A DNA stretch of 61,742 bases from an uncultured Chromatiaceae bacterium (GTDB taxonomy: Bacteria > Pseudomonadota > Gammaproteobacteria > Chromatiales > Chromatiaceae). The position numbers were made by a program, and so were the translations under genes. Of this stretch, positions 1 to 61,742 are shown in pieces. Location of the stretch: the NCBI GenBank assembly GCA_937923175.1, contig CALALB010000052.1, forward strand, positions 1-61,742, written 5' to 3'. The notes below the pieces were generated by a model. The model was not told the DNA's origin. It was given only the letters and a program-made list of their open reading frames with translations, and did not search any database. Every line of letters starts with the position of its first letter. The first letter of the stretch is position 1.

Positions 1-2
1 TG

Positions 3-203
3 GCCAGGGTCTCAGAGGGTCTGGGCGAAGATCAAGGCAAGCTTTTGCATCCGCAGTTTGAGCAAAAGATCGATCGCAAACGGCTGGCGACCTTGACGGC
101 CCTACCCGGGGCAAGTCTGTCCGGCAACGGCGGCGCTTTGACAGAGGGGATCTCTGCGAGAGTTGGGAAGGTCCTGTCTGTCAGGAACGAACGCGGCCAA
201 TAA
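3..203 (+). CDS. C-terminal end of an unidentified protein (partial)
   Basis: An open frame enters from the left edge and runs 66 codons to a TAA stop at 201-203. The peptide is hydrophilic, with a lysine/arginine-rich middle (QKIDRKRLATL) and a glycine-rich stretch (SLSGNGGALTEG). I do not recognise a family. The frame is the longest one entering from the left on this strand and has the codon flavour of its neighbours, but so short a fragment could be chance. It would be the 3' end of a gene lying mostly outside the window. Confidence 0.35.
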   Translation, partial: ARVSEGLGEDQGKLLHPQFEQKIDRKRLATLTALPGASLSGNGGALTEGISARVGKVLSVRNERGQ

Positions 204-227
204 GACCCGGCGGGGCAGGAAGAAAAG

Positions 228-247
228 CCTGCGCCCAAGAGCGCAGG
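228..247 (+). terminator. Weak stem-loop after the partial gene
   Basis: CCTGCGC and GCGCAGG form a perfect 7-bp stem around a 6-base loop, 24 bases after the stop at 203. There is no proper T-run behind it (TTCTCG), so it is at best a weak terminator. Confidence 0.25.
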
Positions 248-414
248 TTCTCGAGAGTAGTCGGCTCGGACAAGACGAGGTCAACGGCGCATCTATATAA
301 AGACCAGGAATCCTAGGCTCAAAACTGGGATGGAGTACACAGCTTAGCGGTTTGTCTGTCGGTATCTTGATTCAAAGGCCAGCAGGCAACCCCAGGCTTG
401 GGCAGGATAAGGTC

Positions 415-1276
415 ATGTACAGCAGCGATTCCTCATCAATCCCAGGGGTCGGCGGTTTATTTGGACGTGCGCCGCCGCGCCTGGACGCCGATCCCCAGGT
501 ACTAGAGGACTGGGTGGACGGGCTGAAGGCCTGCGGTGGGTTGCAGGCAGGGCCTGCCTTGCTGCAGCTCCTAGAGATACTCCGTAGATCCGATTTGTCG
601 ATTGGACGTCGGCTGAGTATTCTCTCGATTGTGAAGACCCCAGTGCTCAAGGTCTGCGCAGGTCTGCCCAAGCCGCGGGGTGGCCGGACTCATATTGGCA
701 TCACCCTCGAACAGCGTCTTGGGAGGCTGATGTTTGTCAATCTCGATTGTGCCCTCCACCAGTTGGATAGGCGCTATCCATTCCCTGGCGAGCGCGAATC
801 CAGACAACGCCTGTGGCTGATCCGCAATCTGTTTCGTTTTGCTGGCCCGTCAGATCCGCTATGCCATCCAATATCAGGCTACCCTACCTAGCGGGACCTG
901 GCGCGATCTCCATGAGCTCTATCTCTATCTCTTGAGTCGCCGCTCGCTGACCCTCTGGGACCTCGAAAGCGGGCAACCGGTCGGGGGTGGGTTTGACGAG
1001 GAGGGTGAATATCGCCAGCTCCTGTTGCTCGGGCTGGCAGCGCGATTCAGAAGCAATATTCTCGATCATGCTGATTTCACGGAGCGACTCCCCAGCTGGG
1101 CAGATCAGACCCGATTGGAGGATCCACATACCCGGCTCGGTTGGTTGGGTTCATATATCGTCGAGTCATCGGCGGATGAGGCACCGCGTTGGTTTAACGG
1201 GAGCCTGGATCTGCCGTTTCGCGGCTGGGTCCTGCGCCTACCCCAGGATTATCTTGAGCTTTTGAAGACCGCCTGA
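415..1276 (+). pseudogene. Frameshifted gene of unknown function
   Basis: Two open frames, 415 to about 840 and about 839 to 1276, join into one protein if a single base is removed from the TTTT run at 837-840. The joined sequence then reads continuously as LFRLLARQIRYAIQYQ. The ATG at 415 is preceded by GGATAAGG, a fair ribosome binding site. The N-terminal part is helical and leucine-rich. The motif TWRDLHELYLYL after the join resembles a family of uncharacterised gammaproteobacterial helical proteins, often about 500 residues or longer. That resemblance comes from memory and is not a firm assignment. At about 287 residues the product would be short. Its last 80 bases overlap the opposing ureohydrolase gene, so the 3' end may have been replaced. 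The frameshift may be a real inactivation or a sequencing error in a homopolymer. Confidence 0.55.
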
Positions 1277-2201
1277 GCGCAAGGAGCGAGAGATATTCAA
1301 AGACCAGGTTGGCGGCCAGGACTGCTGTGATCTCGCCGCAATCATAAGGGGGGCAGACCTCAACCAGATCAAATCCAACGAGGTCGAGACCCCGGAAACC
1401 GCGCACCAATTGCAGCAATTGATAGCTCGTGAGTCCCCCAACCTCAGGGGTGCCTGTGCCTGGGGCATAAGCGGGGTCGGCAACATCGATATCCAGGGTC
1501 AGATAGACCGGGCCGCTTAAGTGCGGCAGGATCTCATCCAAAACCGCTGCAATACCCTGCTCCATAATGGCTTGGGCGGTGATCGTATGGGCGCCCAGGG
1601 CGCGCGCCTCGGCATAGTCTGAGCGAGCCATCACCGGCCCGCGGATCCCGATCTGGACATAGGCATCCCTGCGGATTAGCCCCTCTTGGAGGGCATGACG
1701 AAAAGGGGTGCCGTGGCTGTATGGGACACCCGGAAACTCGCTCTCCCAGGTGTCCAGATGGGCATCCAGATGAACGACCGCAAGCGGCCCGTACCTCTGG
1801 GCATGGGCGCGCAACAGCGGCAGGGTGATGCTATGATCGCCGCCGAGGGCGATCAGGGTGGCACCGCTTGCCAGGATCTCAGCAGCAGTTGAGGCGATCC
1901 TCCCCATGGTCTGGGCGATCGAGGTGGGGATGACCTCGACATCGCCGTAATCGGTGAGCCTAAGGTGCTCCAGGGGGCTGACGTCGAGGGCTGGATTGTG
2001 ACCCCACAGCAAAAGCGATAGCTCCCGAATCTTGCGCGGCCCGAAACGCGCACCGCTGCGGTATGAAACGGCGCTATCATAGGGGACCCCGAGGATGACC
2101 GTGTCCACGCCGCTGAGGTCTCGGCCTGCCGGCTGGCGCATGAAGCTGGGGATCCCCATGAAGGGCTGTAGGCTGGCGCCAAAGGCAGAGTCATGGTTCA
2201 T
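1194..2201 (-). CDS. speB: Agmatinase/guanidino-acid ureohydrolase
   Basis: The product is a member of the arginase/agmatinase superfamily, dinuclear-manganese enzymes that hydrolyse a guanidino group to urea plus an amine. The Mn ligands are visible: GGDHSIT, then DAHLDT, then DIDVADPAYAPGTGTPE. The substrate-loop motif YSHGTPFRHA is typical of agmatinase, guanidinobutyrase and related enzymes, so agmatine is likely but not certain as substrate. The chosen start is the ATG at 2201 (MNHDSAFGAS); upstream codons in frame look non-coding. The last 20 or so residues (after LSLLALRRS) go beyond the usual C-terminus and lie antisense to the frameshifted gene. The gene stands alone between convergent and divergent neighbours. 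Confidence 0.88.
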   Translation of the reverse strand: MNHDSAFGASLQPFMGIPSFMRQPAGRDLSGVDTVILGVPYDSAVSYRSGARFGPRKIRELSLLLWGHNPALDVSPLEHLRLTDYGDVEVIPTSIAQTMGRIASTAAEILASGATLIALGGDHSITLPLLRAHAQRYGPLAVVHLDAHLDTWESEFPGVPYSHGTPFRHALQEGLIRRDAYVQIGIRGPVMARSDYAEARALGAHTITAQAIMEQGIAAVLDEILPHLSGPVYLTLDIDVADPAYAPGTGTPEVGGLTSYQLLQLVRGFRGLDLVGFDLVEVCPPYDCGEITAVLAANLVFEYLSLLALRRSSKAQDNPGVGAGPSRETADPGSR

Positions 2202-2309
2202 TGCGATATAGGCTTGTGCCTTGGATCTGACGATCCTGATGCACTGACCCCTTTCCACTCGGTATCCAATCCATACCAAAGCCGATCGGTTTAACCAAAA
2301 CGCCCTGCG

Positions 2310-3287
2310 ATGCCCAACCCTCCGGCCGACTCAACAAACCCCGAAACCCTTGTCCCCCGTCTTTTTGAACGGTTGGAGCAGTTTCTCGGTCGTCTTGAGT
2401 CCTTACTGCCCCCGGGAAACCCTGCGCCTGCTGGGTCGGCGATTGCCTGGCGCTGGCGCAGCCAAGGCCGTTATGGGTGGTTACAGCCGGTTCGAGCACC
2501 CCAGAGAATCATGCCTGCCGATCTCTGCTGTCTCGAACGCCAGATCGCCGAGCTCGAACGCAATACCCGCCAGTTTTTGGTTGGGGGTGGGGCCAATCAT
2601 ACCCTCTTGTGGGGCGCGCGCGGAACCGGCAAGTCTTCATTGGTCAAGGCAATCCTCAACGCCTATAGCGACCAGGGGCTGAGGCTCATCGAGGTCAGTA
2701 GAGAGGACCTTGGTTCATTACCCGAGATCCTCGACCTCATCCGCAACCGCCCTGAGCGGTTCATCCTGTTCTGTGACGACCTGTCATTCGAGCCAGGCGA
2801 GGCCGGCTATACTTCCTTGAAGGCAGCGCTTGAGGGCTCGATTGCGGCGCTGCCTGAAAATCTATTGATCTATGCGACCTCCAACCGCCGCCATCTCCTG
2901 CCTGAATCCCAAGCGGACAATCGCTCCGTCTCTGTCGAGGAGGGCGAGTTACACCCCGGCGAGGCGATAGAATCCAAGATCTCGCTGTCTGATCGCTTTG
3001 GTCTATGGATCGCCTTTCATCCCTTTACCCAGGCGCAATATCTTACGATCGTGCGCCATTGGATCAGGCGGTTGGCGCCGGAGGCAATCCCCCCTGCCGA
3101 GGCCGATTGGGCGCCGATCGAGCGGGCAGCCCTGCAATGGGCCCTGAGACGCGGTTCACGCAGCGGGCGCACCGCCTGGCAGTTTGCTCGAGATTGGACA
3201 GGCCGCTGGACGCTTGCCCAAAGGGGCGCCCTTCTAGGCACGCGCGATGACCCAGACATCGACCCGCCGGGCACCGGCGCGCCCTAA
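2310..3287 (+). CDS. DUF815-family AAA-type ATPase
   Basis: A 325-residue ATP-binding protein of the DUF815 family, which is widespread and conserved but has no settled function. The Walker A motif GARGTGKSS lies near residue 100, Walker B is FILFCDDLSF, and YATSNRRHLLP is the sensor-1 region typical of the family. The N-terminal 80 residues form a helical family-specific domain. There is no signal peptide or membrane segment, so it is cytoplasmic. Its 3' end overlaps the 3' end of the convergent comF gene by 54 bases. The start at 2310 is the only good ATG and begins 108 bases from the divergent ureohydrolase start. Confidence 0.85.
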   Translation: MPNPPADSTNPETLVPRLFERLEQFLGRLESLLPPGNPAPAGSAIAWRWRSQGRYGWLQPVRAPQRIMPADLCCLERQIAELERNTRQFLVGGGANHTLLWGARGTGKSSLVKAILNAYSDQGLRLIEVSREDLGSLPEILDLIRNRPERFILFCDDLSFEPGEAGYTSLKAALEGSIAALPENLLIYATSNRRHLLPESQADNRSVSVEEGELHPGEAIESKISLSDRFGLWIAFHPFTQAQYLTIVRHWIRRLAPEAIPPAEADWAPIERAALQWALRRGSRSGRTAWQFARDWTGRWTLAQRGALLGTRDDPDIDPPGTGAP

Positions 3288-3953
3288 CGCCTGGGTCAGC
3301 TCGATCAGGGTGCTGCCGGTGGTCATCACATCATCGACCAGGGCCAGATGCCGCCCCGCCGCCCTCCCCTGGATGGCAAAGGCCCCGCGGACATTGCTCC
3401 GTCTGGCACGTCCCTCGAGGGCGGTCTGGGGCGGGGTATCGATGAGCCGCACCGCTAGGCGGGGCTCGATAGGAAGCGCCAATAGGCCCGCGGCAACCCG
3501 GGCAATCTCAAGCGCCTGGTTATAGCCGCGGGCGCGCTGGCGCCTAGGATGCAGCGGCACGGGGACGATGGCCTCAGGAAGCGCAAGCCCGGATTCACTG
3601 ACCCGCTGAGCCAGACACTGGCCCAATAGACGCGCCGCTGCAAGCTGCCCGTGAAACTTCGCCCCGGTGATCAAGAAAGGGATCGGCCCCTCATAGCGAA
3701 AGACGGTCAGACAAGAGCCAAAAGGCGGCGGGCGCTGTTGACAGCGTCCGCAGACCGTGCCCAGCGGCATCTCAGCGGGGAATGGTAGGCCGCAGCGGAC
3801 ACAGGCAAGGCGGTTATAGGGCAGCTCAGCCGCACAACCGACGCATAGATCTCGCCCCGCGCCTGGCGCCCCGCACAGCAGACAGGTGGGTGGAAAGAGC
3901 CCATCGAGCAGAATCCGCCCCCATCTGGCTATCCCTAGATCCTCCCTCCTCAT
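3234..3953 (-). CDS. comF: ComF family phosphoribosyltransferase-like protein
   Basis: A 239-residue protein with the double zinc-ribbon typical of ComF near the N-terminus (CLLCG at residues 24-28, then CVGC, CVRCG and CGRC pairs). It is followed by a type I phosphoribosyltransferase fold. The PRPP-binding signature LALVDDVMTTGSTL lies near residue 205 and VPVPLHPRRQRARGYNQ is the conserved central motif. ComF proteins are linked to DNA uptake in transformable bacteria, but many carriers are not known to be competent. In gammaproteobacteria comF is usually divergent from bioB, as here, and the intervening 193 bases hold a BirA-like operator. Confidence 0.9.
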   Translation of the reverse strand: MRREDLGIARWGRILLDGLFPPTCLLCGAPGAGRDLCVGCAAELPYNRLACVRCGLPFPAEMPLGTVCGRCQQRPPPFGSCLTVFRYEGPIPFLITGAKFHGQLAAARLLGQCLAQRVSESGLALPEAIVPVPLHPRRQRARGYNQALEIARVAAGLLALPIEPRLAVRLIDTPPQTALEGRARRSNVRGAFAIQGRAAGRHLALVDDVMTTGSTLIELTQALGRAGARRVDVWVIARA

Positions 3954-3960
3954 TCCTCAG

Positions 3961-3993
3961 CCGTAAACCAACTGACCTTTAATGAGTTGACAA
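3961..3993 (+). promoter_or_regulatory. BirA-type biotin operator
   Basis: CCGTAAACC, a 15-base spacer, then AGTTGACAA. The known proteobacterial BirA operator is TTGTAAACC, 14-15 bases, GGTTTACAA; each half here matches at 7 of 9 positions and the spacing fits. It lies in the comF-bioB divergent region, 153 bases before bioB. The right half contains TTGACA, which could serve as a -35 element, so bound BirA-biotinyl-AMP would block transcription. I could not find a convincing -10 at normal spacing. Confidence 0.65.
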
Positions 3994-4146
3994 TGGGTTG
4001 CGCAATGCGCACCCTACTCATTGATTAACTTACGGATACACCCTGGCCGGCAAGAGACCAGACCTCCTGAGGTGCAGTTGGCACACTACCGCCCATCGCT
4101 TGCTGCCCCCTTGCACATCCGCTACCCATGCGAGCCTAGGATCCCC

Positions 4147-5175
4147 ATGTCGAGACCCCTCCCCAATCCAGATGCGCCGCCCCGCCATGATTGGACCCTG
4201 GAAGAGATCAGCTCCATCCTGGACCTTCCGTTCAATGACCTGTTGTTTGCGGCGCAAAGCATGCATCGCACCCATTTTGACCCTAATCGCATCCAGGTCA
4301 GCAGCCTGTTGAGCATCAAGACGGGCAGCTGTCCGGAGGATTGCGCCTATTGCGGTCAAAGTGCGCATCATGCCGCGGTTGCCCCCGAGCGATTGTTATC
4401 GCTCGCTGAGGTATTAGAACGCGCGCGCGCGGCCAAGGCGCAGGGTGCAACTCGCTTCTGCATGGGCGCAGCCTGGCGTAACCCCACAGATAAACAGCTC
4501 GACCAGGTGATCGCTATGATCGAGGGGGTGAGCGCTCTTGGGCTGGAGACCTGTATGACCCTCGGGATGCTCACGGCCAAGCAGGCTAGGCGGCTGAAGG
4601 CAGCAGGTCTCGATTATTACAATCATAACCTAGATACCTCGCCCGAGTTCTATGGCCGGGTGATCAGCACCCGCACCTATCGGGAACGGCTCGAAACCCT
4701 CGAGCATGTCCGGGCAGCGGGTCTAAAGACCTGTAGTGGCGGGATCCTGGGGATGGGCGAATCCAGGGGCGATCGTGCCGCCTTGCTTCAGCAATTGGCG
4801 ACCCTGCCGGCTCATCCCGAATCGGTGCCGATCAATCTCCTGGTCCAGATCGAAGGGACACCCTTATTCGGCAGCGCACCGCTCGATCCATTTGAATTCG
4901 TGCGGGTGGTGGCCGCAGCGCGTCTCCTCATGCCGCGCTCGCATGTCCGCCTCGCCGCCGGCAGACATCTCATGAGCGATGAACTCCAGGCATTGTGTTT
5001 TTTTGCCGGCGCCAACTCGATCTTTTATGGCGAACGTCTGCTGACCGCACCCAATGCCCCTTGTGACCGCGATCAGGACCTATTCAAACGCCTGGGGCTT
5101 GTCGCCGAGCCCCTGATCCCTGAGCGCAGCGAGCCTGGGGCCTGTCATAAAACTGCCGAACGCCAGGGCATGTAA
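4147..5175 (+). CDS. bioB: Biotin synthase
   Basis: A radical-SAM enzyme that inserts sulfur into dethiobiotin, the last step of biotin synthesis. The radical-SAM cluster cysteines are C62, C66 and C69 in [11 protein letters not shown]. Other family motifs are [23 protein letters not shown] and the [2Fe-2S]-region arginine in VRLAAGR. It is 342 residues, close to the family norm. The ATG at 4147 (MSRPLPNPD) is chosen over upstream in-frame starts, because the longer N-terminal extension would not resemble the family. It is the first gene of a tight bioB-F-H-C-D operon, with bioF starting 17 bases after its stop, and is probably repressed through the operator at 3961. Confidence 0.96.
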
Positions 5176-5192
5176 AGGGTTAGGCAGGGCGC

Positions 5193-6425
5193 ATGATGTC
5201 GATCAGCGAGACCGAACTTCGGGGACGTTTACACAGGCTGCAATCCCAGGGCCTTTGGCGCCGCTTGCGGGTGCGCGCTGGCCCAACCCAACCGCACGCG
5301 CTCATCGATGGCCGTCCCATGGTCAGCTTTTGCAGCAACGACTATCTGGGACTGGCCAATCATCCGGAGGTCATTGCCGCCTTTTGCGAGGGTGCCAAGC
5401 GCTGGGGGGTGAGCAGCGGCGCGGCCCATCTGATCAATGGACACACCCGCGCCCATCAAGCCTTAGAAGAGGCGCTGGCTGAATTGACCGGTCGGCCGCG
5501 CGCCTTGCTCTTTTCGACCGGCTATATGGCCAATCTGGGCGTCATCGGGGCAGTGGCAGGCCCTGGCGATTGGGTGGTGGAGGACCGGCTCAATCATGCC
5601 TCGCTGATCGATGCCGCCCTGCTCGCCCGCGCCCGGCTGCGCCGCTATCGCCATGCCGATCCAGAGGCGCTCAGACGTCTGCTTGGGACTGAGCGGGCGC
5701 GGCTGATCGTCACCGATGGGATCTTTAGCATGGACGGCGACCTTGCCCCCCTGCCTGAGTTGGCGCAGATCGCGCGCGCCTCTGGCGCCTGGCTGATGGT
5801 CGATGATGCGCATGGCCTCGGGGTCATCGGGCGCTCGGGTCGGGGTACCCTGGATCATTATGGGTTGGGGATCGAGGAGGTTCCTATCCTCATGGGAACT
5901 CTGGGTAAGGCATTTGGGACCTTCGGCGCATTCGTTGCCGGCTCAGAGACCCTGATCGAGACCCTGATCCACCAGGCGCGAAGCTATACCTATACCACCG
6001 CCCTCCCCCCAGCCCTGGCCGAGGCGACCCTGGTCAGTCTCAGGCTTGCCCAGACCGAGTCCTGGCGGCGCGACCAGTTGGATGAATGGATTGGGCGTTT
6101 TCGCGCGGGCGCTCAGCGTCTGGGTCTGAACCTGATGGCCTCTCCAACCCCAATCCAGCCGATACTCCTGGGCGAAAGCCGGCAGGCACTCGCCTGGAGT
6201 CAGGCGCTTGAGAGACAAGGGATCCTGATCCCAGCCATTCGCCCCCCGACCGTCCCGCCGGGTACGGCCAGGCTGCGGGTGACCTTATCTGCAGCCCATA
6301 CCGCCCAGGATCTCGCGCAGCTGCTCGCGGCGCTTGCCCAGCTCGTGGATCAGCTGGGCGCGCCCTGTCCAGACGAGGGTGATACGCCCTCTCAGGATGC
6401 TGAGCAGGTGGGTCCAGATGGCTGA
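5193..6425 (+). CDS. bioF: 8-amino-7-oxononanoate synthase
   Basis: A PLP-dependent enzyme of the alpha-oxoamine synthase family that condenses pimeloyl-ACP or pimeloyl-CoA with L-alanine to give KAPA. The PLP-binding lysine is in MGTLGKAFGTFG. VSFCSNDYLGLANHP, SGAAHLINGHT and VDDAHGLGVIG are family signatures. At 410 residues it is somewhat longer than E. coli BioF (384), and the extra residues are an acidic tail (PCPDEGDTPSQDAEQ). Two ATGs stand side by side at 5193 and 5196. The 3' end overlaps the bioH start by 8 bases, which suggests translational coupling. Confidence 0.96.
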   Translation: MMSISETELRGRLHRLQSQGLWRRLRVRAGPTQPHALIDGRPMVSFCSNDYLGLANHPEVIAAFCEGAKRWGVSSGAAHLINGHTRAHQALEEALAELTGRPRALLFSTGYMANLGVIGAVAGPGDWVVEDRLNHASLIDAALLARARLRRYRHADPEALRRLLGTERARLIVTDGIFSMDGDLAPLPELAQIARASGAWLMVDDAHGLGVIGRSGRGTLDHYGLGIEEVPILMGTLGKAFGTFGAFVAGSETLIETLIHQARSYTYTTALPPALAEATLVSLRLAQTESWRRDQLDEWIGRFRAGAQRLGLNLMASPTPIQPILLGESRQALAWSQALERQGILIPAIRPPTVPPGTARLRVTLSAAHTAQDLAQLLAALAQLVDQLGAPCPDEGDTPSQDAEQVGPDG

Positions 6426-7191
6426 GCTACCCTGGGTCTTGCTGCACGGCTGGGGCATGGGCAATGGGGTCTGGGAAGCGGTCCCAGACATCGTCTGGGC
6501 GGGGCAAGAGATCCAGCCGCTTGCCCTGCCTGGGCATAGCGGCACTCCCTTGCCCGCGGGCTGTGCAGATCTATGGTCCTGGGCTGAGGATTGTCTTGCG
6601 CGTGCCCCGCAAGAGGCGGTCTGGATCGGCTGGTCGCTTGGGGGTCTCGTCGCCCTTGCCGCGGCGCTCAAGGCACCCGAGCGTATCCGCGGCCTGGCCT
6701 TGATCGCTGCCAATCCGCGTTTCATCAAAGCACCCGATTGGCCGGCGGCCATGGCCGAGGCGACCCTCGACCAGTTTCATGCCTCCTTGCTGACCGAGCC
6801 CCAGGTCACCCTGAGCCGGTTTTTGGCGCTTCAGGTGCGCGCGATCGCCCAGCCGCAGGCCACTCTACGCCGCCTAAAACAAGCGCTTGCCGAGGCCCCT
6901 GCACCGGACCCCAGGGCGCTGGCCATCGGCCTTGAGATCCTACGCCAGGCGGATTTACGCGCAAGGCTTTCCGAGATCCGCTGCCCGCTCCTGTGGATCC
7001 TCGGCGGGCGCGATGCCCTAGTGCCTGTAGGGATTGCCGAGCGACTCCCAAACCTCAATCCTCACTCCCAGATCCAGGTGATCGCCCCTGCGGCCCATGC
7101 CCCACATCTGTCGCATCCTGAATCCTTTGGCAGATCCCTGCGCGCCTTGAGGTGTCGCCCGGGCTTCATTGCCGGGTGTGGATTGCAATAA
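6418..7191 (+). CDS. bioH: Pimeloyl-ACP methyl ester carboxylesterase
   Basis: An alpha/beta hydrolase that removes the methyl disguise from pimeloyl-ACP methyl ester and ends the BioC/BioH route to pimelate. The nucleophile is Ser73 in GWSLGG, the acid is in GGRDALVP and the base is the His in HAPHLSHPESF. The oxyanion-hole motif LLHGWGMG begins at residue 8. It is 257 residues, matching E. coli BioH (256). The ATG at 6418 overlaps the bioF stop. A longer frame exists upstream but lies inside bioF and lacks family similarity. bioC follows directly after the stop codon. Confidence 0.94.
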   Translation: MAELPWVLLHGWGMGNGVWEAVPDIVWAGQEIQPLALPGHSGTPLPAGCADLWSWAEDCLARAPQEAVWIGWSLGGLVALAAALKAPERIRGLALIAANPRFIKAPDWPAAMAEATLDQFHASLLTEPQVTLSRFLALQVRAIAQPQATLRRLKQALAEAPAPDPRALAIGLEILRQADLRARLSEIRCPLLWILGGRDALVPVGIAERLPNLNPHSQIQVIAPAAHAPHLSHPESFGRSLRALRCRPGFIAGCGLQ

Positions 7192-8001
7192 ATGCTGCTC
7201 GATAAGACCCGGACGCGCCTAAGCTTTGAGCGCGCTGCCGACCGCTATGATGCCTCGGCCATTCTCCAGCGTGAGATTGCCGAACGTCTGCTGGCGCGCC
7301 TGGATTATCTCAGGATCGCCCCTGCAGCGATCCTGGATCTGGGCACGGGGACAGGCCATCTGCTCGACCGCCTTGCCCGTCGCTATCCGCGCGCCCGCCT
7401 GCTAGCGGTGGACTTTGCCTATGGGATGCTCTTGCGCGCACGTCGGCGCGGCCCTTGGTGGCGCAGACCCCTGTGTCTGTGCGCCGATGCCGAGTCGCTC
7501 CCCCTGGCCGAGGGCACGGTGGATCTCGTGATCTCCAATGCCATGCTGCAATGGTGCGACGCCGAGCGGGTCTTTGCCGAGTGCCGACGGGTGTTACGCC
7601 CAGGGGGTGTTTTGCTCTTTACCACCTTCGGCCCGGATACCCTGAAGGAACTTCGCCTCGCCTGGGGTCAGGTCGATGGTTATGGTCATGTCAGCCCATT
7701 CGTCGATCTCCATGACCTCGGCGATGCCCTGCTCCGCGCCCGGTTTACCGATGCAGTGATGGATGCCGACCGGCTGACCCTGACCTATCTGGATCTTGCC
7801 GAACTGATGCACGATCTCAAGGGACTCGGTGCCCATAATGCGACCCTCAATCGCCCGCGGGGTCTGATGGGCCGGCAGCGCCTCGAGGCGCTGATCGCGG
7901 CCTATGAGCCCTATCGGCGAGAAGGCCGGTTACCGGCGAGCTTTGAGGTCCTGTATGGGCACGCTCGGGTCCCGGAGGCGCAAACTGGGATACAGCCATG
8001 A
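7192..8001 (+). CDS. bioC: Malonyl-ACP O-methyltransferase
   Basis: A SAM-dependent methyltransferase that methylates malonyl-ACP so fatty-acid synthase can build the pimeloyl chain. The N-terminal signature FERAADRYDASAILQREIA is the BioC hallmark. The SAM-binding motif ILDLGTGTGHLL lies near residues 46-57, followed by LLAVDFAYGML and the core motif VDLVISNAMLQWC. It is 269 residues, somewhat longer than E. coli BioC (251). The ATG abuts the bioH stop and the TGA overlaps the bioD start by 4 bases (ATGA). Confidence 0.94.
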   Translation: MLLDKTRTRLSFERAADRYDASAILQREIAERLLARLDYLRIAPAAILDLGTGTGHLLDRLARRYPRARLLAVDFAYGMLLRARRRGPWWRRPLCLCADAESLPLAEGTVDLVISNAMLQWCDAERVFAECRRVLRPGGVLLFTTFGPDTLKELRLAWGQVDGYGHVSPFVDLHDLGDALLRARFTDAVMDADRLTLTYLDLAELMHDLKGLGAHNATLNRPRGLMGRQRLEALIAAYEPYRREGRLPASFEVLYGHARVPEAQTGIQP

Positions 8002-8735
8002 GCCGCGGCTGGTTTATCACTGGTACAGATACCGGCTGCGGCAAGACCGCAATCACCCTGGGGCTGATGGCCGCATTTCAGGCCCAAGGCGACCAGGTAT
8101 TGGGGATGAAACCGGTGGCAAGCGGCTGCAACCTGACCCCAGAAGGTCTACGCAATGCCGATGCCCTGTGCCTCCAGGCCCAGGGCTCGGTCAGAGTCCC
8201 TTACGACCAGATTAACCCCTATGCCTTTGCCCCGCCGATTGCACCCCATATTGCAGCGGCCCAGGTGGGACTGAGGATCGAGCGCGACCGGATCAAAAAC
8301 GCCTATGCCAAACTTGCCCAAGAGGCCAACTGGGTGTTGGTCGAGGGGGTCGGCGGCTGGCGGGTTCCGCTGGGCGATGGGTTCTTTGCGAGCGATCTAC
8401 CGCGCATCTTGAATCTGCCGGTGATCCTAGTGGTAGGGCTTCGCCTTGGGTGTCTGAATCATGCCTTGCTGACTGCCGAGTCGATCCTTGCCAAAGGGAG
8501 CGCGCTTGCCGGTTGGGTCGCCAACCAGATCGACCCCCGGATGCCGGCGCTTGCGGAAAATCTAGAGACCCTACGCGCCTTGCTGCCAGCCCCTTGTCTG
8601 GGCCTGGTGCCCTGGCTCGGGGATCCAGGACCTGAGGCTGTCGCCCCATCCCTCGATCTCAAGGTCCTTTCAGGGACCCCTGGTCGGCCGCCCACCTTGA
8701 AGGGATTCCCTGGTCCCCCGGATGTCGATCCATAG
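7998..8735 (+). CDS. bioD: Dethiobiotin synthetase
   Basis: An ATP-dependent enzyme that forms the ureido ring of dethiobiotin from DAPA and CO2. The P-loop is GTDTGCGKTAIT at residues 9-20. MKPVASGC is the conserved substrate-side lysine motif and WVLVEGVGGWRVPL is the second nucleotide-binding signature. It is 245 residues. The last 25 residues (after VPWLGDPGPEA) look variable and proline-rich. It is the last gene of the biotin operon, starting in a 4-base overlap with bioC. No clear terminator follows. bioA is not in this window. Confidence 0.94.
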   Translation: MSRGWFITGTDTGCGKTAITLGLMAAFQAQGDQVLGMKPVASGCNLTPEGLRNADALCLQAQGSVRVPYDQINPYAFAPPIAPHIAAAQVGLRIERDRIKNAYAKLAQEANWVLVEGVGGWRVPLGDGFFASDLPRILNLPVILVVGLRLGCLNHALLTAESILAKGSALAGWVANQIDPRMPALAENLETLRALLPAPCLGLVPWLGDPGPEAVAPSLDLKVLSGTPGRPPTLKGFPGPPDVDP

Positions 8736-8912
8736 ATCCCGAGGGGATGCCGTGCCTACCCTAGCCTAGGCGATCCCCAGATCGTCTAGTGGATAAGCGG
8801 CAGGGCTCGGGCAAGGCGCTGGCCTCAGGGAATGTCCAGTGCTTTCCCTACTGGGTGATCCATAGGGCATGGTATGCTTTGAGTATCCGCCTTGTTTGCT
8901 GCCCACCCCGCG

Positions 8913-10118
8913 ATGAGCCGCTTTGCCTGTCTGCTTGCGGTCTGTTTGCTTGGATGCCTTACCCAACCGCTTTGGGCTGGGGATGATCCCCTTGCTGAGC
9001 TCGGTTCACTTGAGCAGGCGAGCCTATTGCTGAGGGAAAGCGGGCAGGATCGGTTTGCGATCAACCCGGATAAACCCAGTATCCCCGCCTCGACCTTAAA
9101 GATCCTAACCGCCTATGCTGCGCTCAAGACCTGGGGGAGGGACTATCGCCTCGAGACCGAGCTTTTTCAGGATCAAGCCAACTGGCTGTGGGTACGCGGG
9201 AACGGCGATCCTGAGCTACTCTCCGAGGAGCTCGACCGGCTGGTGCAGAGGCTGCGCCTGCGCGGGCTCACCCAGGTCGCAGGGATTGGGCTTGACGATA
9301 GTCTCTTTGCCCCTGACCTGGCGCTTCCCGGGCGCGAGGGCTCGCCCAATCCCCATGACGCCCCGGTCACGGCGCTTGCAGCCAATTTCAATACACTGAG
9401 CCTGAGGCTGGATGGCGGCAGGATCATCAGCGCCGAACCCCAGACCCCCCTCACGCCGACCGCAACGCGCCTTGGCCAGAGGCTGATGGCCGCAGGCGCC
9501 CTCCCTGAAGGGAAGGCGATCCGGGTCAATCTCGGCGACCGGGCATCGGCCCTTGCCCATTTCGGTGAGCTTTTGGCCGCCAAGCTTCAGGAAGCCGGGG
9601 TCGAGGTCGGTCAAGGTCAGCGGATCGGCCAGATCCCTCCGGATGCGCACTTGATCGCGCGCCATCGCAACAGTCATACCCTGGCTCAGACCATCGCCGC
9701 GATGCTCAAGTATTCGAACAACTTTATCGCCAATCTGCTCTTTCTGCGTCTGGCCGCACCTGAAGGCGGCGGCCGGATCGAGCTCGCTGCTGCCCAGCAG
9801 GCGATGTCAGCCTTCGTTCAAAAACAGTTCGGCTGGCAGAACGCGGTCATCGTCGAGGGTGCGGGGCTAGCCCGCGCCAATCGTCTCAGCGCCCGCCAGC
9901 TCGTTGAATTGCTTGGGTCATTCGCACCCGATCTCGACCTCATGCCCGAACAGGCCAATGATCCGCGGGTGCGGGCCAAGACGGGCACCTTGAGCGGGGT
10001 CAGCTGCTATGCCGGCTATGTCCAGCGCGATGGGGTCTGGGTACCCTTTGCCCTCCTGATCGAACAACCGGTCGATCCTGGACTTCGCCTCCGCGTTGCC
10101 AGCCGGCTGGCGCGCTAA
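8913..10118 (+). CDS. dacB: D-alanyl-D-alanine carboxypeptidase/endopeptidase (PBP4 family)
   Basis: A periplasmic low-molecular-mass penicillin-binding protein of the S13 peptidase family that trims or cross-cuts peptidoglycan stem peptides. A signal peptide (MSRFACLLAVCLLGCLTQ, cleaved near PLWA-GDD) starts at the ATG at 8913. The three penicillin-binding motifs are all present: SxxK as IPASTLKI, SxN as YSNNFIANL and KTG as RAKTGTLSG. It has 401 residues against 477 in E. coli DacB, so the inserted domains between the SxxK and SxN motifs are shorter. It is probably transcribed on its own. Confidence 0.9.
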   Translation: MSRFACLLAVCLLGCLTQPLWAGDDPLAELGSLEQASLLLRESGQDRFAINPDKPSIPASTLKILTAYAALKTWGRDYRLETELFQDQANWLWVRGNGDPELLSEELDRLVQRLRLRGLTQVAGIGLDDSLFAPDLALPGREGSPNPHDAPVTALAANFNTLSLRLDGGRIISAEPQTPLTPTATRLGQRLMAAGALPEGKAIRVNLGDRASALAHFGELLAAKLQEAGVEVGQGQRIGQIPPDAHLIARHRNSHTLAQTIAAMLKYSNNFIANLLFLRLAAPEGGGRIELAAAQQAMSAFVQKQFGWQNAVIVEGAGLARANRLSARQLVELLGSFAPDLDLMPEQANDPRVRAKTGTLSGVSCYAGYVQRDGVWVPFALLIEQPVDPGLRLRVASRLAR

Positions 10119-10139
10119 ATCCCGCTCATTTCGACCCCG

Positions 10140-11009
10140 ATGGCTTGTCTGATGATCGCCCAAACGCCAGCCCCTCTGCCTAAGGCAATCTGTTTTGGAT
10201 ACCCCTTATCCATCCTGATTGCGCTCGTCTTGCTGCTTGCAGCCTGCGCCACGCCGCCTTCGCTGCCCACACCTGAGATTCCAGCTGCGCCAGCTCTCCA
10301 ACCCCTCCCGGGTCCCCTCGCCCAGCCGACCTTGGCCCCGCTCATGCGCCGGGTCATGCCAGCGGTCGTCGATATCCAGGTCGAGTCGCGCACCCTGCGT
10401 GAGGCGCACCCCTTTCTCGATGACCCAGAGTTTAGGCGTTTCCTTGAGCGCATGGGCCTGCCGCTTCCCAAGATCGAGACCCTCCAAAGGCGTTTAAGCT
10501 ATGGCGCGGGGGTGATCGTGGACAGCGCGCGCGGCTATGTGATCACCAATGATCATCTACTCAAGGATGCGGCGCGTATCGAGGTCAGGCTTAAGGATCA
10601 ACGCCGTTTGCCAGCACAGCGGATCGGCGCTGATCCCCGTTCAGATATTGCCTTGTTGCAGATCCCACCGGTGGATGTTCAACCGCTCCCTCTCGGTGAC
10701 TCGGATCGCCTGCAAGTGGGCGACTTTGTGATCGCCATCGGCAATCCCTTTGGCCTCGGTCAGACAGCAACCCTGGGGATCGTGAGCGCCATCGGATCCA
10801 GGAGTCTGGGCGACCAACCGCTCGGTGAGCTTATCCAGACCGACGCTTCGATCAATCCAGGCAATTCAGGCGGCCCGCTGATCAATCTGCACGGGGAGGT
10901 GGTGGGGATCAATACCGCGCTCATCGGACCTGCGGGGGGCAATGTCGGGATTGGATTCGCCGTCCCAAGCAACCGGGTCAGGCGCGCCCTGACTGCCTTA
11001 TCCCATTGA
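10140..11009 (+). CDS. HtrA/Deg-like trypsin-fold lipoprotein protease without PDZ domain
   Basis: A periplasmic serine protease of the S1C (DegP/DegS) type. The triad is visible: His in YVITNDHLL, Asp in RSDIALLQI and Ser in INPGNSGGPL. The N-terminus carries a hydrophobic stretch ending in a lipobox, LAAC with Cys36, so the mature protein is probably a lipoprotein. The chain stops right after the family motif GNVGIGFAVPSN, where DegP, DegQ and DegS continue with PDZ domains. So it is a 289-residue protease domain only. Without a PDZ domain the usual peptide-sensing activation cannot apply. It follows dacB by 21 bases and both may act in envelope maintenance. Confidence 0.82.
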   Translation: MACLMIAQTPAPLPKAICFGYPLSILIALVLLLAACATPPSLPTPEIPAAPALQPLPGPLAQPTLAPLMRRVMPAVVDIQVESRTLREAHPFLDDPEFRRFLERMGLPLPKIETLQRRLSYGAGVIVDSARGYVITNDHLLKDAARIEVRLKDQRRLPAQRIGADPRSDIALLQIPPVDVQPLPLGDSDRLQVGDFVIAIGNPFGLGQTATLGIVSAIGSRSLGDQPLGELIQTDASINPGNSGGPLINLHGEVVGINTALIGPAGGNVGIGFAVPSNRVRRALTALSH

Positions 11010-11124
11010 CCCTAATGGTTTGCGCCATTCGGCAAACTGATCTAGAGTTTCAACACCTCATCAAAGATCCTGGTGCTCCCGTCCTCCAACCTGTTGCTGT
11101 TGCCAAACCTTGCGAGGCGTTCAG

Positions 11125-12435
11125 ATGGAAACACCAGAGACCGCGCGGATGGATACCATACGCCCCAATCCGGATGGGTCTCAGGGGGCCTTGCATCAGG
11201 CACGCCCTAATCCAACCCTATTGCGCGCCTTCAAGGTCCTGGCTGACCAGGTGCTTCAACTCAGCGCCGAATTGAAACAATCCCGCCAGGAGATCGAAGC
11301 GCTCGAATGCGCCCTGATCACCCGTATTGCTGACGTCGATGACGAACGCCGCCGCGGCGGGCTGCGCATCCAGCGTCTCCTGAGATCCCAGCGCGATGAG
11401 TTGGATGCCAATCTCAGGGGCCAGCGGATCTTGATGGCCGTTTTGCTCTTGATCATCAGTCTGCTGATGGGGGGCAGCTTGGTATTCATGTTATTTAGCC
11501 TCCAAAGCTCACGTCAGGCGCTCGAGACCCAGCTCAATGAGCTGAAACAGGCTGTCACCCAGATCAGCCTCAATGCCTCGACCGCAACCGATCCCCAGAC
11601 CCGCGCCCAGATCGAGCGTCTCTCCCTGACCCTGGCTGAACTCGCCAGCGATCTGAAGCTTCAGTCGGTCCATGCCGACCAGGGTCCAGTCCCTGCCCAA
11701 ACCGCGACCTCGGAATCCGGACCTGCAACCGATTTGGCCTTGCCTGCGGTCGAGACGCAAGCGCCCGATCAGCAGGCCCCAGCATCGGCAACGGGAAGCG
11801 ATCACCAGGAGCAGACGGCATGGGTACCAGAGACCAGTTCGGCTCCAGACCTGGCAAGCGCTGAAACCGCTCCCTCACCTGGCCCGGAGGAACGGGATGA
11901 ACCGGGCCCCACCCGCGAGTCTGCGCCCGATACCCCCATCTCCGATGGATCGGTTGATTCGTCTCTGCTGAGGGAGACAGCGCACCCAGATACCGCCTTG
12001 GCCAAACCCTCCGCTGAGCAAGAAACCACGGGCTCCGAGCCTGCGGAGGCAAGCGATCTTCAAGCGCCAACCCCAAATCCGCCTGAGCCAGTTGCCGAGG
12101 GGTCATTCGTAACGACCCCTAAGACCTCCCATGATCTGACGCGTCGGCTTGCAGTCGGTGATCGGCCATTGGCGATCCAATTGATCGGATTCACAAGCCT
12201 CCAGGCGCTCGAGCGCTTTGTGGCAGACAATCCGTTGCCAATGGTCTATTACTATCGGCAGGAGACCTACCAAGGACGGCCTTGGTATGTCCTGATCCAT
12301 AGCCTGCATTCCAACCGAGAGTCAGCCGAGGCAGCGGTGGCCGCCTTGCCACCTCAATTGGGTCGGCTCAACCTCTGGGTTCGCCAGCTCAGGCCCGAGA
12401 CCGAACTCATCGAGGTCCAGCGGCTCGCCCCTTGA
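11125..12435 (+). CDS. SPOR-domain inner-membrane protein with coiled coil
   Basis: A 436-residue protein beginning at the ATG at 11125 (METPETARMD). The N-terminal 100 residues are charged and partly coiled coil. One transmembrane helix (ILMAVLLLIISLLMGGSLVF) follows, then a periplasmic coiled coil, then about 180 residues of low-complexity sequence rich in Pro, Ala, Glu, Ser and Thr. The C-terminal 75 residues (LAIQLIGFTSLQALERFV to VRQLRPETEL) have the pattern of a SPOR domain, which binds denuded septal peptidoglycan. The layout recalls DamX, although DamX has its long domain on the other side. A role at the division site is inferred, not shown. Confidence 0.72.
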   Translation: METPETARMDTIRPNPDGSQGALHQARPNPTLLRAFKVLADQVLQLSAELKQSRQEIEALECALITRIADVDDERRRGGLRIQRLLRSQRDELDANLRGQRILMAVLLLIISLLMGGSLVFMLFSLQSSRQALETQLNELKQAVTQISLNASTATDPQTRAQIERLSLTLAELASDLKLQSVHADQGPVPAQTATSESGPATDLALPAVETQAPDQQAPASATGSDHQEQTAWVPETSSAPDLASAETAPSPGPEERDEPGPTRESAPDTPISDGSVDSSLLRETAHPDTALAKPSAEQETTGSEPAEASDLQAPTPNPPEPVAEGSFVTTPKTSHDLTRRLAVGDRPLAIQLIGFTSLQALERFVADNPLPMVYYYRQETYQGRPWYVLIHSLHSNRESAEAAVAALPPQLGRLNLWVRQLRPETELIEVQRLAP

Positions 12436-12535
12436 ATGGTGAGCCCAGGGCTCAAGGCTAGATATATCTCGTTCAGATGGGCTATGGCACAGGGATGCAC
12501 CGGACTTAGCCTTTCAGCCACAGCAAGGGGGATCA

Positions 12536-12853
12536 ATGGCCGATACCTCGAAGACCAGCATCCGTTTTGATACCGACCTAAGGGCGCGGCTCGATCGTCT
12601 GTATACGAGCGCAGGTTCAACAAACCTGGATCGGGCGCAGATGGCCATGCCCTCAGCGCGGCGCAGCCAAAGCTCCAAGGCATTGGAAGAGGCGCTTGCT
12701 GAATTGCGCAATCGTCGCGAACGGGCCCAAGACGCTCTGCGTGTCCAGGAAGAGATCGATCTCCTGCGCCACCAAATCGATCTGTTAAGGTCGCTGAACG
12801 ACGAGATCGCGCGCCTGCGTCAGCAGCTGGCCGCACGGCAAAACGCCGGCTGA
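12536..12853 (+). CDS. Small coiled-coil protein, function unknown
   Basis: A 105-residue protein starting at an ATG behind a good ribosome binding site (AAGGGGG). The first 50 residues contain SIRFDTDLRARLDRLY, which looks like a small basic, possibly DNA-binding or ribbon-helix segment. The rest is a strong heptad-patterned helix (IDLLRHQIDLLRSLNDEIA). I recognise no family. It sits alone between the SPOR gene and the nickel operon. An antisense frame of 192 codons overlaps it, but that frame has an implausible Arg/Ala/Ser-rich composition. Confidence 0.6.
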   Translation: MADTSKTSIRFDTDLRARLDRLYTSAGSTNLDRAQMAMPSARRSQSSKALEEALAELRNRRERAQDALRVQEEIDLLRHQIDLLRSLNDEIARLRQQLAARQNAG

Positions 12854-12907
12854 ATGCATGGGGCGAGGCAAATGCCAGGAGGCAGGCAGATCCGCTTGAC
12901 AACGCCC

Positions 12908-12934
12908 GTATGAAGAAAGAATATTTTTTCATAC
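12908..12934 (+). promoter_or_regulatory. NikR-type operator before the nickel transport operon
   Basis: A perfect inverted repeat of GTATGAA (12908-12914) and TTCATAC (12928-12934). The classical E. coli NikR site is GTATGA, 16 bases, TCATAC. Here the same half-sites are 15 bases apart, one base fewer. The spacer is very AT-rich, in contrast to the surroundings. It lies 25 bases before the nikK start, where a repressor would block transcription. The nikR gene itself is not in the window. Confidence 0.75.
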
Positions 12935-12958
12935 CGTCGCCATTCCCCTTGCACGACC

Positions 12959-13729
12959 ATGAGACATTCCCTGGTCATCCATCTCACTTGGCTGATCCTT
13001 CCGGTCGCCTTAAACGTCCAGGCCCATTTTCAGGAATTGATTCCGTCCAAGGATATCGCAACTGACCCTAATGATCCTGAGCTAACCCTGGATCTGACCT
13101 TCACCCACCCGATGGAGCGCGGTCCAGCCATGCCGATGGGTGAGCCGGTCCAATTTGGGGTTTTGGGGCCTGGGGGGCGCGAGGATCTGCGCGAATCACT
13201 GACTCAACGTCTCCAGGATGGGCAACCCGCCTATCGTGCCCGCTACCGGCTCAAGGAGCCTGGCGATTACATCTTTTATCTCGAGCCTGCTCCCTATTGG
13301 GAATCGGGGGAGGGCCGGATGATCGTGCATGACACCAAGGTAGTCGTCGATGGCTTTGGCGGGGGTGAGTCCTGGGACGCCGAGGTCGGTTTTCCGGTTG
13401 AGATCATCCCCTTGACCCGTCCTTATGGCCTGTGGACCGGTAATCTGTTCCAAGGACTCGTGAAATACAAGGGCCAGCCCGTCCCATTCGCAACGGTTGA
13501 GGTTGAGTGGCGCAATGACGGCTCGGTGACCCCCCCTGCCGATGCCTTCGTCACCCAGGTCATCAAGACCGACGCCCATGGGGTCTTCGCCTATGCCATG
13601 CCCCGCGCCGGCTGGTGGGGGTTTGCAGCCCTGGTTGAGGCTGATCAACCCATGAAAAACCCGGAGGGCAAGGAGGTTCCTGGCGAATTAGGGGGGCTGA
13701 TCTGGGTCTATACCCGGGATATGAAATAA
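12959..13729 (+). CDS. nikK: Periplasmic nickel-transport component NikK (DUF4198)
   Basis: A secreted 256-residue DUF4198 protein. Proteins of this family accompany nickel-specific ECF transporters and are called NikK. A signal peptide covers residues 1-22, with cleavage after NVQA, which would leave HFQELIPS as the mature N-terminus with histidine first. The rest is beta-rich (FGVLGPGG, GDYIFYLEPAPYW, GVFAYAMPRAGWWGFAAL). It is the first gene of a five-gene operon behind the NikR-like operator. nikM starts 5 bases after its stop. The supply role for the [NiFe] hydrogenase at 36-41 kb is inferred. Confidence 0.82.
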   Translation: MRHSLVIHLTWLILPVALNVQAHFQELIPSKDIATDPNDPELTLDLTFTHPMERGPAMPMGEPVQFGVLGPGGREDLRESLTQRLQDGQPAYRARYRLKEPGDYIFYLEPAPYWESGEGRMIVHDTKVVVDGFGGGESWDAEVGFPVEIIPLTRPYGLWTGNLFQGLVKYKGQPVPFATVEVEWRNDGSVTPPADAFVTQVIKTDAHGVFAYAMPRAGWWGFAALVEADQPMKNPEGKEVPGELGGLIWVYTRDMK

Positions 13730-13734
13730 AGGCC

Positions 13735-14358
13735 ATGGCCCATATCCCCGACGGCGTGCTGGCAGCGCCGACCCTAATCCTGGGCGGCATGATGACCGCT
13801 GGACTAGTGGTCGTTGCCCTGCGCCGGCTTACGGATGAGCGCCTGCCGGCAGCTGCTGTGTTGACCTCGGCCTTTTTTGTCGCCTCCCTGATCCATCTGC
13901 CGCTTGGCCCAAGCAGTGTCCATCCGTTGCTCAATGGCCTGATGGGTCTCATTCTGGGTTGGACAGCGGTGCCGGCCATCCTGGTCGCCCTGGGTCTCCA
14001 GGCTGCCTTCTTCGGGTTCGGCGGTCTATGGACACTGGGGATCAATACCCTAAACATGGCATTGCCGGCGCTGTTGTGCAGTTGGGTATTTGCACCTTGG
14101 CTCACCAAGGCTGAGGGGGCAAGGGCCTGGTTGATCGGATTTGCAGCTGGGCTGAGCGCTGTCTTGCTGACAGGTCTTTTGGTCGCCCTGACCCTTGCGT
14201 TTAATGGAGAGCCCTTTCAACCGGCGGCCAGGCTCATCGCCCTGCTCTATGCGCCGCTCGCCCTGGTCGAGGGGATACTGACCGCAATCATTGTCGGTTT
14301 TATCCAGCGGGTTGCACCTGAGCTCTTACTCAAGGAGACCAAGGCGGATGGCTTATAG
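13735..14358 (+). CDS. nikM: Nickel ECF transporter substrate-binding membrane subunit
   Basis: An integral membrane S-component of the CbiM/NikM family, 207 residues with about six hydrophobic segments. The N-terminus MAHIPDGVL carries the conserved metal-coordinating histidine. Here it is residue 3, whereas typical CbiM/NikM proteins have it at residue 2, an oddity that would become position 2 if the initiator methionine is removed. NiKM versus CbiM specificity is decided here by context (NikR-like site, nikK, nikL and no cobalamin genes). The gene overlaps the next one by 11 bases. Confidence 0.85.
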   Translation: MAHIPDGVLAAPTLILGGMMTAGLVVVALRRLTDERLPAAAVLTSAFFVASLIHLPLGPSSVHPLLNGLMGLILGWTAVPAILVALGLQAAFFGFGGLWTLGINTLNMALPALLCSWVFAPWLTKAEGARAWLIGFAAGLSAVLLTGLLVALTLAFNGEPFQPAARLIALLYAPLALVEGILTAIIVGFIQRVAPELLLKETKADGL

Positions 14359-14911
14359 AAGACTGGCGATACTGGGCATCGTGCTGGTGCTTGCAAGCCC
14401 AGCCGTCCTGGCCCATAAGCTCAAGCTGTTTGCCCAAACCGAGGGAAATTGGATCCGAGGACGGGTCTATTTTGTCGGCGGTTCGGCGGCTGCCGGTACC
14501 CATATCGAGGTGCGTGATGCCGAGGGTCGCTTGCTCGCTGAGCTGACCCCAGATACCGAGGGGCGCTTTGGTTACCGGATGCAGTCTGCTACCACCGAAT
14601 ATCAGCTCATCGCCTCAACCGGCGACGGCCACCGCGTCGCCCAAAGGCTGACCCCTAACCCACTGCTGGCCGACCCCGCCCAAACCCATGCGATGGACCC
14701 TTCAGAGACGGCGTCTGGAGCGAACCCTCTGGATCCAGCATCCTTGATGCTGATCGAGCAGACCCTCGCCCGCCAGACCCAGCCGCTTGCTGAACGTCTG
14801 AATGCGCTTGAGGATCGCATTCTGCTGCAGGATATCCTCGGTGGGATCGGCTATATCCTAGGGCTGACGGGTTTTGCCCTGTGGTGGCGCTGTCGCCGTC
14901 CCCAGTCGTGA
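14348..14911 (+). CDS. nikL: Nickel transport accessory membrane protein NikL
   Basis: A 187-residue protein with a signal peptide (residues 1-22, ending SPAVLA). It has a carboxypeptidase-regulatory-like beta domain (GTHIEVRDAEGRLLAELTPD, then FGYRMQS), a helical linker and one C-terminal transmembrane helix (IGYILGLTGFALWW). This is the layout of NikL, which replaces CbiN in some nickel ECF systems. After cleavage the mature chain would begin HKLKLFA, again with an N-terminal histidine. The start ATG at 14348 overlaps the nikM stop. A longer upstream frame inside nikM is rejected. Confidence 0.75.
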   Translation: MAYRRLAILGIVLVLASPAVLAHKLKLFAQTEGNWIRGRVYFVGGSAAAGTHIEVRDAEGRLLAELTPDTEGRFGYRMQSATTEYQLIASTGDGHRVAQRLTPNPLLADPAQTHAMDPSETASGANPLDPASLMLIEQTLARQTQPLAERLNALEDRILLQDILGGIGYILGLTGFALWWRCRRPQS

Positions 14912-15681
14912 TCGGTTCATCTTCCGCTCTCCAGCCAGCAGGGGGCTGGCTTGGGCAACTTGACCCGCGCCTGCGGATTGGCGCCGGCTTGCTGTTCGCC
15001 CTGACGACGATCGGACTGCACCAGGCTGCAAGTATTCTCTTGGCCTTGGTTAGCGCGCTCGCTCTGGCACTGACTACAGAGATCTGCTGGTCTGTGCTCA
15101 TGCGGCGCCTTCTGGTTCTAGAGTCCCTGTTGATCGTCTTGCTCATCAGCCTGCCATTCAGCACCCCTGGCCCCTGTATCCTTGTCTGGGGCGATGTCTG
15201 CGCAAGTCAAACGGGTCTTGAACTGGCGGCTGTGCTGTTACTCAAGGTCAGCACTGTTATGATTGCCATGGCGGTCTTGATTGGGACACTTGATCCCGCA
15301 ACCCTCGGCCACGCGCTCGGCCAACTGGGTATGCCGGATAGGCTCACGCAACTCGTGCTTTTGACCATCCGCCAGATCCATCTGAGCCAGGCCGAGTTTG
15401 CGCGGTTACAACAAGCGATACGGGCGCGGGCCTTTGTCCCGCGCCCTGATCTTCATACATGGCGGACCTATGGCTGGCTGATCGGGATGCTGTTGGTGCG
15501 CAGCCATCGTCGGGCCCAGCGTCTGCTGGAGGCCATGCGCTGTCGCGGCTTTCGGGGTCGGTTTTATCTGCTTGTCCCAGGGCACTGGGACATCCGGGAT
15601 ACCCTAGCGGCCTTGCTCCTCCCCTGGCCCCTGCTCGCCCTCTATTGGCTGGACACCCACCTCGGATGGGCACCCCGCTGA
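14908..15681 (+). CDS. nikQ: ECF transporter transmembrane subunit
   Basis: The energy-coupling transmembrane T-component of the CbiQ/NikQ family. It has hydrophobic segments in the first 130 residues and a long cytoplasmic coupling region. MRCRGFRGRF is the conserved Arg-rich ATPase-contact motif (family AxRxRG), and a second one is QAIRARAFVPRP. A GTG start at 14908 overlaps the nikL TGA (GTGA), giving 257 residues. An alternative GTG at 14881 would lie further inside nikL. The final 16 bases overlap the ATPase gene. Confidence 0.85.
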   Translation: MIGSSSALQPAGGWLGQLDPRLRIGAGLLFALTTIGLHQAASILLALVSALALALTTEICWSVLMRRLLVLESLLIVLLISLPFSTPGPCILVWGDVCASQTGLELAAVLLLKVSTVMIAMAVLIGTLDPATLGHALGQLGMPDRLTQLVLLTIRQIHLSQAEFARLQQAIRARAFVPRPDLHTWRTYGWLIGMLLVRSHRRAQRLLEAMRCRGFRGRFYLLVPGHWDIRDTLAALLLPWPLLALYWLDTHLGWAPR

Positions 15682-16418
15682 TCGAACTCAAGGGGATCTG
15701 TTTTGCCCATCCTGAACGCCTGGTCTTAAAGGGGGTCGATCTGAGCCTCGGCTCGAGCGAGCGGTTGGCGCTGATCGGTGATAATGGCGCGGGCAAGACC
15801 ACCTTATTGCATCTAATCGTGGGTCTGAAACGTCCCTGCGCCGGTCAGGTGATTGTCTTCGGGCGCGAGCGGGTCCGTGAGTCCGATTTCCACGAGGTGC
15901 GCGCGCGGGTGGGGCTGTTATTCCAGGATTCGGATGATCAGCTCTTTTGTCCAACGGTCTTGGAGGACGTCGCCTTCGGTCCCTTGAATCTAGGCCATCA
16001 ACCCCAAGAAGCCCGGCGCATCGCCTTAGAGACACTCGACCAACTGGGTCTTGGCGGATTTGCCGAGCGGATCACGGATCGCCTGTCGGCAGGGGAAAAG
16101 CGGCTGGTGGCCTTGGCTACGGTGCTGGCGATGCATCCTGAGGTCCTATTGCTCGATGAGCCGACTAATGGGCTGGATGAGCCGAGTGCCGAGCGCCTGA
16201 TCGCCTATCTCGATACCCTGCCCCAGGCCATGATCCTGGTCTCCCACGACTGGCGCTTCCTTGGGAGGCTCGTCAAGCGCGCCCTGTGCCTGAAGGATGG
16301 GCAGCTCAGAGAGGCTGTCTTACAGACCCATGATCATCATCACAGCCATCCCCATCTCCATGACCTAGATGAGCTCGGCGCAGGGCATGCGGCCCAAGAC
16401 CATCCTCACCTCCATTGA
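15666..16418 (+). CDS. nikO: ECF transporter ATPase with histidine-rich tail
   Basis: An ABC ATPase of the CbiO/NikO family that drives nickel import. Walker A is GDNGAGKTT, the Q-loop is LLFQDSDDQLF, the signature is LSAGEKRLVALA, Walker B is VLLLDEPTNGLD and the switch histidine is in LVSHDWRF. After the normal end (CLKDGQLREAV) comes a tail with a dense run of histidines (HDHHHSHPHLHD, then DHPHLH). Such tails on nickel and cobalt proteins bind or store metal, so this one may sequester nickel after entry. It is 250 residues and the last gene of the operon. Confidence 0.9.
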   Translation: MGTPLIELKGICFAHPERLVLKGVDLSLGSSERLALIGDNGAGKTTLLHLIVGLKRPCAGQVIVFGRERVRESDFHEVRARVGLLFQDSDDQLFCPTVLEDVAFGPLNLGHQPQEARRIALETLDQLGLGGFAERITDRLSAGEKRLVALATVLAMHPEVLLLDEPTNGLDEPSAERLIAYLDTLPQAMILVSHDWRFLGRLVKRALCLKDGQLREAVLQTHDHHHSHPHLHDLDELGAGHAAQDHPHLH

Positions 16419-16497
16419 AACGGTCCACGATCCTCGGCTGGGTGGATGAAGGATTGAGACACCCCCTGAGCTAAACCTGTTGGCTGGGATTTCAGAA

Positions 16498-16531
16498 TAA
16501 AAAACGACCTAGACAATCAATCTAGGTCGTT
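16498..16531 (-). terminator. Rho-independent terminator of tRNA-Pro(GGG)
   Basis: On the minus strand, AACGACCTAGA and TCTAGGTCGTT form an 11-bp stem around a short AT-rich loop, followed by a run of six T. It lies 8 bases beyond the CCA end of the tRNA. It may also act weakly for the nik operon arriving from the other side. Confidence 0.85.
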
Positions 16532-16537
16532 ATGCGA

Positions 16538-16615
<78 letters not shown>

Positions 16616-16654
16616 ATTAAGGAGAAAAATGATATTTTATCTCTCGACTCAGCG

Positions 16655-17050
16655 TCAATGCTGGAGGATCCTAAGGATATCCTCGAGTTCTAGACGCAGC
16701 TGACGAATGAGCAGGCGGATCTGGTTGATGCTTGGGCTTTCGGTTTCGTTCCTGCTCGTCTCACCGCTGAGCCTTTGCCGCGCACCGCTGATCGTAAAGC
16801 CTTGTTCATAGAGCAGATCGCGGATTCGGCGTACCAGCAGGACATCATGGCGCTGATAATAACGGCGGTTGCCCCGGCGTTTGATGGGTTTGAGCTGAGG
16901 AAATTCCTGTTCCCAATAGCGCAAAACATGCGGCTTGACGCCGCAGAGCTGGCTCACCTCGCCGATGGTGAAATAGCGCTTCGAGGGGATGGGTGGCAAA
17001 CCCCCTTCATGAATCTCAACCGGACTGTCGCTCGGTTCGCGCATAGCCAT
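16655..17050 (-). CDS. MerR-family regulator of the ihfA-adjacent type
   Basis: A 131-residue MerR-like protein with an N-terminal winged helix-turn-helix ([22 protein letters not shown], conserved WEQEFPQL and RRGNRRYY). A short helical C-terminal dimer region follows and there is no effector domain. It is the standard neighbour downstream of ihfA in gammaproteobacteria; its targets are unknown. The ATG at 17050 (MAMREPSDS) overlaps the ihfA end by 35 bases. A second ATG at 17044 is possible, and much longer frames upstream lie inside ihfA. Confidence 0.85.
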
Positions 17051-17327
17051 CGACCTTCGCTTTGAGTTTTTGTCCAGGGCGGAAGGTGACGACGCGACGG
17101 GCCGTGATCGGGATCGCCTCCCCTGTCTTGGGATTACGTCCTGGGCGCTCTTTCTTTTCACGCAGATCAAAGTTGCCGAAACCGGATAGTTTGACCTGCT
17201 CGCCCCGCTCAAGCGCGGCGCGGATCTCTTCAAAGAAACGCTCGACGATCTCCTTGGCCTCGCGCTTATTCAGGCCGAGCTCGTTGAATAAATAGTCGGC
17301 GATATCTGCTTTGGTCAAGGCCATCAT
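17016..17327 (-). CDS. ihfA: Integration host factor subunit alpha
   Basis: A DNA-bending nucleoid protein that pairs with IhfB. The sequence shows the family start [13 protein letters not shown], the beta-arm region [20 protein letters not shown] with the intercalating proline, and [11 protein letters not shown]. It is 103 residues. Two ATGs are adjacent; the first overlaps the pheT stop (TAATG), giving tight coupling, and the second (17324) gives the usual MALTK start. The C-terminal tail RTERQSG is variable. Confidence 0.96.
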
Positions 17328-19705
17328 TAATCCCTCAGACGCGCGCCCAATTGCCCAGCCAGCCGATTGAGCACCACTGCAAGCGTCTCATCGACCTGTT
17401 CGTCAGTGAGTGTCTGTTCGTTCGATTGCAGGATCAATCCCAAGGCTAGGCTTTTATGGTTCTGAGGAATATTAGGACCGACATAGACATCGAATAGGAT
17501 CAGCTCGCGCAATAGACCCTCGGCAGCTGCGCGAATACAGGCCTCCACGGCCTCATACCTGACCTCCTGATCGACCAGGATCGCAAGATCACGGCGAATC
17601 CCCGGATAGCGAGAGATCTGTCGGTAACGGGGTATCAACCCAGGTGTTAAGGGGGTCAGGTCAAGCTCAAAGACAAAGACATCATCCGGCAGATCAAGCC
17701 GGCCTGCGAGTAGGGGGTGCAGCATCCCGATCCAGCCGATCGGTTGGCCAAAGCGTTCGATCCGCGCACACTGTCCTGGATGGAGAGCCGGATGCTCAGC
17801 AGGAACAAAACGAAACATCTCCAGTGATCCAGTCTGGGTTAGCAGGGCCTCGACATCTGACTTGAGATCAAAAAAGTCTAGCCTGCGCTTGTCCTGACCC
17901 CATTGCTCGGGCAGACAGGGACCCATCGCGAGTCCAGCAATCCCCGGGGTCTGACTCAAGCCACCAGTGCCCGGGCGAAAACGCAAGCCGGTCTCAAAGA
18001 TGCGGATACGCTCCATCTGTCGAGCACGATTATAGGCAGCCGCCGGTAATAGACCGGCCCAAAGGCTGGTGCGCATCACTGAGAGTTCAGTGCTAATCGG
18101 GTTGGCGAGTTTCAGTGGCTCGATCCCAGGCTCGATGAGCGCCTGCAGCTCGGGGTTGACAAAGCTGTAGGTGATGGTCTCCTGGAAACCGCGCTCGACC
18201 AGACACCAGCGGGCGCGATTGGGGTCGAAATCAGTCTCCCCTGGGAGCTGGGGTGCAAGTGCCAGATTGAGCTGGGTGATTGGGATACGGTCATACCCAT
18301 AGATACGCCCGAGGTCAGCGATCAGATCGACATCATGGATCAAATCAAAACGGGCGCTCGGGGGAGTCACGCGCCAACCCTGCTCGGATCGTTCAACCTC
18401 CATCTCCAGCCAACTGAGTATCTCTTCAACCGTCTGAGCTGGAATGCCCACACCGAGCACGCGCTCGATCCGTTCAGGGTACAGCTCGAGGGTCGCGGGA
18501 CGCGGGAGCTGGTCAGCGCTGATCGCTTCGCACAGAGGACCAGGTTCACCGCCCACAATCTCTAGCACAAGCCGGGTGGCACGCTCGATGGCGCGGACCT
18601 GAAGTTCGGGATCGACCCCTCGTTCAAAACGGTGCGAAGAATCTGTATGTAGACCATAGCGCCGTGCCCGCCCGCTAATAGCCAGGGGGGTAAAGAAGGC
18701 ACTCTCAAGCAGCACATCGCGCGTTTCCGGACCGACAGCGGTGTTCAAACCGCCCATGATCCCGGCGAGCGCGATCGGACGCTGGGTATCGGCGATCACC
18801 AGGGTATCTGGATGCAGGGTAATCTGCTCGCCATTGAGCAGACGCAGCTGTTCATCTGGCTTAGCCAGACGCACCTGGATGCCACCTCTGAGCGCGTGTA
18901 GATCGAAAGCATGCAGCGGCTGGCCAAGCTCGAGCATGACATAATTGGTGACATCGACCACTGGACTAATAGGGCGAACCCCGCAGCGGCGCAGGCGCTC
19001 GCGCATCCACAAGGGGGTCGTGGCCCGCGGATCGATGCCCCGGATGACGCGGCACACATAGCGCGGACAGGCTGTAGGTGCCAGCAGCTCGACCGGCAGG
19101 CGCTCATCATGGCTGGGCGCAACAGGCGGAATCGCAACCGGTGTCAAAGGGGTGCGATTGATAGCCCCCACCTCACGCGCAATCCCAGCGATGCTGAGAC
19201 AATCGCCGCGATCTGGGGTCAGATCCAAGGTGATGCAGGGATCATCGAGGTTGAGCCATCCCCGAAGATCCTCGCCAATAGGCGCATCACCCGGTAAGGC
19301 CCAGATGCCCTCGGCAGATTCGGTCAGACCCAACTCGGCGGTCGAGCAGATCATCCCCAACGACTCAACCCCGCGCAATTTGGCACGTTTGATCCTGAGA
19401 TTGCCTGGCAAACAGGCCCCAACGGTAGCAACCGGGACCTTCATCCCGGCGGCGACATTGGCGGCGCCGCAGATGATCTGAAGGGGCTCGTCTTGACCAA
19501 GATCGACCGTGCAAACCTTCAGCCTACTTGCATCCGGATGGGGCATGACCTCGGTCACCCAACCGATTTTGACCCCTTCGAAATAGGGCGCCGCGGGCGC
19601 GACTGCATCGACCTCCAGACCCGCCATGCTGAGCTGATCGATCAGATCGCGGGTCTCGATCGGTGGATTCACCCACTCGCGCAGCCAGGCTTCACTGAAT
19701 CGCAT
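17327..19705 (-). CDS. pheT: Phenylalanyl-tRNA synthetase beta subunit
   Basis: A 792-residue beta chain of the heterotetrameric enzyme that charges tRNA-Phe. It starts [14 protein letters not shown]. An N-terminal EMAP/OB-type tRNA-binding domain follows ([33 protein letters not shown]), then the B3/B4 editing region, the catalytic-like core ([14 protein letters not shown]) and a C-terminal anticodon-binding ferredoxin-like domain ([23 protein letters not shown]). Length and order match the family. It lies between pheS (52 bases upstream) and ihfA (overlapping). Confidence 0.97.
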
Positions 19706-19757
19706 GTTTCATTCCCCCATCCGGAGACGGATGGCCCCGGACAGTGATCGGAACAGT

Positions 19758-20813
<1,056 letters not shown>

Positions 20814-20886
20814 TCAATCCAGCGCTCACGACCTCTGTCAGACCCATAAACCACAGCCTGCTGTGACCTGATGCTCACTGAGCATC

Positions 20887-20951
20887 ACAAAACGCCCGCC
20901 CGCACCCCAAACCCCTGCTACCCTGGGTGAAAGCTCATCGACAGGCGGGCG
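20887..20951 (-). terminator. Terminator or attenuator-like hairpin between rplT and pheS
   Basis: On the minus strand CGCCCGCC (20951-20944) pairs with GGCGGGCG (20900-20893) around a 43-base loop, followed by TTTTG. Just beyond are two more compact hairpins (GATGCTC/GAGCATC and CACAGC/GCTGTG). This fits partial termination after the ribosomal protein genes, or attenuation control of pheST. Confidence 0.55.
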
Positions 20952-20975
20952 ATTGCGATGAGGAATGGTTTGAGG

Positions 20976-21338
20976 TCAGGCCGAGGTCAGCGCAGACTTG
21001 GCGTGGGTAGCCAAGGCGGCAAAGGCAGCCGGCTCATAATAGGCAAGATGGGCGAGCACCTTGCGGTCGACCGCGACCCCTGATTTTTTTAGCCCATCGA
21101 TCAGGCGGCTATAAGACAGGCCATGCTCGCGGGCAGCGGCATTGATGCGGATAATCCAGAGGGCGCGAAACTCGCGTTTCTTTTGCCGGCGGTCGCGATA
21201 GGCATATTGACCGGCCTTGATCACGGCCTGTTTAGCAACGCGAAAGACCTTGCGTCGAGCGCCATAATAGCCCTTCGCCTGTTTCAGGATCTTTTTATGC
21301 CGCGCGTGGGCGGTGACGCCGCGTTTGACTCTTGGCAT
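20976..21338 (-). CDS. rplT: 50S ribosomal protein L20
   Basis: A 120-residue, strongly basic protein starting [16 protein letters not shown], the L20 hallmark, with [20 protein letters not shown] and [13 protein letters not shown] following. It is needed early in assembly of the large subunit. In E. coli L20 represses the rpmI-rplT mRNA by binding its leader. Here rpmI ends 20 bases upstream and infC lies before that. Confidence 0.98.
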
Positions 21339-21358
21339 CTTCGGATTCTCCGTTCAGA

Positions 21359-21556
21359 TCAGCAATAAGGAATCATCCGCCGTGCGGCGCGCAGGTCTGC
21401 AGGATGGATCAGATGAGGGGCACGTAATTGCCGCTTCCGCTTGCTTGATTTCTTCGTCAGGAGATGACGGCGATGCGAGGCATTGCGCTTGATAGCGCCG
21501 GATGCAGTCACCCGAAAGCGCTTGGCTGCCCCCCGATTGGTTTTGAATTTGGGCAT
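21359..21556 (-). CDS. rpmI: 50S ribosomal protein L35
   Basis: A 65-residue protein (the family norm), [14 protein letters not shown] at the start and [13 protein letters not shown] in the middle. The ATG at 21556 is chosen; six upstream codons in frame are not part of the family. It is the second gene of infC-rpmI-rplT. Confidence 0.97.
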
Positions 21557-21672
21557 CGTATATTCACTCCGCAATTGAAGGTCATCGATTGGCGATCCGC
21601 ATCCTGGCCATGCTCAATGAGATCGGGCGCCAACCGGCGCCCGATGTCGTTTCTGGAATGTCTGGATCACGA

Positions 21673-22194
21673 CTATTTCTTTTTAGGGCTTAAGACCATG
21701 ACCATCTGCCGACCTTCCATAAGCGGCTGTTGCTCGACGACGCTGATCTCGGCGAGATCGGCCTCGATGCGCTTGAGCAATTCGAGCCCCAGATCGCGAT
21801 GGGCGTGCTCACGACCCCGGAAACGCATGGTGACCTTGGCCTTATCCCCATCATTGAGGAAACGGGTCAGGTTGCGCAGCTTGACCTGATAGTCTCCCTC
21901 GTCCGTCCCGGGACGAAACTTGATCTCCTTGACTTGGACCTGCTTTTGCCGTTTTTTGGCCTCGCTTTTTTTCTTTTTTTGATCGAAGAGAAAGCGCCCG
22001 AAATCCATCAAACGGCATACCGGCGGATCGGAGTTGGGCGCAATCTCGACGAGATCGAGACCCTCTTCCTCGGCCATCGCCAGGGCCTCGCGCGTACTAA
22101 CGACCCCGATCTGATTGCCTTCCGCGCCGATCAGTCGCACCTCTGGCGCGGTGATCTCTCGGTTGACCCGGTTTTTCTTGGGTGGTAAAGCGAT
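21673..22194 (-). CDS. infC: Translation initiation factor IF-3 (ATC start)
   Basis: IF-3 binds the 30S subunit and discriminates against non-canonical start codons. The sequence has [14 protein letters not shown] at the N-domain, the lysine-rich linker ([14 protein letters not shown]) and [19 protein letters not shown] in the C-domain. The product is 173 residues. The best start is not ATG: a strong GGAGGA lies just upstream of an ATC codon at 22194-22192, 7 bases away, and the family homology begins there. E. coli infC starts at ATT and uses that for autoregulation, so a rare start here fits. A TTG at 22221 is an alternative, but it lies upstream of the Shine-Dalgarno sequence. Confidence 0.93.
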
Positions 22195-22248
22195 TGCAGG
22201 TTCCTCCAAGAAGCACAACAACGAACAACGGCCGCCTCCTCGAGCGAC

Positions 22249-24165
22249 TTAAAGGCGCGCCTTCGACGCCTCCTCAAGCCGTTTGCCAAAGGCATCTAGG
22301 GTCATCGCGCCGAGATCCTGACCTTGGCGATCCCGAACGGCGACCGCATGCGCCTCAACCTCGCGATCCCCAACGACAAGCAAATAAGGGACCCGCTGCA
22401 AGGTATGCTCGCGAATTTTAAAGCCGATCTTTTCGTTTCTCAAGTCGCACTCTACGCGAAACCCCTTTTCGCGCAAGATGTTAGCGATCTGACGGGCATA
22501 ATCGGCCTGCCGATCGGTGATATTGAGCACGACTGCCTGGACTGGCGCCAGCCAGACCGGCAAGGCCCCGGCGTAGTGTTCGATCAGGATCCCGATGAAA
22601 CGCTCCATTGAGCCTAGGATGGCGCGATGGATCATCACTGGGGTGCGGCGGGTATTGTCCTCGGCGATATAATGGGCACCGAGGCGCTCAGGCATGGCAA
22701 AATCGACCTGGATGGTCCCGCATTGCCAGGCCCGCCCGATGCTATCGCGCAGGGTAAATTCGATCTTAGGGCCGTAAAAGGCACCCTCCCCTGGCTGGAT
22801 GCGATAGTCTAAACCCTTGGCTGTCAGGGCCTGGGCCAGCGCTGCCTCGGCCTGATCCCAAAGCTCATTGCTGCCGACCCGTTGCTCGGGACGAAGCGAG
22901 AGGGCCAGCTCGATCTGCTCAAACCCAAAATCGCGATAGGTTTGAAAGACCATGTCAATCAGGGTACCAACCTCGGCTTGAAGCTGGTCCTCGGTACAAA
23001 ATACATGGGCATCATCCTGGGTGAAGCGGCGGGCACGCATCAGGCCATGCAGGGTCCCCGAGGGTTCGTTGCGATGGACCACCCCAAACTCGGCGAGCCG
23101 AAGTGGCAGGTCCCGGTAACTCCTGACCCCCTGGTTGAAGATCTGGATATGTCCCGGGCAGTTCATCGGCTTGATGGCAAAGTCGCGTTCGTCCAGCTTG
23201 GTGGTAAACATGGCCGCGGCAAACTTATCCCAATGGCCAGAGCGCTCCCAAAGCGCCCGATCGAGCACCTGCGGGGTCTCGACCTCGAGATAACCATATT
23301 CGGCCAAGCGGTCGCGCATATAGGACTCGATCAGCCGATAAAGCAGGCGTCCCTTGGGGTGCCAGAAGGCCATGCCCGGGGCCTCGTCCTGAAAATGAAA
23401 GAGATCGAGCTGCCTGCCAAGCTTGCGGTGATCGCGTCGTTCGGCCTCGGCAAGACGATGCAGATACTGGTCAAGCTCCTCTTTGCTGCGCCAGGCAGTG
23501 CCATAGATCCGCTGGAGCATAGGGTTACGCGGATCGCCCCGCCAATAGGCCCCTGCCACCTTGAGGAGTTTAAAGCCATTGCCCAGCCGCCCAGTACTGG
23601 GCAGATGCGGGCCGCGGCAGACATCAAACCAATCGCCCTGGCGATAGATTGAGACCTCTTCGCCCTCGGGGATCAGCTCATCGATGATCTCGACCTTATA
23701 ATGCTCGCCGAGCTCGGCAAAAAGCCGCTTGGCCGACTCGCGGTCCATCACCTCGCGCACGATCGGCAGATCCCGCTCAACGATCTCATGCATCCGCGCC
23801 TCAATGCGCTCAAGGTCTTCAGGCGTGAAGGGCTCAGCGCGCGCAAAGTCATAATAAAAGCCGTTTTCGATCGCCGGCCCAATAGTGACCTGGGTCCCGG
23901 GATAAAGCTCCTGGACTGCCTGGGCCATAACATGGGCGGCATCATGGCGCAAAAGCTCAAGGGCCGTCTCCTCATCCTTGGAGGTGATGACCACAAGCTC
24001 GGCGTCCTGATCGATCACATAGGATAAATCGACCAATCGGCCATTGACCCGACCGGCCAAGGCCGCCTTAGCAAGACCCGGCCCAATCGCAGCGGCAACC
24101 GCCTGGACGCTGACCGGCTGGGCAAAAGACCGCTGGGAGCCGTCGGGGAGCGTAATCAGAGGCAT
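22249..24165 (-). CDS. thrS: Threonyl-tRNA synthetase
   Basis: A 638-residue class II synthetase. It opens with a TGS domain ([18 protein letters not shown]), then the second additional domain with the HxxxH editing motif ([12 protein letters not shown]). The catalytic core follows, with zinc ligands in [12 protein letters not shown] and motif 2 in [15 protein letters not shown]. Motif 3 is in [18 protein letters not shown], and the anticodon-binding domain ends the chain. The ATG at 24165 matches the family start; 65 upstream in-frame codons run through the tRNA-Val region and are rejected. infC follows after 54 bases. Confidence 0.97.
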
Positions 24166-24315
24166 CTTGAGTCCTGGAGTCCTAGACGGTTTTGCTTCAA
24201 GCGAAATGGCAGATTGGCGCACATCAGACAACGAAAAGGCTGTCAGCCTTAAAGCCAAACAGCTCTCAGCCAAGGCGTGCTGAAAGCGGGGCGCTAAGGG
24301 CTGACAGCCTGGGTT

Positions 24316-24392
24316 TGGTAGGCGCGATTGGACTTGAACCAACGACCCCCACCATGTCAAGGTGGTGCTCTGACCAACTGAGCTACGCGCCT
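24316..24392 (-). tRNA. tRNA-Val(GAC)
   Basis: A complete cloverleaf: acceptor AGGCGCG paired with CGCGCCT, discriminator A and encoded CCA. The anticodon arm is CCACC/GGTGG with loop TTGACAT, giving anticodon GAC. It lies 150 bases upstream of thrS on the same strand. Confidence 0.97.
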
Positions 24393-24570
24393 GTTACTTT
24401 GGATTAGTTAATGCTATGCGCCTTGCAATGGATATGCAAGCCCCTCTTCCAGGCGAGCGCTTCGAGCGTATCCATGAGGATGGGGAGGCCGGACTCTAGA
24501 CAGGGCCTGAACAGATTGAATTGAATCCTCCCATATCTTCCCATATCTAATCTTCAAAATGGAGAGAGTG

Positions 24571-24688
24571 GTCAGCCTAGGTGAGGCTGCTTCGGCAGGA
24601 AGGGTGTCGATTACGCCCCCGCGCCAGGGGGAGCGCCTTTGGCAAACTGGTTCCTGAGCACACCGCAGGCGGGCTTACCTAGGCTGGC
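24571..24688 (+). ncRNA. Candidate structured RNA element
   Basis: The ends (24571-24585 and 24674-24688) form a 15-bp stem with a few G-T pairs. Inside, CTGC-TTCG-GCAG (24587-24598) is a hairpin with the very stable UUCG loop closed by C-G, which favours the plus strand. GGTGT (24603-24607) pairs with ACACC (24660-24664), enclosing CCCCC/GGGGG (24616-24620, 24627-24631) and GCC/GGC (24635-24637, 24641-24643). I compared it by eye with 6S RNA, SRP RNA, tmRNA, RNase P and common riboswitches and found no match. Transcription is unproven. Confidence 0.35.
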
Positions 24689-24895
24689 TCAGCCCTCCAG
24701 GTGGGGGATCTATGGTCTTGGCGATCTCTCAACTGAACCGTTTAAGCCCTTTCCCCAAAACGATCGAGACATTGAGTGAGATATAGGCACCAGGATTCAT
24801 CCTTTTGCAACCTAAACACCCTAAATTAGCCGGATAAAAGAGCCGCTTTATGTCCGGCGGAATGAGCACATTCAACCTGACTCCATTGATCAGCA

Positions 24896-24913
24896 CCCGC
24901 CGTTCTCGGCGGG
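24896..24913. repeat. GC-rich hairpin
   Basis: CCCGCCG and CGGCGGG form a perfect 7-bp stem around TTCT. No T-run follows on either strand, so this is not an ordinary terminator. Confidence 0.5.
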
Positions 24914-25194
24914 CAGCTGGCCGCCTGTCTCAATACGAGCGACCGAGATCTTGTTTCTGTTCGGCCGACCGAAGGCCGATGTCCGAAGGCCAATGACCTG
25001 TGTTTGAAGGGTCATCGATAGCATTGGGGGGATCCTAGGCAAGGGGCAGCGCTGGTGAGTCCCGGTATGCCTTAAGACTAAGCTGAGGGTGCTGCCTTTT
25101 GCTGCCCAGACAGAGACTGTAATCAATTAATCTGACTCCCTTGTTTCCTGCTGGGTTAGCTGAGCCTGCCCTGGAACAGAAGTGAAGATGACCA

Positions 25195-26346
25195 ATGAAG
25201 CTGCTGATCGTCAATCATGACCCAGCCCGGGCCAGGGAATTGGAGGTCTGGTTGCGTGCCCAGGGACATGAGGTGCTGCGCGCTCAATCCTGTCGGGGCG
25301 CCCAAATCTTGTTCAAACGCCATCATCCTGATCTCGTGCTGATGGCTGTGCACCTGCCGGACCAGGACGGCTATGCCTGCGCCCATCAGCTGGCCACCCT
25401 GGCCGAGGATGGTCTGTCGCCTGTACTCCTTACTGTAGAGCGCCGGGACCACATCACCTTAGAGCGGTTTATCGCGAGCCGGGCGATCGATTTCATCGAT
25501 GAGCCTATCGATCCCACCCTGCTAGCCGCAAAGCTGACAGGGTATGAACGCATACGCCAGTTATATCGCCAGCTCGACCATCATCGTCAGCGGCTGTATC
25601 AAGAGGTCAGGTTGGCCCAGCACATGTTCGACCATTTTATCAATCGCAGCCCCCGGGAGATCGATGCGCTCAAGCATTGGACGCTTGCTGCCGGTCACTT
25701 TTGCGGTGATCTGCTCATTTATGAGCGCGGCCCCAATGATTCAATCTATATCCTGATGGGCGACTTCACCGGGCATGGGCTGACGGCCGCGGTGGGCGCC
25801 TTGCCGACTTCAGATATATTTTTTGCCATGGCGCGCAAGGGATGTGGCCTGGCCGAGATCGCCGCTGAGATCAACCGCAAGCTGTATCGATTGCTGCCGA
25901 CCGGCCAGTTTTGCGCGGCAGCGCTTATCCGCCTGTCGCCGCGCGAACGAGGCATGGAGGTCTGGAACGGCGGCCAGCCGCCGCTGATCCTGCTCGGCGC
26001 CAAACAGCAGGTGGTGGATGAGGTGCATTCCGACAAGCTGCCACTCGGTATCCTCAGCGAGGAGGCATTCGACCCCCGCACCCTGTGGGTCGATCTCCAG
26101 GCCGCCGAAACCGTACTGCTATGCAGCGATGGGCTTTTGGAGGCGCGCAATCCAGCCGGCGAGAGCTTCGGCGATCGCCATTTCCATCACCTTGTCGCCA
26201 CGCCCAATGCGGGGGATGGGTCGGGTATCCTGGAGCGCATCAAACGCGGCCTGGTGCATTTTCTCGAGGGCATGGAACCGCATGACGATGTGTCGGTGCT
26301 CGCGATCCATACCCGGCCCCTGGTTCAGGCGAGCGGTGCGACATGA
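25195..26346 (+). CDS. PP2C-type (SpoIIE) phosphatase with degenerate receiver domain
   Basis: A 383-residue protein. Residues 1-120 have the fold pattern of a response-regulator receiver. The phosphoacceptor aspartate is replaced by Ala51 (VLMAVHLPDQDG), the acidic pair by VNHDP, and the conserved lysine by Glu103 (DFIDEPID), so it cannot be phosphorylated in the normal way. A helical linker follows, then a SpoIIE/PP2C phosphatase with metal-binding motifs GDFTGHG, LCSDGLLEA and HDDVSVLAI all intact. It probably dephosphorylates a partner such as an anti-sigma-antagonist. It is translationally coupled to the next gene by a 4-base overlap (ATGA). Confidence 0.85.
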   Translation: MKLLIVNHDPARARELEVWLRAQGHEVLRAQSCRGAQILFKRHHPDLVLMAVHLPDQDGYACAHQLATLAEDGLSPVLLTVERRDHITLERFIASRAIDFIDEPIDPTLLAAKLTGYERIRQLYRQLDHHRQRLYQEVRLAQHMFDHFINRSPREIDALKHWTLAAGHFCGDLLIYERGPNDSIYILMGDFTGHGLTAAVGALPTSDIFFAMARKGCGLAEIAAEINRKLYRLLPTGQFCAAALIRLSPRERGMEVWNGGQPPLILLGAKQQVVDEVHSDKLPLGILSEEAFDPRTLWVDLQAAETVLLCSDGLLEARNPAGESFGDRHFHHLVATPNAGDGSGILERIKRGLVHFLEGMEPHDDVSVLAIHTRPLVQASGAT

Positions 26347-28406
26347 ATCCATACGACAGGAGCGAATCCTGTGCCGCAGTCGATCAGACTGCGACGATCG
26401 ACTCAAGCCTGAAAGCAGCACCATCCTGGCAGGAGTTATGCGGTCAGTTGCCGGATGGGATACTGGGCCTCGACGCCGAGGGTCGCGTGCGCTATGCCAA
26501 TGCAGCCGCCATCGGCATGTTGTGCCTGGATGAAAACGACCTGGCCGGCGGTTTGTTTGGCTATCCATTGCTGGAAGGCGAGCAAGAGATCTCTATCCCT
26601 ACTGGCCGGGACGAGGGCAGGCAGGCCAGACTGAGGATGTATGCCATCGACTGGGGTGGGGAGAGAGGCTGGCTTGCCTGGCTACGGCCGCGCCAGGCGG
26701 CGGCAGCCGAATCCAGCGGAGGCGGTCATAGGCTCGCATACACCCTCATCCAGCAGGTCCCGCTGGCGATCATCGTCATCGACCCCAAACTGAGGGTCAT
26801 GGTTTGGAATCCCGCTGCCAGCGCAATGCTGGGTTGGGAGGATTATGAGGTCTTGGGTCAGCCGCTACCGGGTCTTGCCCAGGATAATCCCCATTCGCTT
26901 CTGAACTTGGTTCAGGCTGCCCTCGACAACAGGCCAAGACTGGCCCATGAATTGATCGGTCTTGTTCGGCGCGACGGTTGTCCCATCGAGGTTCAGGCAT
27001 GGTCGCACCTGTTGCGCGACCGTTTTGGCGAGATCCAGGGGGTTGTGGTGATCCTGCATGAGCTCAGCAGGCGGCGGCAGCTGTCCCAAGAGGGCCTGCC
27101 TGGACAGGATCCGCTCACCGGTCTCATGGACCGCCAGCATTTCCGCAAGGCATTGCGCAGATTGCTGGCAGCGCGCCGGCACGAGGGGGTGCATGCGCCC
27201 CTGCTGCTGCTCAAGCTCGACATCGACCGTTTCAAAAATATCAATCACGCCCTCGGCCAAAACGGCGGCGACCATCTATTGAAACAGGTGGCACAGCGTC
27301 TGGCCGATCAGCTTTATGAAAGCGACCTCATCGCCCGGACCGGTTCAGACGAATTCAGCATCCTGCTCAACAATGCCCGCCAATGGCAGGACGGCGTACG
27401 CGTTGCCGAGCGTTTGCAGGATCTGTTTAGCGAGCCCTTTTTGCATGGGGCTGAATGCTATTTCCTCAGCGCCAGCATCGGCATCGCCGTCTATCCGCGC
27501 GATGCCCGCAAGGCAAACGCGCTGCTCGATGCTGCCGAGCGGGCCCTGGCGCAGGCAAAACAGTTAGGTGGAGGCAGCATTGCCCATTTCACCCCAGCAG
27601 ATGATGCCCAGGCGCGCAATCTGTTGGCCCTAGAGAGCAAATTGCGCCAGGCCGCAGTGCAACACGAGCTGCACCTGTTCTACCAACCCCAGTTCGATCT
27701 CGCGACTGGGCGATTACGGGGTGTCGAGGCCTTGCTGCGCTGGCAGCATCCGACACTGGGTATGGTGCCACCGGCTGAGTTCATTCCGCTTGCCGAGTCG
27801 AGCGGCATCATCCATGCCATCGGCTCCTGGGTGATGCGCGAGGCATGCCGCCAGCTTCGTAGCTGGCAGACGCAAGCGATCCCCATCCGGTTGGCGATCA
27901 ATCTATCGCCGCGCCAGCTCCAAAGGCATGAACTCGTGGATGAGATCGCAGCCATCATCCGCGCAACCGAGGTCGATCCGGCTGGTCTCGAGCTAGAGCT
28001 CACCGAATCCTGCCTGTTGCGTAATCTAGAGGAGGCGCTCCGGGTCCTGAAGCGCTTGAAAGCCCTGGGGGTGCGCTTGGCGATCGATGACTTCGGTACC
28101 GGATATTCCAATCTAGCCTATCTCGCCGCCCTGCCCTTCGATACGCTCAAGATCGACCGAAGCTTCGTACACAAGCTCTCTACCGAGCCGCGCATCGGCG
28201 CCATCATCGAGACGATCGGCAATCTCGGGCGAGGGCTGGGTCTGAACGTCATCGCCGAGGGGATCGAGACCGAGGAGCAGCTTGCATTCATGCGCCGCAT
28301 CCATTGTCATGAGGTACAGGGCTATCTGCTCGCCCGACCCATGCCGGCCGATGACTTGGCAGGGTTTCTGGCCGGTCAGCCAGCCCCTTTCTGGGGCTCG
28401 TCCTAG
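26343..28406 (+). CDS. PAS-GGDEF-EAL cyclic-di-GMP signalling protein
   Basis: A 687-residue cytoplasmic protein. Two PAS-like domains (near DGILGLDAEGRVRYANAAA and PLAIIVIDPKLRVMVWNP) come first. A GGDEF domain (DPLTGLMDRQHF; catalytic motif reads GSDEF) and an EAL domain (VEALLRWQHP, DDFGTGYSNLAYL, KIDRSFV) follow. The GGDEF signature has Ser in place of the second Gly and the inhibitory RxxD site is YESD, so cyclase activity may be weak or lost. The EAL domain keeps its hallmark residues and is probably an active phosphodiesterase. It overlaps the PP2C gene, so the two are likely made together. Confidence 0.92.
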   Translation: MNPYDRSESCAAVDQTATIDSSLKAAPSWQELCGQLPDGILGLDAEGRVRYANAAAIGMLCLDENDLAGGLFGYPLLEGEQEISIPTGRDEGRQARLRMYAIDWGGERGWLAWLRPRQAAAAESSGGGHRLAYTLIQQVPLAIIVIDPKLRVMVWNPAASAMLGWEDYEVLGQPLPGLAQDNPHSLLNLVQAALDNRPRLAHELIGLVRRDGCPIEVQAWSHLLRDRFGEIQGVVVILHELSRRRQLSQEGLPGQDPLTGLMDRQHFRKALRRLLAARRHEGVHAPLLLLKLDIDRFKNINHALGQNGGDHLLKQVAQRLADQLYESDLIARTGSDEFSILLNNARQWQDGVRVAERLQDLFSEPFLHGAECYFLSASIGIAVYPRDARKANALLDAAERALAQAKQLGGGSIAHFTPADDAQARNLLALESKLRQAAVQHELHLFYQPQFDLATGRLRGVEALLRWQHPTLGMVPPAEFIPLAESSGIIHAIGSWVMREACRQLRSWQTQAIPIRLAINLSPRQLQRHELVDEIAAIIRATEVDPAGLELELTESCLLRNLEEALRVLKRLKALGVRLAIDDFGTGYSNLAYLAALPFDTLKIDRSFVHKLSTEPRIGAIIETIGNLGRGLGLNVIAEGIETEEQLAFMRRIHCHEVQGYLLARPMPADDLAGFLAGQPAPFWGSS

Positions 28407-28565
28407 GACGCAGGCTGGACCCGCCTGCTTGAGCTGACCGCCTCAGCGCCATGGCTGGAGATCAGGATGCCTGAAAGATCCGCCCAGACCCAAGTGAGAA
28501 TCGATGGAATATCAGAGCGGGGGCTGACAAGCTAAACTGATTGGGCATTGCCTTGTCCATCCACC

Positions 28566-30125
28566 ATGTTCATGACCCTCATCCGCGACGAAGACCTCAT
28601 CCATAGCCTCGCTGAGGCGTTGCAATTGATCTCTTGCCATCACCCGCGCGATTTCATCCAGGCGCTTGCAGCAGCCCATGAGCGCGAGCAATCGCCGGCA
28701 GCGCGCGATGCCATGGCTCAGATCCTCTATAACTCGCGTCTAGGCGCTGAAAGACACCGACCGATCTGCCAGGATACGGGGATGGTGGTGGTCTTTGTGA
28801 AGGTCGGCATGGGGGTGCGCTGGGAAGGCAAACTGAGCCTGCAGGAATTGGTCGATGAAGGGGTACGGCGCGCCTATCTCAATCCGGATAATCCGCTGCG
28901 CGCCTCGGTGGTCGCCCCTCCCCTAGGCGCACGCCACAATACGGGTGACAACACCCCAGCCGTGGTCCATGTTGAGCTGGTGCCCGGCGAGCGGATCGAG
29001 CTATGGGTAACGGCCAAGGGCGCGGGCTCAGAGAACAAGGCCCAGTTTGCGGTTTTAAACCCAGGTGACGACCTCGTCGATTGGGTGGTGAAGATCTTCC
29101 CCAAGCTGGGCGCCGGCTGGTGCCCCCCGGGGATCATCGGGATCGGGGTGGGCGGATCGGCAGAGAAGGCGATGCTCTTGGCCAAGGAGGCGCTCCTTGA
29201 GCCGATCGACATCCAAGAGCTCCAAGCCCGCGGTCCGGCCAATCCCATCGAGGCCCTGCGCCTAGAGCTGTATGACAAGATCAATGCCCTCGGGATCGGC
29301 GCCCAGGGACTCGGTGGGATCACAACGGTCTTGGATGTCAAGATCCGCACCCATCCTACCCATGCCGCCTCCTTGCCGGTGGCCCTGATTCCCAATTGCG
29401 CTGCCACTCGGCACCTGCATCTGATCCTTGATGGCTCGGGACCGGCGCAGTTTAACCTCCCCCGTCTTGAGGATTGGCCAACGGTGATCTGGACTCCTGA
29501 TCCAGAGGCGCGTGCCGTTGATCTCGAGCGGATCAGCCGCGAGGAGGTCGCAAGCTGGCGTGTAGGTGAGCGGTTATTGCTGTCGGGCTGGATCCTCACG
29601 GCGCGCGATGCCGCCCATCAGCGCCTGCTCGAGCTGATCGAACGGGGTGAGCCCTTGCCCGCTGGCCTGGACCTCAACAATCAATTCATCTATTACGTCG
29701 GACCGGTCGAGCCGGTGGGCAATGAGGTGGTGGGACCTGCCGGGCCGACGACCGCCAGCCGCATGGATCGCTTTGTCGAGCCGCTCCTGGCGCAAGGGGT
29801 GCTTGGGATGATTGGCAAAGGCGAGCGCGGGCCTGCGGCGATCTCCGCAATCCGCCAGCACCGGGCGGTCTATCTGATCGCAGTCGGGGGAGCGGCCTAT
29901 CTCATCTCCCGTTCCATCCGCCAGGCGCGGACCCTTGCCTTTCCGGATCTCGGCATGGAGGCGATCCGCGCCTTTGAGATCAAGGATCTACCGGTGATGG
30001 TTGCGGTGGACAGTCAGGGTCACTCGATCCACGAGACTGGACCTGCGCGCTGGCGCAGGCTGCCTACAGACCCAGTATCGGCACTCCAGCCCGCCGACCG
30101 GATCCGAGACAGTCAGCGCCCCTGA
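28566..30125 (+). CDS. fum: Fumarate hydratase class I (single chain, iron-sulfur)
   Basis: An oxygen-sensitive [4Fe-4S] fumarase of the citric acid cycle, 519 residues, with alpha and beta parts fused. The cluster cysteines are in ICQDTGM, GAGWCPPGIIGIGVGG and PNCAATRHLH. The beta part has GPTTASRMDRFV and GKGERGP. The ATG at 28566 (MFMTLIRDED) is preferred over the upstream start at 28548. The last 138 bases overlap the convergent secreted-protein gene; the tail after PVMVAVDSQGHSIH is probably less conserved. It stands alone in its direction. Confidence 0.93.
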   Translation: MFMTLIRDEDLIHSLAEALQLISCHHPRDFIQALAAAHEREQSPAARDAMAQILYNSRLGAERHRPICQDTGMVVVFVKVGMGVRWEGKLSLQELVDEGVRRAYLNPDNPLRASVVAPPLGARHNTGDNTPAVVHVELVPGERIELWVTAKGAGSENKAQFAVLNPGDDLVDWVVKIFPKLGAGWCPPGIIGIGVGGSAEKAMLLAKEALLEPIDIQELQARGPANPIEALRLELYDKINALGIGAQGLGGITTVLDVKIRTHPTHAASLPVALIPNCAATRHLHLILDGSGPAQFNLPRLEDWPTVIWTPDPEARAVDLERISREEVASWRVGERLLLSGWILTARDAAHQRLLELIERGEPLPAGLDLNNQFIYYVGPVEPVGNEVVGPAGPTTASRMDRFVEPLLAQGVLGMIGKGERGPAAISAIRQHRAVYLIAVGGAAYLISRSIRQARTLAFPDLGMEAIRAFEIKDLPVMVAVDSQGHSIHETGPARWRRLPTDPVSALQPADRIRDSQRP

Positions 30126-31607
30126 GGCGCTCAGCTCGAAGGCCCAGGGAAAGGGCGAACACAGCGCAGCATTCTCGATGGAGGATGACTGCCCAGCCGG
30201 GTCAGCCATCGGCGCGGCCGAGATCGGTTTGCAGAGATTCCTCGGCCGAAACGGGACATTGATCTGAAACATCTCGACCTGCTCGGTGCCGGAGCGCCCC
30301 CAGTTGGTCGTGAAGAGGACGCGTGTCAGGCCGCGGTTGACGCTGGCCTGCGGCTCGGCCCAGTAATCGTGTTCCTGATGCTCGTCCACCAGCGAATGCG
30401 TGTGTGCCAGGCGCACGACACGCCCGTTTGGTTTGAGTTCAACCAGGAAGACCGAATCGTCCATCCAGGTGTGCGCGGCAGCATCGCTGTCATGCGTAGA
30501 AATCACCGCCCAGCCGGGGCGGTCGAAGGCGCGGCCAGAGAGGTGTAGACCGAGGTTGGTGTGGGTGAAATCAATCGGCCAGAGCGGGGTGATGACACCC
30601 GTCGCCAGGTCGAGCATGGAGAGATGGTCGGTGTCAATGTCTTGATACACCAGGACCTCGCGCCCTTGCGCGTCGAGCGCGGTGTCGGAATGACCGACAA
30701 TACGCAGCAGGCCGCGCCCGTTTTTTAGGTTTCGGTCATAGACCATCAGGCCGCAGGGATTGGCGGGCGTGCCCAAATGCCCCGCCGCGCAATATTTGTC
30801 CATGTAGACCAGGAAGTAATTTCCCAGCGGGCTGATGGTGACGCTGTCTATCTCGCGGGCGGCGGCGGACCAGGCGCGCGTATCGAGCGTGGCGGTCACC
30901 TGATTCGTCTGCAGATCATAGACCAGCAACGCGCTGGTCAGCCAGTGTTGGTCTTCGGCCATCAGCCCCCACCAGCGCCCGTCGCGGGAGGGGCTGCCCT
31001 CGTAACGTCCCCACACGGCGGCCAGGTTCTGGCCGGGAAAATCATTGGCAAACTCGTGGACGAGGGTGGTCTGTTGCGTTGCGATGTTATAAGCCATCAG
31101 GCGCGTCTCATCGGAGAAATAGATGATATTGGGGTCGCTCTCGCTCCAGCGCGGGTCGATGCCGAGCGGAAGCATACCAAGCGGCTGAAGGGTCTGAGCG
31201 TCATAGAGATACCGGCCGCCCTGCGTGCTCATGACCAGGATGCGAGTCTCATCGGCATTGAAGGCCTGGACGCGCGAATACTCGTTTTTCAACCCGCCCG
31301 CTTCGGTTTTGTCGTTCACGCGGTCAGTGACGTGGACCAGGCAGCGCCCAAAGACCGGGTCGCGGAAGGGAGCGCGCGGCGGGGGTTCGCTCGTGGCGGG
31401 TGGCTGGCGCACCTCGAGGTCCATGATCGGCGGTGGTTCGGCATCGGCACAGTCGAGGGATACAGCGGATCCACTCTGAGTGGATGAGGTCAGCTGGAGG
31501 CTGGTGTCGGGCAACCCGGGTGCTTGGGCCATAGGCATAGACACCCAAGAGGCCAAGGAGAGGGTCAGCAGTCCATATTTAACGATCGGAAAGATCAGAT
31601 TTATCAT
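29988..31607 (-). CDS. Secreted beta-propeller-like protein, function unknown
   Basis: A 539-residue protein with an N-terminal signal peptide (IVKYGLLTLSLASWVSMPMA, cleaved after AQA). Repeated segments such as NADETRILVMS, SPLGNYFLVYMD and RLAHTHSLVDEHQEHDYW have the TolB/WD-like pattern of a beta-propeller. A proline-rich linker precedes the propeller. It resembles secreted proteins annotated only as hypothetical. The final 45 residues lie antisense to the 3' end of the fumarase gene, so the original C-terminus may have been lost and a random extension gained. Codon use looks slightly different from the neighbours, which hints at acquisition. Confidence 0.65.
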   Translation of the reverse strand: MINLIFPIVKYGLLTLSLASWVSMPMAQAPGLPDTSLQLTSSTQSGSAVSLDCADAEPPPIMDLEVRQPPATSEPPPRAPFRDPVFGRCLVHVTDRVNDKTEAGGLKNEYSRVQAFNADETRILVMSTQGGRYLYDAQTLQPLGMLPLGIDPRWSESDPNIIYFSDETRLMAYNIATQQTTLVHEFANDFPGQNLAAVWGRYEGSPSRDGRWWGLMAEDQHWLTSALLVYDLQTNQVTATLDTRAWSAAAREIDSVTISPLGNYFLVYMDKYCAAGHLGTPANPCGLMVYDRNLKNGRGLLRIVGHSDTALDAQGREVLVYQDIDTDHLSMLDLATGVITPLWPIDFTHTNLGLHLSGRAFDRPGWAVISTHDSDAAAHTWMDDSVFLVELKPNGRVVRLAHTHSLVDEHQEHDYWAEPQASVNRGLTRVLFTTNWGRSGTEQVEMFQINVPFRPRNLCKPISAAPMADPAGQSSSIENAALCSPFPWAFELSASGALTVSDPVGGLECRYWVCRQPAPARRSSLVDRVTLTVHRNHHR

Positions 31608-31998
31608 CGCCCTGTACCTTTCGTGTTACGGGGAGCCATCGCGCTGCTTAACATCCGGCATCAGCCGCTGCCCAGCGCAAACCCCAGATGATGGGCCAGC
31701 CGTGCCCATTGCTGCCCTGCGCGAAGGCATTTTCAGGACCGCTGGGCCTAGAGCGCTGTTTGACGCCTCAGCTCACCAAGACCCTAAGCTGCCCTTTTAG
31801 AGGTCTTCCGAAAATAAAGTCTTGCTCAGCCCCTAACCTTGATCAAGCGATTCAGGAAAGGCCAAGTCAGCAGAGACCGCCAGCAGTCTCCGGTTCGACA
31901 GAATGATGAGTGGGCCAGGGTATGCATGGCATCCCCTGAGCCCTGGATAGGTTAGGATTGCATTACCCCTAAGCCTGAGGCCAAAAGAGGTTCAACCC
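31608..31998. other. Intergenic region with no recognised gene
   Basis: About 390 bases between two divergently placed genes. It must carry the promoters for the secreted protein (minus) and uppP (plus). A 10-bp palindrome CTTGATCAAG lies at 31838-31847. No RNA gene or coding frame could be supported. Confidence 0.5.
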
Positions 31999-32808
31999 GT
32001 GGATACAGCGCAGATCCTGATCCTTGCCTGTGTGCAAGGGTTCACCGAGTTTCTACCGATCTCTAGCTCGGCCCATTTGATCCTGACCCCCTTGGTCTTC
32101 GGTCAGGATCTGCAGGACCTGGCCTTCGATGTCGCAGTCCATCTGGGGACCCTGGCTGCTGTAGTCATGTATTTCCGGCGGGAGCTTGGGCGGATGTTCG
32201 GCGCCCTGCTGAGCGCGGTATCCAGCCGGCGTCCTAACGAGCCAAACGCTCAGCTGGCCTGGCTGATCGTGCTTGCCACCTTGCCGGTGGTGATCCTAGG
32301 TTGGCCGCTCAAGGGGCTTTTGGAATGGCTGCGTACGGATGCATCCTTGATCGCCCTGGTGATCGGCTGGACGACCATCGGCTTTGGGCTATTTCTGGGC
32401 TGGGCGGACTGGTGGGGGCGAGGCGGGCGCAGCGAAGATCGGCTTAAGGGGAGTGAGGCGATCCTGATCGGTCTCTTTCAGGTCATTGCGATCATCCCTG
32501 GGGTCTCGCGCTCGGGGATCACCATGACCGCTGGCTTGTTGCTGGGGCTCAGCCGGCAGGCTGCTGCGCGTTTTTCGTTTTTGTTGGCGATTCCAACCAT
32601 CCTAATGGCCGGCGCGATTGAGACACTCGACCTGATCCACAGCGCCCAACCGGTCGATTGGAGCGCCTTGGCATTGGGGGCCATCGCCTCTTATCTCATC
32701 GCCTATCTGACGATCCGATTCTTTTTAGATCTCATCGAACGCCTAGGGATGTGGCCCTTTGTGCTCTATCGCCTTCTGCTCGGCGGGGTGATCCTGATGC
32801 TCATGTAG
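31999..32808 (+). CDS. uppP: Undecaprenyl-diphosphatase
   Basis: An inner-membrane enzyme that recycles undecaprenyl diphosphate to the lipid carrier of peptidoglycan and glycan synthesis; overproduction gives bacitracin resistance (hence bacA). Signatures are GFTEFLPISSSAHLIL and PGVSRSGITMTAGLLLG, both active-site loops. It has 269 residues and seven to eight hydrophobic helices. The start is GTG at 31999, with AAGAGG eight bases before it. Confidence 0.95.
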   Translation: MDTAQILILACVQGFTEFLPISSSAHLILTPLVFGQDLQDLAFDVAVHLGTLAAVVMYFRRELGRMFGALLSAVSSRRPNEPNAQLAWLIVLATLPVVILGWPLKGLLEWLRTDASLIALVIGWTTIGFGLFLGWADWWGRGGRSEDRLKGSEAILIGLFQVIAIIPGVSRSGITMTAGLLLGLSRQAAARFSFLLAIPTILMAGAIETLDLIHSAQPVDWSALALGAIASYLIAYLTIRFFLDLIERLGMWPFVLYRLLLGGVILMLM

Positions 32809-32891
32809 GGGGCGCAGGGCGCACCCCAGGGGTCTGGGCGGCGATCTCGATGCGCGGGTCGGTAAGCATTGCCTACCCTATGTATCCGTGC

Positions 32892-34208
32892 TCATCCGGA
32901 GAGCGATTCCATCCGAATGCGCTTGACCCGCCCCTGGACGACATCCAGGGATTCGATGCGGGCGATGGCCCGGTTCATCTGGCCCTCGATCACCCGGTGG
33001 GTGAGCATGACGAGCGTCACATGGGTCGCGCCGGCGGCAGGGGCCTTTTGTTCGATGGCCTCGATGCTGACCCCCTCCTCGCCCAGGATGGTGGCGATCC
33101 GGCCCATCACGCCCGGGCGATCGAGCGCGGTCAGGCGCAGATAATAAGAGGTTTGGATCGCCTCCATCGGCAGGATCGGGATATCGGAGAGTTCATCGGG
33201 CTGGAAGGCCAGATGCGGCACGCGATTATTGGGATCAGTGGTCAAGGCGCGTACCACATCGACCAGGTCGGCGATGACCGAGGAGGCGGTCGGCAAGGCG
33301 CCAGCGCCGGCCCCATAAAAGAGCGTGGGGCCTACCGCATCGCCCTTGACCAGGATGGCGTTCATCACCCCATCGACATTGGCGAGCAGACGCCGCTCGG
33401 GGATCAGGGTGGGATGGACGCGCAGCTCGATCCCCGCCGGTCCGCGGCGCGCGATCCCCAGATGTTTGATGCGATAGCCGAGCTCGGCGGCATTGGCGAT
33501 ATCCTCGGGCTCTATGGACGAGATCCCCTCGGTAAAACAGCGCTCGAACTGCAAGGGGATGCCGAATGCCAATGAGCCCAAGATGGTCAGCTTGTGCGCG
33601 GCGTCGATCCCCTCGATATCGAAGGTCGGATCGGCCTCGGCATAGCCGCGCGCCTGGGCCTCGGCGAGCGCTGAGCCAAAATCACGCCCCTGATCGCGCA
33701 TCTGGGTGAGGATAAAATTGCCGGTGCCGTTGATAATCCCCGCGATCCATTCGATATGATTGGCAGCCAGACCCTCGCGCAACGCCTTGATGATGGGGAT
33801 GCCGCCGCCGACCGCGGCTTCAAAGCCGACCACAACACCCTGCTGGCGCGCCGCCGAGAAGATCTCGTTACCGCGCTTGGCGATCAGGGCCTTATTGGCT
33901 GTGACTACATGTTTACCGGTCTCGATGGCGCGCATGATCAGCTCAAAGGCTGGCGACTCGCCGCCGATCAGCTCAACGATGACCTGGAGATGCGGGTCAT
34001 CGACGACAGCAAAGGGGTCGGTGCTGATCTGGCCGATCTGGTTTAGCCCCTCGATCCGCTCTGGCCGATAGGCGCGGGCGGCAGCTCGGGCGATCTCGAT
34101 CCCGCGTCCAGCGCGCCGGGCGATCTCCCGGGCATTGCGGGTTAGGACCGTCACCGTACCGCCGCCGACCGTTCCCAGTCCCAGAATGCCGATCCTCACC
34201 GGTTTCAT
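32892..34208 (-). CDS. hom: Homoserine dehydrogenase
   Basis: An NAD(P)-dependent enzyme that reduces aspartate semialdehyde to homoserine on the way to threonine and methionine. The Rossmann motif GILGLGTVGGG is at residues 8-18. GGGIPIIKALREGL and GTGNFILTQM are catalytic-domain motifs, and AEADPTFDIEGIDAAHK is the substrate-binding signature. An ACT regulatory domain (LRLTALDRPGVMGRIATIL) covers about 350-430, where feedback inhibition by threonine would act. It is 438 residues and lies 24 bases after alaC on the same strand. Confidence 0.96.
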   Translation of the reverse strand: MKPVRIGILGLGTVGGGTVTVLTRNAREIARRAGRGIEIARAAARAYRPERIEGLNQIGQISTDPFAVVDDPHLQVIVELIGGESPAFELIMRAIETGKHVVTANKALIAKRGNEIFSAARQQGVVVGFEAAVGGGIPIIKALREGLAANHIEWIAGIINGTGNFILTQMRDQGRDFGSALAEAQARGYAEADPTFDIEGIDAAHKLTILGSLAFGIPLQFERCFTEGISSIEPEDIANAAELGYRIKHLGIARRGPAGIELRVHPTLIPERRLLANVDGVMNAILVKGDAVGPTLFYGAGAGALPTASSVIADLVDVVRALTTDPNNRVPHLAFQPDELSDIPILPMEAIQTSYYLRLTALDRPGVMGRIATILGEEGVSIEAIEQKAPAAGATHVTLVMLTHRVIEGQMNRAIARIESLDVVQGRVKRIRMESLSG

Positions 34209-34232
34209 ACCCCAATCCTCCTCATGGCTTGC

Positions 34233-35435
34233 TTAGGCACCCAGGCGCGCATCGCGTCGGAACATCTCTTTGATCCCACGGATCGCCTGGCGGGTGCGAT
34301 GCTCATTCTCGATGAGCCCAAAGCGCACATGGGTATCGCCATACTCGCCAAACCCAATCCCCGGGGCCACCGCCACCTTGGCATCGCGCAGGAGCTTCTT
34401 GGAAAACTCGAGCGAGCCCATGGCCCGATAGGGTTCGGGGATGGGTGCCCAGACGAACATGGTGGCCTTGGGCGGCTCGACTGGCCAGCCGGCCGCATTA
34501 AGGCCGGCGCACAGCACATCGCGCCGGCTTTGATACATCTTGCTGATCTCGCGTACACAGTCTTGCGGCCCTTCCAGGGCGGTGATGGCCGCCACCTGGA
34601 TAGGGGTGAAGGTGCCATAGTCGAGATAGGATTTGATCCGCGCCAGCGCCGCCACCAATGTTCGGTTGCCGCACATGAAACCCACCCGCCAGCCGGGCAT
34701 GTTATAGCTCTTAGAGAGCGTGAAAAATTCGACGGCGATATCCTTGGCACCCGGGACCTGGAGGATCGATGGGGCCTGATAGCCATCGAAGGCGATGTCG
34801 GCATAGGCCAGGTCATGCACCACCCAGATACCATATTCCTGGGCGATCTCGATCACCTGCTGGAAGAAAGGAATCTCGACGCACTGGGTAGTCGGATTGC
34901 CCGGAAAATTGAGCACCAACATCTTGGGTTTAGGCCAGGTCTCCTGGATCGCCTTTCTGAGCTCCTCAAAGAAATCGACATCGGGCGTTAAACGCACATG
35001 GCGCACATCGGCGCCGGCGATGACGAATCCATAGGGATGGATCGGATAGGCCGGATTGGGGACCAAGACCGTCTCGCCCGGGCCTACGGTCGCTAGCGCC
35101 AGATGCGCCAGGCCCTCCTTGGAGCCAATGGTGACAATAGCCTCGGTCTCTGGGTCGAGATGGACATCAAAACGGTCGCGATACCAGTTGCAGATGGCAC
35201 GGCGCAACCTAGGGATGCCGCGCGACATCGAGTAGCGGTGGGTATCCGGACGTTGGGCGGCCTCGATGAGCTTGTCCACGATATGCCTGGGCGTCCCCTG
35301 ATCTGGGTTACCCATGCCGAAATCGATGATGTCCTCGCCCCGGGCACGCGCCTCGGCCTTCAACTCATTGACGATATTGAAGACATAGGGCGGTAACCGC
35401 TTGATGCGGTGAAACTCTGACTCGGGGGCGGCCAC
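34233..35435 (-). CDS. alaC: Alanine-type aminotransferase (AlaC-like)
   Basis: A PLP-dependent fold-I aminotransferase, 400 residues, closely resembling E. coli AlaC. The Schiff-base lysine is in [31 protein letters not shown] at the start and [11 protein letters not shown] are typical, as is [17 protein letters not shown]. It probably moves amino groups between pyruvate and glutamate or related acids. It immediately precedes hom, and in many proteobacteria this pair is conserved, which suggests a link to aspartate-family metabolism. Substrate specificity is inferred. Confidence 0.9.
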
Positions 35436-36138
35436 GGTAAAACCTCATCTAGATGACAAACGGATGCAAAGGATCAGTTTAACCTTGCCAGAGGCCTAAA
35501 TCACCCCATCGGCGCCGAAGTGGAGAGGCAAGATCCTCATGTCCGCCCCCAGCAGAGTAGAAATGTCGGCCTTCTGGAATGGGGAGCAAAGGCGCAGATG
35601 GAAAGGCCAATCGAGCTGAGCAAGCGGCAGAATAGAGCGGCTGAAGGTGCTGGGACTGCCAAAGATCTGGTGGTGTCCTGGCGGCGGCAGCGCTACATCA
35701 TGCAGACCCAAGGGGCACTGCGCTATGCCCTGCGCGGTAAGACGAGCCGGGTGGTGGCATATGCCGATGGGTGTCTCGAGCTCGTAGTCCTCGTCCCAAC
35801 CGCAAGAGTCCGGGCTGGGGATCGAGCTTTGCTTGCCGGCAGACGGTCAGCGGGGGGCGCAGTAACTGCAGCGGGATCGGTCGGGGCAAAGGATCATGCA
35901 AGGCTGACCCTGCCGCTTCTGGGGGTCAGGAGCGCCCAGACCAATGAGCTTAGAGCTCGTTGTCCTAGGCGCAGCCTTTTCATCCCCTCGGCCGCGACCC
36001 TAGGGTCGGTTCCAGGTAACAGGGCGACGCCTCTATCGCCGCCCTGCCGGCAAATCAGCCCCCTGAGCTGCTGCCAGCTTGCACCAGACACCCCGGCGGC
36101 CATTGTGACGCTCTACCGCCGAGCGGTAAACGGGTTTC
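35436..36138. other. Intergenic region between hynL and alaC, no recognised gene
   Basis: About 700 bases. A 220-codon plus-strand frame crosses it but is compositionally implausible. Short minus-strand frames (for example 69 codons ending at 35,894) show no family features, and I see no hydrogenase maturation protease. It must contain the alaC promoter and the end of the hydrogenase transcript. GGCGAC/GTCGCC (about 36,022-36,045) is a possible hairpin with TAGAGGC-like loop, without a T-run. Confidence 0.45.
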
Positions 36139-37866
36139 CTAGAGCACCCGTACCTGGATCGCTTCGCCTATCTGGGGTCTGATCAGATGCACGGCGCAGG
36201 CGATACAGGGGTCAAAGCTATGGATGGTGCGCAGGATCTCGATCGGCTGTTTGGGATCGAGGATCTGGTGATTGTCCTGAAGCGCTGCCTCATAGGCGCC
36301 AGCTTGGCCTTGGGCATCGCGCGGCCCCGCATTCCAGGTGGAGGGGACCACAGCCTGATAGTTGGCGATCTTGCCATCCTCGATGACGATCCAATGCCCT
36401 AAGGCCCCGCGCGGGGCCTCCATGATCCCTGCGCCGCGCGCTGTCTTAGGCCAGGTCGCGGGGTCCCAGAGCGCGCCGTTCCAGGTGCGGGTATCGCCTG
36501 AACGGATGTTGGCGATGAGTGCCTGATACCAAGCCATCATGGCATCGGCAATCAGCTTGGTCTCCAAGGTGCGCGCTGCGGTCCGCCCAAGCGTGGAATA
36601 AAGGGCGCTGATAGGCAGCTCGAGCCGGCTGAGGGCCTGCTTAACGAGTTCCTGGGTCTGTTCATGGCCTTTGGCATAGAGCATAAGGACCCGCGCCAAG
36701 GGCCCGACCTCGACGGCATGACCCTTCCAGCGCGGGGCTTTGAGCCAGGAATAGCCTTGACTGACCTCGAGCTGGCTAAAGGGTGGCTTGGGTCCACCGC
36801 GGCCTTTATAGTTGAATCTGGTCTCACCAGCATAGGGATGCAATCCTCGATCACTGCCTCCCTGATAGTCATACCAGGCATGGGCGACGAATTCCTGGAT
36901 CTCGTCGGGCGCCTCGAGATCCACCGGATGGATCACCGACAGGTCGCGGTTGAGGATGACCCCGCGCGGGAAGAAAAAGGTCTCTGGGTCCAGGGTGACC
37001 CCGGTAGGCAGATCCCCATAACACAGGAAATTACCCAGGCCCTCACCGCGGTTGCCCCAGTCCTTATAAAAGCTTGCGATCGCCAGGGTATCCGGGACAT
37101 AGACCTGATCGACGAAGGTCTGCATGCGCTCGATCAGATCCTTGACCTCGGCAAGCCGCTTGGCATTGATGGCCGAATCCGAATCTAGATCGATCGGCCC
37201 TGGGACTCCCCCGACCAGAAAATTGGGATGCGGGTTCTTGCCTCCGAAGATGGTATGGAGACGCGCGACCTCGCGCTGCCAGGCAAGCGCCTCCAGATAA
37301 TGCGCCACCGCCATCAGGTTGGCCTCGGGCGGCAACCGATAGGCCGGATGGCCCCAGTAACCATTGGCAAAGATCCCCAGCTGCCCCGACTCGACAAAGG
37401 TCTGGATGCGCCTTTGGATCTCGGCGAAATAACCAGTGGACGAGCTGGGCCAGGCGCTCAAGGATTGGGCAAGCTCGGCGGTCGCCTTGGGATCGGCCTT
37501 GAGTGCGCTCACCACATCCACCCAGTCGAGGGCATGCAGGTGATAGAAATGCATCACATGGTCATGGATATACTGGGCCCCGATCATCAGATTGCGGATC
37601 AACTGGGCATTGAGCGGAAGCTCGATCCCGAGGGCATCCTCGACCGCGCGTACCGAGGCGATGCCATGGACCAGGGTACAGACGCCACAGATCCTTTGGG
37701 CGAATGCCCAGGCATCGCGCGGATCGCGGCCTTTCAGGATGATCTCGATGCCGCGCACCATGGTGCCTGAGGTATAGGCCTGCCCAATGCGGTCACCGTC
37801 AAGCTCGGCCTCGATTCGGAGATGGCCCTCGATACGGGTGATCGGATCAATGACGATGCGGCTCAT
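36139..37866 (-). CDS. hynL: [NiFe] hydrogenase large subunit
   Basis: The catalytic chain carrying the Ni-Fe(CN)2CO centre, 575 residues. Nickel ligands are Cys60 and Cys63 in RICGVCTLVH and Cys554 and Cys557 in DPCIACAVH. The last 15 residues after His560 (LIRPQIGEAIQVRVL) are the extension removed by a maturation endopeptidase after nickel insertion. It is the last gene of the operon; the ATG at 37866 overlaps the isp2 stop by 4 bases. Separation of small and large subunit genes by isp1 and isp2 is a hallmark of the Thiocapsa HynSL enzyme. Confidence 0.95.
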   Translation of the reverse strand: MSRIVIDPITRIEGHLRIEAELDGDRIGQAYTSGTMVRGIEIILKGRDPRDAWAFAQRICGVCTLVHGIASVRAVEDALGIELPLNAQLIRNLMIGAQYIHDHVMHFYHLHALDWVDVVSALKADPKATAELAQSLSAWPSSSTGYFAEIQRRIQTFVESGQLGIFANGYWGHPAYRLPPEANLMAVAHYLEALAWQREVARLHTIFGGKNPHPNFLVGGVPGPIDLDSDSAINAKRLAEVKDLIERMQTFVDQVYVPDTLAIASFYKDWGNRGEGLGNFLCYGDLPTGVTLDPETFFFPRGVILNRDLSVIHPVDLEAPDEIQEFVAHAWYDYQGGSDRGLHPYAGETRFNYKGRGGPKPPFSQLEVSQGYSWLKAPRWKGHAVEVGPLARVLMLYAKGHEQTQELVKQALSRLELPISALYSTLGRTAARTLETKLIADAMMAWYQALIANIRSGDTRTWNGALWDPATWPKTARGAGIMEAPRGALGHWIVIEDGKIANYQAVVPSTWNAGPRDAQGQAGAYEAALQDNHQILDPKQPIEILRTIHSFDPCIACAVHLIRPQIGEAIQVRVL

Positions 37867-39182
37867 GCGGGCTCCTTATCGACCAGATGCTCGGCGATCA
37901 GCTCGGTCAAGCCGACGACCGGGATATTCAGGTTATAGGTCTCGATTCCCTCTTCGAGTTGGGTGCGACAGGTGGCGCACATGGTGACCATACGTGCCGG
38001 GGCAACCGCTTCGATCTGGGCCTTTTTGCGTTTGAATGCCTGCAATCTCAGCGCTTCAGCGCGCTCGTTCGAGCTGACCCCCCCACCTGCCCCACAACAC
38101 CATTGATAACGCCCATGTTCCTCAAAATCGACGAATTGTTCGGCGATGAGCTCGATCAGATTGCGCTGCTGTTCGATCACCCCGCTTTTGCGCGCCAGGT
38201 TACAGGGGTCATGCATCGACAACCGGTCTGTCTCCTTGCCCTCTAGCCTGAGACGACCGCTCGCGCGCAGCTCATCCAGGACCTCGATGATATGAAAGAC
38301 CTTGAATGGATAGGATCGGCCGATCAGGTTAGGTCCTTCCCAGCGGATGGCGGTATAGGCGTGACCGCATTCTGGGCTGATGACCTTAGAGACCTTCAGC
38401 TGCTCAGCCGCAGCCACCACTCGCTCGACCAGGGTGCGGGCGATATCCTTGCTGCCGATCTGCACACCGGCGTTGGTCGCCTCGAAACACTGGGTCGATA
38501 AGGTCCAGGAGATGCTGGCATGGGCGAAGATGCGCGTGATCGCCTCGAGATATTCGGGAAAATTGATCACCTCCATCGAGGAGAGCAACACCAGATACTC
38601 AGCACCCTCGCGATCGATGGGGACCTGCAGCCCCGTGCTCGATTCGACATGCCGGATCTGGACCTCGAGCGTCTTCCATTGCAACCCCATGGGGCTGCCG
38701 GTGCGGATGGCGCGGCTGGAGGCAGCAATCAAACCCTCAGGGGCATGACCGGACTGGACCATGCCCTCGCGCATCTTGCGGATCATATAGGCGATGTCAT
38801 TGCCGACCGGACAGACCATCGAGCAACGCCCGCACATGGTGCATGAGTCATACAGCAACTCCTCCCATTCGGCGAGCAGTGCGTCGGTGACCGGTTGATT
38901 GAGCCTGAGCCAAGACTTGATCCGGCCGAGTAGGGTGAATTCGCTCTCCCAGAGACGGCGCAGGGGCTCAAGCTTATAGATGGGGGTATATCTGGGATCG
39001 CCGGTCTCGACATAAAACGGGCAGGCCTGGGCACACAGCCCACAGTGCACACAGCTCGAGAAGAAGGCTGCGATCGGGGCATCGAGCTCAGCGCGCCAGG
39101 CGGCAAGCCCCCGCGCCAGAGATAGCCCCTGAGCCGGCGCGCCCTGCTCTAGGGTGCGCTCCCTGATTGCCAAGGTACTCAT
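37863..39182 (-). CDS. isp2: Hydrogenase electron-transfer subunit Isp2 (HdrD/DsrK-like)
   Basis: A cytoplasmic-side iron-sulfur protein, 439 residues. Two 4Fe-4S ferredoxin motifs (CVHCGLCAQACP and CTMCGRCSMVCP) are followed by a HdrD-type cysteine pattern. The Cys-rich region includes DPCNLARKSG, QWCCGAGGGVSS and CATCRTQLEE, matching the CX(n)CCX(n)CXXC signature of the heterodisulfide reductase/DsrK family. In the known systems Isp2 links the hydrogenase through Isp1 to cellular thiol or sulfur metabolism. It overlaps isp1 and hynL by 4 bases each. Confidence 0.93.
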   Translation of the reverse strand: MSTLAIRERTLEQGAPAQGLSLARGLAAWRAELDAPIAAFFSSCVHCGLCAQACPFYVETGDPRYTPIYKLEPLRRLWESEFTLLGRIKSWLRLNQPVTDALLAEWEELLYDSCTMCGRCSMVCPVGNDIAYMIRKMREGMVQSGHAPEGLIAASSRAIRTGSPMGLQWKTLEVQIRHVESSTGLQVPIDREGAEYLVLLSSMEVINFPEYLEAITRIFAHASISWTLSTQCFEATNAGVQIGSKDIARTLVERVVAAAEQLKVSKVISPECGHAYTAIRWEGPNLIGRSYPFKVFHIIEVLDELRASGRLRLEGKETDRLSMHDPCNLARKSGVIEQQRNLIELIAEQFVDFEEHGRYQWCCGAGGGVSSNERAEALRLQAFKRKKAQIEAVAPARMVTMCATCRTQLEEGIETYNLNIPVVGLTELIAEHLVDKEPA

Positions 39183-39841
39183 GCCTCAACCCCCTTGCGC
39201 CCGAAATGGGCCCCGGTGTACCAACGGGCGATGAACGCCGTGAAGAGATGGCTGAGCCTGGTCAAGGGCACCAGGATCAAAAAGATCTCGGCGCTTAAAA
39301 TATGCATCCCCAAGGCTAGCGGATAGGGTGTAATCAAGCGGTGATAGGAAAGATAGCCGGTTAGGACCACCATAAAGACCACTGCCCAAATCAGATAATC
39401 CTCGCCTGTGCTCAAAAACCGCTTGACCGGATGGGTCAACCGATGGACGAGCGCAGCGATCAGCCCGAGGATGGTGAGCGCGGTCGACACATCGACCAGG
39501 GGTGTGGGCAGCGCCGGCCAGGCAAACCCCAAGACACCGCGAATCAGCTCGACATGGGGGACAAAAAAAAGCAGGACCAGAATGAAGCCGATATGCCACA
39601 GCCAGCCGATCAAAACGTCGAAAGGCGCGCGCCGGAAGGTCCCGGGATCGGGCAGGGTGCGGCTCACTAAGGCCTTTGCCCCGCCGATCCATTCGGGGGC
39701 GCGCGGCTCGGCATAATTTTTGGCCCGTCCCAGGATCAGGATCTCGACCAGGCGTACCGCGACGCCGAGGGCAAAGATGCCGAGGGCGAGATTTAACATC
39801 GGACCCTTGGTCCAAAGCAGAAATGCCATCGCGTCGTTCAT
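39179..39841 (-). CDS. isp1: Hydrogenase membrane cytochrome-b subunit Isp1
   Basis: A 220-residue integral membrane protein of the NarI/DsrM type with about five transmembrane helices (LNLALGIFALGVAVRLVEI, FILVLLFFVPHVELI, LTILGLIAALVHRL, LIWAVVFMVVLTGYL, LSAEIFLILVPLTRLSH). Histidines in or near the helices (HIGFIL, VHRLTH, GMHILSAE) are candidate heme b ligands. It would carry electrons between the quinone pool or Isp2 and the hydrogenase small subunit. The ATG at 39841 overlaps the hynS stop. The longer in-frame extension upstream lies inside hynS and is rejected. Confidence 0.92.
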   Translation of the reverse strand: MNDAMAFLLWTKGPMLNLALGIFALGVAVRLVEILILGRAKNYAEPRAPEWIGGAKALVSRTLPDPGTFRRAPFDVLIGWLWHIGFILVLLFFVPHVELIRGVLGFAWPALPTPLVDVSTALTILGLIAALVHRLTHPVKRFLSTGEDYLIWAVVFMVVLTGYLSYHRLITPYPLALGMHILSAEIFLILVPLTRLSHLFTAFIARWYTGAHFGRKGVEA

Positions 39842-40941
39842 TGTTTGGCCTCCAGTTCTTCGATGCTGACCGGTGGCAGGGTACGCTCGGCAATGCGCGC
39901 CCGCCGGCGTGCCAGGGCGCCTGCAACTGCGCCTGCAGCGATACCAACGGCCCCCGCGCCAAGGAGGGTATTCGGACCTAGGGTCAGGGGTACAGAGACC
40001 GCCCGGTAAAAACCGCCGGCATCCCAAAACCTAGGCTCCGAACAGCCCAGACAGGGATGCCCCGCCTCAACCGGCCAGCTTGTGCCATCGTTCCATTTCA
40101 TGGTGGCGCAGGCGTTATAGGTGATCGGGCCCTTGCAGCCGAGCCGATACAGACACCACCCCCGCTTGGCCCCCTCATCGTCGAATCCCTCGGCAAAAAG
40201 ACCCTTGTCATAAAAGGGCCGGCGGTAACAGCGATCGTGGATCGATTGGCCATAAAAGGCGAGCGGTCGGAGATATTGATCCAGCTCGGGGAGCCGACCG
40301 AAGGCCAGATAATGGGCGACGACCCCAGAGATGGCCATGGGGATGGGGGGACAACCCGGGATGGTGACGAGTGGCTTATCCTTGACCAACTCCATGATCG
40401 GCCGGGCGCCGGTCGGATTGGGTTCGGCCGCGGGCAGACCGCCAAAGGCCGCACAGCTGCCGACTGCAATCACAACCGCTGCCTGGTCGACCGTCTCTAG
40501 CAGGATGTCATAATTGCTGTGACCAGCGATGGTTGAATAACCCGGCTCGGAATTCGGCCCAGGGACTGAACCATCGACGATCACCAGATACTGCCCCTTG
40601 TTCTCCGCGATCGCCTGGAGACGAGCGGCCTCGGCCGCCTCGCCCGAGGCCGCCTGCAAGGTATGGTGATACTCGAGCGAGAGTGCATTCAGGATCAGAT
40701 CCTCGAGGTTCGGGGCATGGCTGCGGGTCAAGGATTCGGTGCAGCCAGTACATTCTTGAAACGACAACCAGATCACCGAGGGGCGGCGCGCCTTGGCTAG
40801 CGACTCGGCAAATACCGGGACCAGGCTCGGCGGCAAGGCCAACAGAGAGGTTGCGGCAGCGCAAAACCTCAGAAAACTACGGCGCGAAACGCCCTGTTTG
40901 ACGAGGAGCTCACCCAAGGTCGAATGCGATCGCTGAGGCAT
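39838..40941 (-). CDS. hynS: [NiFe] hydrogenase small subunit with Tat signal
   Basis: The iron-sulfur chain of the hydrogenase, 367 residues from the ATG at 40941, which has GGAGAG just before it. A twin-arginine signal (SRRSFLRFCAA) directs the folded heterodimer across the membrane. The proximal-cluster motifs CTGCTES, GSCAAFGG and PGCPPIP are present. C-terminal motifs include HDRCYRRPFYDKG, CLYRLGCKGPITYNAC and HPCLGCSEPRFWD for medial and distal clusters. A C-terminal hydrophobic helix (LLGAGAVGIAAGAVAGALA) probably anchors it on the periplasmic face. Its start overlaps the preceding HupH-like gene. Confidence 0.95.
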   Translation of the reverse strand: MPQRSHSTLGELLVKQGVSRRSFLRFCAAATSLLALPPSLVPVFAESLAKARRPSVIWLSFQECTGCTESLTRSHAPNLEDLILNALSLEYHHTLQAASGEAAEAARLQAIAENKGQYLVIVDGSVPGPNSEPGYSTIAGHSNYDILLETVDQAAVVIAVGSCAAFGGLPAAEPNPTGARPIMELVKDKPLVTIPGCPPIPMAISGVVAHYLAFGRLPELDQYLRPLAFYGQSIHDRCYRRPFYDKGLFAEGFDDEGAKRGWCLYRLGCKGPITYNACATMKWNDGTSWPVEAGHPCLGCSEPRFWDAGGFYRAVSVPLTLGPNTLLGAGAVGIAAGAVAGALARRRARIAERTLPPVSIEELEAKQ

Positions 40942-41359
40942 GGTCTCTCCTAAGGGGTTTGATTGAAGCGCGCTGTGACCCGGCCAGCCAGGTAGATAAT
41001 CTGTCATCTAACCGCGCCATTACAGCGGCAAGATCCTCCGGATGCGGGTGGAGGATTGCTGGGATCTTGGCAATCTCGAGGTGACGGCTCAGTAAACGGC
41101 CAGTGCCATCCAGAGAGTCTACCCGCCACACCCCAGGGATGGCAGTCTCTTGGATCAGGGTAAGTCCAAGTGAATCGATGCGGGCCTCGACCTCGCCTCG
41201 CCCGAGCACCGCCTCAAGCGCCTCGATCTCTGCCAGACCCAGCGGCAGGACCTGAAGATCGATGCGTGTCTCCTCCCCTGAGCTGATCAGGCGCTCCACC
41301 GCATGGCGGATCTCTTGCGCGATCGATAACACCATACCGCCTGGGTTCCCCTGGGTCAT
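40910..41359 (-). CDS. Hydrogenase expression/formation protein, HupH C-terminal-like
   Basis: A 149-residue protein that matches the C-terminal half of HupH/HyaF-type proteins. IDLQVLPLGLAEIEALEAVLG resembles the family signature LPMTPEERAALDALLG, followed by GRGEVEARIDSLGLTLIQET and GVWRVDSLDGTG. HupH-family proteins act in maturation of the small subunit or its clusters. The usual HupH is about twice as long, so this is a one-domain version. Candidate starts are the ATGs at 41359 and 41335; the latter has a better ribosome binding site (AGGCGG). It overlaps the hynS start by 32 bases and heads the hyn operon. Confidence 0.72.
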   Translation of the reverse strand: MTQGNPGGMVLSIAQEIRHAVERLISSGEETRIDLQVLPLGLAEIEALEAVLGRGEVEARIDSLGLTLIQETAIPGVWRVDSLDGTGRLLSRHLEIAKIPAILHPHPEDLAAVMARLDDRLSTWLAGSQRASIKPLRRDHASAIAFDLG

Positions 41360-41583
41360 GGATACCGGCCAGGGCCGCTCAGCCCTCTGCAAACCACCTT
41401 ATTCAGTTTAGGGATCTTTAGGGTGGATTGTTTTGATCCCGCTCATTATTTCAGCATTTTATTAGTCGCTGAATCTCAGCGGTTTCATCGCCAACCAGCA
41501 GGGTCAAGAGGGGCGGCAGGATCGACGCGGCGCCGGCAAAGCGGGGAGGTTTGCCTGCGGCCCTAGGCGCCGGTCGGTTTGGT

Positions 41584-42696
41584 TTAACCCTTGGCGGCAA
41601 ACTCCTCCATGAACTGAGCCAGCTGCTCGACAGCACCAGGCGTCATGGCGTTATAGAGCGAGGCCCGTATCCCGCCAAGGGCGCGGTGCCCGCGCAGCCC
41701 GCTGCAACCCGCTCGTTCAGCCTGACGCAAAAACTCAGCCTCCCGTTCTGGGCTCGGCAGGCGAAAGACGACATTCATCAATGAACGATCCTGAGGGGCT
41801 GCCCAACCCAGATAAAGCTCGGGATAGCGGTCGATCACCGAATACAGACGCTTGGCCTTGCCCCGATTGAGGCTGAGCATCCGCTCAAGCCCCCCGATCT
41901 CCTCGATCAGCCAGCGCAAAACCCGCGAGACCGCATAGATGGCAAAGACCGGCGGGGTGTTATAGAGCGAATGGGCCTTGAGATGGGCCCGATAATCGAG
42001 TATCTCCGGCAGACCGGCGGATGGATGTTCAAGCAACTCGCGCCGGAGGATGACCAAAGTCACACCTGCCGGCCCCAGATTCTTTTGGGCATGGGCATAG
42101 ATAAGAGCAAACCGGGTTGGATCGAAGGGGTATGAAAGAAAGTCGGACGACATATCGCAGACCCGGATGACATCGTCACGCCCAGGCACCCAATGGAACT
42201 GCAACCCCTCAACCGTTTCATTCGAGACATAATGAAGATAGGCGGCATCGGCAGAGGGTTCGAGTTCATCGGCACGAGGGAGGCGGCGAAATCCCTCATT
42301 CTCCCCGTCCCAGAGGATGCGCACCCGACCCTCTAGCCGGGCAGCTGGGATGGACTTGGCGCTCCAATAGCCGGTGCGCAGATATTCGGCAGCCTGAGCC
42401 CGCCCGCGTAACAGATGCATGGGGATCATCGTAAACTGCAGGCTGGCCCCCCCCTGAAGAAAAAGCACTGCATAGTCATCGGGCAGTCCCAGCAGCTGGC
42501 GCAGGTCCTGTTCAGTCTGCGCCAAAAGCTCAGCAAACCAGTCAGAACGGTGACTGATCCCAAGGATCGACAACCCTGCCCCAGGCGCTGACCGAATGGC
42601 CTCCCGAAGTTCATCCAAGACGCGCGCCGGCAAGACCCCAGGTCCACCCGAAAAATTGAGCGCATTGCGATCGAGTAAATAGGGATCCCTGACCAA
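41584..42696 (-). CDS. serC: Phosphoserine aminotransferase
   Basis: A PLP enzyme of class V that makes 3-phosphoserine from 3-phosphohydroxypyruvate in serine synthesis, and also acts in pyridoxine synthesis. LNFSGGPGVLPARVL is the family start, and FLQGGASLQFTMIPM binds the phosphate. The PLP lysine is in IYAHAQKNLGPAGVTLV. RRLPRADELE and LYNTPPVFAIYAVSRVL are also typical. It is 370 residues. It is the last gene of a cluster msrA, ATP-grasp, serC with only 1-8 bases between genes. Confidence 0.96.
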   Translation of the reverse strand: MVRDPYLLDRNALNFSGGPGVLPARVLDELREAIRSAPGAGLSILGISHRSDWFAELLAQTEQDLRQLLGLPDDYAVLFLQGGASLQFTMIPMHLLRGRAQAAEYLRTGYWSAKSIPAARLEGRVRILWDGENEGFRRLPRADELEPSADAAYLHYVSNETVEGLQFHWVPGRDDVIRVCDMSSDFLSYPFDPTRFALIYAHAQKNLGPAGVTLVILRRELLEHPSAGLPEILDYRAHLKAHSLYNTPPVFAIYAVSRVLRWLIEEIGGLERMLSLNRGKAKRLYSVIDRYPELYLGWAAPQDRSLMNVVFRLPSPEREAEFLRQAERAGCSGLRGHRALGGIRASLYNAMTPGAVEQLAQFMEEFAAKG

Positions 42697-42697
42697 C

Positions 42698-43930
42698 TCA
42701 GCTGCCCTCTGCTAGACCCGGCGGCCTGTGTCTGGAGGCATCGACGAGAAGATCGCGAAAGGCCGCCTTGATGCGGCGCATAGGCGCCAATTTGTACGGA
42801 TACAGCGCCGGGGGGTCCATGTCATGCACGACCATGGCCGGGTCGACCTCGAAGAGCAGCAGCCGGCCATCGGCCAGCTCAGCGCAATCGATGCCGACAT
42901 AATCAAGACCCAAGGCGGCATGGACCGCCGCGAGTGCCTCGGCATGACGGCGCGCAAAATCAGTCTCAAAGGCGTTGAAGAAGGCTGCCTCCTCAGCGCG
43001 CTTGGCGGCGCTATCGGCCATGCCGGCATTGAGATAATGGACCATCCAATGCGCTGAGATCGCCAAATGGACCGGAAAAGGCCGGCCGGCGATCCATACC
43101 AGGCGATATTTGCGAAACCAGCCATCGGCTGAACGATAGTCGATGAAGGGCGAGACGAAATAGGCCGGCTCGGTTCGGGTCGCAAGCACGGCGGTCAGAT
43201 CCTCGAGCCGATCGATCCGGGTCAATCCTTGGCCAGCATGGGAGTCGAGGGGGCGAATGAGCAAGGGAAGGGTTATCCCTGTCTCTAGCCCTTGCCCTTT
43301 GGCCAAATCCGCAATCTGGGCGCGATCGAGACGCCAGACGGGCGGGACAACCAGATTGGGTAGACCCTGGAGCTGCAGCCCCAGCCGATCGCGCGCCGCG
43401 GCAATGATCCGTCTGGGATCATTGATGACTGGGCGCGGCCAGGCGCGCAACCGCTCGGCCCAATGCCTGAGCACTGGCTGGGCAGACCTGGACTCGCCGA
43501 TTGCCACAATCAGCAGATCATGGGCAGGAAGCCTTTCCGGCTCAGGCAGATTGCCCCCTACGTAATAGAGATCAAGCTGGATATCGCTGCCTTCGAGCAG
43601 GCATTCGAGCGGGGCATTGGCCATCAGGGGGCCAGGGACCTTGAGCGCCAACACATGCAACACCGGCGGCTGCTTGCCCCCCTGGATCCGATAATGCCGG
43701 CACAGACGCATGGCCTCCTGTCTGAGCTCGGCAGCGATCCCGCCCTGCCCCTGAAATTCGCTGAGGATCGCGGCATCCAACAAGGCACCAGCCTCATGAG
43801 GATTGGCGCTGGCGCGTTGGAGCAACATCTGGGCGAGCGGTCTTAAGTCCTCACCCGCTAGGGCTTGGCGCATCAGGGGCGCCAGTCCCAGGACGGTCTG
43901 AGGACGGGGGATCGGCGACTCGCTCGGCAC
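42698..43930 (-). CDS. ATP-grasp protein of unknown substrate
   Basis: A 410-residue protein. The first 100 residues are helical and repeat-like (LAQMLLQRASANPHEAG). A Rossmann-like part with DLLIVAIGESRSAQPVL follows, then a RimK-like ATP-grasp domain with LLIRPLDSHAGQGL, a segment DYRSADGWFRKYRLVW and LDYVGIDCAEL. The metal-binding end reads LLFEVDPAMVVHDMDP. Such proteins join an acid to an amine with ATP, often amino acids or peptides. I know homologues only as uncharacterised proteobacterial proteins. It lies between msrA (8 bases upstream) and serC (1 base downstream), which suggests joint expression. Confidence 0.7.
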   Translation of the reverse strand: MPSESPIPRPQTVLGLAPLMRQALAGEDLRPLAQMLLQRASANPHEAGALLDAAILSEFQGQGGIAAELRQEAMRLCRHYRIQGGKQPPVLHVLALKVPGPLMANAPLECLLEGSDIQLDLYYVGGNLPEPERLPAHDLLIVAIGESRSAQPVLRHWAERLRAWPRPVINDPRRIIAAARDRLGLQLQGLPNLVVPPVWRLDRAQIADLAKGQGLETGITLPLLIRPLDSHAGQGLTRIDRLEDLTAVLATRTEPAYFVSPFIDYRSADGWFRKYRLVWIAGRPFPVHLAISAHWMVHYLNAGMADSAAKRAEEAAFFNAFETDFARRHAEALAAVHAALGLDYVGIDCAELADGRLLLFEVDPAMVVHDMDPPALYPYKLAPMRRIKAAFRDLLVDASRHRPPGLAEGS

Positions 43931-43938
43931 AAGAGGTC

Positions 43939-44505
43939 TCAGGTCAGGATCGATATCGGTTGCGCCTGATGCTGGTCAGTGACCAGGCGTTCGCAAAGGT
44001 GGTGGCGCAATTTGGCGAGCTTAGGTGCAATCACGGCCTGGCAATACCCCTGGAGCGGATAGCGGCGATAATAATTGCGATGATAGGACTCGGCCGGATA
44101 AAAGGTCGGCAGCGGCCCAACCTGGGTCAGGATCGGGCTCGACCAATGGTTCTGCAGCCGGGCGATCATGGCCTCGGCCTGAGCGCGCTGCTCCTCATCG
44201 TGATAAAAGATGACCGAGCGGTACTGGCTGCCCACATCGGCCCCTTGCCGGTTCAGGGTAGTGGGGTCATGGACGGTAAAAAAGATCTCAAGCAAGGCTG
44301 AATAATCGATCTCTTGATCGTCGAAGGTGATCTGGACGACCTCTGCATGGCCAGTCGTTCCAGTGCAGACCTGTTGATAGCTGGGGTTCGGGCAGGTGCC
44401 ACCGGCATAACCGGGTTCGACCGAGATCACCCCCTTGACGATTTGAAAGACAGCCTCCAGACACCAAAAACAGCCGCCGCCAAAGGTTGCACACCGATAT
44501 GCCAT
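43939..44505 (-). CDS. msrA: Peptide methionine sulfoxide reductase A
   Basis: A repair enzyme for methionine-S-sulfoxide, 188 residues. The catalytic cysteine is in FGGGCFWCLEAVF near residue 13, together with the usual GYAGG and VCTGTTGHAEVVQI. A C-terminal cysteine (GYCQAVIAPKLAKL) is the likely resolving partner. VHDPTTLNRQGADVGSQYRS is also a family signature. The start MAYRCATFGGG is shorter than in E. coli MsrA. It heads the cluster msrA, ATP-grasp, serC and is divergent from hypF. Confidence 0.95.
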   Translation of the reverse strand: MAYRCATFGGGCFWCLEAVFQIVKGVISVEPGYAGGTCPNPSYQQVCTGTTGHAEVVQITFDDQEIDYSALLEIFFTVHDPTTLNRQGADVGSQYRSVIFYHDEEQRAQAEAMIARLQNHWSSPILTQVGPLPTFYPAESYHRNYYRRYPLQGYCQAVIAPKLAKLRHHLCERLVTDQHQAQPISILT

Positions 44506-44777
44506 AGTTCATCTCCCCCATTGATCGATCGTTTTGGATCTTATGGCCTGGGCAAAGGCTCAAGAGTGAGTGACGGGGAACCAAACAACCAGCCCCTCCT
44601 CCTGGTAGTCAGATGGTCTTCTGGGCGCGAGAATCGCCCAAACCCATCTACCCCCGGATCTGCCGCGTCCCCGGTCAAGGCGGAACCATTACCGCGCGGT
44701 TCGGTAAAACGCGGCATATCCAAGATTAGGAATGCAGGCTCGATCATCAAGGATCAAGGACCAGGCAAATAGGGTCT

Positions 44778-47144
44778 ATGGGTGCAATGCCGGCAGAAGA
44801 GATTCGGGTGCGCGGGCTGGTGCAAGGGGTCGGTTTTCGCCCGACCGTCTGGCGACTGGCCCAGGCGCTCAATCTCATCGGCGATGTGCGCAACGATGGC
44901 GAAGGGGTGTTGATCCGAGTTCAACCCGCCGATCCGAGCGATCACTCTGCCATCGATCGCTTTTGTGCCCGATTATCCAGCGAATGCCCACCCTTGGCGC
45001 GCATCGATGCCATCGAGCGTACCCCCTTGGCTGAGCCACTCGCCACCCAGGGGTTTCAGATTCTTTGCAGCGATCAAACGCCCATCCATACCGGGATCGT
45101 GCCGGATGCGGCAACCTGCCCGGCCTGTCTTGCCGAGATCAAAGATCCCGCCAACCGCCGCTATCGCTATCCATTCACCAATTGTACCCATTGTGGACCG
45201 CGCCTTAGCATCCTGCGCGGTATCCCCTATGACCGCAGCCGCACCAGCATGGCGGTCTTTCCGATGTGTGCGCGCTGCCAGGCCGAATACGAGGATCCTG
45301 GCGACCGGCGTTTCCATGCCCAACCCAATGCCTGTCCGGATTGTGGCCCCCAGGTCTGGCTGGTCGATGCCCAGAACCAGCCGGTCGATCCAAGGACACT
45401 CAATGCTCCAGACGCCATTGCGGCGGCCAGCTGCCTTCTCAAACAGGGGTATATCCTCGCGCTCAAGGGGATCGGCGGCTTCCATCTGGCTTGCGATGCC
45501 ACCAATGCCCAGGCGGTTTGCGAGCTGCGCCGGCGCAAGAGGCGCGATGCCAAGCCCCTGGCCATGATGGCGCGCGATCTTGCAGTCATCCGGCGCTATG
45601 CCCGCGTCTGTGCGCTTGAGGCGCAGCATCTGACCAGCCAGGCAGCCCCGATCCTCTTGCTCGAGCCCTACCCTTCTTCTGGGGACGGCCCGCCCCTGGC
45701 CCCGGGGATTGCGCCGGACCAATCCCGCCTAGGCTTCATGCTGCCTTACAGCCCCTTGCATCATCTGCTTCTGGCCGACTGGGATCGGCCATTGGTGATG
45801 ACCAGCGGTAACCTGAGCGATGATCCCCCCTGCCTCGACAACGCCGAGGCCCTCGAGCGGCTCAATGGAATCGCCGACTATCTGTTGCTCCATGATCGCC
45901 TCATCCTCAATCGGGTCGACGACTCGGTGGCCTGGGTCATGGACGGCGAGCTGCGCCTGCTGCGGCGGGCACGCGGTTATGCGCCAGCGCCCATCGCCCT
46001 GCCGCCAGGATTGGCAGACAGCGCGCCAATCCTGGCCTTAGGGGGCGAACTCAAAAACTGTTTCTGTCTGATCCGTGCGGGCGAGGCCATCCTCTCGCCC
46101 CATCTCGGGGACCTCGATCAGGCACGCACCGCCGCCGAATACCGGGCCCTGCTCGGGCTTTATGCCGAGCTGTTCGACCACTGGCCCCAGATTCTGGCCA
46201 TCGATCTCCACCCCGATTATCACCCCTCCCAGTTGGGGCGCGATTGGGCCAGGCGGGAGGATTTGGCCCTCGTTGCGGTTCAGCATCATCATGCCCATCT
46301 AGCCGCTGTCTTGGCTGACAATGGCTGGCCGCGCACTGCTGGACCCGTGCTCGGTATCCTGCTCGATGGTCTGGGTTGGGGTGAAGATGGGACCCTCTGG
46401 GGCGGTGAATTCCTGATCGGAGACTATCGCAGTTATCAGAGAGTGGCGCATCTCAAACCCGTTCCGATGCCAGGGGGATGGCTGGCGATCCGCGAGCCCT
46501 GGCGCAATCTGCTCGCCCAACTCGAGTCCGCCGGCGGCTGGCAGTCCTGGCAGAGTCGCTATCCTAGGCTGGCGCCGATCCAAAGACTCGCCGATCGTCC
46601 CAGCGCCTTGCTGGTCAGGTTCATGGCCCAGGGGATCAATGCGCCGCTGACCAGCTCTGCAGGGCGGCTATTCGACGCCGTGGCGGCAGCAGTGGGGCTG
46701 TGCGGGGAGCGGCTGAACTATGAGGGCCAGGCGGCCTGCGCGCTCGAGACCCTGGCGATCCAGGCGCAAGGAAAGGCTGAGGGTTATCCATTCAGCCTGA
46801 ATGACAGGGGCCCAATCTGGAGTCTTGACCCTGCCCCGCTCTGGGAGGCGCTGTTCTCTGATCTCGCCAGGGGTCTGCCCCCCGAGCACATCGCCGCCCG
46901 TTTTCATCTTGGATTTGCTGGCGCCCTTGTCGAGACCGCTAGACGCCTGGCCCAGCGTTTTGGGCTAAAGACCCTGGCACTCTCGGGTGGGGTATGGCAG
47001 AACCGGCTGTTATTCGAGACCGCAGTCTCTGGATTGCGCTCGGCGGGTTTACAGGTGCTTGCGCACCATCAGGTCCCAACCAATGACGGCGGACTCGCCC
47101 TGGGCCAGGGTTGTGTGGCAGCGGCATTGGCCCTGAGCAGGTGA
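44778..47144 (+). CDS. hypF: Carbamoyltransferase HypF
   Basis: Makes the thiocarbamate from carbamoyl phosphate that becomes the cyanide ligands of the [NiFe] hydrogenase active site. It has 788 residues. An N-terminal acylphosphatase domain (RVRGLVQGVGFRPTVWRLA) comes first, then two zinc fingers (CPACLAEI with CTHCGPR; CARCQAEY with CPDCGP). A YrdC-like domain (KGIGGFHLACDATN, KRRDAKPLAMM) and the Kae1-like domain (VQHHHAHLAAVLAD, LDGLGWGEDG, LSGGVWQN) follow. ATGs stand at 44778 and 44787. It is divergent from msrA, and no other hyp gene is nearby. The 3.4 kb between it and the hyn operon suggests a shared hydrogenase region. Confidence 0.96.
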   Translation: MGAMPAEEIRVRGLVQGVGFRPTVWRLAQALNLIGDVRNDGEGVLIRVQPADPSDHSAIDRFCARLSSECPPLARIDAIERTPLAEPLATQGFQILCSDQTPIHTGIVPDAATCPACLAEIKDPANRRYRYPFTNCTHCGPRLSILRGIPYDRSRTSMAVFPMCARCQAEYEDPGDRRFHAQPNACPDCGPQVWLVDAQNQPVDPRTLNAPDAIAAASCLLKQGYILALKGIGGFHLACDATNAQAVCELRRRKRRDAKPLAMMARDLAVIRRYARVCALEAQHLTSQAAPILLLEPYPSSGDGPPLAPGIAPDQSRLGFMLPYSPLHHLLLADWDRPLVMTSGNLSDDPPCLDNAEALERLNGIADYLLLHDRLILNRVDDSVAWVMDGELRLLRRARGYAPAPIALPPGLADSAPILALGGELKNCFCLIRAGEAILSPHLGDLDQARTAAEYRALLGLYAELFDHWPQILAIDLHPDYHPSQLGRDWARREDLALVAVQHHHAHLAAVLADNGWPRTAGPVLGILLDGLGWGEDGTLWGGEFLIGDYRSYQRVAHLKPVPMPGGWLAIREPWRNLLAQLESAGGWQSWQSRYPRLAPIQRLADRPSALLVRFMAQGINAPLTSSAGRLFDAVAAAVGLCGERLNYEGQAACALETLAIQAQGKAEGYPFSLNDRGPIWSLDPAPLWEALFSDLARGLPPEHIAARFHLGFAGALVETARRLAQRFGLKTLALSGGVWQNRLLFETAVSGLRSAGLQVLAHHQVPTNDGGLALGQGCVAAALALSR

Positions 47145-47465
47145 TCGGCAAGTCGGAAGGGCCGAGATCTCGGTCCCGTCATTTTGGTGGATCATTCCAG
47201 CGCCTCATTCCTGCGTAGGCCGGAACCCAGAACCATGAAGGACACCAGGAGATTTTCTGGACCCCGACGGGTCCAATGGACAAGGCCTAGGCGGTCTGCC
47301 TAAACCCGGGCAGATTCACGAGGGCCCCGCACCTGGTCTGGATCCGCATCTCGCCGCTCGCCAGCACAGGGTAAGCTCGAGGGTCCATTTGGGGTATGAT
47401 CAGGGCAGATTTGACCGAGCGTCAGAGGCTGGCGTTCGATAGTGGCAATCAATCCAGGTGTGGTT
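47145..47465. other. Intergenic region with REP-like hairpin
   Basis: About 320 bases between hypF and the hemerythrin gene. TTCCTGCGTAGGCCGGAA at about 47,205-47,222 resembles the interspersed palindromes (CATTCCTGCG...GGCAGGAATCC type) common in proteobacterial genomes. No coding frame was supported. Confidence 0.45.
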
Positions 47466-47876
47466 ATGCTCAAAGAATGGTCCGAGGTCTATGCGATTGG
47501 CATCCCCGAGATCGATGAACAGCATCGAGGCTTTTTCGAGGTCGCTCATCGTTTGTATACCCAGATCCTCGATCGCGAGGGCCGGCAGGCCGTGGTCGAG
47601 GCCATCGCCTTTATGCGCAGCTATGCCAATCTGCATTTCCAGACCGAAGAGGCATTCATGCGCACCCATGCCTATCCCGGTCTTGCCGAGCATCAACGTC
47701 TCCATACCGCCTTTTTCCGCAGGCTTGATGAGCTTGAAAATGAGCTGATGATCTTCGGCCCCACCCAAGACCTCGCAGACCGCGCGCTCGACATCACCCA
47801 GGACTGGCTGATCGAGCATATCGCCGACGAGGACATGCTCTACGCCCTGCATGTCCGGGCTGAGGCCTCAGCCTAG
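47466..47876 (+). CDS. Bacteriohemerythrin
   Basis: A single-domain hemerythrin of 136 residues with a di-iron site that binds oxygen. The ligand pattern is complete: His and Glu in DEQHRGFFE, His and Glu in LHFQTEEAFM, HQRLH, and HIADEDMLY. Single-domain bacterial hemerythrins carry or sense oxygen; with an oxygen-sensitive hydrogenase nearby, oxygen protection is a reasonable guess but not shown. The ATG at 47466 is preceded by AGGTG at good spacing; an in-frame GTG at 47442 lacks one. Confidence 0.93.
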   Translation: MLKEWSEVYAIGIPEIDEQHRGFFEVAHRLYTQILDREGRQAVVEAIAFMRSYANLHFQTEEAFMRTHAYPGLAEHQRLHTAFFRRLDELENELMIFGPTQDLADRALDITQDWLIEHIADEDMLYALHVRAEASA

Positions 47877-48052
47877 GCAAGAATCCCAGCCCGATTGCAG
47901 GCTGCGCCTCAATTTGGGCGCAGGCGTGCCCACTAGAGCCTGCCAGGTCAGAATGCCGATCTCGCGCCGCAGGCATAAGCCCAGGGCCGCTGGCGACAAG
48001 CTTGGGACAGAGACGGCGGTAAGGCAATCTGCCGCAGCCCCCGCCCCAAGGA

Positions 48053-50095
48053 TCAGCCTATCCTCAACAGGGTTCGGCCAGCGCGCACGAGCGGTGAGGG
48101 CAGATGCCGTTTGAGCCATTGACGCCCACCATAGGGCAGGCTCAGCAAGAGTGCCTGCGGCCTAAGGGCGGCCAGGAGATGAAACGGCCATCTCAGGGGT
48201 GAGGCCAATAGGCGCTGCACATACCAGGGGCTGTTGGCGATGCTCCCCTCATACCAGCGGGTCAGGCGGGTGCGCGTTCTAGCCGGCCGCAACCGATAGG
48301 TCAGCGCCGCCCCCAGACTCAAAGGGGGGGCAAAGGGCAGCAGGCGTCCGGTCGGATCGGGCGAATAGGGAAAATCGCTGAGTGCCTGGGCTAAGAGAGG
48401 GGTGGGATGCGCGACCAGATATTCGAGCCGTTTGAATTGGCTCGGCATGAGTGTGATCTGCTCATCCGGCTTAAGCCAGCGCCCGAGCCGCTCGCTCATC
48501 CAGGCGATGCCCGCCCGAAACTCGGCAAGACCCCAGGCCCTGATCGCTCCACCCTCATCATTGAGGATCGGCTGAATCATCCCCCCCTGTTCCTGGTAGC
48601 CGAGGGTGCTGCCATGATCGGCGGCGGTGAAACATTCGAGGAGTTCACGCAGGGCGCTTGGGTCAGACCAGAAATGTCCCGGGCTAAAGGCGCAGGCCAG
48701 TTTGCGATTGCCTGAGTCATCGGCCTGGCCCCAATTCATCAGACCCCAATAAAGACCCAGGAACTCGACCGAGCCGGCAAAGAGGCTATGCAGGGTATCC
48801 TGGATGCTCCCGCTCCAGCCGATATCGACTAAACAGACCCGCTCGCCCGCCTGGATGCCTTCCTGGCGGAGATAGCCCAACAAATGGGCGCGCGCTTGGG
48901 CGCGTCTCTCAGCAAGCAGCGCCTGGAGTCTAGGATTGGTCATCAGAGAGGTGCGCAAACGGCGGCGGGCTGAGCGATCCAGCCGGGCATCGGGCGCCCT
49001 GGCAAGACCAGCAGCTGTGCCCAGCAATTCAAACGACTCCTCGGCGCTCAGGTTTAGCCGATAAGCCAGGTCACTCAAGGTCAGTTCGCCATGGGCGAGG
49101 AACAGCCAGTCTAGCCATGCCTGCTCATCCCGCTCGAGACAGCGCTGGCAGCTTAAGCGCGAGACATAGAGATAACGCGGCTTAGGTTCTTTGAGCCCAA
49201 GCTGGCGGGCGATCTCGAGCAGGACCTGACCATCGCGGGCCAGAAAATAGATCCGCTGGTATCCTCGAGCGCGTGCCTGCTCGAAGGCCCATTGCACGAA
49301 TGGGACCAAGACCGGCGCGGCATAGATGGCGCCAAGCCGAGCGCGCTCCGCGGCCAGGGTCAGACGGGCCTCGCGCATCAGCCCTGTCGCTAGCTGCCAG
49401 CCCAGGTCGTCCTCATTGGCACCGATGCGTTCATCGGCGGTGAGATGACAGTCATGAAACAGGCTCACCTGACAGCCGCGCGCCTGTGGGCTTTTGTAAT
49501 CGCTGAGCGGATTATCGCCGATGTGGACCATCTCTGGCGGCCTGACCCCCTCGACCTGCGCGACCTGGTCGAACAGCCGGCCCGAGGCCTTGTTAAGCTT
49601 GATCTCAGAAGAAAGATAAAGACTTGCCCGCGCGATGATCCCGGGGTCGATCCCAGCAAGCAGGCGCCTAAGGTCCTGGGGCCGCAGATACATATCCGAG
49701 ATCAGGGCGAGGCGTTTGCCCTCAGCTGCCAACTCATGAAAACGGGCGAGCGTCTCAGGAACCCCATACAAGACCTCAGACTCGATCTCCAGCTCAAGCT
49801 CGATCAAACGCTCGAGCTGGTCAGCATCCAGGCCATGCTGCTTCCCAAGCCAGGCATAGATTGCGGTCAGATCGATCTCCTCGATCTGCAGCTCGGCATC
49901 TGGGTCGGCGGCGCGCGCCGACTCCCGCGCTGACCATTCCGCTGCCACCCGCTCGCGGGCAAAGCGCTCGCAGAGGGTCGCGGGTAGCCCCTGAGGGGCT
50001 TGGCTTAGCCGCTGCTGCATGAGCACAAAGACGCCGCGCGGCGTGGCTACCCGGCGGCTTACCAGGGTATCGAAGACATCAAAGGTATGGATCAT
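48053..50095 (-). CDS. Large HAD-family hydrolase-like protein of the glycan locus
   Basis: A 680-residue protein. The N-terminal third is a HAD hydrolase: nucleophile Asp6 in FDVFDTL, motif II in LALISDMYL, motif III lysine in EIKLNKASG, and motif IV in HIGDNPLSDY. The rest (from about residue 260) is a second conserved domain with IYFLARDGQVLLEIARQL and LYVSRLSCQR. Such proteins are found in surface-polysaccharide loci and are usually annotated only as HAD hydrolases. A paralogue with a dead active site lies at 54,370-56,433 on the other side of the sugar genes. It is downstream of galE. Confidence 0.8.
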   Translation of the reverse strand: MIHTFDVFDTLVSRRVATPRGVFVLMQQRLSQAPQGLPATLCERFARERVAAEWSARESARAADPDAELQIEEIDLTAIYAWLGKQHGLDADQLERLIELELEIESEVLYGVPETLARFHELAAEGKRLALISDMYLRPQDLRRLLAGIDPGIIARASLYLSSEIKLNKASGRLFDQVAQVEGVRPPEMVHIGDNPLSDYKSPQARGCQVSLFHDCHLTADERIGANEDDLGWQLATGLMREARLTLAAERARLGAIYAAPVLVPFVQWAFEQARARGYQRIYFLARDGQVLLEIARQLGLKEPKPRYLYVSRLSCQRCLERDEQAWLDWLFLAHGELTLSDLAYRLNLSAEESFELLGTAAGLARAPDARLDRSARRRLRTSLMTNPRLQALLAERRAQARAHLLGYLRQEGIQAGERVCLVDIGWSGSIQDTLHSLFAGSVEFLGLYWGLMNWGQADDSGNRKLACAFSPGHFWSDPSALRELLECFTAADHGSTLGYQEQGGMIQPILNDEGGAIRAWGLAEFRAGIAWMSERLGRWLKPDEQITLMPSQFKRLEYLVAHPTPLLAQALSDFPYSPDPTGRLLPFAPPLSLGAALTYRLRPARTRTRLTRWYEGSIANSPWYVQRLLASPLRWPFHLLAALRPQALLLSLPYGGRQWLKRHLPSPLVRAGRTLLRIG

Positions 50096-50184
50096 CCGGG
50101 TTTACCGTTCGACTGTATCCTTGAAAGGGGTGAGACCCATGCTGTTCGCCCCGACCCTAAGGACTGCCTAGGATGCGGTTCGGA

Positions 50185-51168
50185 CTAAGCCGGGACCCTG
50201 GCTTGCTGATGCCAGCGCCAGGCATGGTCGATGATGGTCTCGAGCTCAGGGTAGCGGGGCCTCCAGCCGAGCTGATCCCGCGCCCTGCTCGCATCGGCAT
50301 AGAGCACCGGTGGATCCCCAGGTCGGCGCGGCCCGATTGACCGCGGGACGGCGCACCCCGCAAGACGCTCAACCGCAGCGATGACCTCGAAGACCGAATG
50401 CCCCCGGCCGGTGCCGAGATTCAAGGTGCCGCTTTCCCCACCAGCGCGCAGATAGGCCAAGGCCAGGACATGCGCCTCGGCAAGATCCGCCACATGGATA
50501 TAGTCGCGGATACAGCTGCCATCCGGGGTCGGATAATCATCGCCGAAGACCTGAAGCTCAGGTCCCTGGCCCAAGGCCGCCCGGATCGCGAGCGGGATCA
50601 GATGGGTCTCGGGGTGATGATCCTCGCCCAGCTCGCCCTCGGGATCGGCCCCAGCCGCATTGAAATAGCGCAGCGCAACCCAGTTCAAACCGTGCGCCTG
50701 CGCGAAATCGCCCAGCATGCGCTCGACCATCAGCTTGGATGCACCATAGGGATTGATCGGGCACTGGGGATGATCCTCGGTAATGGGCAGCTGGTCGGGG
50801 ATACCATAGATGGCACAGGTGCTGGAAAAGATCAGATGATGGATCCCATGATCGCGTAGCGCCTCGAGCAGGCTCAGGGTCCCAGCCACATTGTTGCGAT
50901 AATAGCGGCCGGGATCGCGCACTGACTCGCCGACATAGGCAAAGGCGGCAAAATGGATCACCGCCTGCGGCCGATAACGGGCGATGACCGCATCCAGACA
51001 GGCGCGATCGCCGATGTCCCCCACCGCAAGCGGCCCCCAGCGCACTGCCCACTCATGACCATAGACGAGATTATCGAGCACGATCGGCTGATAACCCGCC
51101 CGGCTTAAGGCCTTGCAGGTCTGGCTGCCGATATAACCGGCCCCGCCGGTGACCAGGACAGGGATCAT
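50185..51168 (-). CDS. galE: UDP-glucose 4-epimerase
   Basis: An extended short-chain dehydrogenase that converts UDP-glucose and UDP-galactose. The NAD-binding motif [16 protein letters not shown] is at the N-terminus, the catalytic SSTCAIYG serine is followed by the YGASK tyrosine-lysine pair, and [10 protein letters not shown] is a GalE signature. It has 327 residues. It overlaps the upstream UDP-glucuronate decarboxylase by 4 bases, so both provide nucleotide sugars for the same glycan. Confidence 0.94.
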
Positions 51169-52124
51169 GCCAACCTCCGGCGGATCAGATCCTCGAAATA
51201 GGCGATGGTCTGTTTAAGCCCCTCGACGAGCGGCACGCGTGGCTCCCAGCCGAGCAGCTCCCGGGCGCGGCTGATGTCCGGCTGACGCTGCACCGGATCA
51301 TCCGCCGGCAATGGGCGATGGACTAGGGGTGAGCCTGAGCCAGTGAGCTCGCGGATCAGCTCAGCCAGGGCGCGCACGCTGATCTCGGTTGGATTGCCCA
51401 GATTGATCGGCCCAGTGATCTCTGGGGGGCTGGCCATCAGGCGCAAAAAGCCCTCGATCATGTCATCGACATAGCAGAACGAACGGGTCTGGCTGCCATC
51501 GCCATAAAGGGTGATCGGCTCGTTCTTGAGGGCCTGGATGATAAAGTTCGACACCACTCGCCCGTCGTTGGGGTGCATCCCTGGGCCATAGGTATTAAAG
51601 ATACGCGCGACCTTGATCTCCAGACGATGCTGGCGGTGATAGTCGAAAAATAGGGTCTCGGCGCAGCGTTTGCCCTCGTCATAACAGGCGCGCGGCCCGA
51701 TCGGATTGACCCGGCCCCAATAATCCTCGGATTGGGGGTGACACTCGGGGTCGCCATAAACCTCGCTGGTCGAGGCCTGAAAGATCCGCGCCTTGGTGCG
51801 CTTGGCCAGACCTAGCATATTGATGGCCCCATGCACACTGGTCTTGGTCGTCTGAACCGGATCGAGCTGATAATGGATCGGCGAGGCCGGACAGGCGAGG
51901 TTATAGATCTCATCGACCTCCACATAGAGTGGAAAGGTGATGTCATGGCGCATGAGTTCGAAATGGGGATGGCCGAGCAGATGGCTGATGTTGTCCTTGG
52001 TAGCTGTGTAAAAGTTATCGACACACAGCACCTCGCAATCCTCAGCGATCAACCGCGCACATAATCGACTGCCGAGAAAACCGGCCCCACCGGTGACCAA
52101 GACGCGTTTATGGAGTGTTTTCAT
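51165..52124 (-). CDS. uxs: UDP-glucuronic acid decarboxylase (UDP-xylose synthase)
   Basis: An extended SDR enzyme that turns UDP-glucuronate into UDP-xylose. The NAD motif [13 protein letters not shown] is followed by [14 protein letters not shown] and the UXS hallmark [12 protein letters not shown]. The catalytic region has [15 protein letters not shown] and [14 protein letters not shown], and [20 protein letters not shown] is typical. It is 319 residues. Xylose in a surface glycan is the likely outcome. It precedes galE in the same transcript. Confidence 0.95.
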
Positions 52125-52174
52125 AGGTCCCTGCCCTAAGACTTACCGAGCGAGCTGATCAAGGGGCGCCAACC

Positions 52175-54286
52175 TTAGCCGCCACCCAACTCAGCCAGCC
52201 TTGGATAGCAAAGCAACACCAGGTCAGAAACCGGCGATTGGAGGTCCAGGCGCCTGAACGCAAAGTAATAGCCGAGATCCAGCGACCCGATCCAGGGCTT
52301 GATCTCGAAAAAGTCCTTGGGATGGTGATAGACGCTGACGATAAGCGCTGGGCGATAGCGTCTGAGCGTCCTGACTGCGCCGCGCAGGGCCTCAAACTCC
52401 AAGCCCTCGATATCGAGCTTGATCAGGATGGGATGCAGACCATGACGCTCGACCAAGGCATCGAGGGTCTCGAATCGCCCTCTGAGCCGATGCTCGCCGC
52501 CATGCGCGATGGTATCGCGAAAATCGGCCAGCAAACTGGTGCCCTGATCAGGGAAGTCGGCGGCGCCATGATGGCAGAGGGTGAATTCGCCCGGCTGCTC
52601 ATGCAAACCCAAGTCCTCAGCGAGGATCCGATCTGCCAATCCAAAGCGCTCGATATTGGCCTGCAGACGGCTGAAATTCGTTGGATCGGGTTCGAGCGCC
52701 AATACCCTCGCCCTAGGACAGGCATCGGCCAGCTGGATCGCTGAGTCACCGATGAAGGCACCGCCATCGATGATATCGCCCCCCCGCTGGATACGCGCCC
52801 GAATATCGCGCGGCAGGGCATTCAGTCCATACAGCGTGGCGAATACATCGGCCGACAACCAGGGGTATTGCTCGAGAAAGACCTGATAGCGCTGCGCCAC
52901 CAAGGGACGCGCCTGGGATTGGCGGAAGCGCTCGCGCGGGCGCCACAGCAGATCCTTATGCAAAAGAAAACGGCTGTAATCCCGGCAGGCAGGCAAATGA
53001 TCCAGATAGATACCGACAAAGGTCTCGACCAGGGCGCGATCGTCCTCAGACAGCCCCTGCTTGAGCCTGGCCAGGCGCTCTGGGAGCTGGGCGCGCTGGG
53101 CATCGAGATAGGCGCGCCAGAACTGCACCCAATAGGTGACCACATGTTGATAATTGTGCAATAGATCCCAGCAGCGCGGATCCATCAGCTGAGCGCCCAG
53201 GAAACGCCGTTTGAGCGCCTGGAAACGTGGGTGCTGGGTCAGCCGTCGGCGGGTGGTCTGGAGCATCTGGCGCAGGCGCGCCCGCCCGCCGCTCAGATAA
53301 CGCCTTGCCGTCAATTGCGCGGCCAACAGGCGATGGGCGCCGCGCCGATAAAGCGGCGAGGCAAAGAGGCGCTCATAAAAGCGCCGTGCCTCTGGATCGA
53401 GCAGCTCCGGATACTCGCGCACAAAGCGTTCTTCATCCGCAGACAGGCCCTCCAGGATCCCCAGATAGGCCAGATAGCGGAAGCGCGGTTCGATGTCGCG
53501 GGTCCAGAAATATTGCAGGCCCATCTTGTATTGCATGAAATCCCGAAAGACCGCCTCATAGACCCCTTGTTCGCGAAAATGCGCGATTCCCTCCTTGAAG
53601 ATCCGAAAGATATCCAGATGATGGCGCCCGCGATGCCACATGATCGAGCCCGGACGCATCCGATAGCGATAGAGCTTTTCCGGTAGGACGACGACCCGAT
53701 TGGCCGCTAGCAGCACCTTCCAGTGATAGACGTTGTCATCGAACTGCAGGCCGTCTGGAAAGCGAAAATCGTATCGATTGAGAAAATCAACCCGGAAAAA
53801 CTTAGACCAGGTGTAATGATAATGGAGGATATCGAGCTTCTGCTCGAGGGTGGTCTTGGGCTCGAGGTTCCAGGAGTCGAAGTCGTAATACCAGTTATCG
53901 AACTCCTGGGTCTCATCGAACATGATGTGCTGGAAGACGATGAAATCGGCGCCCGTGCGCTCGATCTCTTCCACGAGGCGGCGGATCGCGCCGGGACGCA
54001 GCATGTCGTCCGAATCGACATGCATGAGATATTGGCCGCGGACCTGACCCAAGGCGGTATTGCGGGTCGAGGCGAGTCCCCGGTTGGTCTGATGGACAAT
54101 CCGGATACGCGGGTCTTGGCGGGCATATTCCTCGAGGATCGCTGGCGACTCGTCGGTCGAGCCGTCATTGACACAGATGATCTCGAGATCCTGAAAGTCC
54201 TGCTCGATGATCGAGTCCAGACAGTCCCTCAGATAGGGCGCGACATTATAAACAGGCAAGGCGACGCTAACGGTAGGAGACGCCAT
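52175..54286 (-). CDS. Glycosyltransferase family 2 - FkbM methyltransferase fusion
   Basis: A 703-residue two-enzyme protein. Residues 1-230 are a GT2 (GT-A fold) glycosyltransferase: VSVALPVYNVAPYLRDCLDS, IICVNDGSTDES and the metal-binding DSDD in LMHVDSDDML. The middle (240-490) is helical and of unknown function. The C-terminal part (about 490-703) is an FkbM-type SAM methyltransferase: GGDIIDGGAFIGDSAIQLA, VLALEPDPTNFSRLQANI and LIKLDIEGLEFEALRGA. It may add a sugar and methylate the product. It is the first of the sugar genes in the minus-strand transcript, 50 bases before uxs. Confidence 0.88.
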   Translation of the reverse strand: MASPTVSVALPVYNVAPYLRDCLDSIIEQDFQDLEIICVNDGSTDESPAILEEYARQDPRIRIVHQTNRGLASTRNTALGQVRGQYLMHVDSDDMLRPGAIRRLVEEIERTGADFIVFQHIMFDETQEFDNWYYDFDSWNLEPKTTLEQKLDILHYHYTWSKFFRVDFLNRYDFRFPDGLQFDDNVYHWKVLLAANRVVVLPEKLYRYRMRPGSIMWHRGRHHLDIFRIFKEGIAHFREQGVYEAVFRDFMQYKMGLQYFWTRDIEPRFRYLAYLGILEGLSADEERFVREYPELLDPEARRFYERLFASPLYRRGAHRLLAAQLTARRYLSGGRARLRQMLQTTRRRLTQHPRFQALKRRFLGAQLMDPRCWDLLHNYQHVVTYWVQFWRAYLDAQRAQLPERLARLKQGLSEDDRALVETFVGIYLDHLPACRDYSRFLLHKDLLWRPRERFRQSQARPLVAQRYQVFLEQYPWLSADVFATLYGLNALPRDIRARIQRGGDIIDGGAFIGDSAIQLADACPRARVLALEPDPTNFSRLQANIERFGLADRILAEDLGLHEQPGEFTLCHHGAADFPDQGTSLLADFRDTIAHGGEHRLRGRFETLDALVERHGLHPILIKLDIEGLEFEALRGAVRTLRRYRPALIVSVYHHPKDFFEIKPWIGSLDLGYYFAFRRLDLQSPVSDLVLLCYPRLAELGGG

Positions 54287-54369
54287 GAGGATCGCTGCTC
54301 CAATTGAAAACTGCCTTATACCCCAGAGGCGCAGTCCATGGTAAACCGTTTAAGCCAATTTGGCCGACC

Positions 54370-56433
54370 CTAGGCCTTGCCCTGACGCAATCGCCACAGC
54401 GCCCTCCATTCATTCAGCCGCCGGCTCAAACCGGCTTTCAACAAAAGCAGACTATGGAATAGGTTAAGCGGGGTATGTTTAATGAATGACTTAAGCGCCT
54501 GGATCCTGGGCTGAAGTCTGAGGACCAGGCGCGCCAGCCCTTGGCTGCGCACCAGGGTTGCTTCATACCACTCGGTCATCAGCCGGCGCTCTTCATAACG
54601 CCGGCCAAAGGTATAGGCCAGGGCCTGGCGCCAATCGAAGGCAGGGGCTGCCTCGCGCAGGGCCAAATCGCAATGATCGCCCGAATAGGGGATGCGGCCC
54701 AGGGTCTCGGCAAGCAGGGACGAGGGGCGACGCATCAGTACCAATAAACGCGGCACAATGGCATCGAAATGCTCGGCCAGCAGAGGAAAACGCCCTGCCA
54801 GCTGGGCATATTCGGCAGCAAACCAGCCAGCGGCATTCAGAAACTCATCGATCCCCCAAGCGCGCAGATGATCGCCGGCATCGCGCAGCTGCGCCCGAAT
54901 GCGCCCATCAGCGCCCCGCGCATAGCCAGTGGTCTGACCATGATCGGCCTGGGCTAGCAGTTCGGCATGCAGGGCCACGAGATTGTCTTCTGCCTGATTG
55001 GGTCGGATGGCATAGGCGCTCTTGCGATTGCGACGGCTGGTATAGGGGGAGTAATGAAAGAGCCCGAAATAAAAGCCATGGATCTCGATCGCTGGCTGAT
55101 GGGCGGCGGCAATCTTATAGAGCGCATCCTGACTGCCGCCCATCCAGCCGATATCCACGATGCCGATTGGACCCTCAGCGAAAAAACCCTCCTGTTCAAG
55201 ATATTCGAGCAATAGAGCGCGCGCCTGGGCGGCCTTGGCGAGGATGGTAGCGCGCACTGCCGGCAGATGATCCAGCCGCTCGACCAATTCGGCAGCCAAG
55301 GCCACAGACAAGGGTGCATCCTCAGCGGGCAGACGCGCCCGCAGTTCAGGATCAATCTGGTTCAAGAGCTCGGCGGCGGTCATATCCAGACGCTCGGCGA
55401 GCATCGCAAGCGACAGGGTGGGGATGCGTTCGGTCAGCCAAGCATGCTCGCGCGGTCCGAGTTCGAAAACCGAGGGCAGACGAAAGGCGCGCCTTGAGCC
55501 ATAGAGATAACGCAGCTCGAGGGTCAAGCCGCGCGCCTGGGCGATCGCCTGGGCCAGGCGCAAAAAGATCATGCCATCGCGGGCGATGAAATAGAGACGG
55601 CGGATACCCCGTCGCTCTGCCTCCTCGAGGAGCCATTGGATAAAGCCATAGAACAGCGGGCCTGCCAATCCCGCCCCCAGGCGCGCCGGCCCGGCGGCAT
55701 GGGGATGCACCAGACGATAGGCCCTCGCCGTCCCTGCTACGAGCTGGGAAAACAGGCTATAGAGCTCGAGATAGGACCATTCGAGCTCAGAAAGCGCAGC
55801 GCCGGCATAGTGCTCAGCGGTACATCCCAATGCCCGCGGGACCCTGACATCCGACCAGGGATCATCGCCCAGATGGACAAGCTGGGCCGCACTAATCCCT
55901 TCAGCCTTAAAGACCGCGCGAAACAGCGCCCCGCTGGCCTTGGTCAATCCCAGATCGACTGCCGTATAGCAGGGACAGTCCGCAAGTCGCGTATCGATTT
56001 CCGAGAGCAGTTGCCTAAGCTCGGTGTTGCCCAACCAGCCATCCGAGATCAATATCACCCGCTCGCCGGCATCGAGCAGTCGATGGACGCGATCGAGGTT
56101 TTCAGGGATACCGAGCGAGAGGCTCTGAGTCGTCGCAAGCTCAAGCGCCTTGAGTGCAGCGGTCTGCTCTGGGGAGAGCCCATACTGCTCGGCGATACCC
56201 GCATAGATGGCATCCAGACCCATCGGCCTCAGACTCCCCTGGGGGTAACGAACCGCTCGTTCGACTCCCATCCGGATTGCGGGAAACTCCTCGATCAATT
56301 GGATCGGCAGGCCAGGGATCGACCCGAGATGGAGGGTCTGGCGCATCGCGCAAAACACCCCCGCAACAGTCGCCGTGCGTTGGGTCAGCAGGGTCTCGAG
56401 GATGGCGAATGAAAAAACCCGCTCGCGAGCCAT
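54370..56433 (-). CDS. HAD-family paralogue lacking the catalytic aspartate
   Basis: A 687-residue paralogue of the 48,053-50,095 protein. The N-terminal motif reads FSFAILETLL where the sister has TFDVFDTLVS: the nucleophile Asp is Ala10. The other motifs persist (VILISDGWLG, GLTKASGALF, LVHLGDDPWSD), and the second domain is alike (LYFIARDGMIFLRLAQAI, LYGSRRAFRLP). It is therefore probably a pseudoenzyme or a scaffold. The ATG at 56433 (MARERVFSF) is preferred over one at 56469. It ends 84 bases before the glycosyltransferase start and may lead its transcript. Confidence 0.78.
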   Translation of the reverse strand: MARERVFSFAILETLLTQRTATVAGVFCAMRQTLHLGSIPGLPIQLIEEFPAIRMGVERAVRYPQGSLRPMGLDAIYAGIAEQYGLSPEQTAALKALELATTQSLSLGIPENLDRVHRLLDAGERVILISDGWLGNTELRQLLSEIDTRLADCPCYTAVDLGLTKASGALFRAVFKAEGISAAQLVHLGDDPWSDVRVPRALGCTAEHYAGAALSELEWSYLELYSLFSQLVAGTARAYRLVHPHAAGPARLGAGLAGPLFYGFIQWLLEEAERRGIRRLYFIARDGMIFLRLAQAIAQARGLTLELRYLYGSRRAFRLPSVFELGPREHAWLTERIPTLSLAMLAERLDMTAAELLNQIDPELRARLPAEDAPLSVALAAELVERLDHLPAVRATILAKAAQARALLLEYLEQEGFFAEGPIGIVDIGWMGGSQDALYKIAAAHQPAIEIHGFYFGLFHYSPYTSRRNRKSAYAIRPNQAEDNLVALHAELLAQADHGQTTGYARGADGRIRAQLRDAGDHLRAWGIDEFLNAAGWFAAEYAQLAGRFPLLAEHFDAIVPRLLVLMRRPSSLLAETLGRIPYSGDHCDLALREAAPAFDWRQALAYTFGRRYEERRLMTEWYEATLVRSQGLARLVLRLQPRIQALKSFIKHTPLNLFHSLLLLKAGLSRRLNEWRALWRLRQGKA

Positions 56434-56512
56434 GGCCTCTGTGTCTTCAGAGCCGTCAAATCTTCTCACTCTGCAAGGAGTGTTGGGCTATTCTTCTTGC
56501 AGCTTCAGGCAT

Positions 56513-56541
56513 AAAAAAGGCCAATCGCTTGGATTGGCCTT
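56513..56541 (-). terminator. Rho-independent terminator of the tRNA operon
   Basis: On the minus strand AAGGCCAATC and GATTGGCCTT form a 10-bp stem with a 5-base loop, followed by TTTT. It lies 7 bases beyond the CCA end of tRNA-Lys. Confidence 0.9.
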
Positions 56542-56547
56542 GCGGTT

Positions 56548-56623
56548 TGGTGGGCCGTCAGGGATTCGAACCCCGGACCGATGGATTAAGAGTCCACTGC
56601 TCTACCAGCTGAGCTAACGGCCC
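56548..56623 (-). tRNA. tRNA-Lys(CTT)
   Basis: Acceptor GGGCCGT pairs with ACGGCCC; discriminator A and encoded CCA. The anticodon stem is GTGGA/TCCAT with loop CTCTTAA, giving anticodon CTT. It is the last gene of the Pro-Arg-His-Lys operon. Confidence 0.96.
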
Positions 56624-56636
56624 TTCAAACTCGACA

Positions 56637-56713
56637 TGGGGTGGACGATGGGGCTCGAACCCACGACCACAGGAGCCACAATCCTGTGCTCTACCAACTG
56701 AGCTACGTCCACC
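56637..56713 (-). tRNA. tRNA-His(GTG), copy 1
   Basis: Acceptor GTGGACG pairs with CGTCCAC, with the extra G at position -1 (56713) facing C73, the histidine identity pair. Anticodon loop TTGTGGC gives GTG. Encoded CCA. Confidence 0.96.
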
Positions 56714-56738
56714 ATGGTCGATCATCCTGGGTTGCGAG

Positions 56739-56815
<77 letters not shown>

Positions 56816-56861
56816 TCGATGGGCTGATGGTCGCATGTTCAGCGCACGTCACGAGCAACTT

Positions 56862-56938
56862 TGGTCGGGGTAGAGGGATTTGAACCCCCGACATCCTGCT
56901 CCCAAAGCAGGCGCGCTACCAGGCTGCGCTACACTCCG
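56862..56938 (-). tRNA. tRNA-Pro(TGG), copy 1
   Basis: Acceptor CGGAGTG faces TACCCCG, leaving an A-C mismatch at the fourth pair. All other arms are regular; loop TTTGGGA gives anticodon TGG. Encoded CCA. The 5' acceptor sequence equals that of copy 2 (57,670), whose acceptor is perfectly paired, so the mismatch may mark a join. Confidence 0.93.
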
Positions 56939-56962
56939 ACACTCGTCTCAGCGAGGCTGCGA

Positions 56963-56991
56963 ATGATACCGATGCTTAAAATATTCGTCAA
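56963..56991 (-). promoter_or_regulatory. Promoter of the tRNA-Pro-Arg-His-Lys operon
   Basis: On the minus strand TTGACG (56991-56986) and TATCAT (56968-56963) are 17 bases apart, an almost ideal sigma-70 promoter. The -10 ends about 25 bases before the tRNA-Pro 5' end. Confidence 0.75.
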
Positions 56992-57072
56992 CGCAAAAGT
57001 GAATCTATCGTCAAGAAGTTGAATAAATTGTTTCTAAAGGCCTAGCTGTGTGAAAATAGGGCAACTGAAAAA

Positions 57073-57393
57073 ATGACTATCTTGGGAGACCACCTGTTGT
57101 CCAATACATTAATCTTAGATGGTAAAGCCGTCGCAAAACGCACAGAGATTGAACTGAGCGATCGCGTCGAAAAAATTAAGGCCTCTACCGGTATAACACC
57201 TATTTTAGCCACAATTTTAGTCGGTGATGACCCCGCATCAGCGACCTATGTCAAAATGAAGAGTCAGAAAGGCGGCATTGTAGCAAAGATTAGCAATAAT
57301 CCAGAAGCAGGTAGACAAAACGTGTGCAAGATTAACGAATTAATACGAGTTTTTTATGAAAAGATTTTTGAAACAGAAGTAAAGAAATACTAA
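57073..57393 (+). pseudogene. folD: Truncated folD fragment
   Basis: Codons 11-65 correspond to the N-terminus of FolD ([35 protein letters not shown]) and are similar but clearly not identical to the intact copy at 58,143. After VKMK the sequence leaves the family and ends in an unrelated lysine-rich tail of about 45 residues. The catalytic lysine region is incomplete and the NADP domain is absent, so it cannot be a functional enzyme. The DNA is AT-rich like the rest of this end of the window. Confidence 0.8.
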
Positions 57394-57411
57394 GAGAGGT
57401 GTTTAAAAAAT

Positions 57412-57488
57412 TGGGGTGACTGACGGGGTTCGAACCCGCGACCACCGGAATCACAATCCAGGGCTCTACCAACTGAGCTACAGTCACC
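57412..57488 (-). tRNA. tRNA-His(GTG), copy 2
   Basis: Acceptor GTGACTG pairs with CAGTCAC, with G-1 facing C73; the loop gives anticodon GTG; encoded CCA. It differs from copy 1 at many stem positions. Confidence 0.96.
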
Positions 57489-57526
57489 ATCACTCTGCGA
57501 GAAGCGGCACATTATTATAAGAAGAA

Positions 57527-57603
<77 letters not shown>

Positions 57604-57669
57604 TTATGACACCAATGCTAGCTAAAGCTTAACTAAACATTGTGAATTGACACAATCGCAGGCAAAAAA

Positions 57670-57746
57670 TGGTCGGAGTGGAGGGATTCGAACCCCCGAC
57701 ATTCTGCTCCCAAAGCAGACGCGCTACCAGGCTGCGCTACACTCCG
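57670..57746 (-). tRNA. tRNA-Pro(TGG), copy 2
   Basis: Acceptor CGGAGTG pairs perfectly with CACTCCG; loop TTTGGGA gives TGG; encoded CCA. It shares a 28-base exact stretch with the 5' part of copy 1. Confidence 0.96.
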
Positions 57747-58142
57747 ATTTCGAAATTCTAACTTGATCATCACAATGTATCTATAGTTAAGTATAGATAT
57801 TGCAACTCTTCTTAAGCCAGTGCTCTCAAAAGAGGTGCGCATCATACTCATGCCTTTTTTGGCCGTCAATGTTAATTTTCATTTTTTTCGAAGTTACGTA
57901 ACATAATCAGGCCTAGAGGAGATTGGCTGATGTGAATGACTGTGTGACAATATCACTAAGCGGCCATAAAATAGCCTCAAAGGTCATTCCTTACGTAAGA
58001 ATCTTACGCTGACCTCAAGCCAGAATAAACCTTATACAAAATACTATAAAACACGATGCAGACCTGACAAAGCCGATACTTTAGGGGTTATCACCCCTAG
58101 TATGTATCCCTTTGCAAATCTCAATAATACTGGACATTATCT
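57747..58142. other. Divergent promoter region between tRNA-Pro copy 2 and folD
   Basis: About 400 bases, AT-rich, with no coding frame. It must carry the promoters of the tRNA set (minus) and folD (plus). TAGGGGT-TATC-ACCCCTA at 58082-58099 is a 7-bp hairpin upstream of folD. CTTACGTAAG (57988-57997) is a short palindrome. No clear -35/-10 pair was identified. Confidence 0.45.
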
Positions 58143-58988
58143 ATGACAGCCTTGATTTTGGACGGCAAAGCCCTCGCAAAAAAAACTGAAGAAGAGCTTA
58201 GCCTGCGTGTAAAAGCGTTAAAAGAAAAGGGAGGCAGCACTCCCATACTGGCCACCATACTCGTAGGCGATGATCCAGCATCAGCAACCTATGTCAAAAT
58301 GAAAGGCAATGCGTGCGAGCGCATTGGCATGGGCTCGATTCGTGTTGAAATGCCAACCGAAACCACCACTCAAGAGCTGCTCAAGAAAATTGAAGAACTC
58401 AACCAAAACCCTGACGTGCACGGCATTCTGTTACAGCACCCTGTACCCGCCCAAATTGACGAGCGCGCCTGCTTTGATGCAATTGCACTTAAAAAAGATG
58501 TTGATGGCGTGACCTGCTTAGGGTTTGGCAGAATGAGTATGGGCGAACCTGCTTATGGCTCTGCAACACCCAAAGGCATTATGCGCTTACTAGAAGGCTT
58601 TAATATGCCGCTAGCGGGCAAACATGCTGTTGTTGTAGGCCGTAGCCCCATCCTTGGCAAGCCAATGGCCATGATGCTACTCAATGCTAACGCAACCGTA
58701 ACTATTTGCCACTCACGCACTCAAAACCTTGCAGACCACATCAAACAAGCCGATATCATTGTGGGTGCAGTCGGCAAACCCGAATTTATCAAAGCCGAAT
58801 GGATTAAAGACGGCGCCATTGTAGTGGATGCAGGCTATCATCCCGGTGGTGTTGGTGATATTGAATTAGCACCGCTTGCGAGCCGCGCTGCGGCTTATAC
58901 ACCCGTTCCCGGTGGTGTTGGGCCCATGACGATCAATACTTTGATTTATCAAACCGTTGAGGCGGGCGAGAAGAGCCTGGGAGCTTAA
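58143..58988 (+). CDS. folD: Methylene-THF dehydrogenase/cyclohydrolase
   Basis: A bifunctional folate enzyme, 281 residues. It interconverts 5,10-methylene-THF, methenyl-THF and 10-formyl-THF. The catalytic lysine is in [31 protein letters not shown] and the NADP site [13 protein letters not shown] follow, and the end reads [14 protein letters not shown]. The gene is intact and AT-rich. It lies divergent from tRNA-Pro copy 2, an order (folD next to Arg/His/Pro tRNAs) found in several gammaproteobacteria. Confidence 0.97.
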
Positions 58989-59014
58989 GCCAGCCCCCTA
59001 TAACGAACAAGCCA

Positions 59015-59719
59015 ATGAGACTCGACCGATTTATCGCCAATAATACAGGCTTACCGCGCAAAGAGGCCTGCTTGCTCATTAAGCAGGGGCGCATCAGTTG
59101 TAATAACGCCGTTATTCAACAAACGGCTTTTAAGGTGGGCGCAGATGATTTGGTCGAGCTTGATGGCGATACTATTAAAGATCCCACTCATCTGTATTGG
59201 ATGATGAATAAAGCGCAAGGAATTGTTTGCGCCAATCACGACAGTGAACATCCGACGGTTTTTGACAGCATCGATAAAACCGCTATTCACCCTGCTTTAC
59301 GCCAAAACCTTCAAGTTGCTGGCAGGCTAGACAAAGATACAACTGGGCTCGTACTGATAACAACTGATGGTCAATGGAACCACACTGTAACCAGTCCACA
59401 CAAAACCATAGGGAAGCGTTATCGCGTAGAGCTAGCCGAATCAATAACAGAAGAGGCAATTCTACAAATCGAGGCTGGCATTGCATTACGCAATGAACCA
59501 CAAGCCTGCAAACCCGCTCAAATAAGCCTGTTCTCACCAAATAGCTGTTTACTCACGATTCACGAAGGCAAATATCATCAAGTCAAACGCATGTTCGCCG
59601 CGACAAACAATCGCGTCGTAAAATTACATCGCGAAGCCATTGCGAATATAAAGCTCGATACCGGCCTCAAACCCAATGCCTACCGTGCATTAACACAAGA
59701 CGAAATTCACTGCCTATGA
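59015..59719 (+). CDS. rsuA: 16S rRNA pseudouridine synthase (RsuA-type)
   Basis: A 234-residue RNA modification enzyme. An S4 RNA-binding domain (MRLDRFIANNTGLPRKEA, IKQGRISCN) precedes the catalytic domain with the active-site aspartate in VAGRLDKDTTGLVL. HEGKYHQVKRMFA is the RsuA/RluB/E/F signature. The length and the acidic HLYWMMNKAQGIVC segment fit RsuA, which modifies U516. It starts 26 bases after folD and overlaps rsmC by 4 bases. Confidence 0.88.
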   Translation: MRLDRFIANNTGLPRKEACLLIKQGRISCNNAVIQQTAFKVGADDLVELDGDTIKDPTHLYWMMNKAQGIVCANHDSEHPTVFDSIDKTAIHPALRQNLQVAGRLDKDTTGLVLITTDGQWNHTVTSPHKTIGKRYRVELAESITEEAILQIEAGIALRNEPQACKPAQISLFSPNSCLLTIHEGKYHQVKRMFAATNNRVVKLHREAIANIKLDTGLKPNAYRALTQDEIHCL

Positions 59720-60777
59720 GCACATCAGACCATGCAATTGACACACTACTTGAACAGCTACGCAAGCATCAGCTCGACACAACGCAAAAGAGCAATCAAA
59801 AAAGCCTGTGGTTTGCCGATGAAAATTCGCATTTAGTGATGCACTCGCTAGGCCAGCACAAGGATAACGTTGATGTACTTACCAACCGCTTTGACATCCA
59901 TCAAAGTGCTTTACATTTAGGATTAACGAGTATTTTTAATGATGTTGATTTCTCAGAAACAGATGCTCCCTTTGATCATATTTATCTTAGAGTCAGTAAA
60001 GAAAAGGCTGTAATGCACCATGCCATCAATCAGGCGTGCGCTCATTTAAAACCTTCCGGGCAACTACATATTGCAGGCAATAAAAATGAAGGTGCAAAGA
60101 CCTACATAAAAAAGGCTTCGATACTTTTCACTGAAAAGTCCGCCATTACAAAAGATAAAGACACCTACAGCATCACACTGAGTCAACCTAATCATGAAGC
60201 CGAAAGCCTTGATACAAATAACTACACCGCGCTGAGAGAAATCGGGCAGTACAACGCTATGCCACTATTCAGTAAGCCTGGTGTATTTGGTTTTGATAAA
60301 TTAGATGAAGGCAGCCTACTGTTACTTGAAACACTGAAAAAAGAACAAATAGAGACGGGCAAAGATATTCTAGACTTAGGCTGTGGTTATGGGCTGCTCA
60401 CATTAGGCGCTTTTGCATTGAAAGCAAAAAGCTACACCGCAACCGATAATAACGCTGCGGCTTTGATTGCAATACAACACAATGCACAAGAGTGGAGAGA
60501 GAAAATAGATATAATACCTGCAGATGCAGGGAAAGAAATCGAAAAAAAGTTCGATCTTATTCTCTGCAACCCACCTTTTCACCAAGGATTTAGTGTCAGT
60601 GGAGAATTGACTGATAAGTTTTTAGCGAATACAAAAAAATTGCTAGCAAAGGAAGGTGTAGCATATTTTGTGGTGAATAGCTTTGTTGGTATTGAAAGTC
60701 GTTCCGACAAAAAACAATTACATATCAAAACGATTCTCAATAATAAAAAATTCAAAGTATTAAAATTTTCACAGTAG
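59716..60777 (+). CDS. rsmC: 16S rRNA guanine-N2 methyltransferase (RsmC-like)
   Basis: A 353-residue duplicated-domain methyltransferase like RsmC, which methylates G1207 of 16S rRNA. The SAM motif ILDLGCGYGLLTLGAFA lies near residue 220. LILCNPPFHQGF is the catalytic NPPF signature, and GVFGFDKLDEGSLLLLE is the RsmC-family motif. The N-terminal half is the degenerate substrate-recognition domain. It is coupled to rsuA by an ATGA overlap; both modify small-subunit rRNA. Confidence 0.9.
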   Translation: MSTSDHAIDTLLEQLRKHQLDTTQKSNQKSLWFADENSHLVMHSLGQHKDNVDVLTNRFDIHQSALHLGLTSIFNDVDFSETDAPFDHIYLRVSKEKAVMHHAINQACAHLKPSGQLHIAGNKNEGAKTYIKKASILFTEKSAITKDKDTYSITLSQPNHEAESLDTNNYTALREIGQYNAMPLFSKPGVFGFDKLDEGSLLLLETLKKEQIETGKDILDLGCGYGLLTLGAFALKAKSYTATDNNAAALIAIQHNAQEWREKIDIIPADAGKEIEKKFDLILCNPPFHQGFSVSGELTDKFLANTKKLLAKEGVAYFVVNSFVGIESRSDKKQLHIKTILNNKKFKVLKFSQ

Positions 60778-60784
60778 CCGCGAA

Positions 60785-61742
60785 CTAGCTTGCAATCAAT
60801 ACATCAGCAAAAAAATGCACTAGCGCTTGTTTCACATTTGTTTCATTAGGGAGGTTAGGCTCCAAAATAGCAACAATATCATTAATACAGCGTACACCAT
60901 CAACAAGGTCTAGCGTTGCCTTTGCTACGGGGTCATCAACACTACTAACACACTCATTCTTAACTATTGGTAGATAATGTAGTACGAGCCAATCAGGAAG
61001 GCTTCTATCATCGGCATTAGAACGTTCATCTGGCCGATATTGTGCACAAAAGACCCATAGCTCATCTATCCTTTTACTTACATTCAATGGTGATGGTAAG
61101 TGTACGTAGGGGCTAGCTGATTCACTAAGCAGCTTAAATCTACCAAGAGATATCAGCTCTCTAAGTTCTTTATGATTATATTTAATCTCTGCAGGCAACG
61201 ATGTCGAATATAACAACGGCCCCGTGTTAATCCAGTAGCCTCCTGGCTTTAGCCACTTCGATATTTTTTCAAGGAGAGCTCGATTATCACCCTCATGAAT
61301 ATCCAAAAACCATGACGTAACAATGCAATCGAAAGTTTGAGGCGCAAAATCAAACTGCCAGATATCACCAACCAACTGACGAAAAGAGTCTTTCAATTTT
61401 TGATCTGCATCCGTAATTGCGTGCAGATCCCAACTCATATAGTTATCTGAAATACCCATCTGAGGAGAAGAAGATGCTTCAGGAAAAGGAGGTAATGATT
61501 TGCCCGAGATGAGCTCACTTGGTATAAGCTGCAGAGCCGGATTAAGGTCAAGTGTTGTTGTAAAGGCATTGTCCAGACTCGCATGGAGTTCCCAAGCCAC
61601 TCGACCCGCTCCAGACCCCAAAACAAGCACATTATTACCACAATCTTGCGGCCATATATTTTGAAGAGTCCTGAGTTGCTCATAGTGAGAGCCTGGGACA
61701 TCAACCTCCCATGCCCAATCACGCAATATGTGCGAAAAATAA
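60785..61742 (-). CDS. N2227/carnosine-N-methyltransferase-like protein (5' end outside)
   Basis: The frame is open to the right edge; no start inside the window is convincing (a TTG at 61726 only). HILRDWAWE near the edge and VLVLGSGAGRVAWELH are the N2227 family signatures. CIVTSWFLDIHE and WLKPGGYWINTGPL complete the SAM methyltransferase core. In eukaryotes this family includes carnosine N-methyltransferase; bacterial members have no settled substrate. It is convergent with rsmC, 7 bases apart. Confidence 0.78.
   Translation of the reverse strand, partial: YFSHILRDWAWEVDVPGSHYEQLRTLQNIWPQDCGNNVLVLGSGAGRVAWELHASLDNAFTTTLDLNPALQLIPSELISGKSLPPFPEASSSPQMGISDNYMSWDLHAITDADQKLKDSFRQLVGDIWQFDFAPQTFDCIVTSWFLDIHEGDNRALLEKISKWLKPGGYWINTGPLLYSTSLPAEIKYNHKELRELISLGRFKLLSESASPYVHLPSPLNVSKRIDELWVFCAQYRPDERSNADDRSLPDWLVLHYLPIVKNECVSSVDDPVAKATLDLVDGVRCINDIVAILEPNLPNETNVKQALVHFFADVLIAS

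What the first reader, a model, noticed from the sequence alone, without database searches (positions are those of the whole stretch)
56862..61742. Abrupt change in base composition and gene identity at a tRNA cluster
Everything left of tRNA-Pro copy 1 is GC-rich; everything right of about 57,000 is AT-rich with different codon use. The right side repeats the order tRNA-Pro-Arg-His and carries folD, rsuA and rsmC, ordinary chromosomal genes with no integrase in view. tRNA-Pro copy 1 has an A-C mismatch in its acceptor, and its 5' arm equals that of the AT-rich copy 2, with a shared exact stretch of 28 bases. This pattern fits either a recombination or integration inside the tRNA, or an assembly chimera joining two organisms. 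Against a join inside the tRNA, a good promoter lies intact at 56,963-56,991, so the join may instead be at about 56,992-57,072.
Basis: partly seen in the sequence, partly recalled or inferred. Interest (0 to 1): 0.75.

Follow-up and report, generated by a model that had tools for sequence, protein, structure and literature searches.

The report
Contig misjoin inside a tRNA gene
The end of this contig comes from a different bacterium, most likely glued on by the assembler inside a tRNA gene that the two organisms nearly share, so the odd junction is very probably an assembly artefact rather than biology.

Summary
The window is all of contig C52 of a 96-contig, 91%-complete draft. Its last 15 kb before tRNA-Pro copy 1 are largely collinear (71-88% identity) with a complete same-genus genome, G004; the genus is Chromatiaceae, Allochromatium group (with PMC3368242). 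From 57412 to 60777 it is Cellvibrionaceae-like chromosome: tRNA-His-Arg-Pro, then divergent folD, rsuA-like and rsmC-like genes, as in relatives of 43-47% GC. tRNA-Pro copy 1 is a hybrid: left 61 nt equal G004's gene, right 57 nt equal a Cellvibrionaceae gene, overlapping in 41 shared nt (56882-56922). Two covarying acceptor pairs are broken and the predicted fold loses the acceptor stem. The "intact promoter" lies right of the join, so it is no argument against a join inside the tRNA. Transfer is not excluded: no reads were available, and the draft holds no native folD and no native 5' half of this tRNA. A folD remnant (57073-57262) hints at a second source or an old duplication, and the last gene (60785-61726) was not traced.

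The parts
41585..56938 (.). Native left flank: largely collinear with same-genus complete genome G004, ending with tRNA-Lys-His-Arg and the 3' part of tRNA-Pro
   Evidence: blastn against G004 1955000-1992000, 71-88% identity in pieces, last piece ending at the 5' end of tRNA-Pro; 88% over 56495-56938. Window 1-41584 was not compared with G004
56862..56938 (-). tRNA-Pro(UGG) copy 1, hybrid gene
   Evidence: left 61 nt equal L092 (G004), right 57 nt equal L023 and L048; acceptor pair 4 is A-C and pair 7 is G-U; predicted fold lacks the acceptor stem
56882..56922 (.). Interval that must hold the join: 41 nt exactly shared by the two parent tRNA-Pro types (to 56931, 50 nt, if the native gene is of the L103/L107 type)
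56963..56991 (-). sigma-70-type promoter upstream of the tRNA-Pro 5' half (TTGACG-17-TATCAT), right of the join
   Evidence: consensus scan, 10 of 12 matches; similar elements by eye upstream of tRNA-Pro in L023, L010, L165, L009, but also in some family members of the left organism such as L099 and L100, so the element alone is not diagnostic
57073..57262 (+). N-terminal folD remnant (folD'), Cellvibrionaceae-like; the open frame runs on to 57393 without further similarity
   Evidence: Pfam PF00763; 74% aa identity over 54 residues to the folD at 58143; best relatives in Cellvibrionaceae
57263..57411 (.). 149 bp of 32% GC without significant match in the loci held
57412..57746 (-). Second tRNA-His, tRNA-Arg, tRNA-Pro set, Cellvibrionaceae type
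   Evidence: 83% identity as a block to G114 and G111; tRNA-Pro identical to that of 10 of 72 in the folD loci, L011 among them
58143..58988 (+). folD, Cellvibrionaceae type
   Evidence: 91-92% aa identity to G114, G111, G112; 43-46% to the folD beside the tRNA cluster in 10 loci of the left organism's family; 39% and 70% in two loci outside that family, L105 and L109
59015..59719 (+). RsuA-like pseudouridine synthase
   Evidence: Pfam PF00849 and S4; same place in 4 of 4 Cellvibrionaceae loci, 46-54% identity
59716..60777 (+). RsmC-like methyltransferase
   Evidence: Pfam MTS and MTS_N; same place in 4 of 4 Cellvibrionaceae loci, 38-53% identity
60785..61726 (-). Carnosine N-methyltransferase-like protein near the contig end; lineage not traced
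   Evidence: Pfam CARME; no match at E <= 1e-3 in the 80 folD loci nor at E <= 1e-4 in the four loci

Best explanation
The contig is an assembly chimera. Up to somewhere in 56882-56922 it is chromosome of a Chromatiaceae bacterium (Allochromatium group). From there on it is chromosomal DNA of one or two Cellvibrionaceae bacteria. Shown here: tRNA-Pro copy 1 is a hybrid of two parental gene types that are identical over 41 (or 50) nt, and the two sides have different relatives. Inferred: the assembler walked through this shared stretch from one genome into the other, and binning kept the contig because about 92% of it is Chromatiaceae.
For: Collinearity with G004 up to the tRNA and no match beyond it except to the second tRNA set. 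Right side with Cellvibrionaceae gene order, composition and sequence, folD 91-92%. Hybrid tRNA with two broken acceptor covariations, while 93 of 95 full-length tRNA-Pro(UGG) from 104 loci have seven Watson-Crick pairs and none has a mismatch at pair 4. Predicted fold without the acceptor stem that copy 2 and G004's gene form. Parents sharing 41-50 nt exactly. Foreign piece of only 4.8 kb that reaches the contig end. A second His-Arg-Pro set after a complete Lys-His-Arg set. Of nine draft contigs inspected because they end near this locus, four end at or inside these tRNAs: L009 and L066 at tRNA-Pro, L021 and L076 in tRNA-Arg.
Against: No reads or coverage were available. Estimated contamination of the draft is only 0.47%. 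The draft's only folD is the foreign one, as a genuine replacement would also show. No contig with the native 5' half of this tRNA was found. The closest relatives of the right side (G114, G111, G112) carry a tRNA-Pro sharing only 15-20 nt with the Chromatiaceae genes; the 41-50 nt overlap needs a source with an L023-type gene, and that source genome was not found. The folD remnant and 57263-57411 are not explained by one join. The last gene, 60785-61726, has no match in the Cellvibrionaceae loci read.
Confidence: 0.92

Rival explanations
1. Recent horizontal transfer: a Cellvibrionaceae fragment entered a Chromatiaceae cell and recombined homologously within tRNA-Pro, bringing its own tRNA set and folD and displacing the native folD.
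For: The only folD in the 91%-complete draft is the foreign one. In four of the seven same-genus genomes folD lies beside this tRNA cluster: next to tRNA-Pro in G001, G002 and G003, on the tRNA-Lys side in G006. A swap there is conceivable.
Against: No return to native DNA is seen before the contig ends. Composition is that of the presumed donor. The break lies in a stretch that both lineages share. The native folD may be among the missing 9%: in G004 it lies elsewhere, and most of that stretch has no good match in the draft.
Confidence: 0.05
2. Integration of a genomic island into the tRNA-Pro gene by a site-specific recombinase.
For: tRNA genes are common integration sites (recalled); there is a composition break at a tRNA.
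Against: No integrase among the five main right-hand ORFs, no convincing repeat besides tRNAs and folD. The right side has conserved chromosomal gene order in 4 of 4 Cellvibrionaceae loci read. No plasmid or phage record covers 80% of the segment. The acceptor stem of the target tRNA is damaged rather than restored.
Confidence: 0.01
3. A three-source chimera: Chromatiaceae, then a first Cellvibrionaceae (tRNA-Pro 5' half, promoter, folD' remnant), then a second Cellvibrionaceae from about 57263-57411 on. This is a version of the best explanation, not an alternative to it.
For: folD' is only 74% identical to the folD 0.9 kb away. The right part of tRNA-Pro copy 1 fits the L023 type over 57 nt and the copy-2 type over 27 nt. 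In 0 of 144 Cellvibrionaceae genomes does a second match to the folD fragment lie near the first (4 of the 144 had more than one match, 4 had none).
Against: No shared stretch that would explain a second join was found at 57262-57411. Tandem tRNA duplication does occur in a BD1-7 clade genome (L053), so an old duplication with a decayed folD' in one organism is possible.
Confidence: 0.45

Closest known systems
Inter-genome chimeric contigs of metagenome assemblies
   Same: Two organisms joined in one contig, with the foreign piece at the contig end. [quoted passage not shown]
   Different: There the two genomes were closely related (Salmonella enterica and Escherichia coli); here they belong to different families and the join is inside a tRNA gene.
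Cellvibrionaceae tRNA-His-Arg-Pro / folD-rsuA-rsmC locus
   Same: Gene order, orientation, composition and sequence similarity of 57412-60777.
   Different: A folD' remnant next to folD was seen in none of the 144 family genomes searched; the gene at 60785-61726 was not found beside it in the loci read.
tRNA-associated genomic islands
   Same: Composition break at a tRNA gene.
   Different: No integrase, no convincing attachment repeat, no restored tRNA end in view; mainly conserved chromosomal genes.

Membership tests
Assembly chimera (two genomes in one contig) | The two sides have different closest relatives and are each collinear with them | tested here: met
   Left (41585-56938) with G004; right (57412-60777) with G114, G111, G112, G178
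Assembly chimera (two genomes in one contig) | The join lies in a stretch identical in both parents | tested here: met
   41 nt (L092 with L023) or 50 nt (L107 with L023); these are stand-ins, the actual right-hand parent genome was not found
Assembly chimera (two genomes in one contig) | Coverage or read-pair break at the join | not testable with these tools
   No reads are available
Genomic island integrated at a tRNA gene | Integrase or recombinase gene in the element | tested here: not met
   Pfam scan of the five main ORFs between 57073 and 61726 shows none; DNA beyond the contig end is unseen
Genomic island integrated at a tRNA gene | tRNA end restored by the element, with direct repeats at both ends | tested here: inconclusive
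   Only the second tRNA set and folD repeat convincingly in 56400-61742; the far end is off the contig
Cellvibrionaceae chromosome | Gene order tRNA-His-Arg-Pro and divergent folD-rsuA-rsmC | tested here: met
   folD, rsuA-like, rsmC-like in order in 4 of 4 loci read; the tRNA trio in 3 of 4, with tRNA-His not called in L167

The most novel reading that the evidence does not exclude
A real, very recent interfamily transfer in which a purple sulfur bacterium exchanged its folD and part of a tRNA operon for a Cellvibrionaceae block by homologous recombination inside tRNA-Pro, leaving a broken hybrid tRNA backed up by the imported copy.
Probability: 0.04. Interest if true: 0.4.

Novelty: not a real feature. 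Interest (0 to 1): 0.07.

Why it matters
It matters mainly for data hygiene. The right-hand 4.8 kb should be set aside before anyone reads folD, rsuA, rsmC or the extra tRNAs as belonging to this genome or as transferred into it. It also shows a simple diagnostic: a tRNA whose acceptor pairs fit neither parent places a join to within about 40 bases without any reads.

Tried and rejected
Join at 56992-57072: rejected, because the right part of the tRNA already follows the right-hand source and the promoter lies beyond it. Native continuation beyond tRNA-Pro: contig C37 of the draft carries the sequence that follows the tRNA in G004 (a photolyase-like gene, named by eye) from 4348 on, but C37:1810-4244 maps elsewhere in G004 (1448612-1451047) and the first 1.8 kb matches only repeats, so C37 does not supply the missing flank. 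Native folD: absent from the draft. Of the G004 stretch that holds it (19 kb, L122), the part from about 8950 to 18210, folD included, has only weak matches in the draft; beside it lie the 6-kb contig C6 and a short tRNA-Ala match in C46. Plasmid and phage sources: no record covers 80% of the segment; the rows listed (20 of 493 plasmid and 20 of 2004 phage records) match at the folD or the tRNA positions. Duplicated folD next to folD in Cellvibrionaceae: 0 of 144 genomes. Native rsuA: two matches of 29% and 37% identity elsewhere in the draft, not assigned. Papers: two searches on chimeric contigs, of whose listings only PMC8172020 was opened, in passages; no claim is made that tRNA joins are not in print. 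One search for the Allochromatium genome, PMC3368242 opened in passages. In one search one tRNA-Pro (L078, not 77 nt) was dropped before the count.

Full report
What the window is. It is the whole of contig C52 of a 96-contig, 2.53-Mb draft genome, 91.1% complete with 0.47% estimated contamination. The finding lies at the contig's right end.

GC falls from 60.7% (1-56861) to 44.0% (58143-61742), and GC3 from 0.67-0.73 in five left genes to 0.34-0.47 in the four complete right genes. The tetranucleotide profile of the right 4.8 kb lies 0.653 from the left mean, while 11 left blocks of equal size lie 0.123-0.172 from it.

The left side. Between 41585 and 56938 the window is largely collinear with the complete same-genus genome G004 (from 1955000 to 1974641), in pieces of 71-88% identity, the last ending at the 5' end of tRNA-Pro. 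Beyond that G004 matches the window only at the second tRNA set. The window left of 41585 was not compared with G004; pieces around 32-38 kb match two other same-genus genomes in another order. One of these, G001, has a 3,526,903-bp contig, which equals the chromosome size printed for Allochromatium vinosum DSM 180 (PMC3368242, passages read). From this I take the left organism to be a Chromatiaceae of the Allochromatium group.

The right side. folD at 58143 is most like Cellvibrionaceae: 87% to an uncultured Cellvibrionales draft and 91-92% to G114, G111 and G112. Of 144 genomes of that family, 140 match the right side at E <= 1e-30. That the family is Cellvibrionaceae is inferred from the named loci in it, such as Saccharophagus, Gilvimarinus and Marinagarivorans. 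In the four loci read in detail, at 43-47% GC, folD, an rsuA-like (46-54%) and an rsmC-like gene (38-53%) follow in order, divergent from the tRNAs; the trio His-Arg-Pro is called in three, and tRNA-His is missing in one. Of the 80 folD loci, 40 have His-Arg-Pro on the minus strand before folD, as here, 15 have the trio inverted, and 25 have other or incomplete sets. In ten family members of the left organism a folD lies beside the tRNA cluster and is 43-46% identical to the right-hand one. The last gene, 60785-61726, was not found in the Cellvibrionaceae loci read; its composition fits the right side, but its lineage is not established. No sequenced genome close to the right-hand source was found.

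The join. tRNA-Pro copy 1 matches G004's gene exactly over its left 61 nt, and that of two Cellvibrionaceae (L023, L048) exactly over its right 57 nt. These two types share 41 identical nt, 56882-56922 (50 nt, to 56931, if the native gene is of the L103/L107 type). In the acceptor stem the parents differ by covarying pairs: G-C against A-U at pair 4, A-U against G-C at pair 7. Copy 1 has A-C and G-U there. Of 95 full-length tRNA-Pro(UGG) in 104 loci, 93 have seven Watson-Crick pairs and the other two differ only at pair 6 (one gene of other length was left out). RNA folding gives the acceptor stem for copy 2 and for G004's gene but not for copy 1, although ARAGORN still calls copy 1. So the two halves of copy 1 come from two different genes. 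The promoter at 56963-56991 lies right of the join. Similar elements stand upstream of tRNA-Pro in the Cellvibrionaceae loci inspected and also in some relatives of the left organism, so it is not diagnostic by itself; but it is no argument against a join inside the tRNA.

Artefact or transfer. The foreign piece is short, terminal, compositionally distinct, redundant in tRNAs, and joined through a stretch that both lineages share. That is what an assembler chimera predicts. Of nine relatives' contigs inspected because they end near this locus, four end at or inside these tRNAs, as expected if assemblers stall or misjoin there. PMC8172020 (passages) describes chimeric sequences at contig ends in a mock community. 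Against this, the draft has no other folD and no other 5' half of this tRNA, and reads could not be examined. In G004 folD lies elsewhere, beside tRNA-Ala, and that part of the stretch has no good match in the draft, so its absence is compatible with missing sequence. I put the chimera at 0.92.

What one join does not explain. At 57073-57262 there is an N-terminal folD remnant, 74% identical in protein to the complete folD 0.9 kb further on, followed by 149 bp of 32% GC with no match in the loci held. In none of the 144 family genomes does a second match to this fragment lie near the first. The closest relatives of the right side have a tRNA-Pro that shares only 15-20 nt with the Chromatiaceae genes, whereas the L023 type shares 41-50. 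This hints at a second Cellvibrionaceae source and a second join. An old tandem duplication, as seen for tRNAs without a folD remnant in L053, is the alternative. I leave this open at about even odds.

Noticed in passing
57073-57411: N-terminal folD remnant whose frame runs on about 43 codons past the similarity, then a 32% GC stretch of unknown origin before tRNA-His.
   Followed up: partly
60785-61726: Carnosine N-methyltransferase-like gene at the contig end with no match in the Cellvibrionaceae loci read.
   Followed up: partly
L053:4748-5641: A BD1-7 clade genome has a tandem repeat His-Pro-His-Arg-Pro before folD, with no folD remnant found between the sets.
   Followed up: partly
L078:1-130: The contig begins with a tRNA-Pro whose 3' end looks abnormal; possibly another misjoin at the same tRNA.
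   Followed up: no
G000:C37:1-4348: Sequence that follows the tRNA cluster in G004 is preceded in this draft by sequence mapping elsewhere in G004: a rearrangement between the species or a further assembly fault.
   Followed up: partly
48053-50095 and 54370-56469: Two large proteins that look related to each other by eye, in a glycan-type gene cluster; the second has no Pfam match, the first was not scanned.
   Followed up: no
G001-G007: folD lies beside the tRNA cluster in some members of the genus (G001, G002, G003 at tRNA-Pro; G006 at tRNA-Lys) and elsewhere in others (G004, G005, G007).
   Followed up: partly
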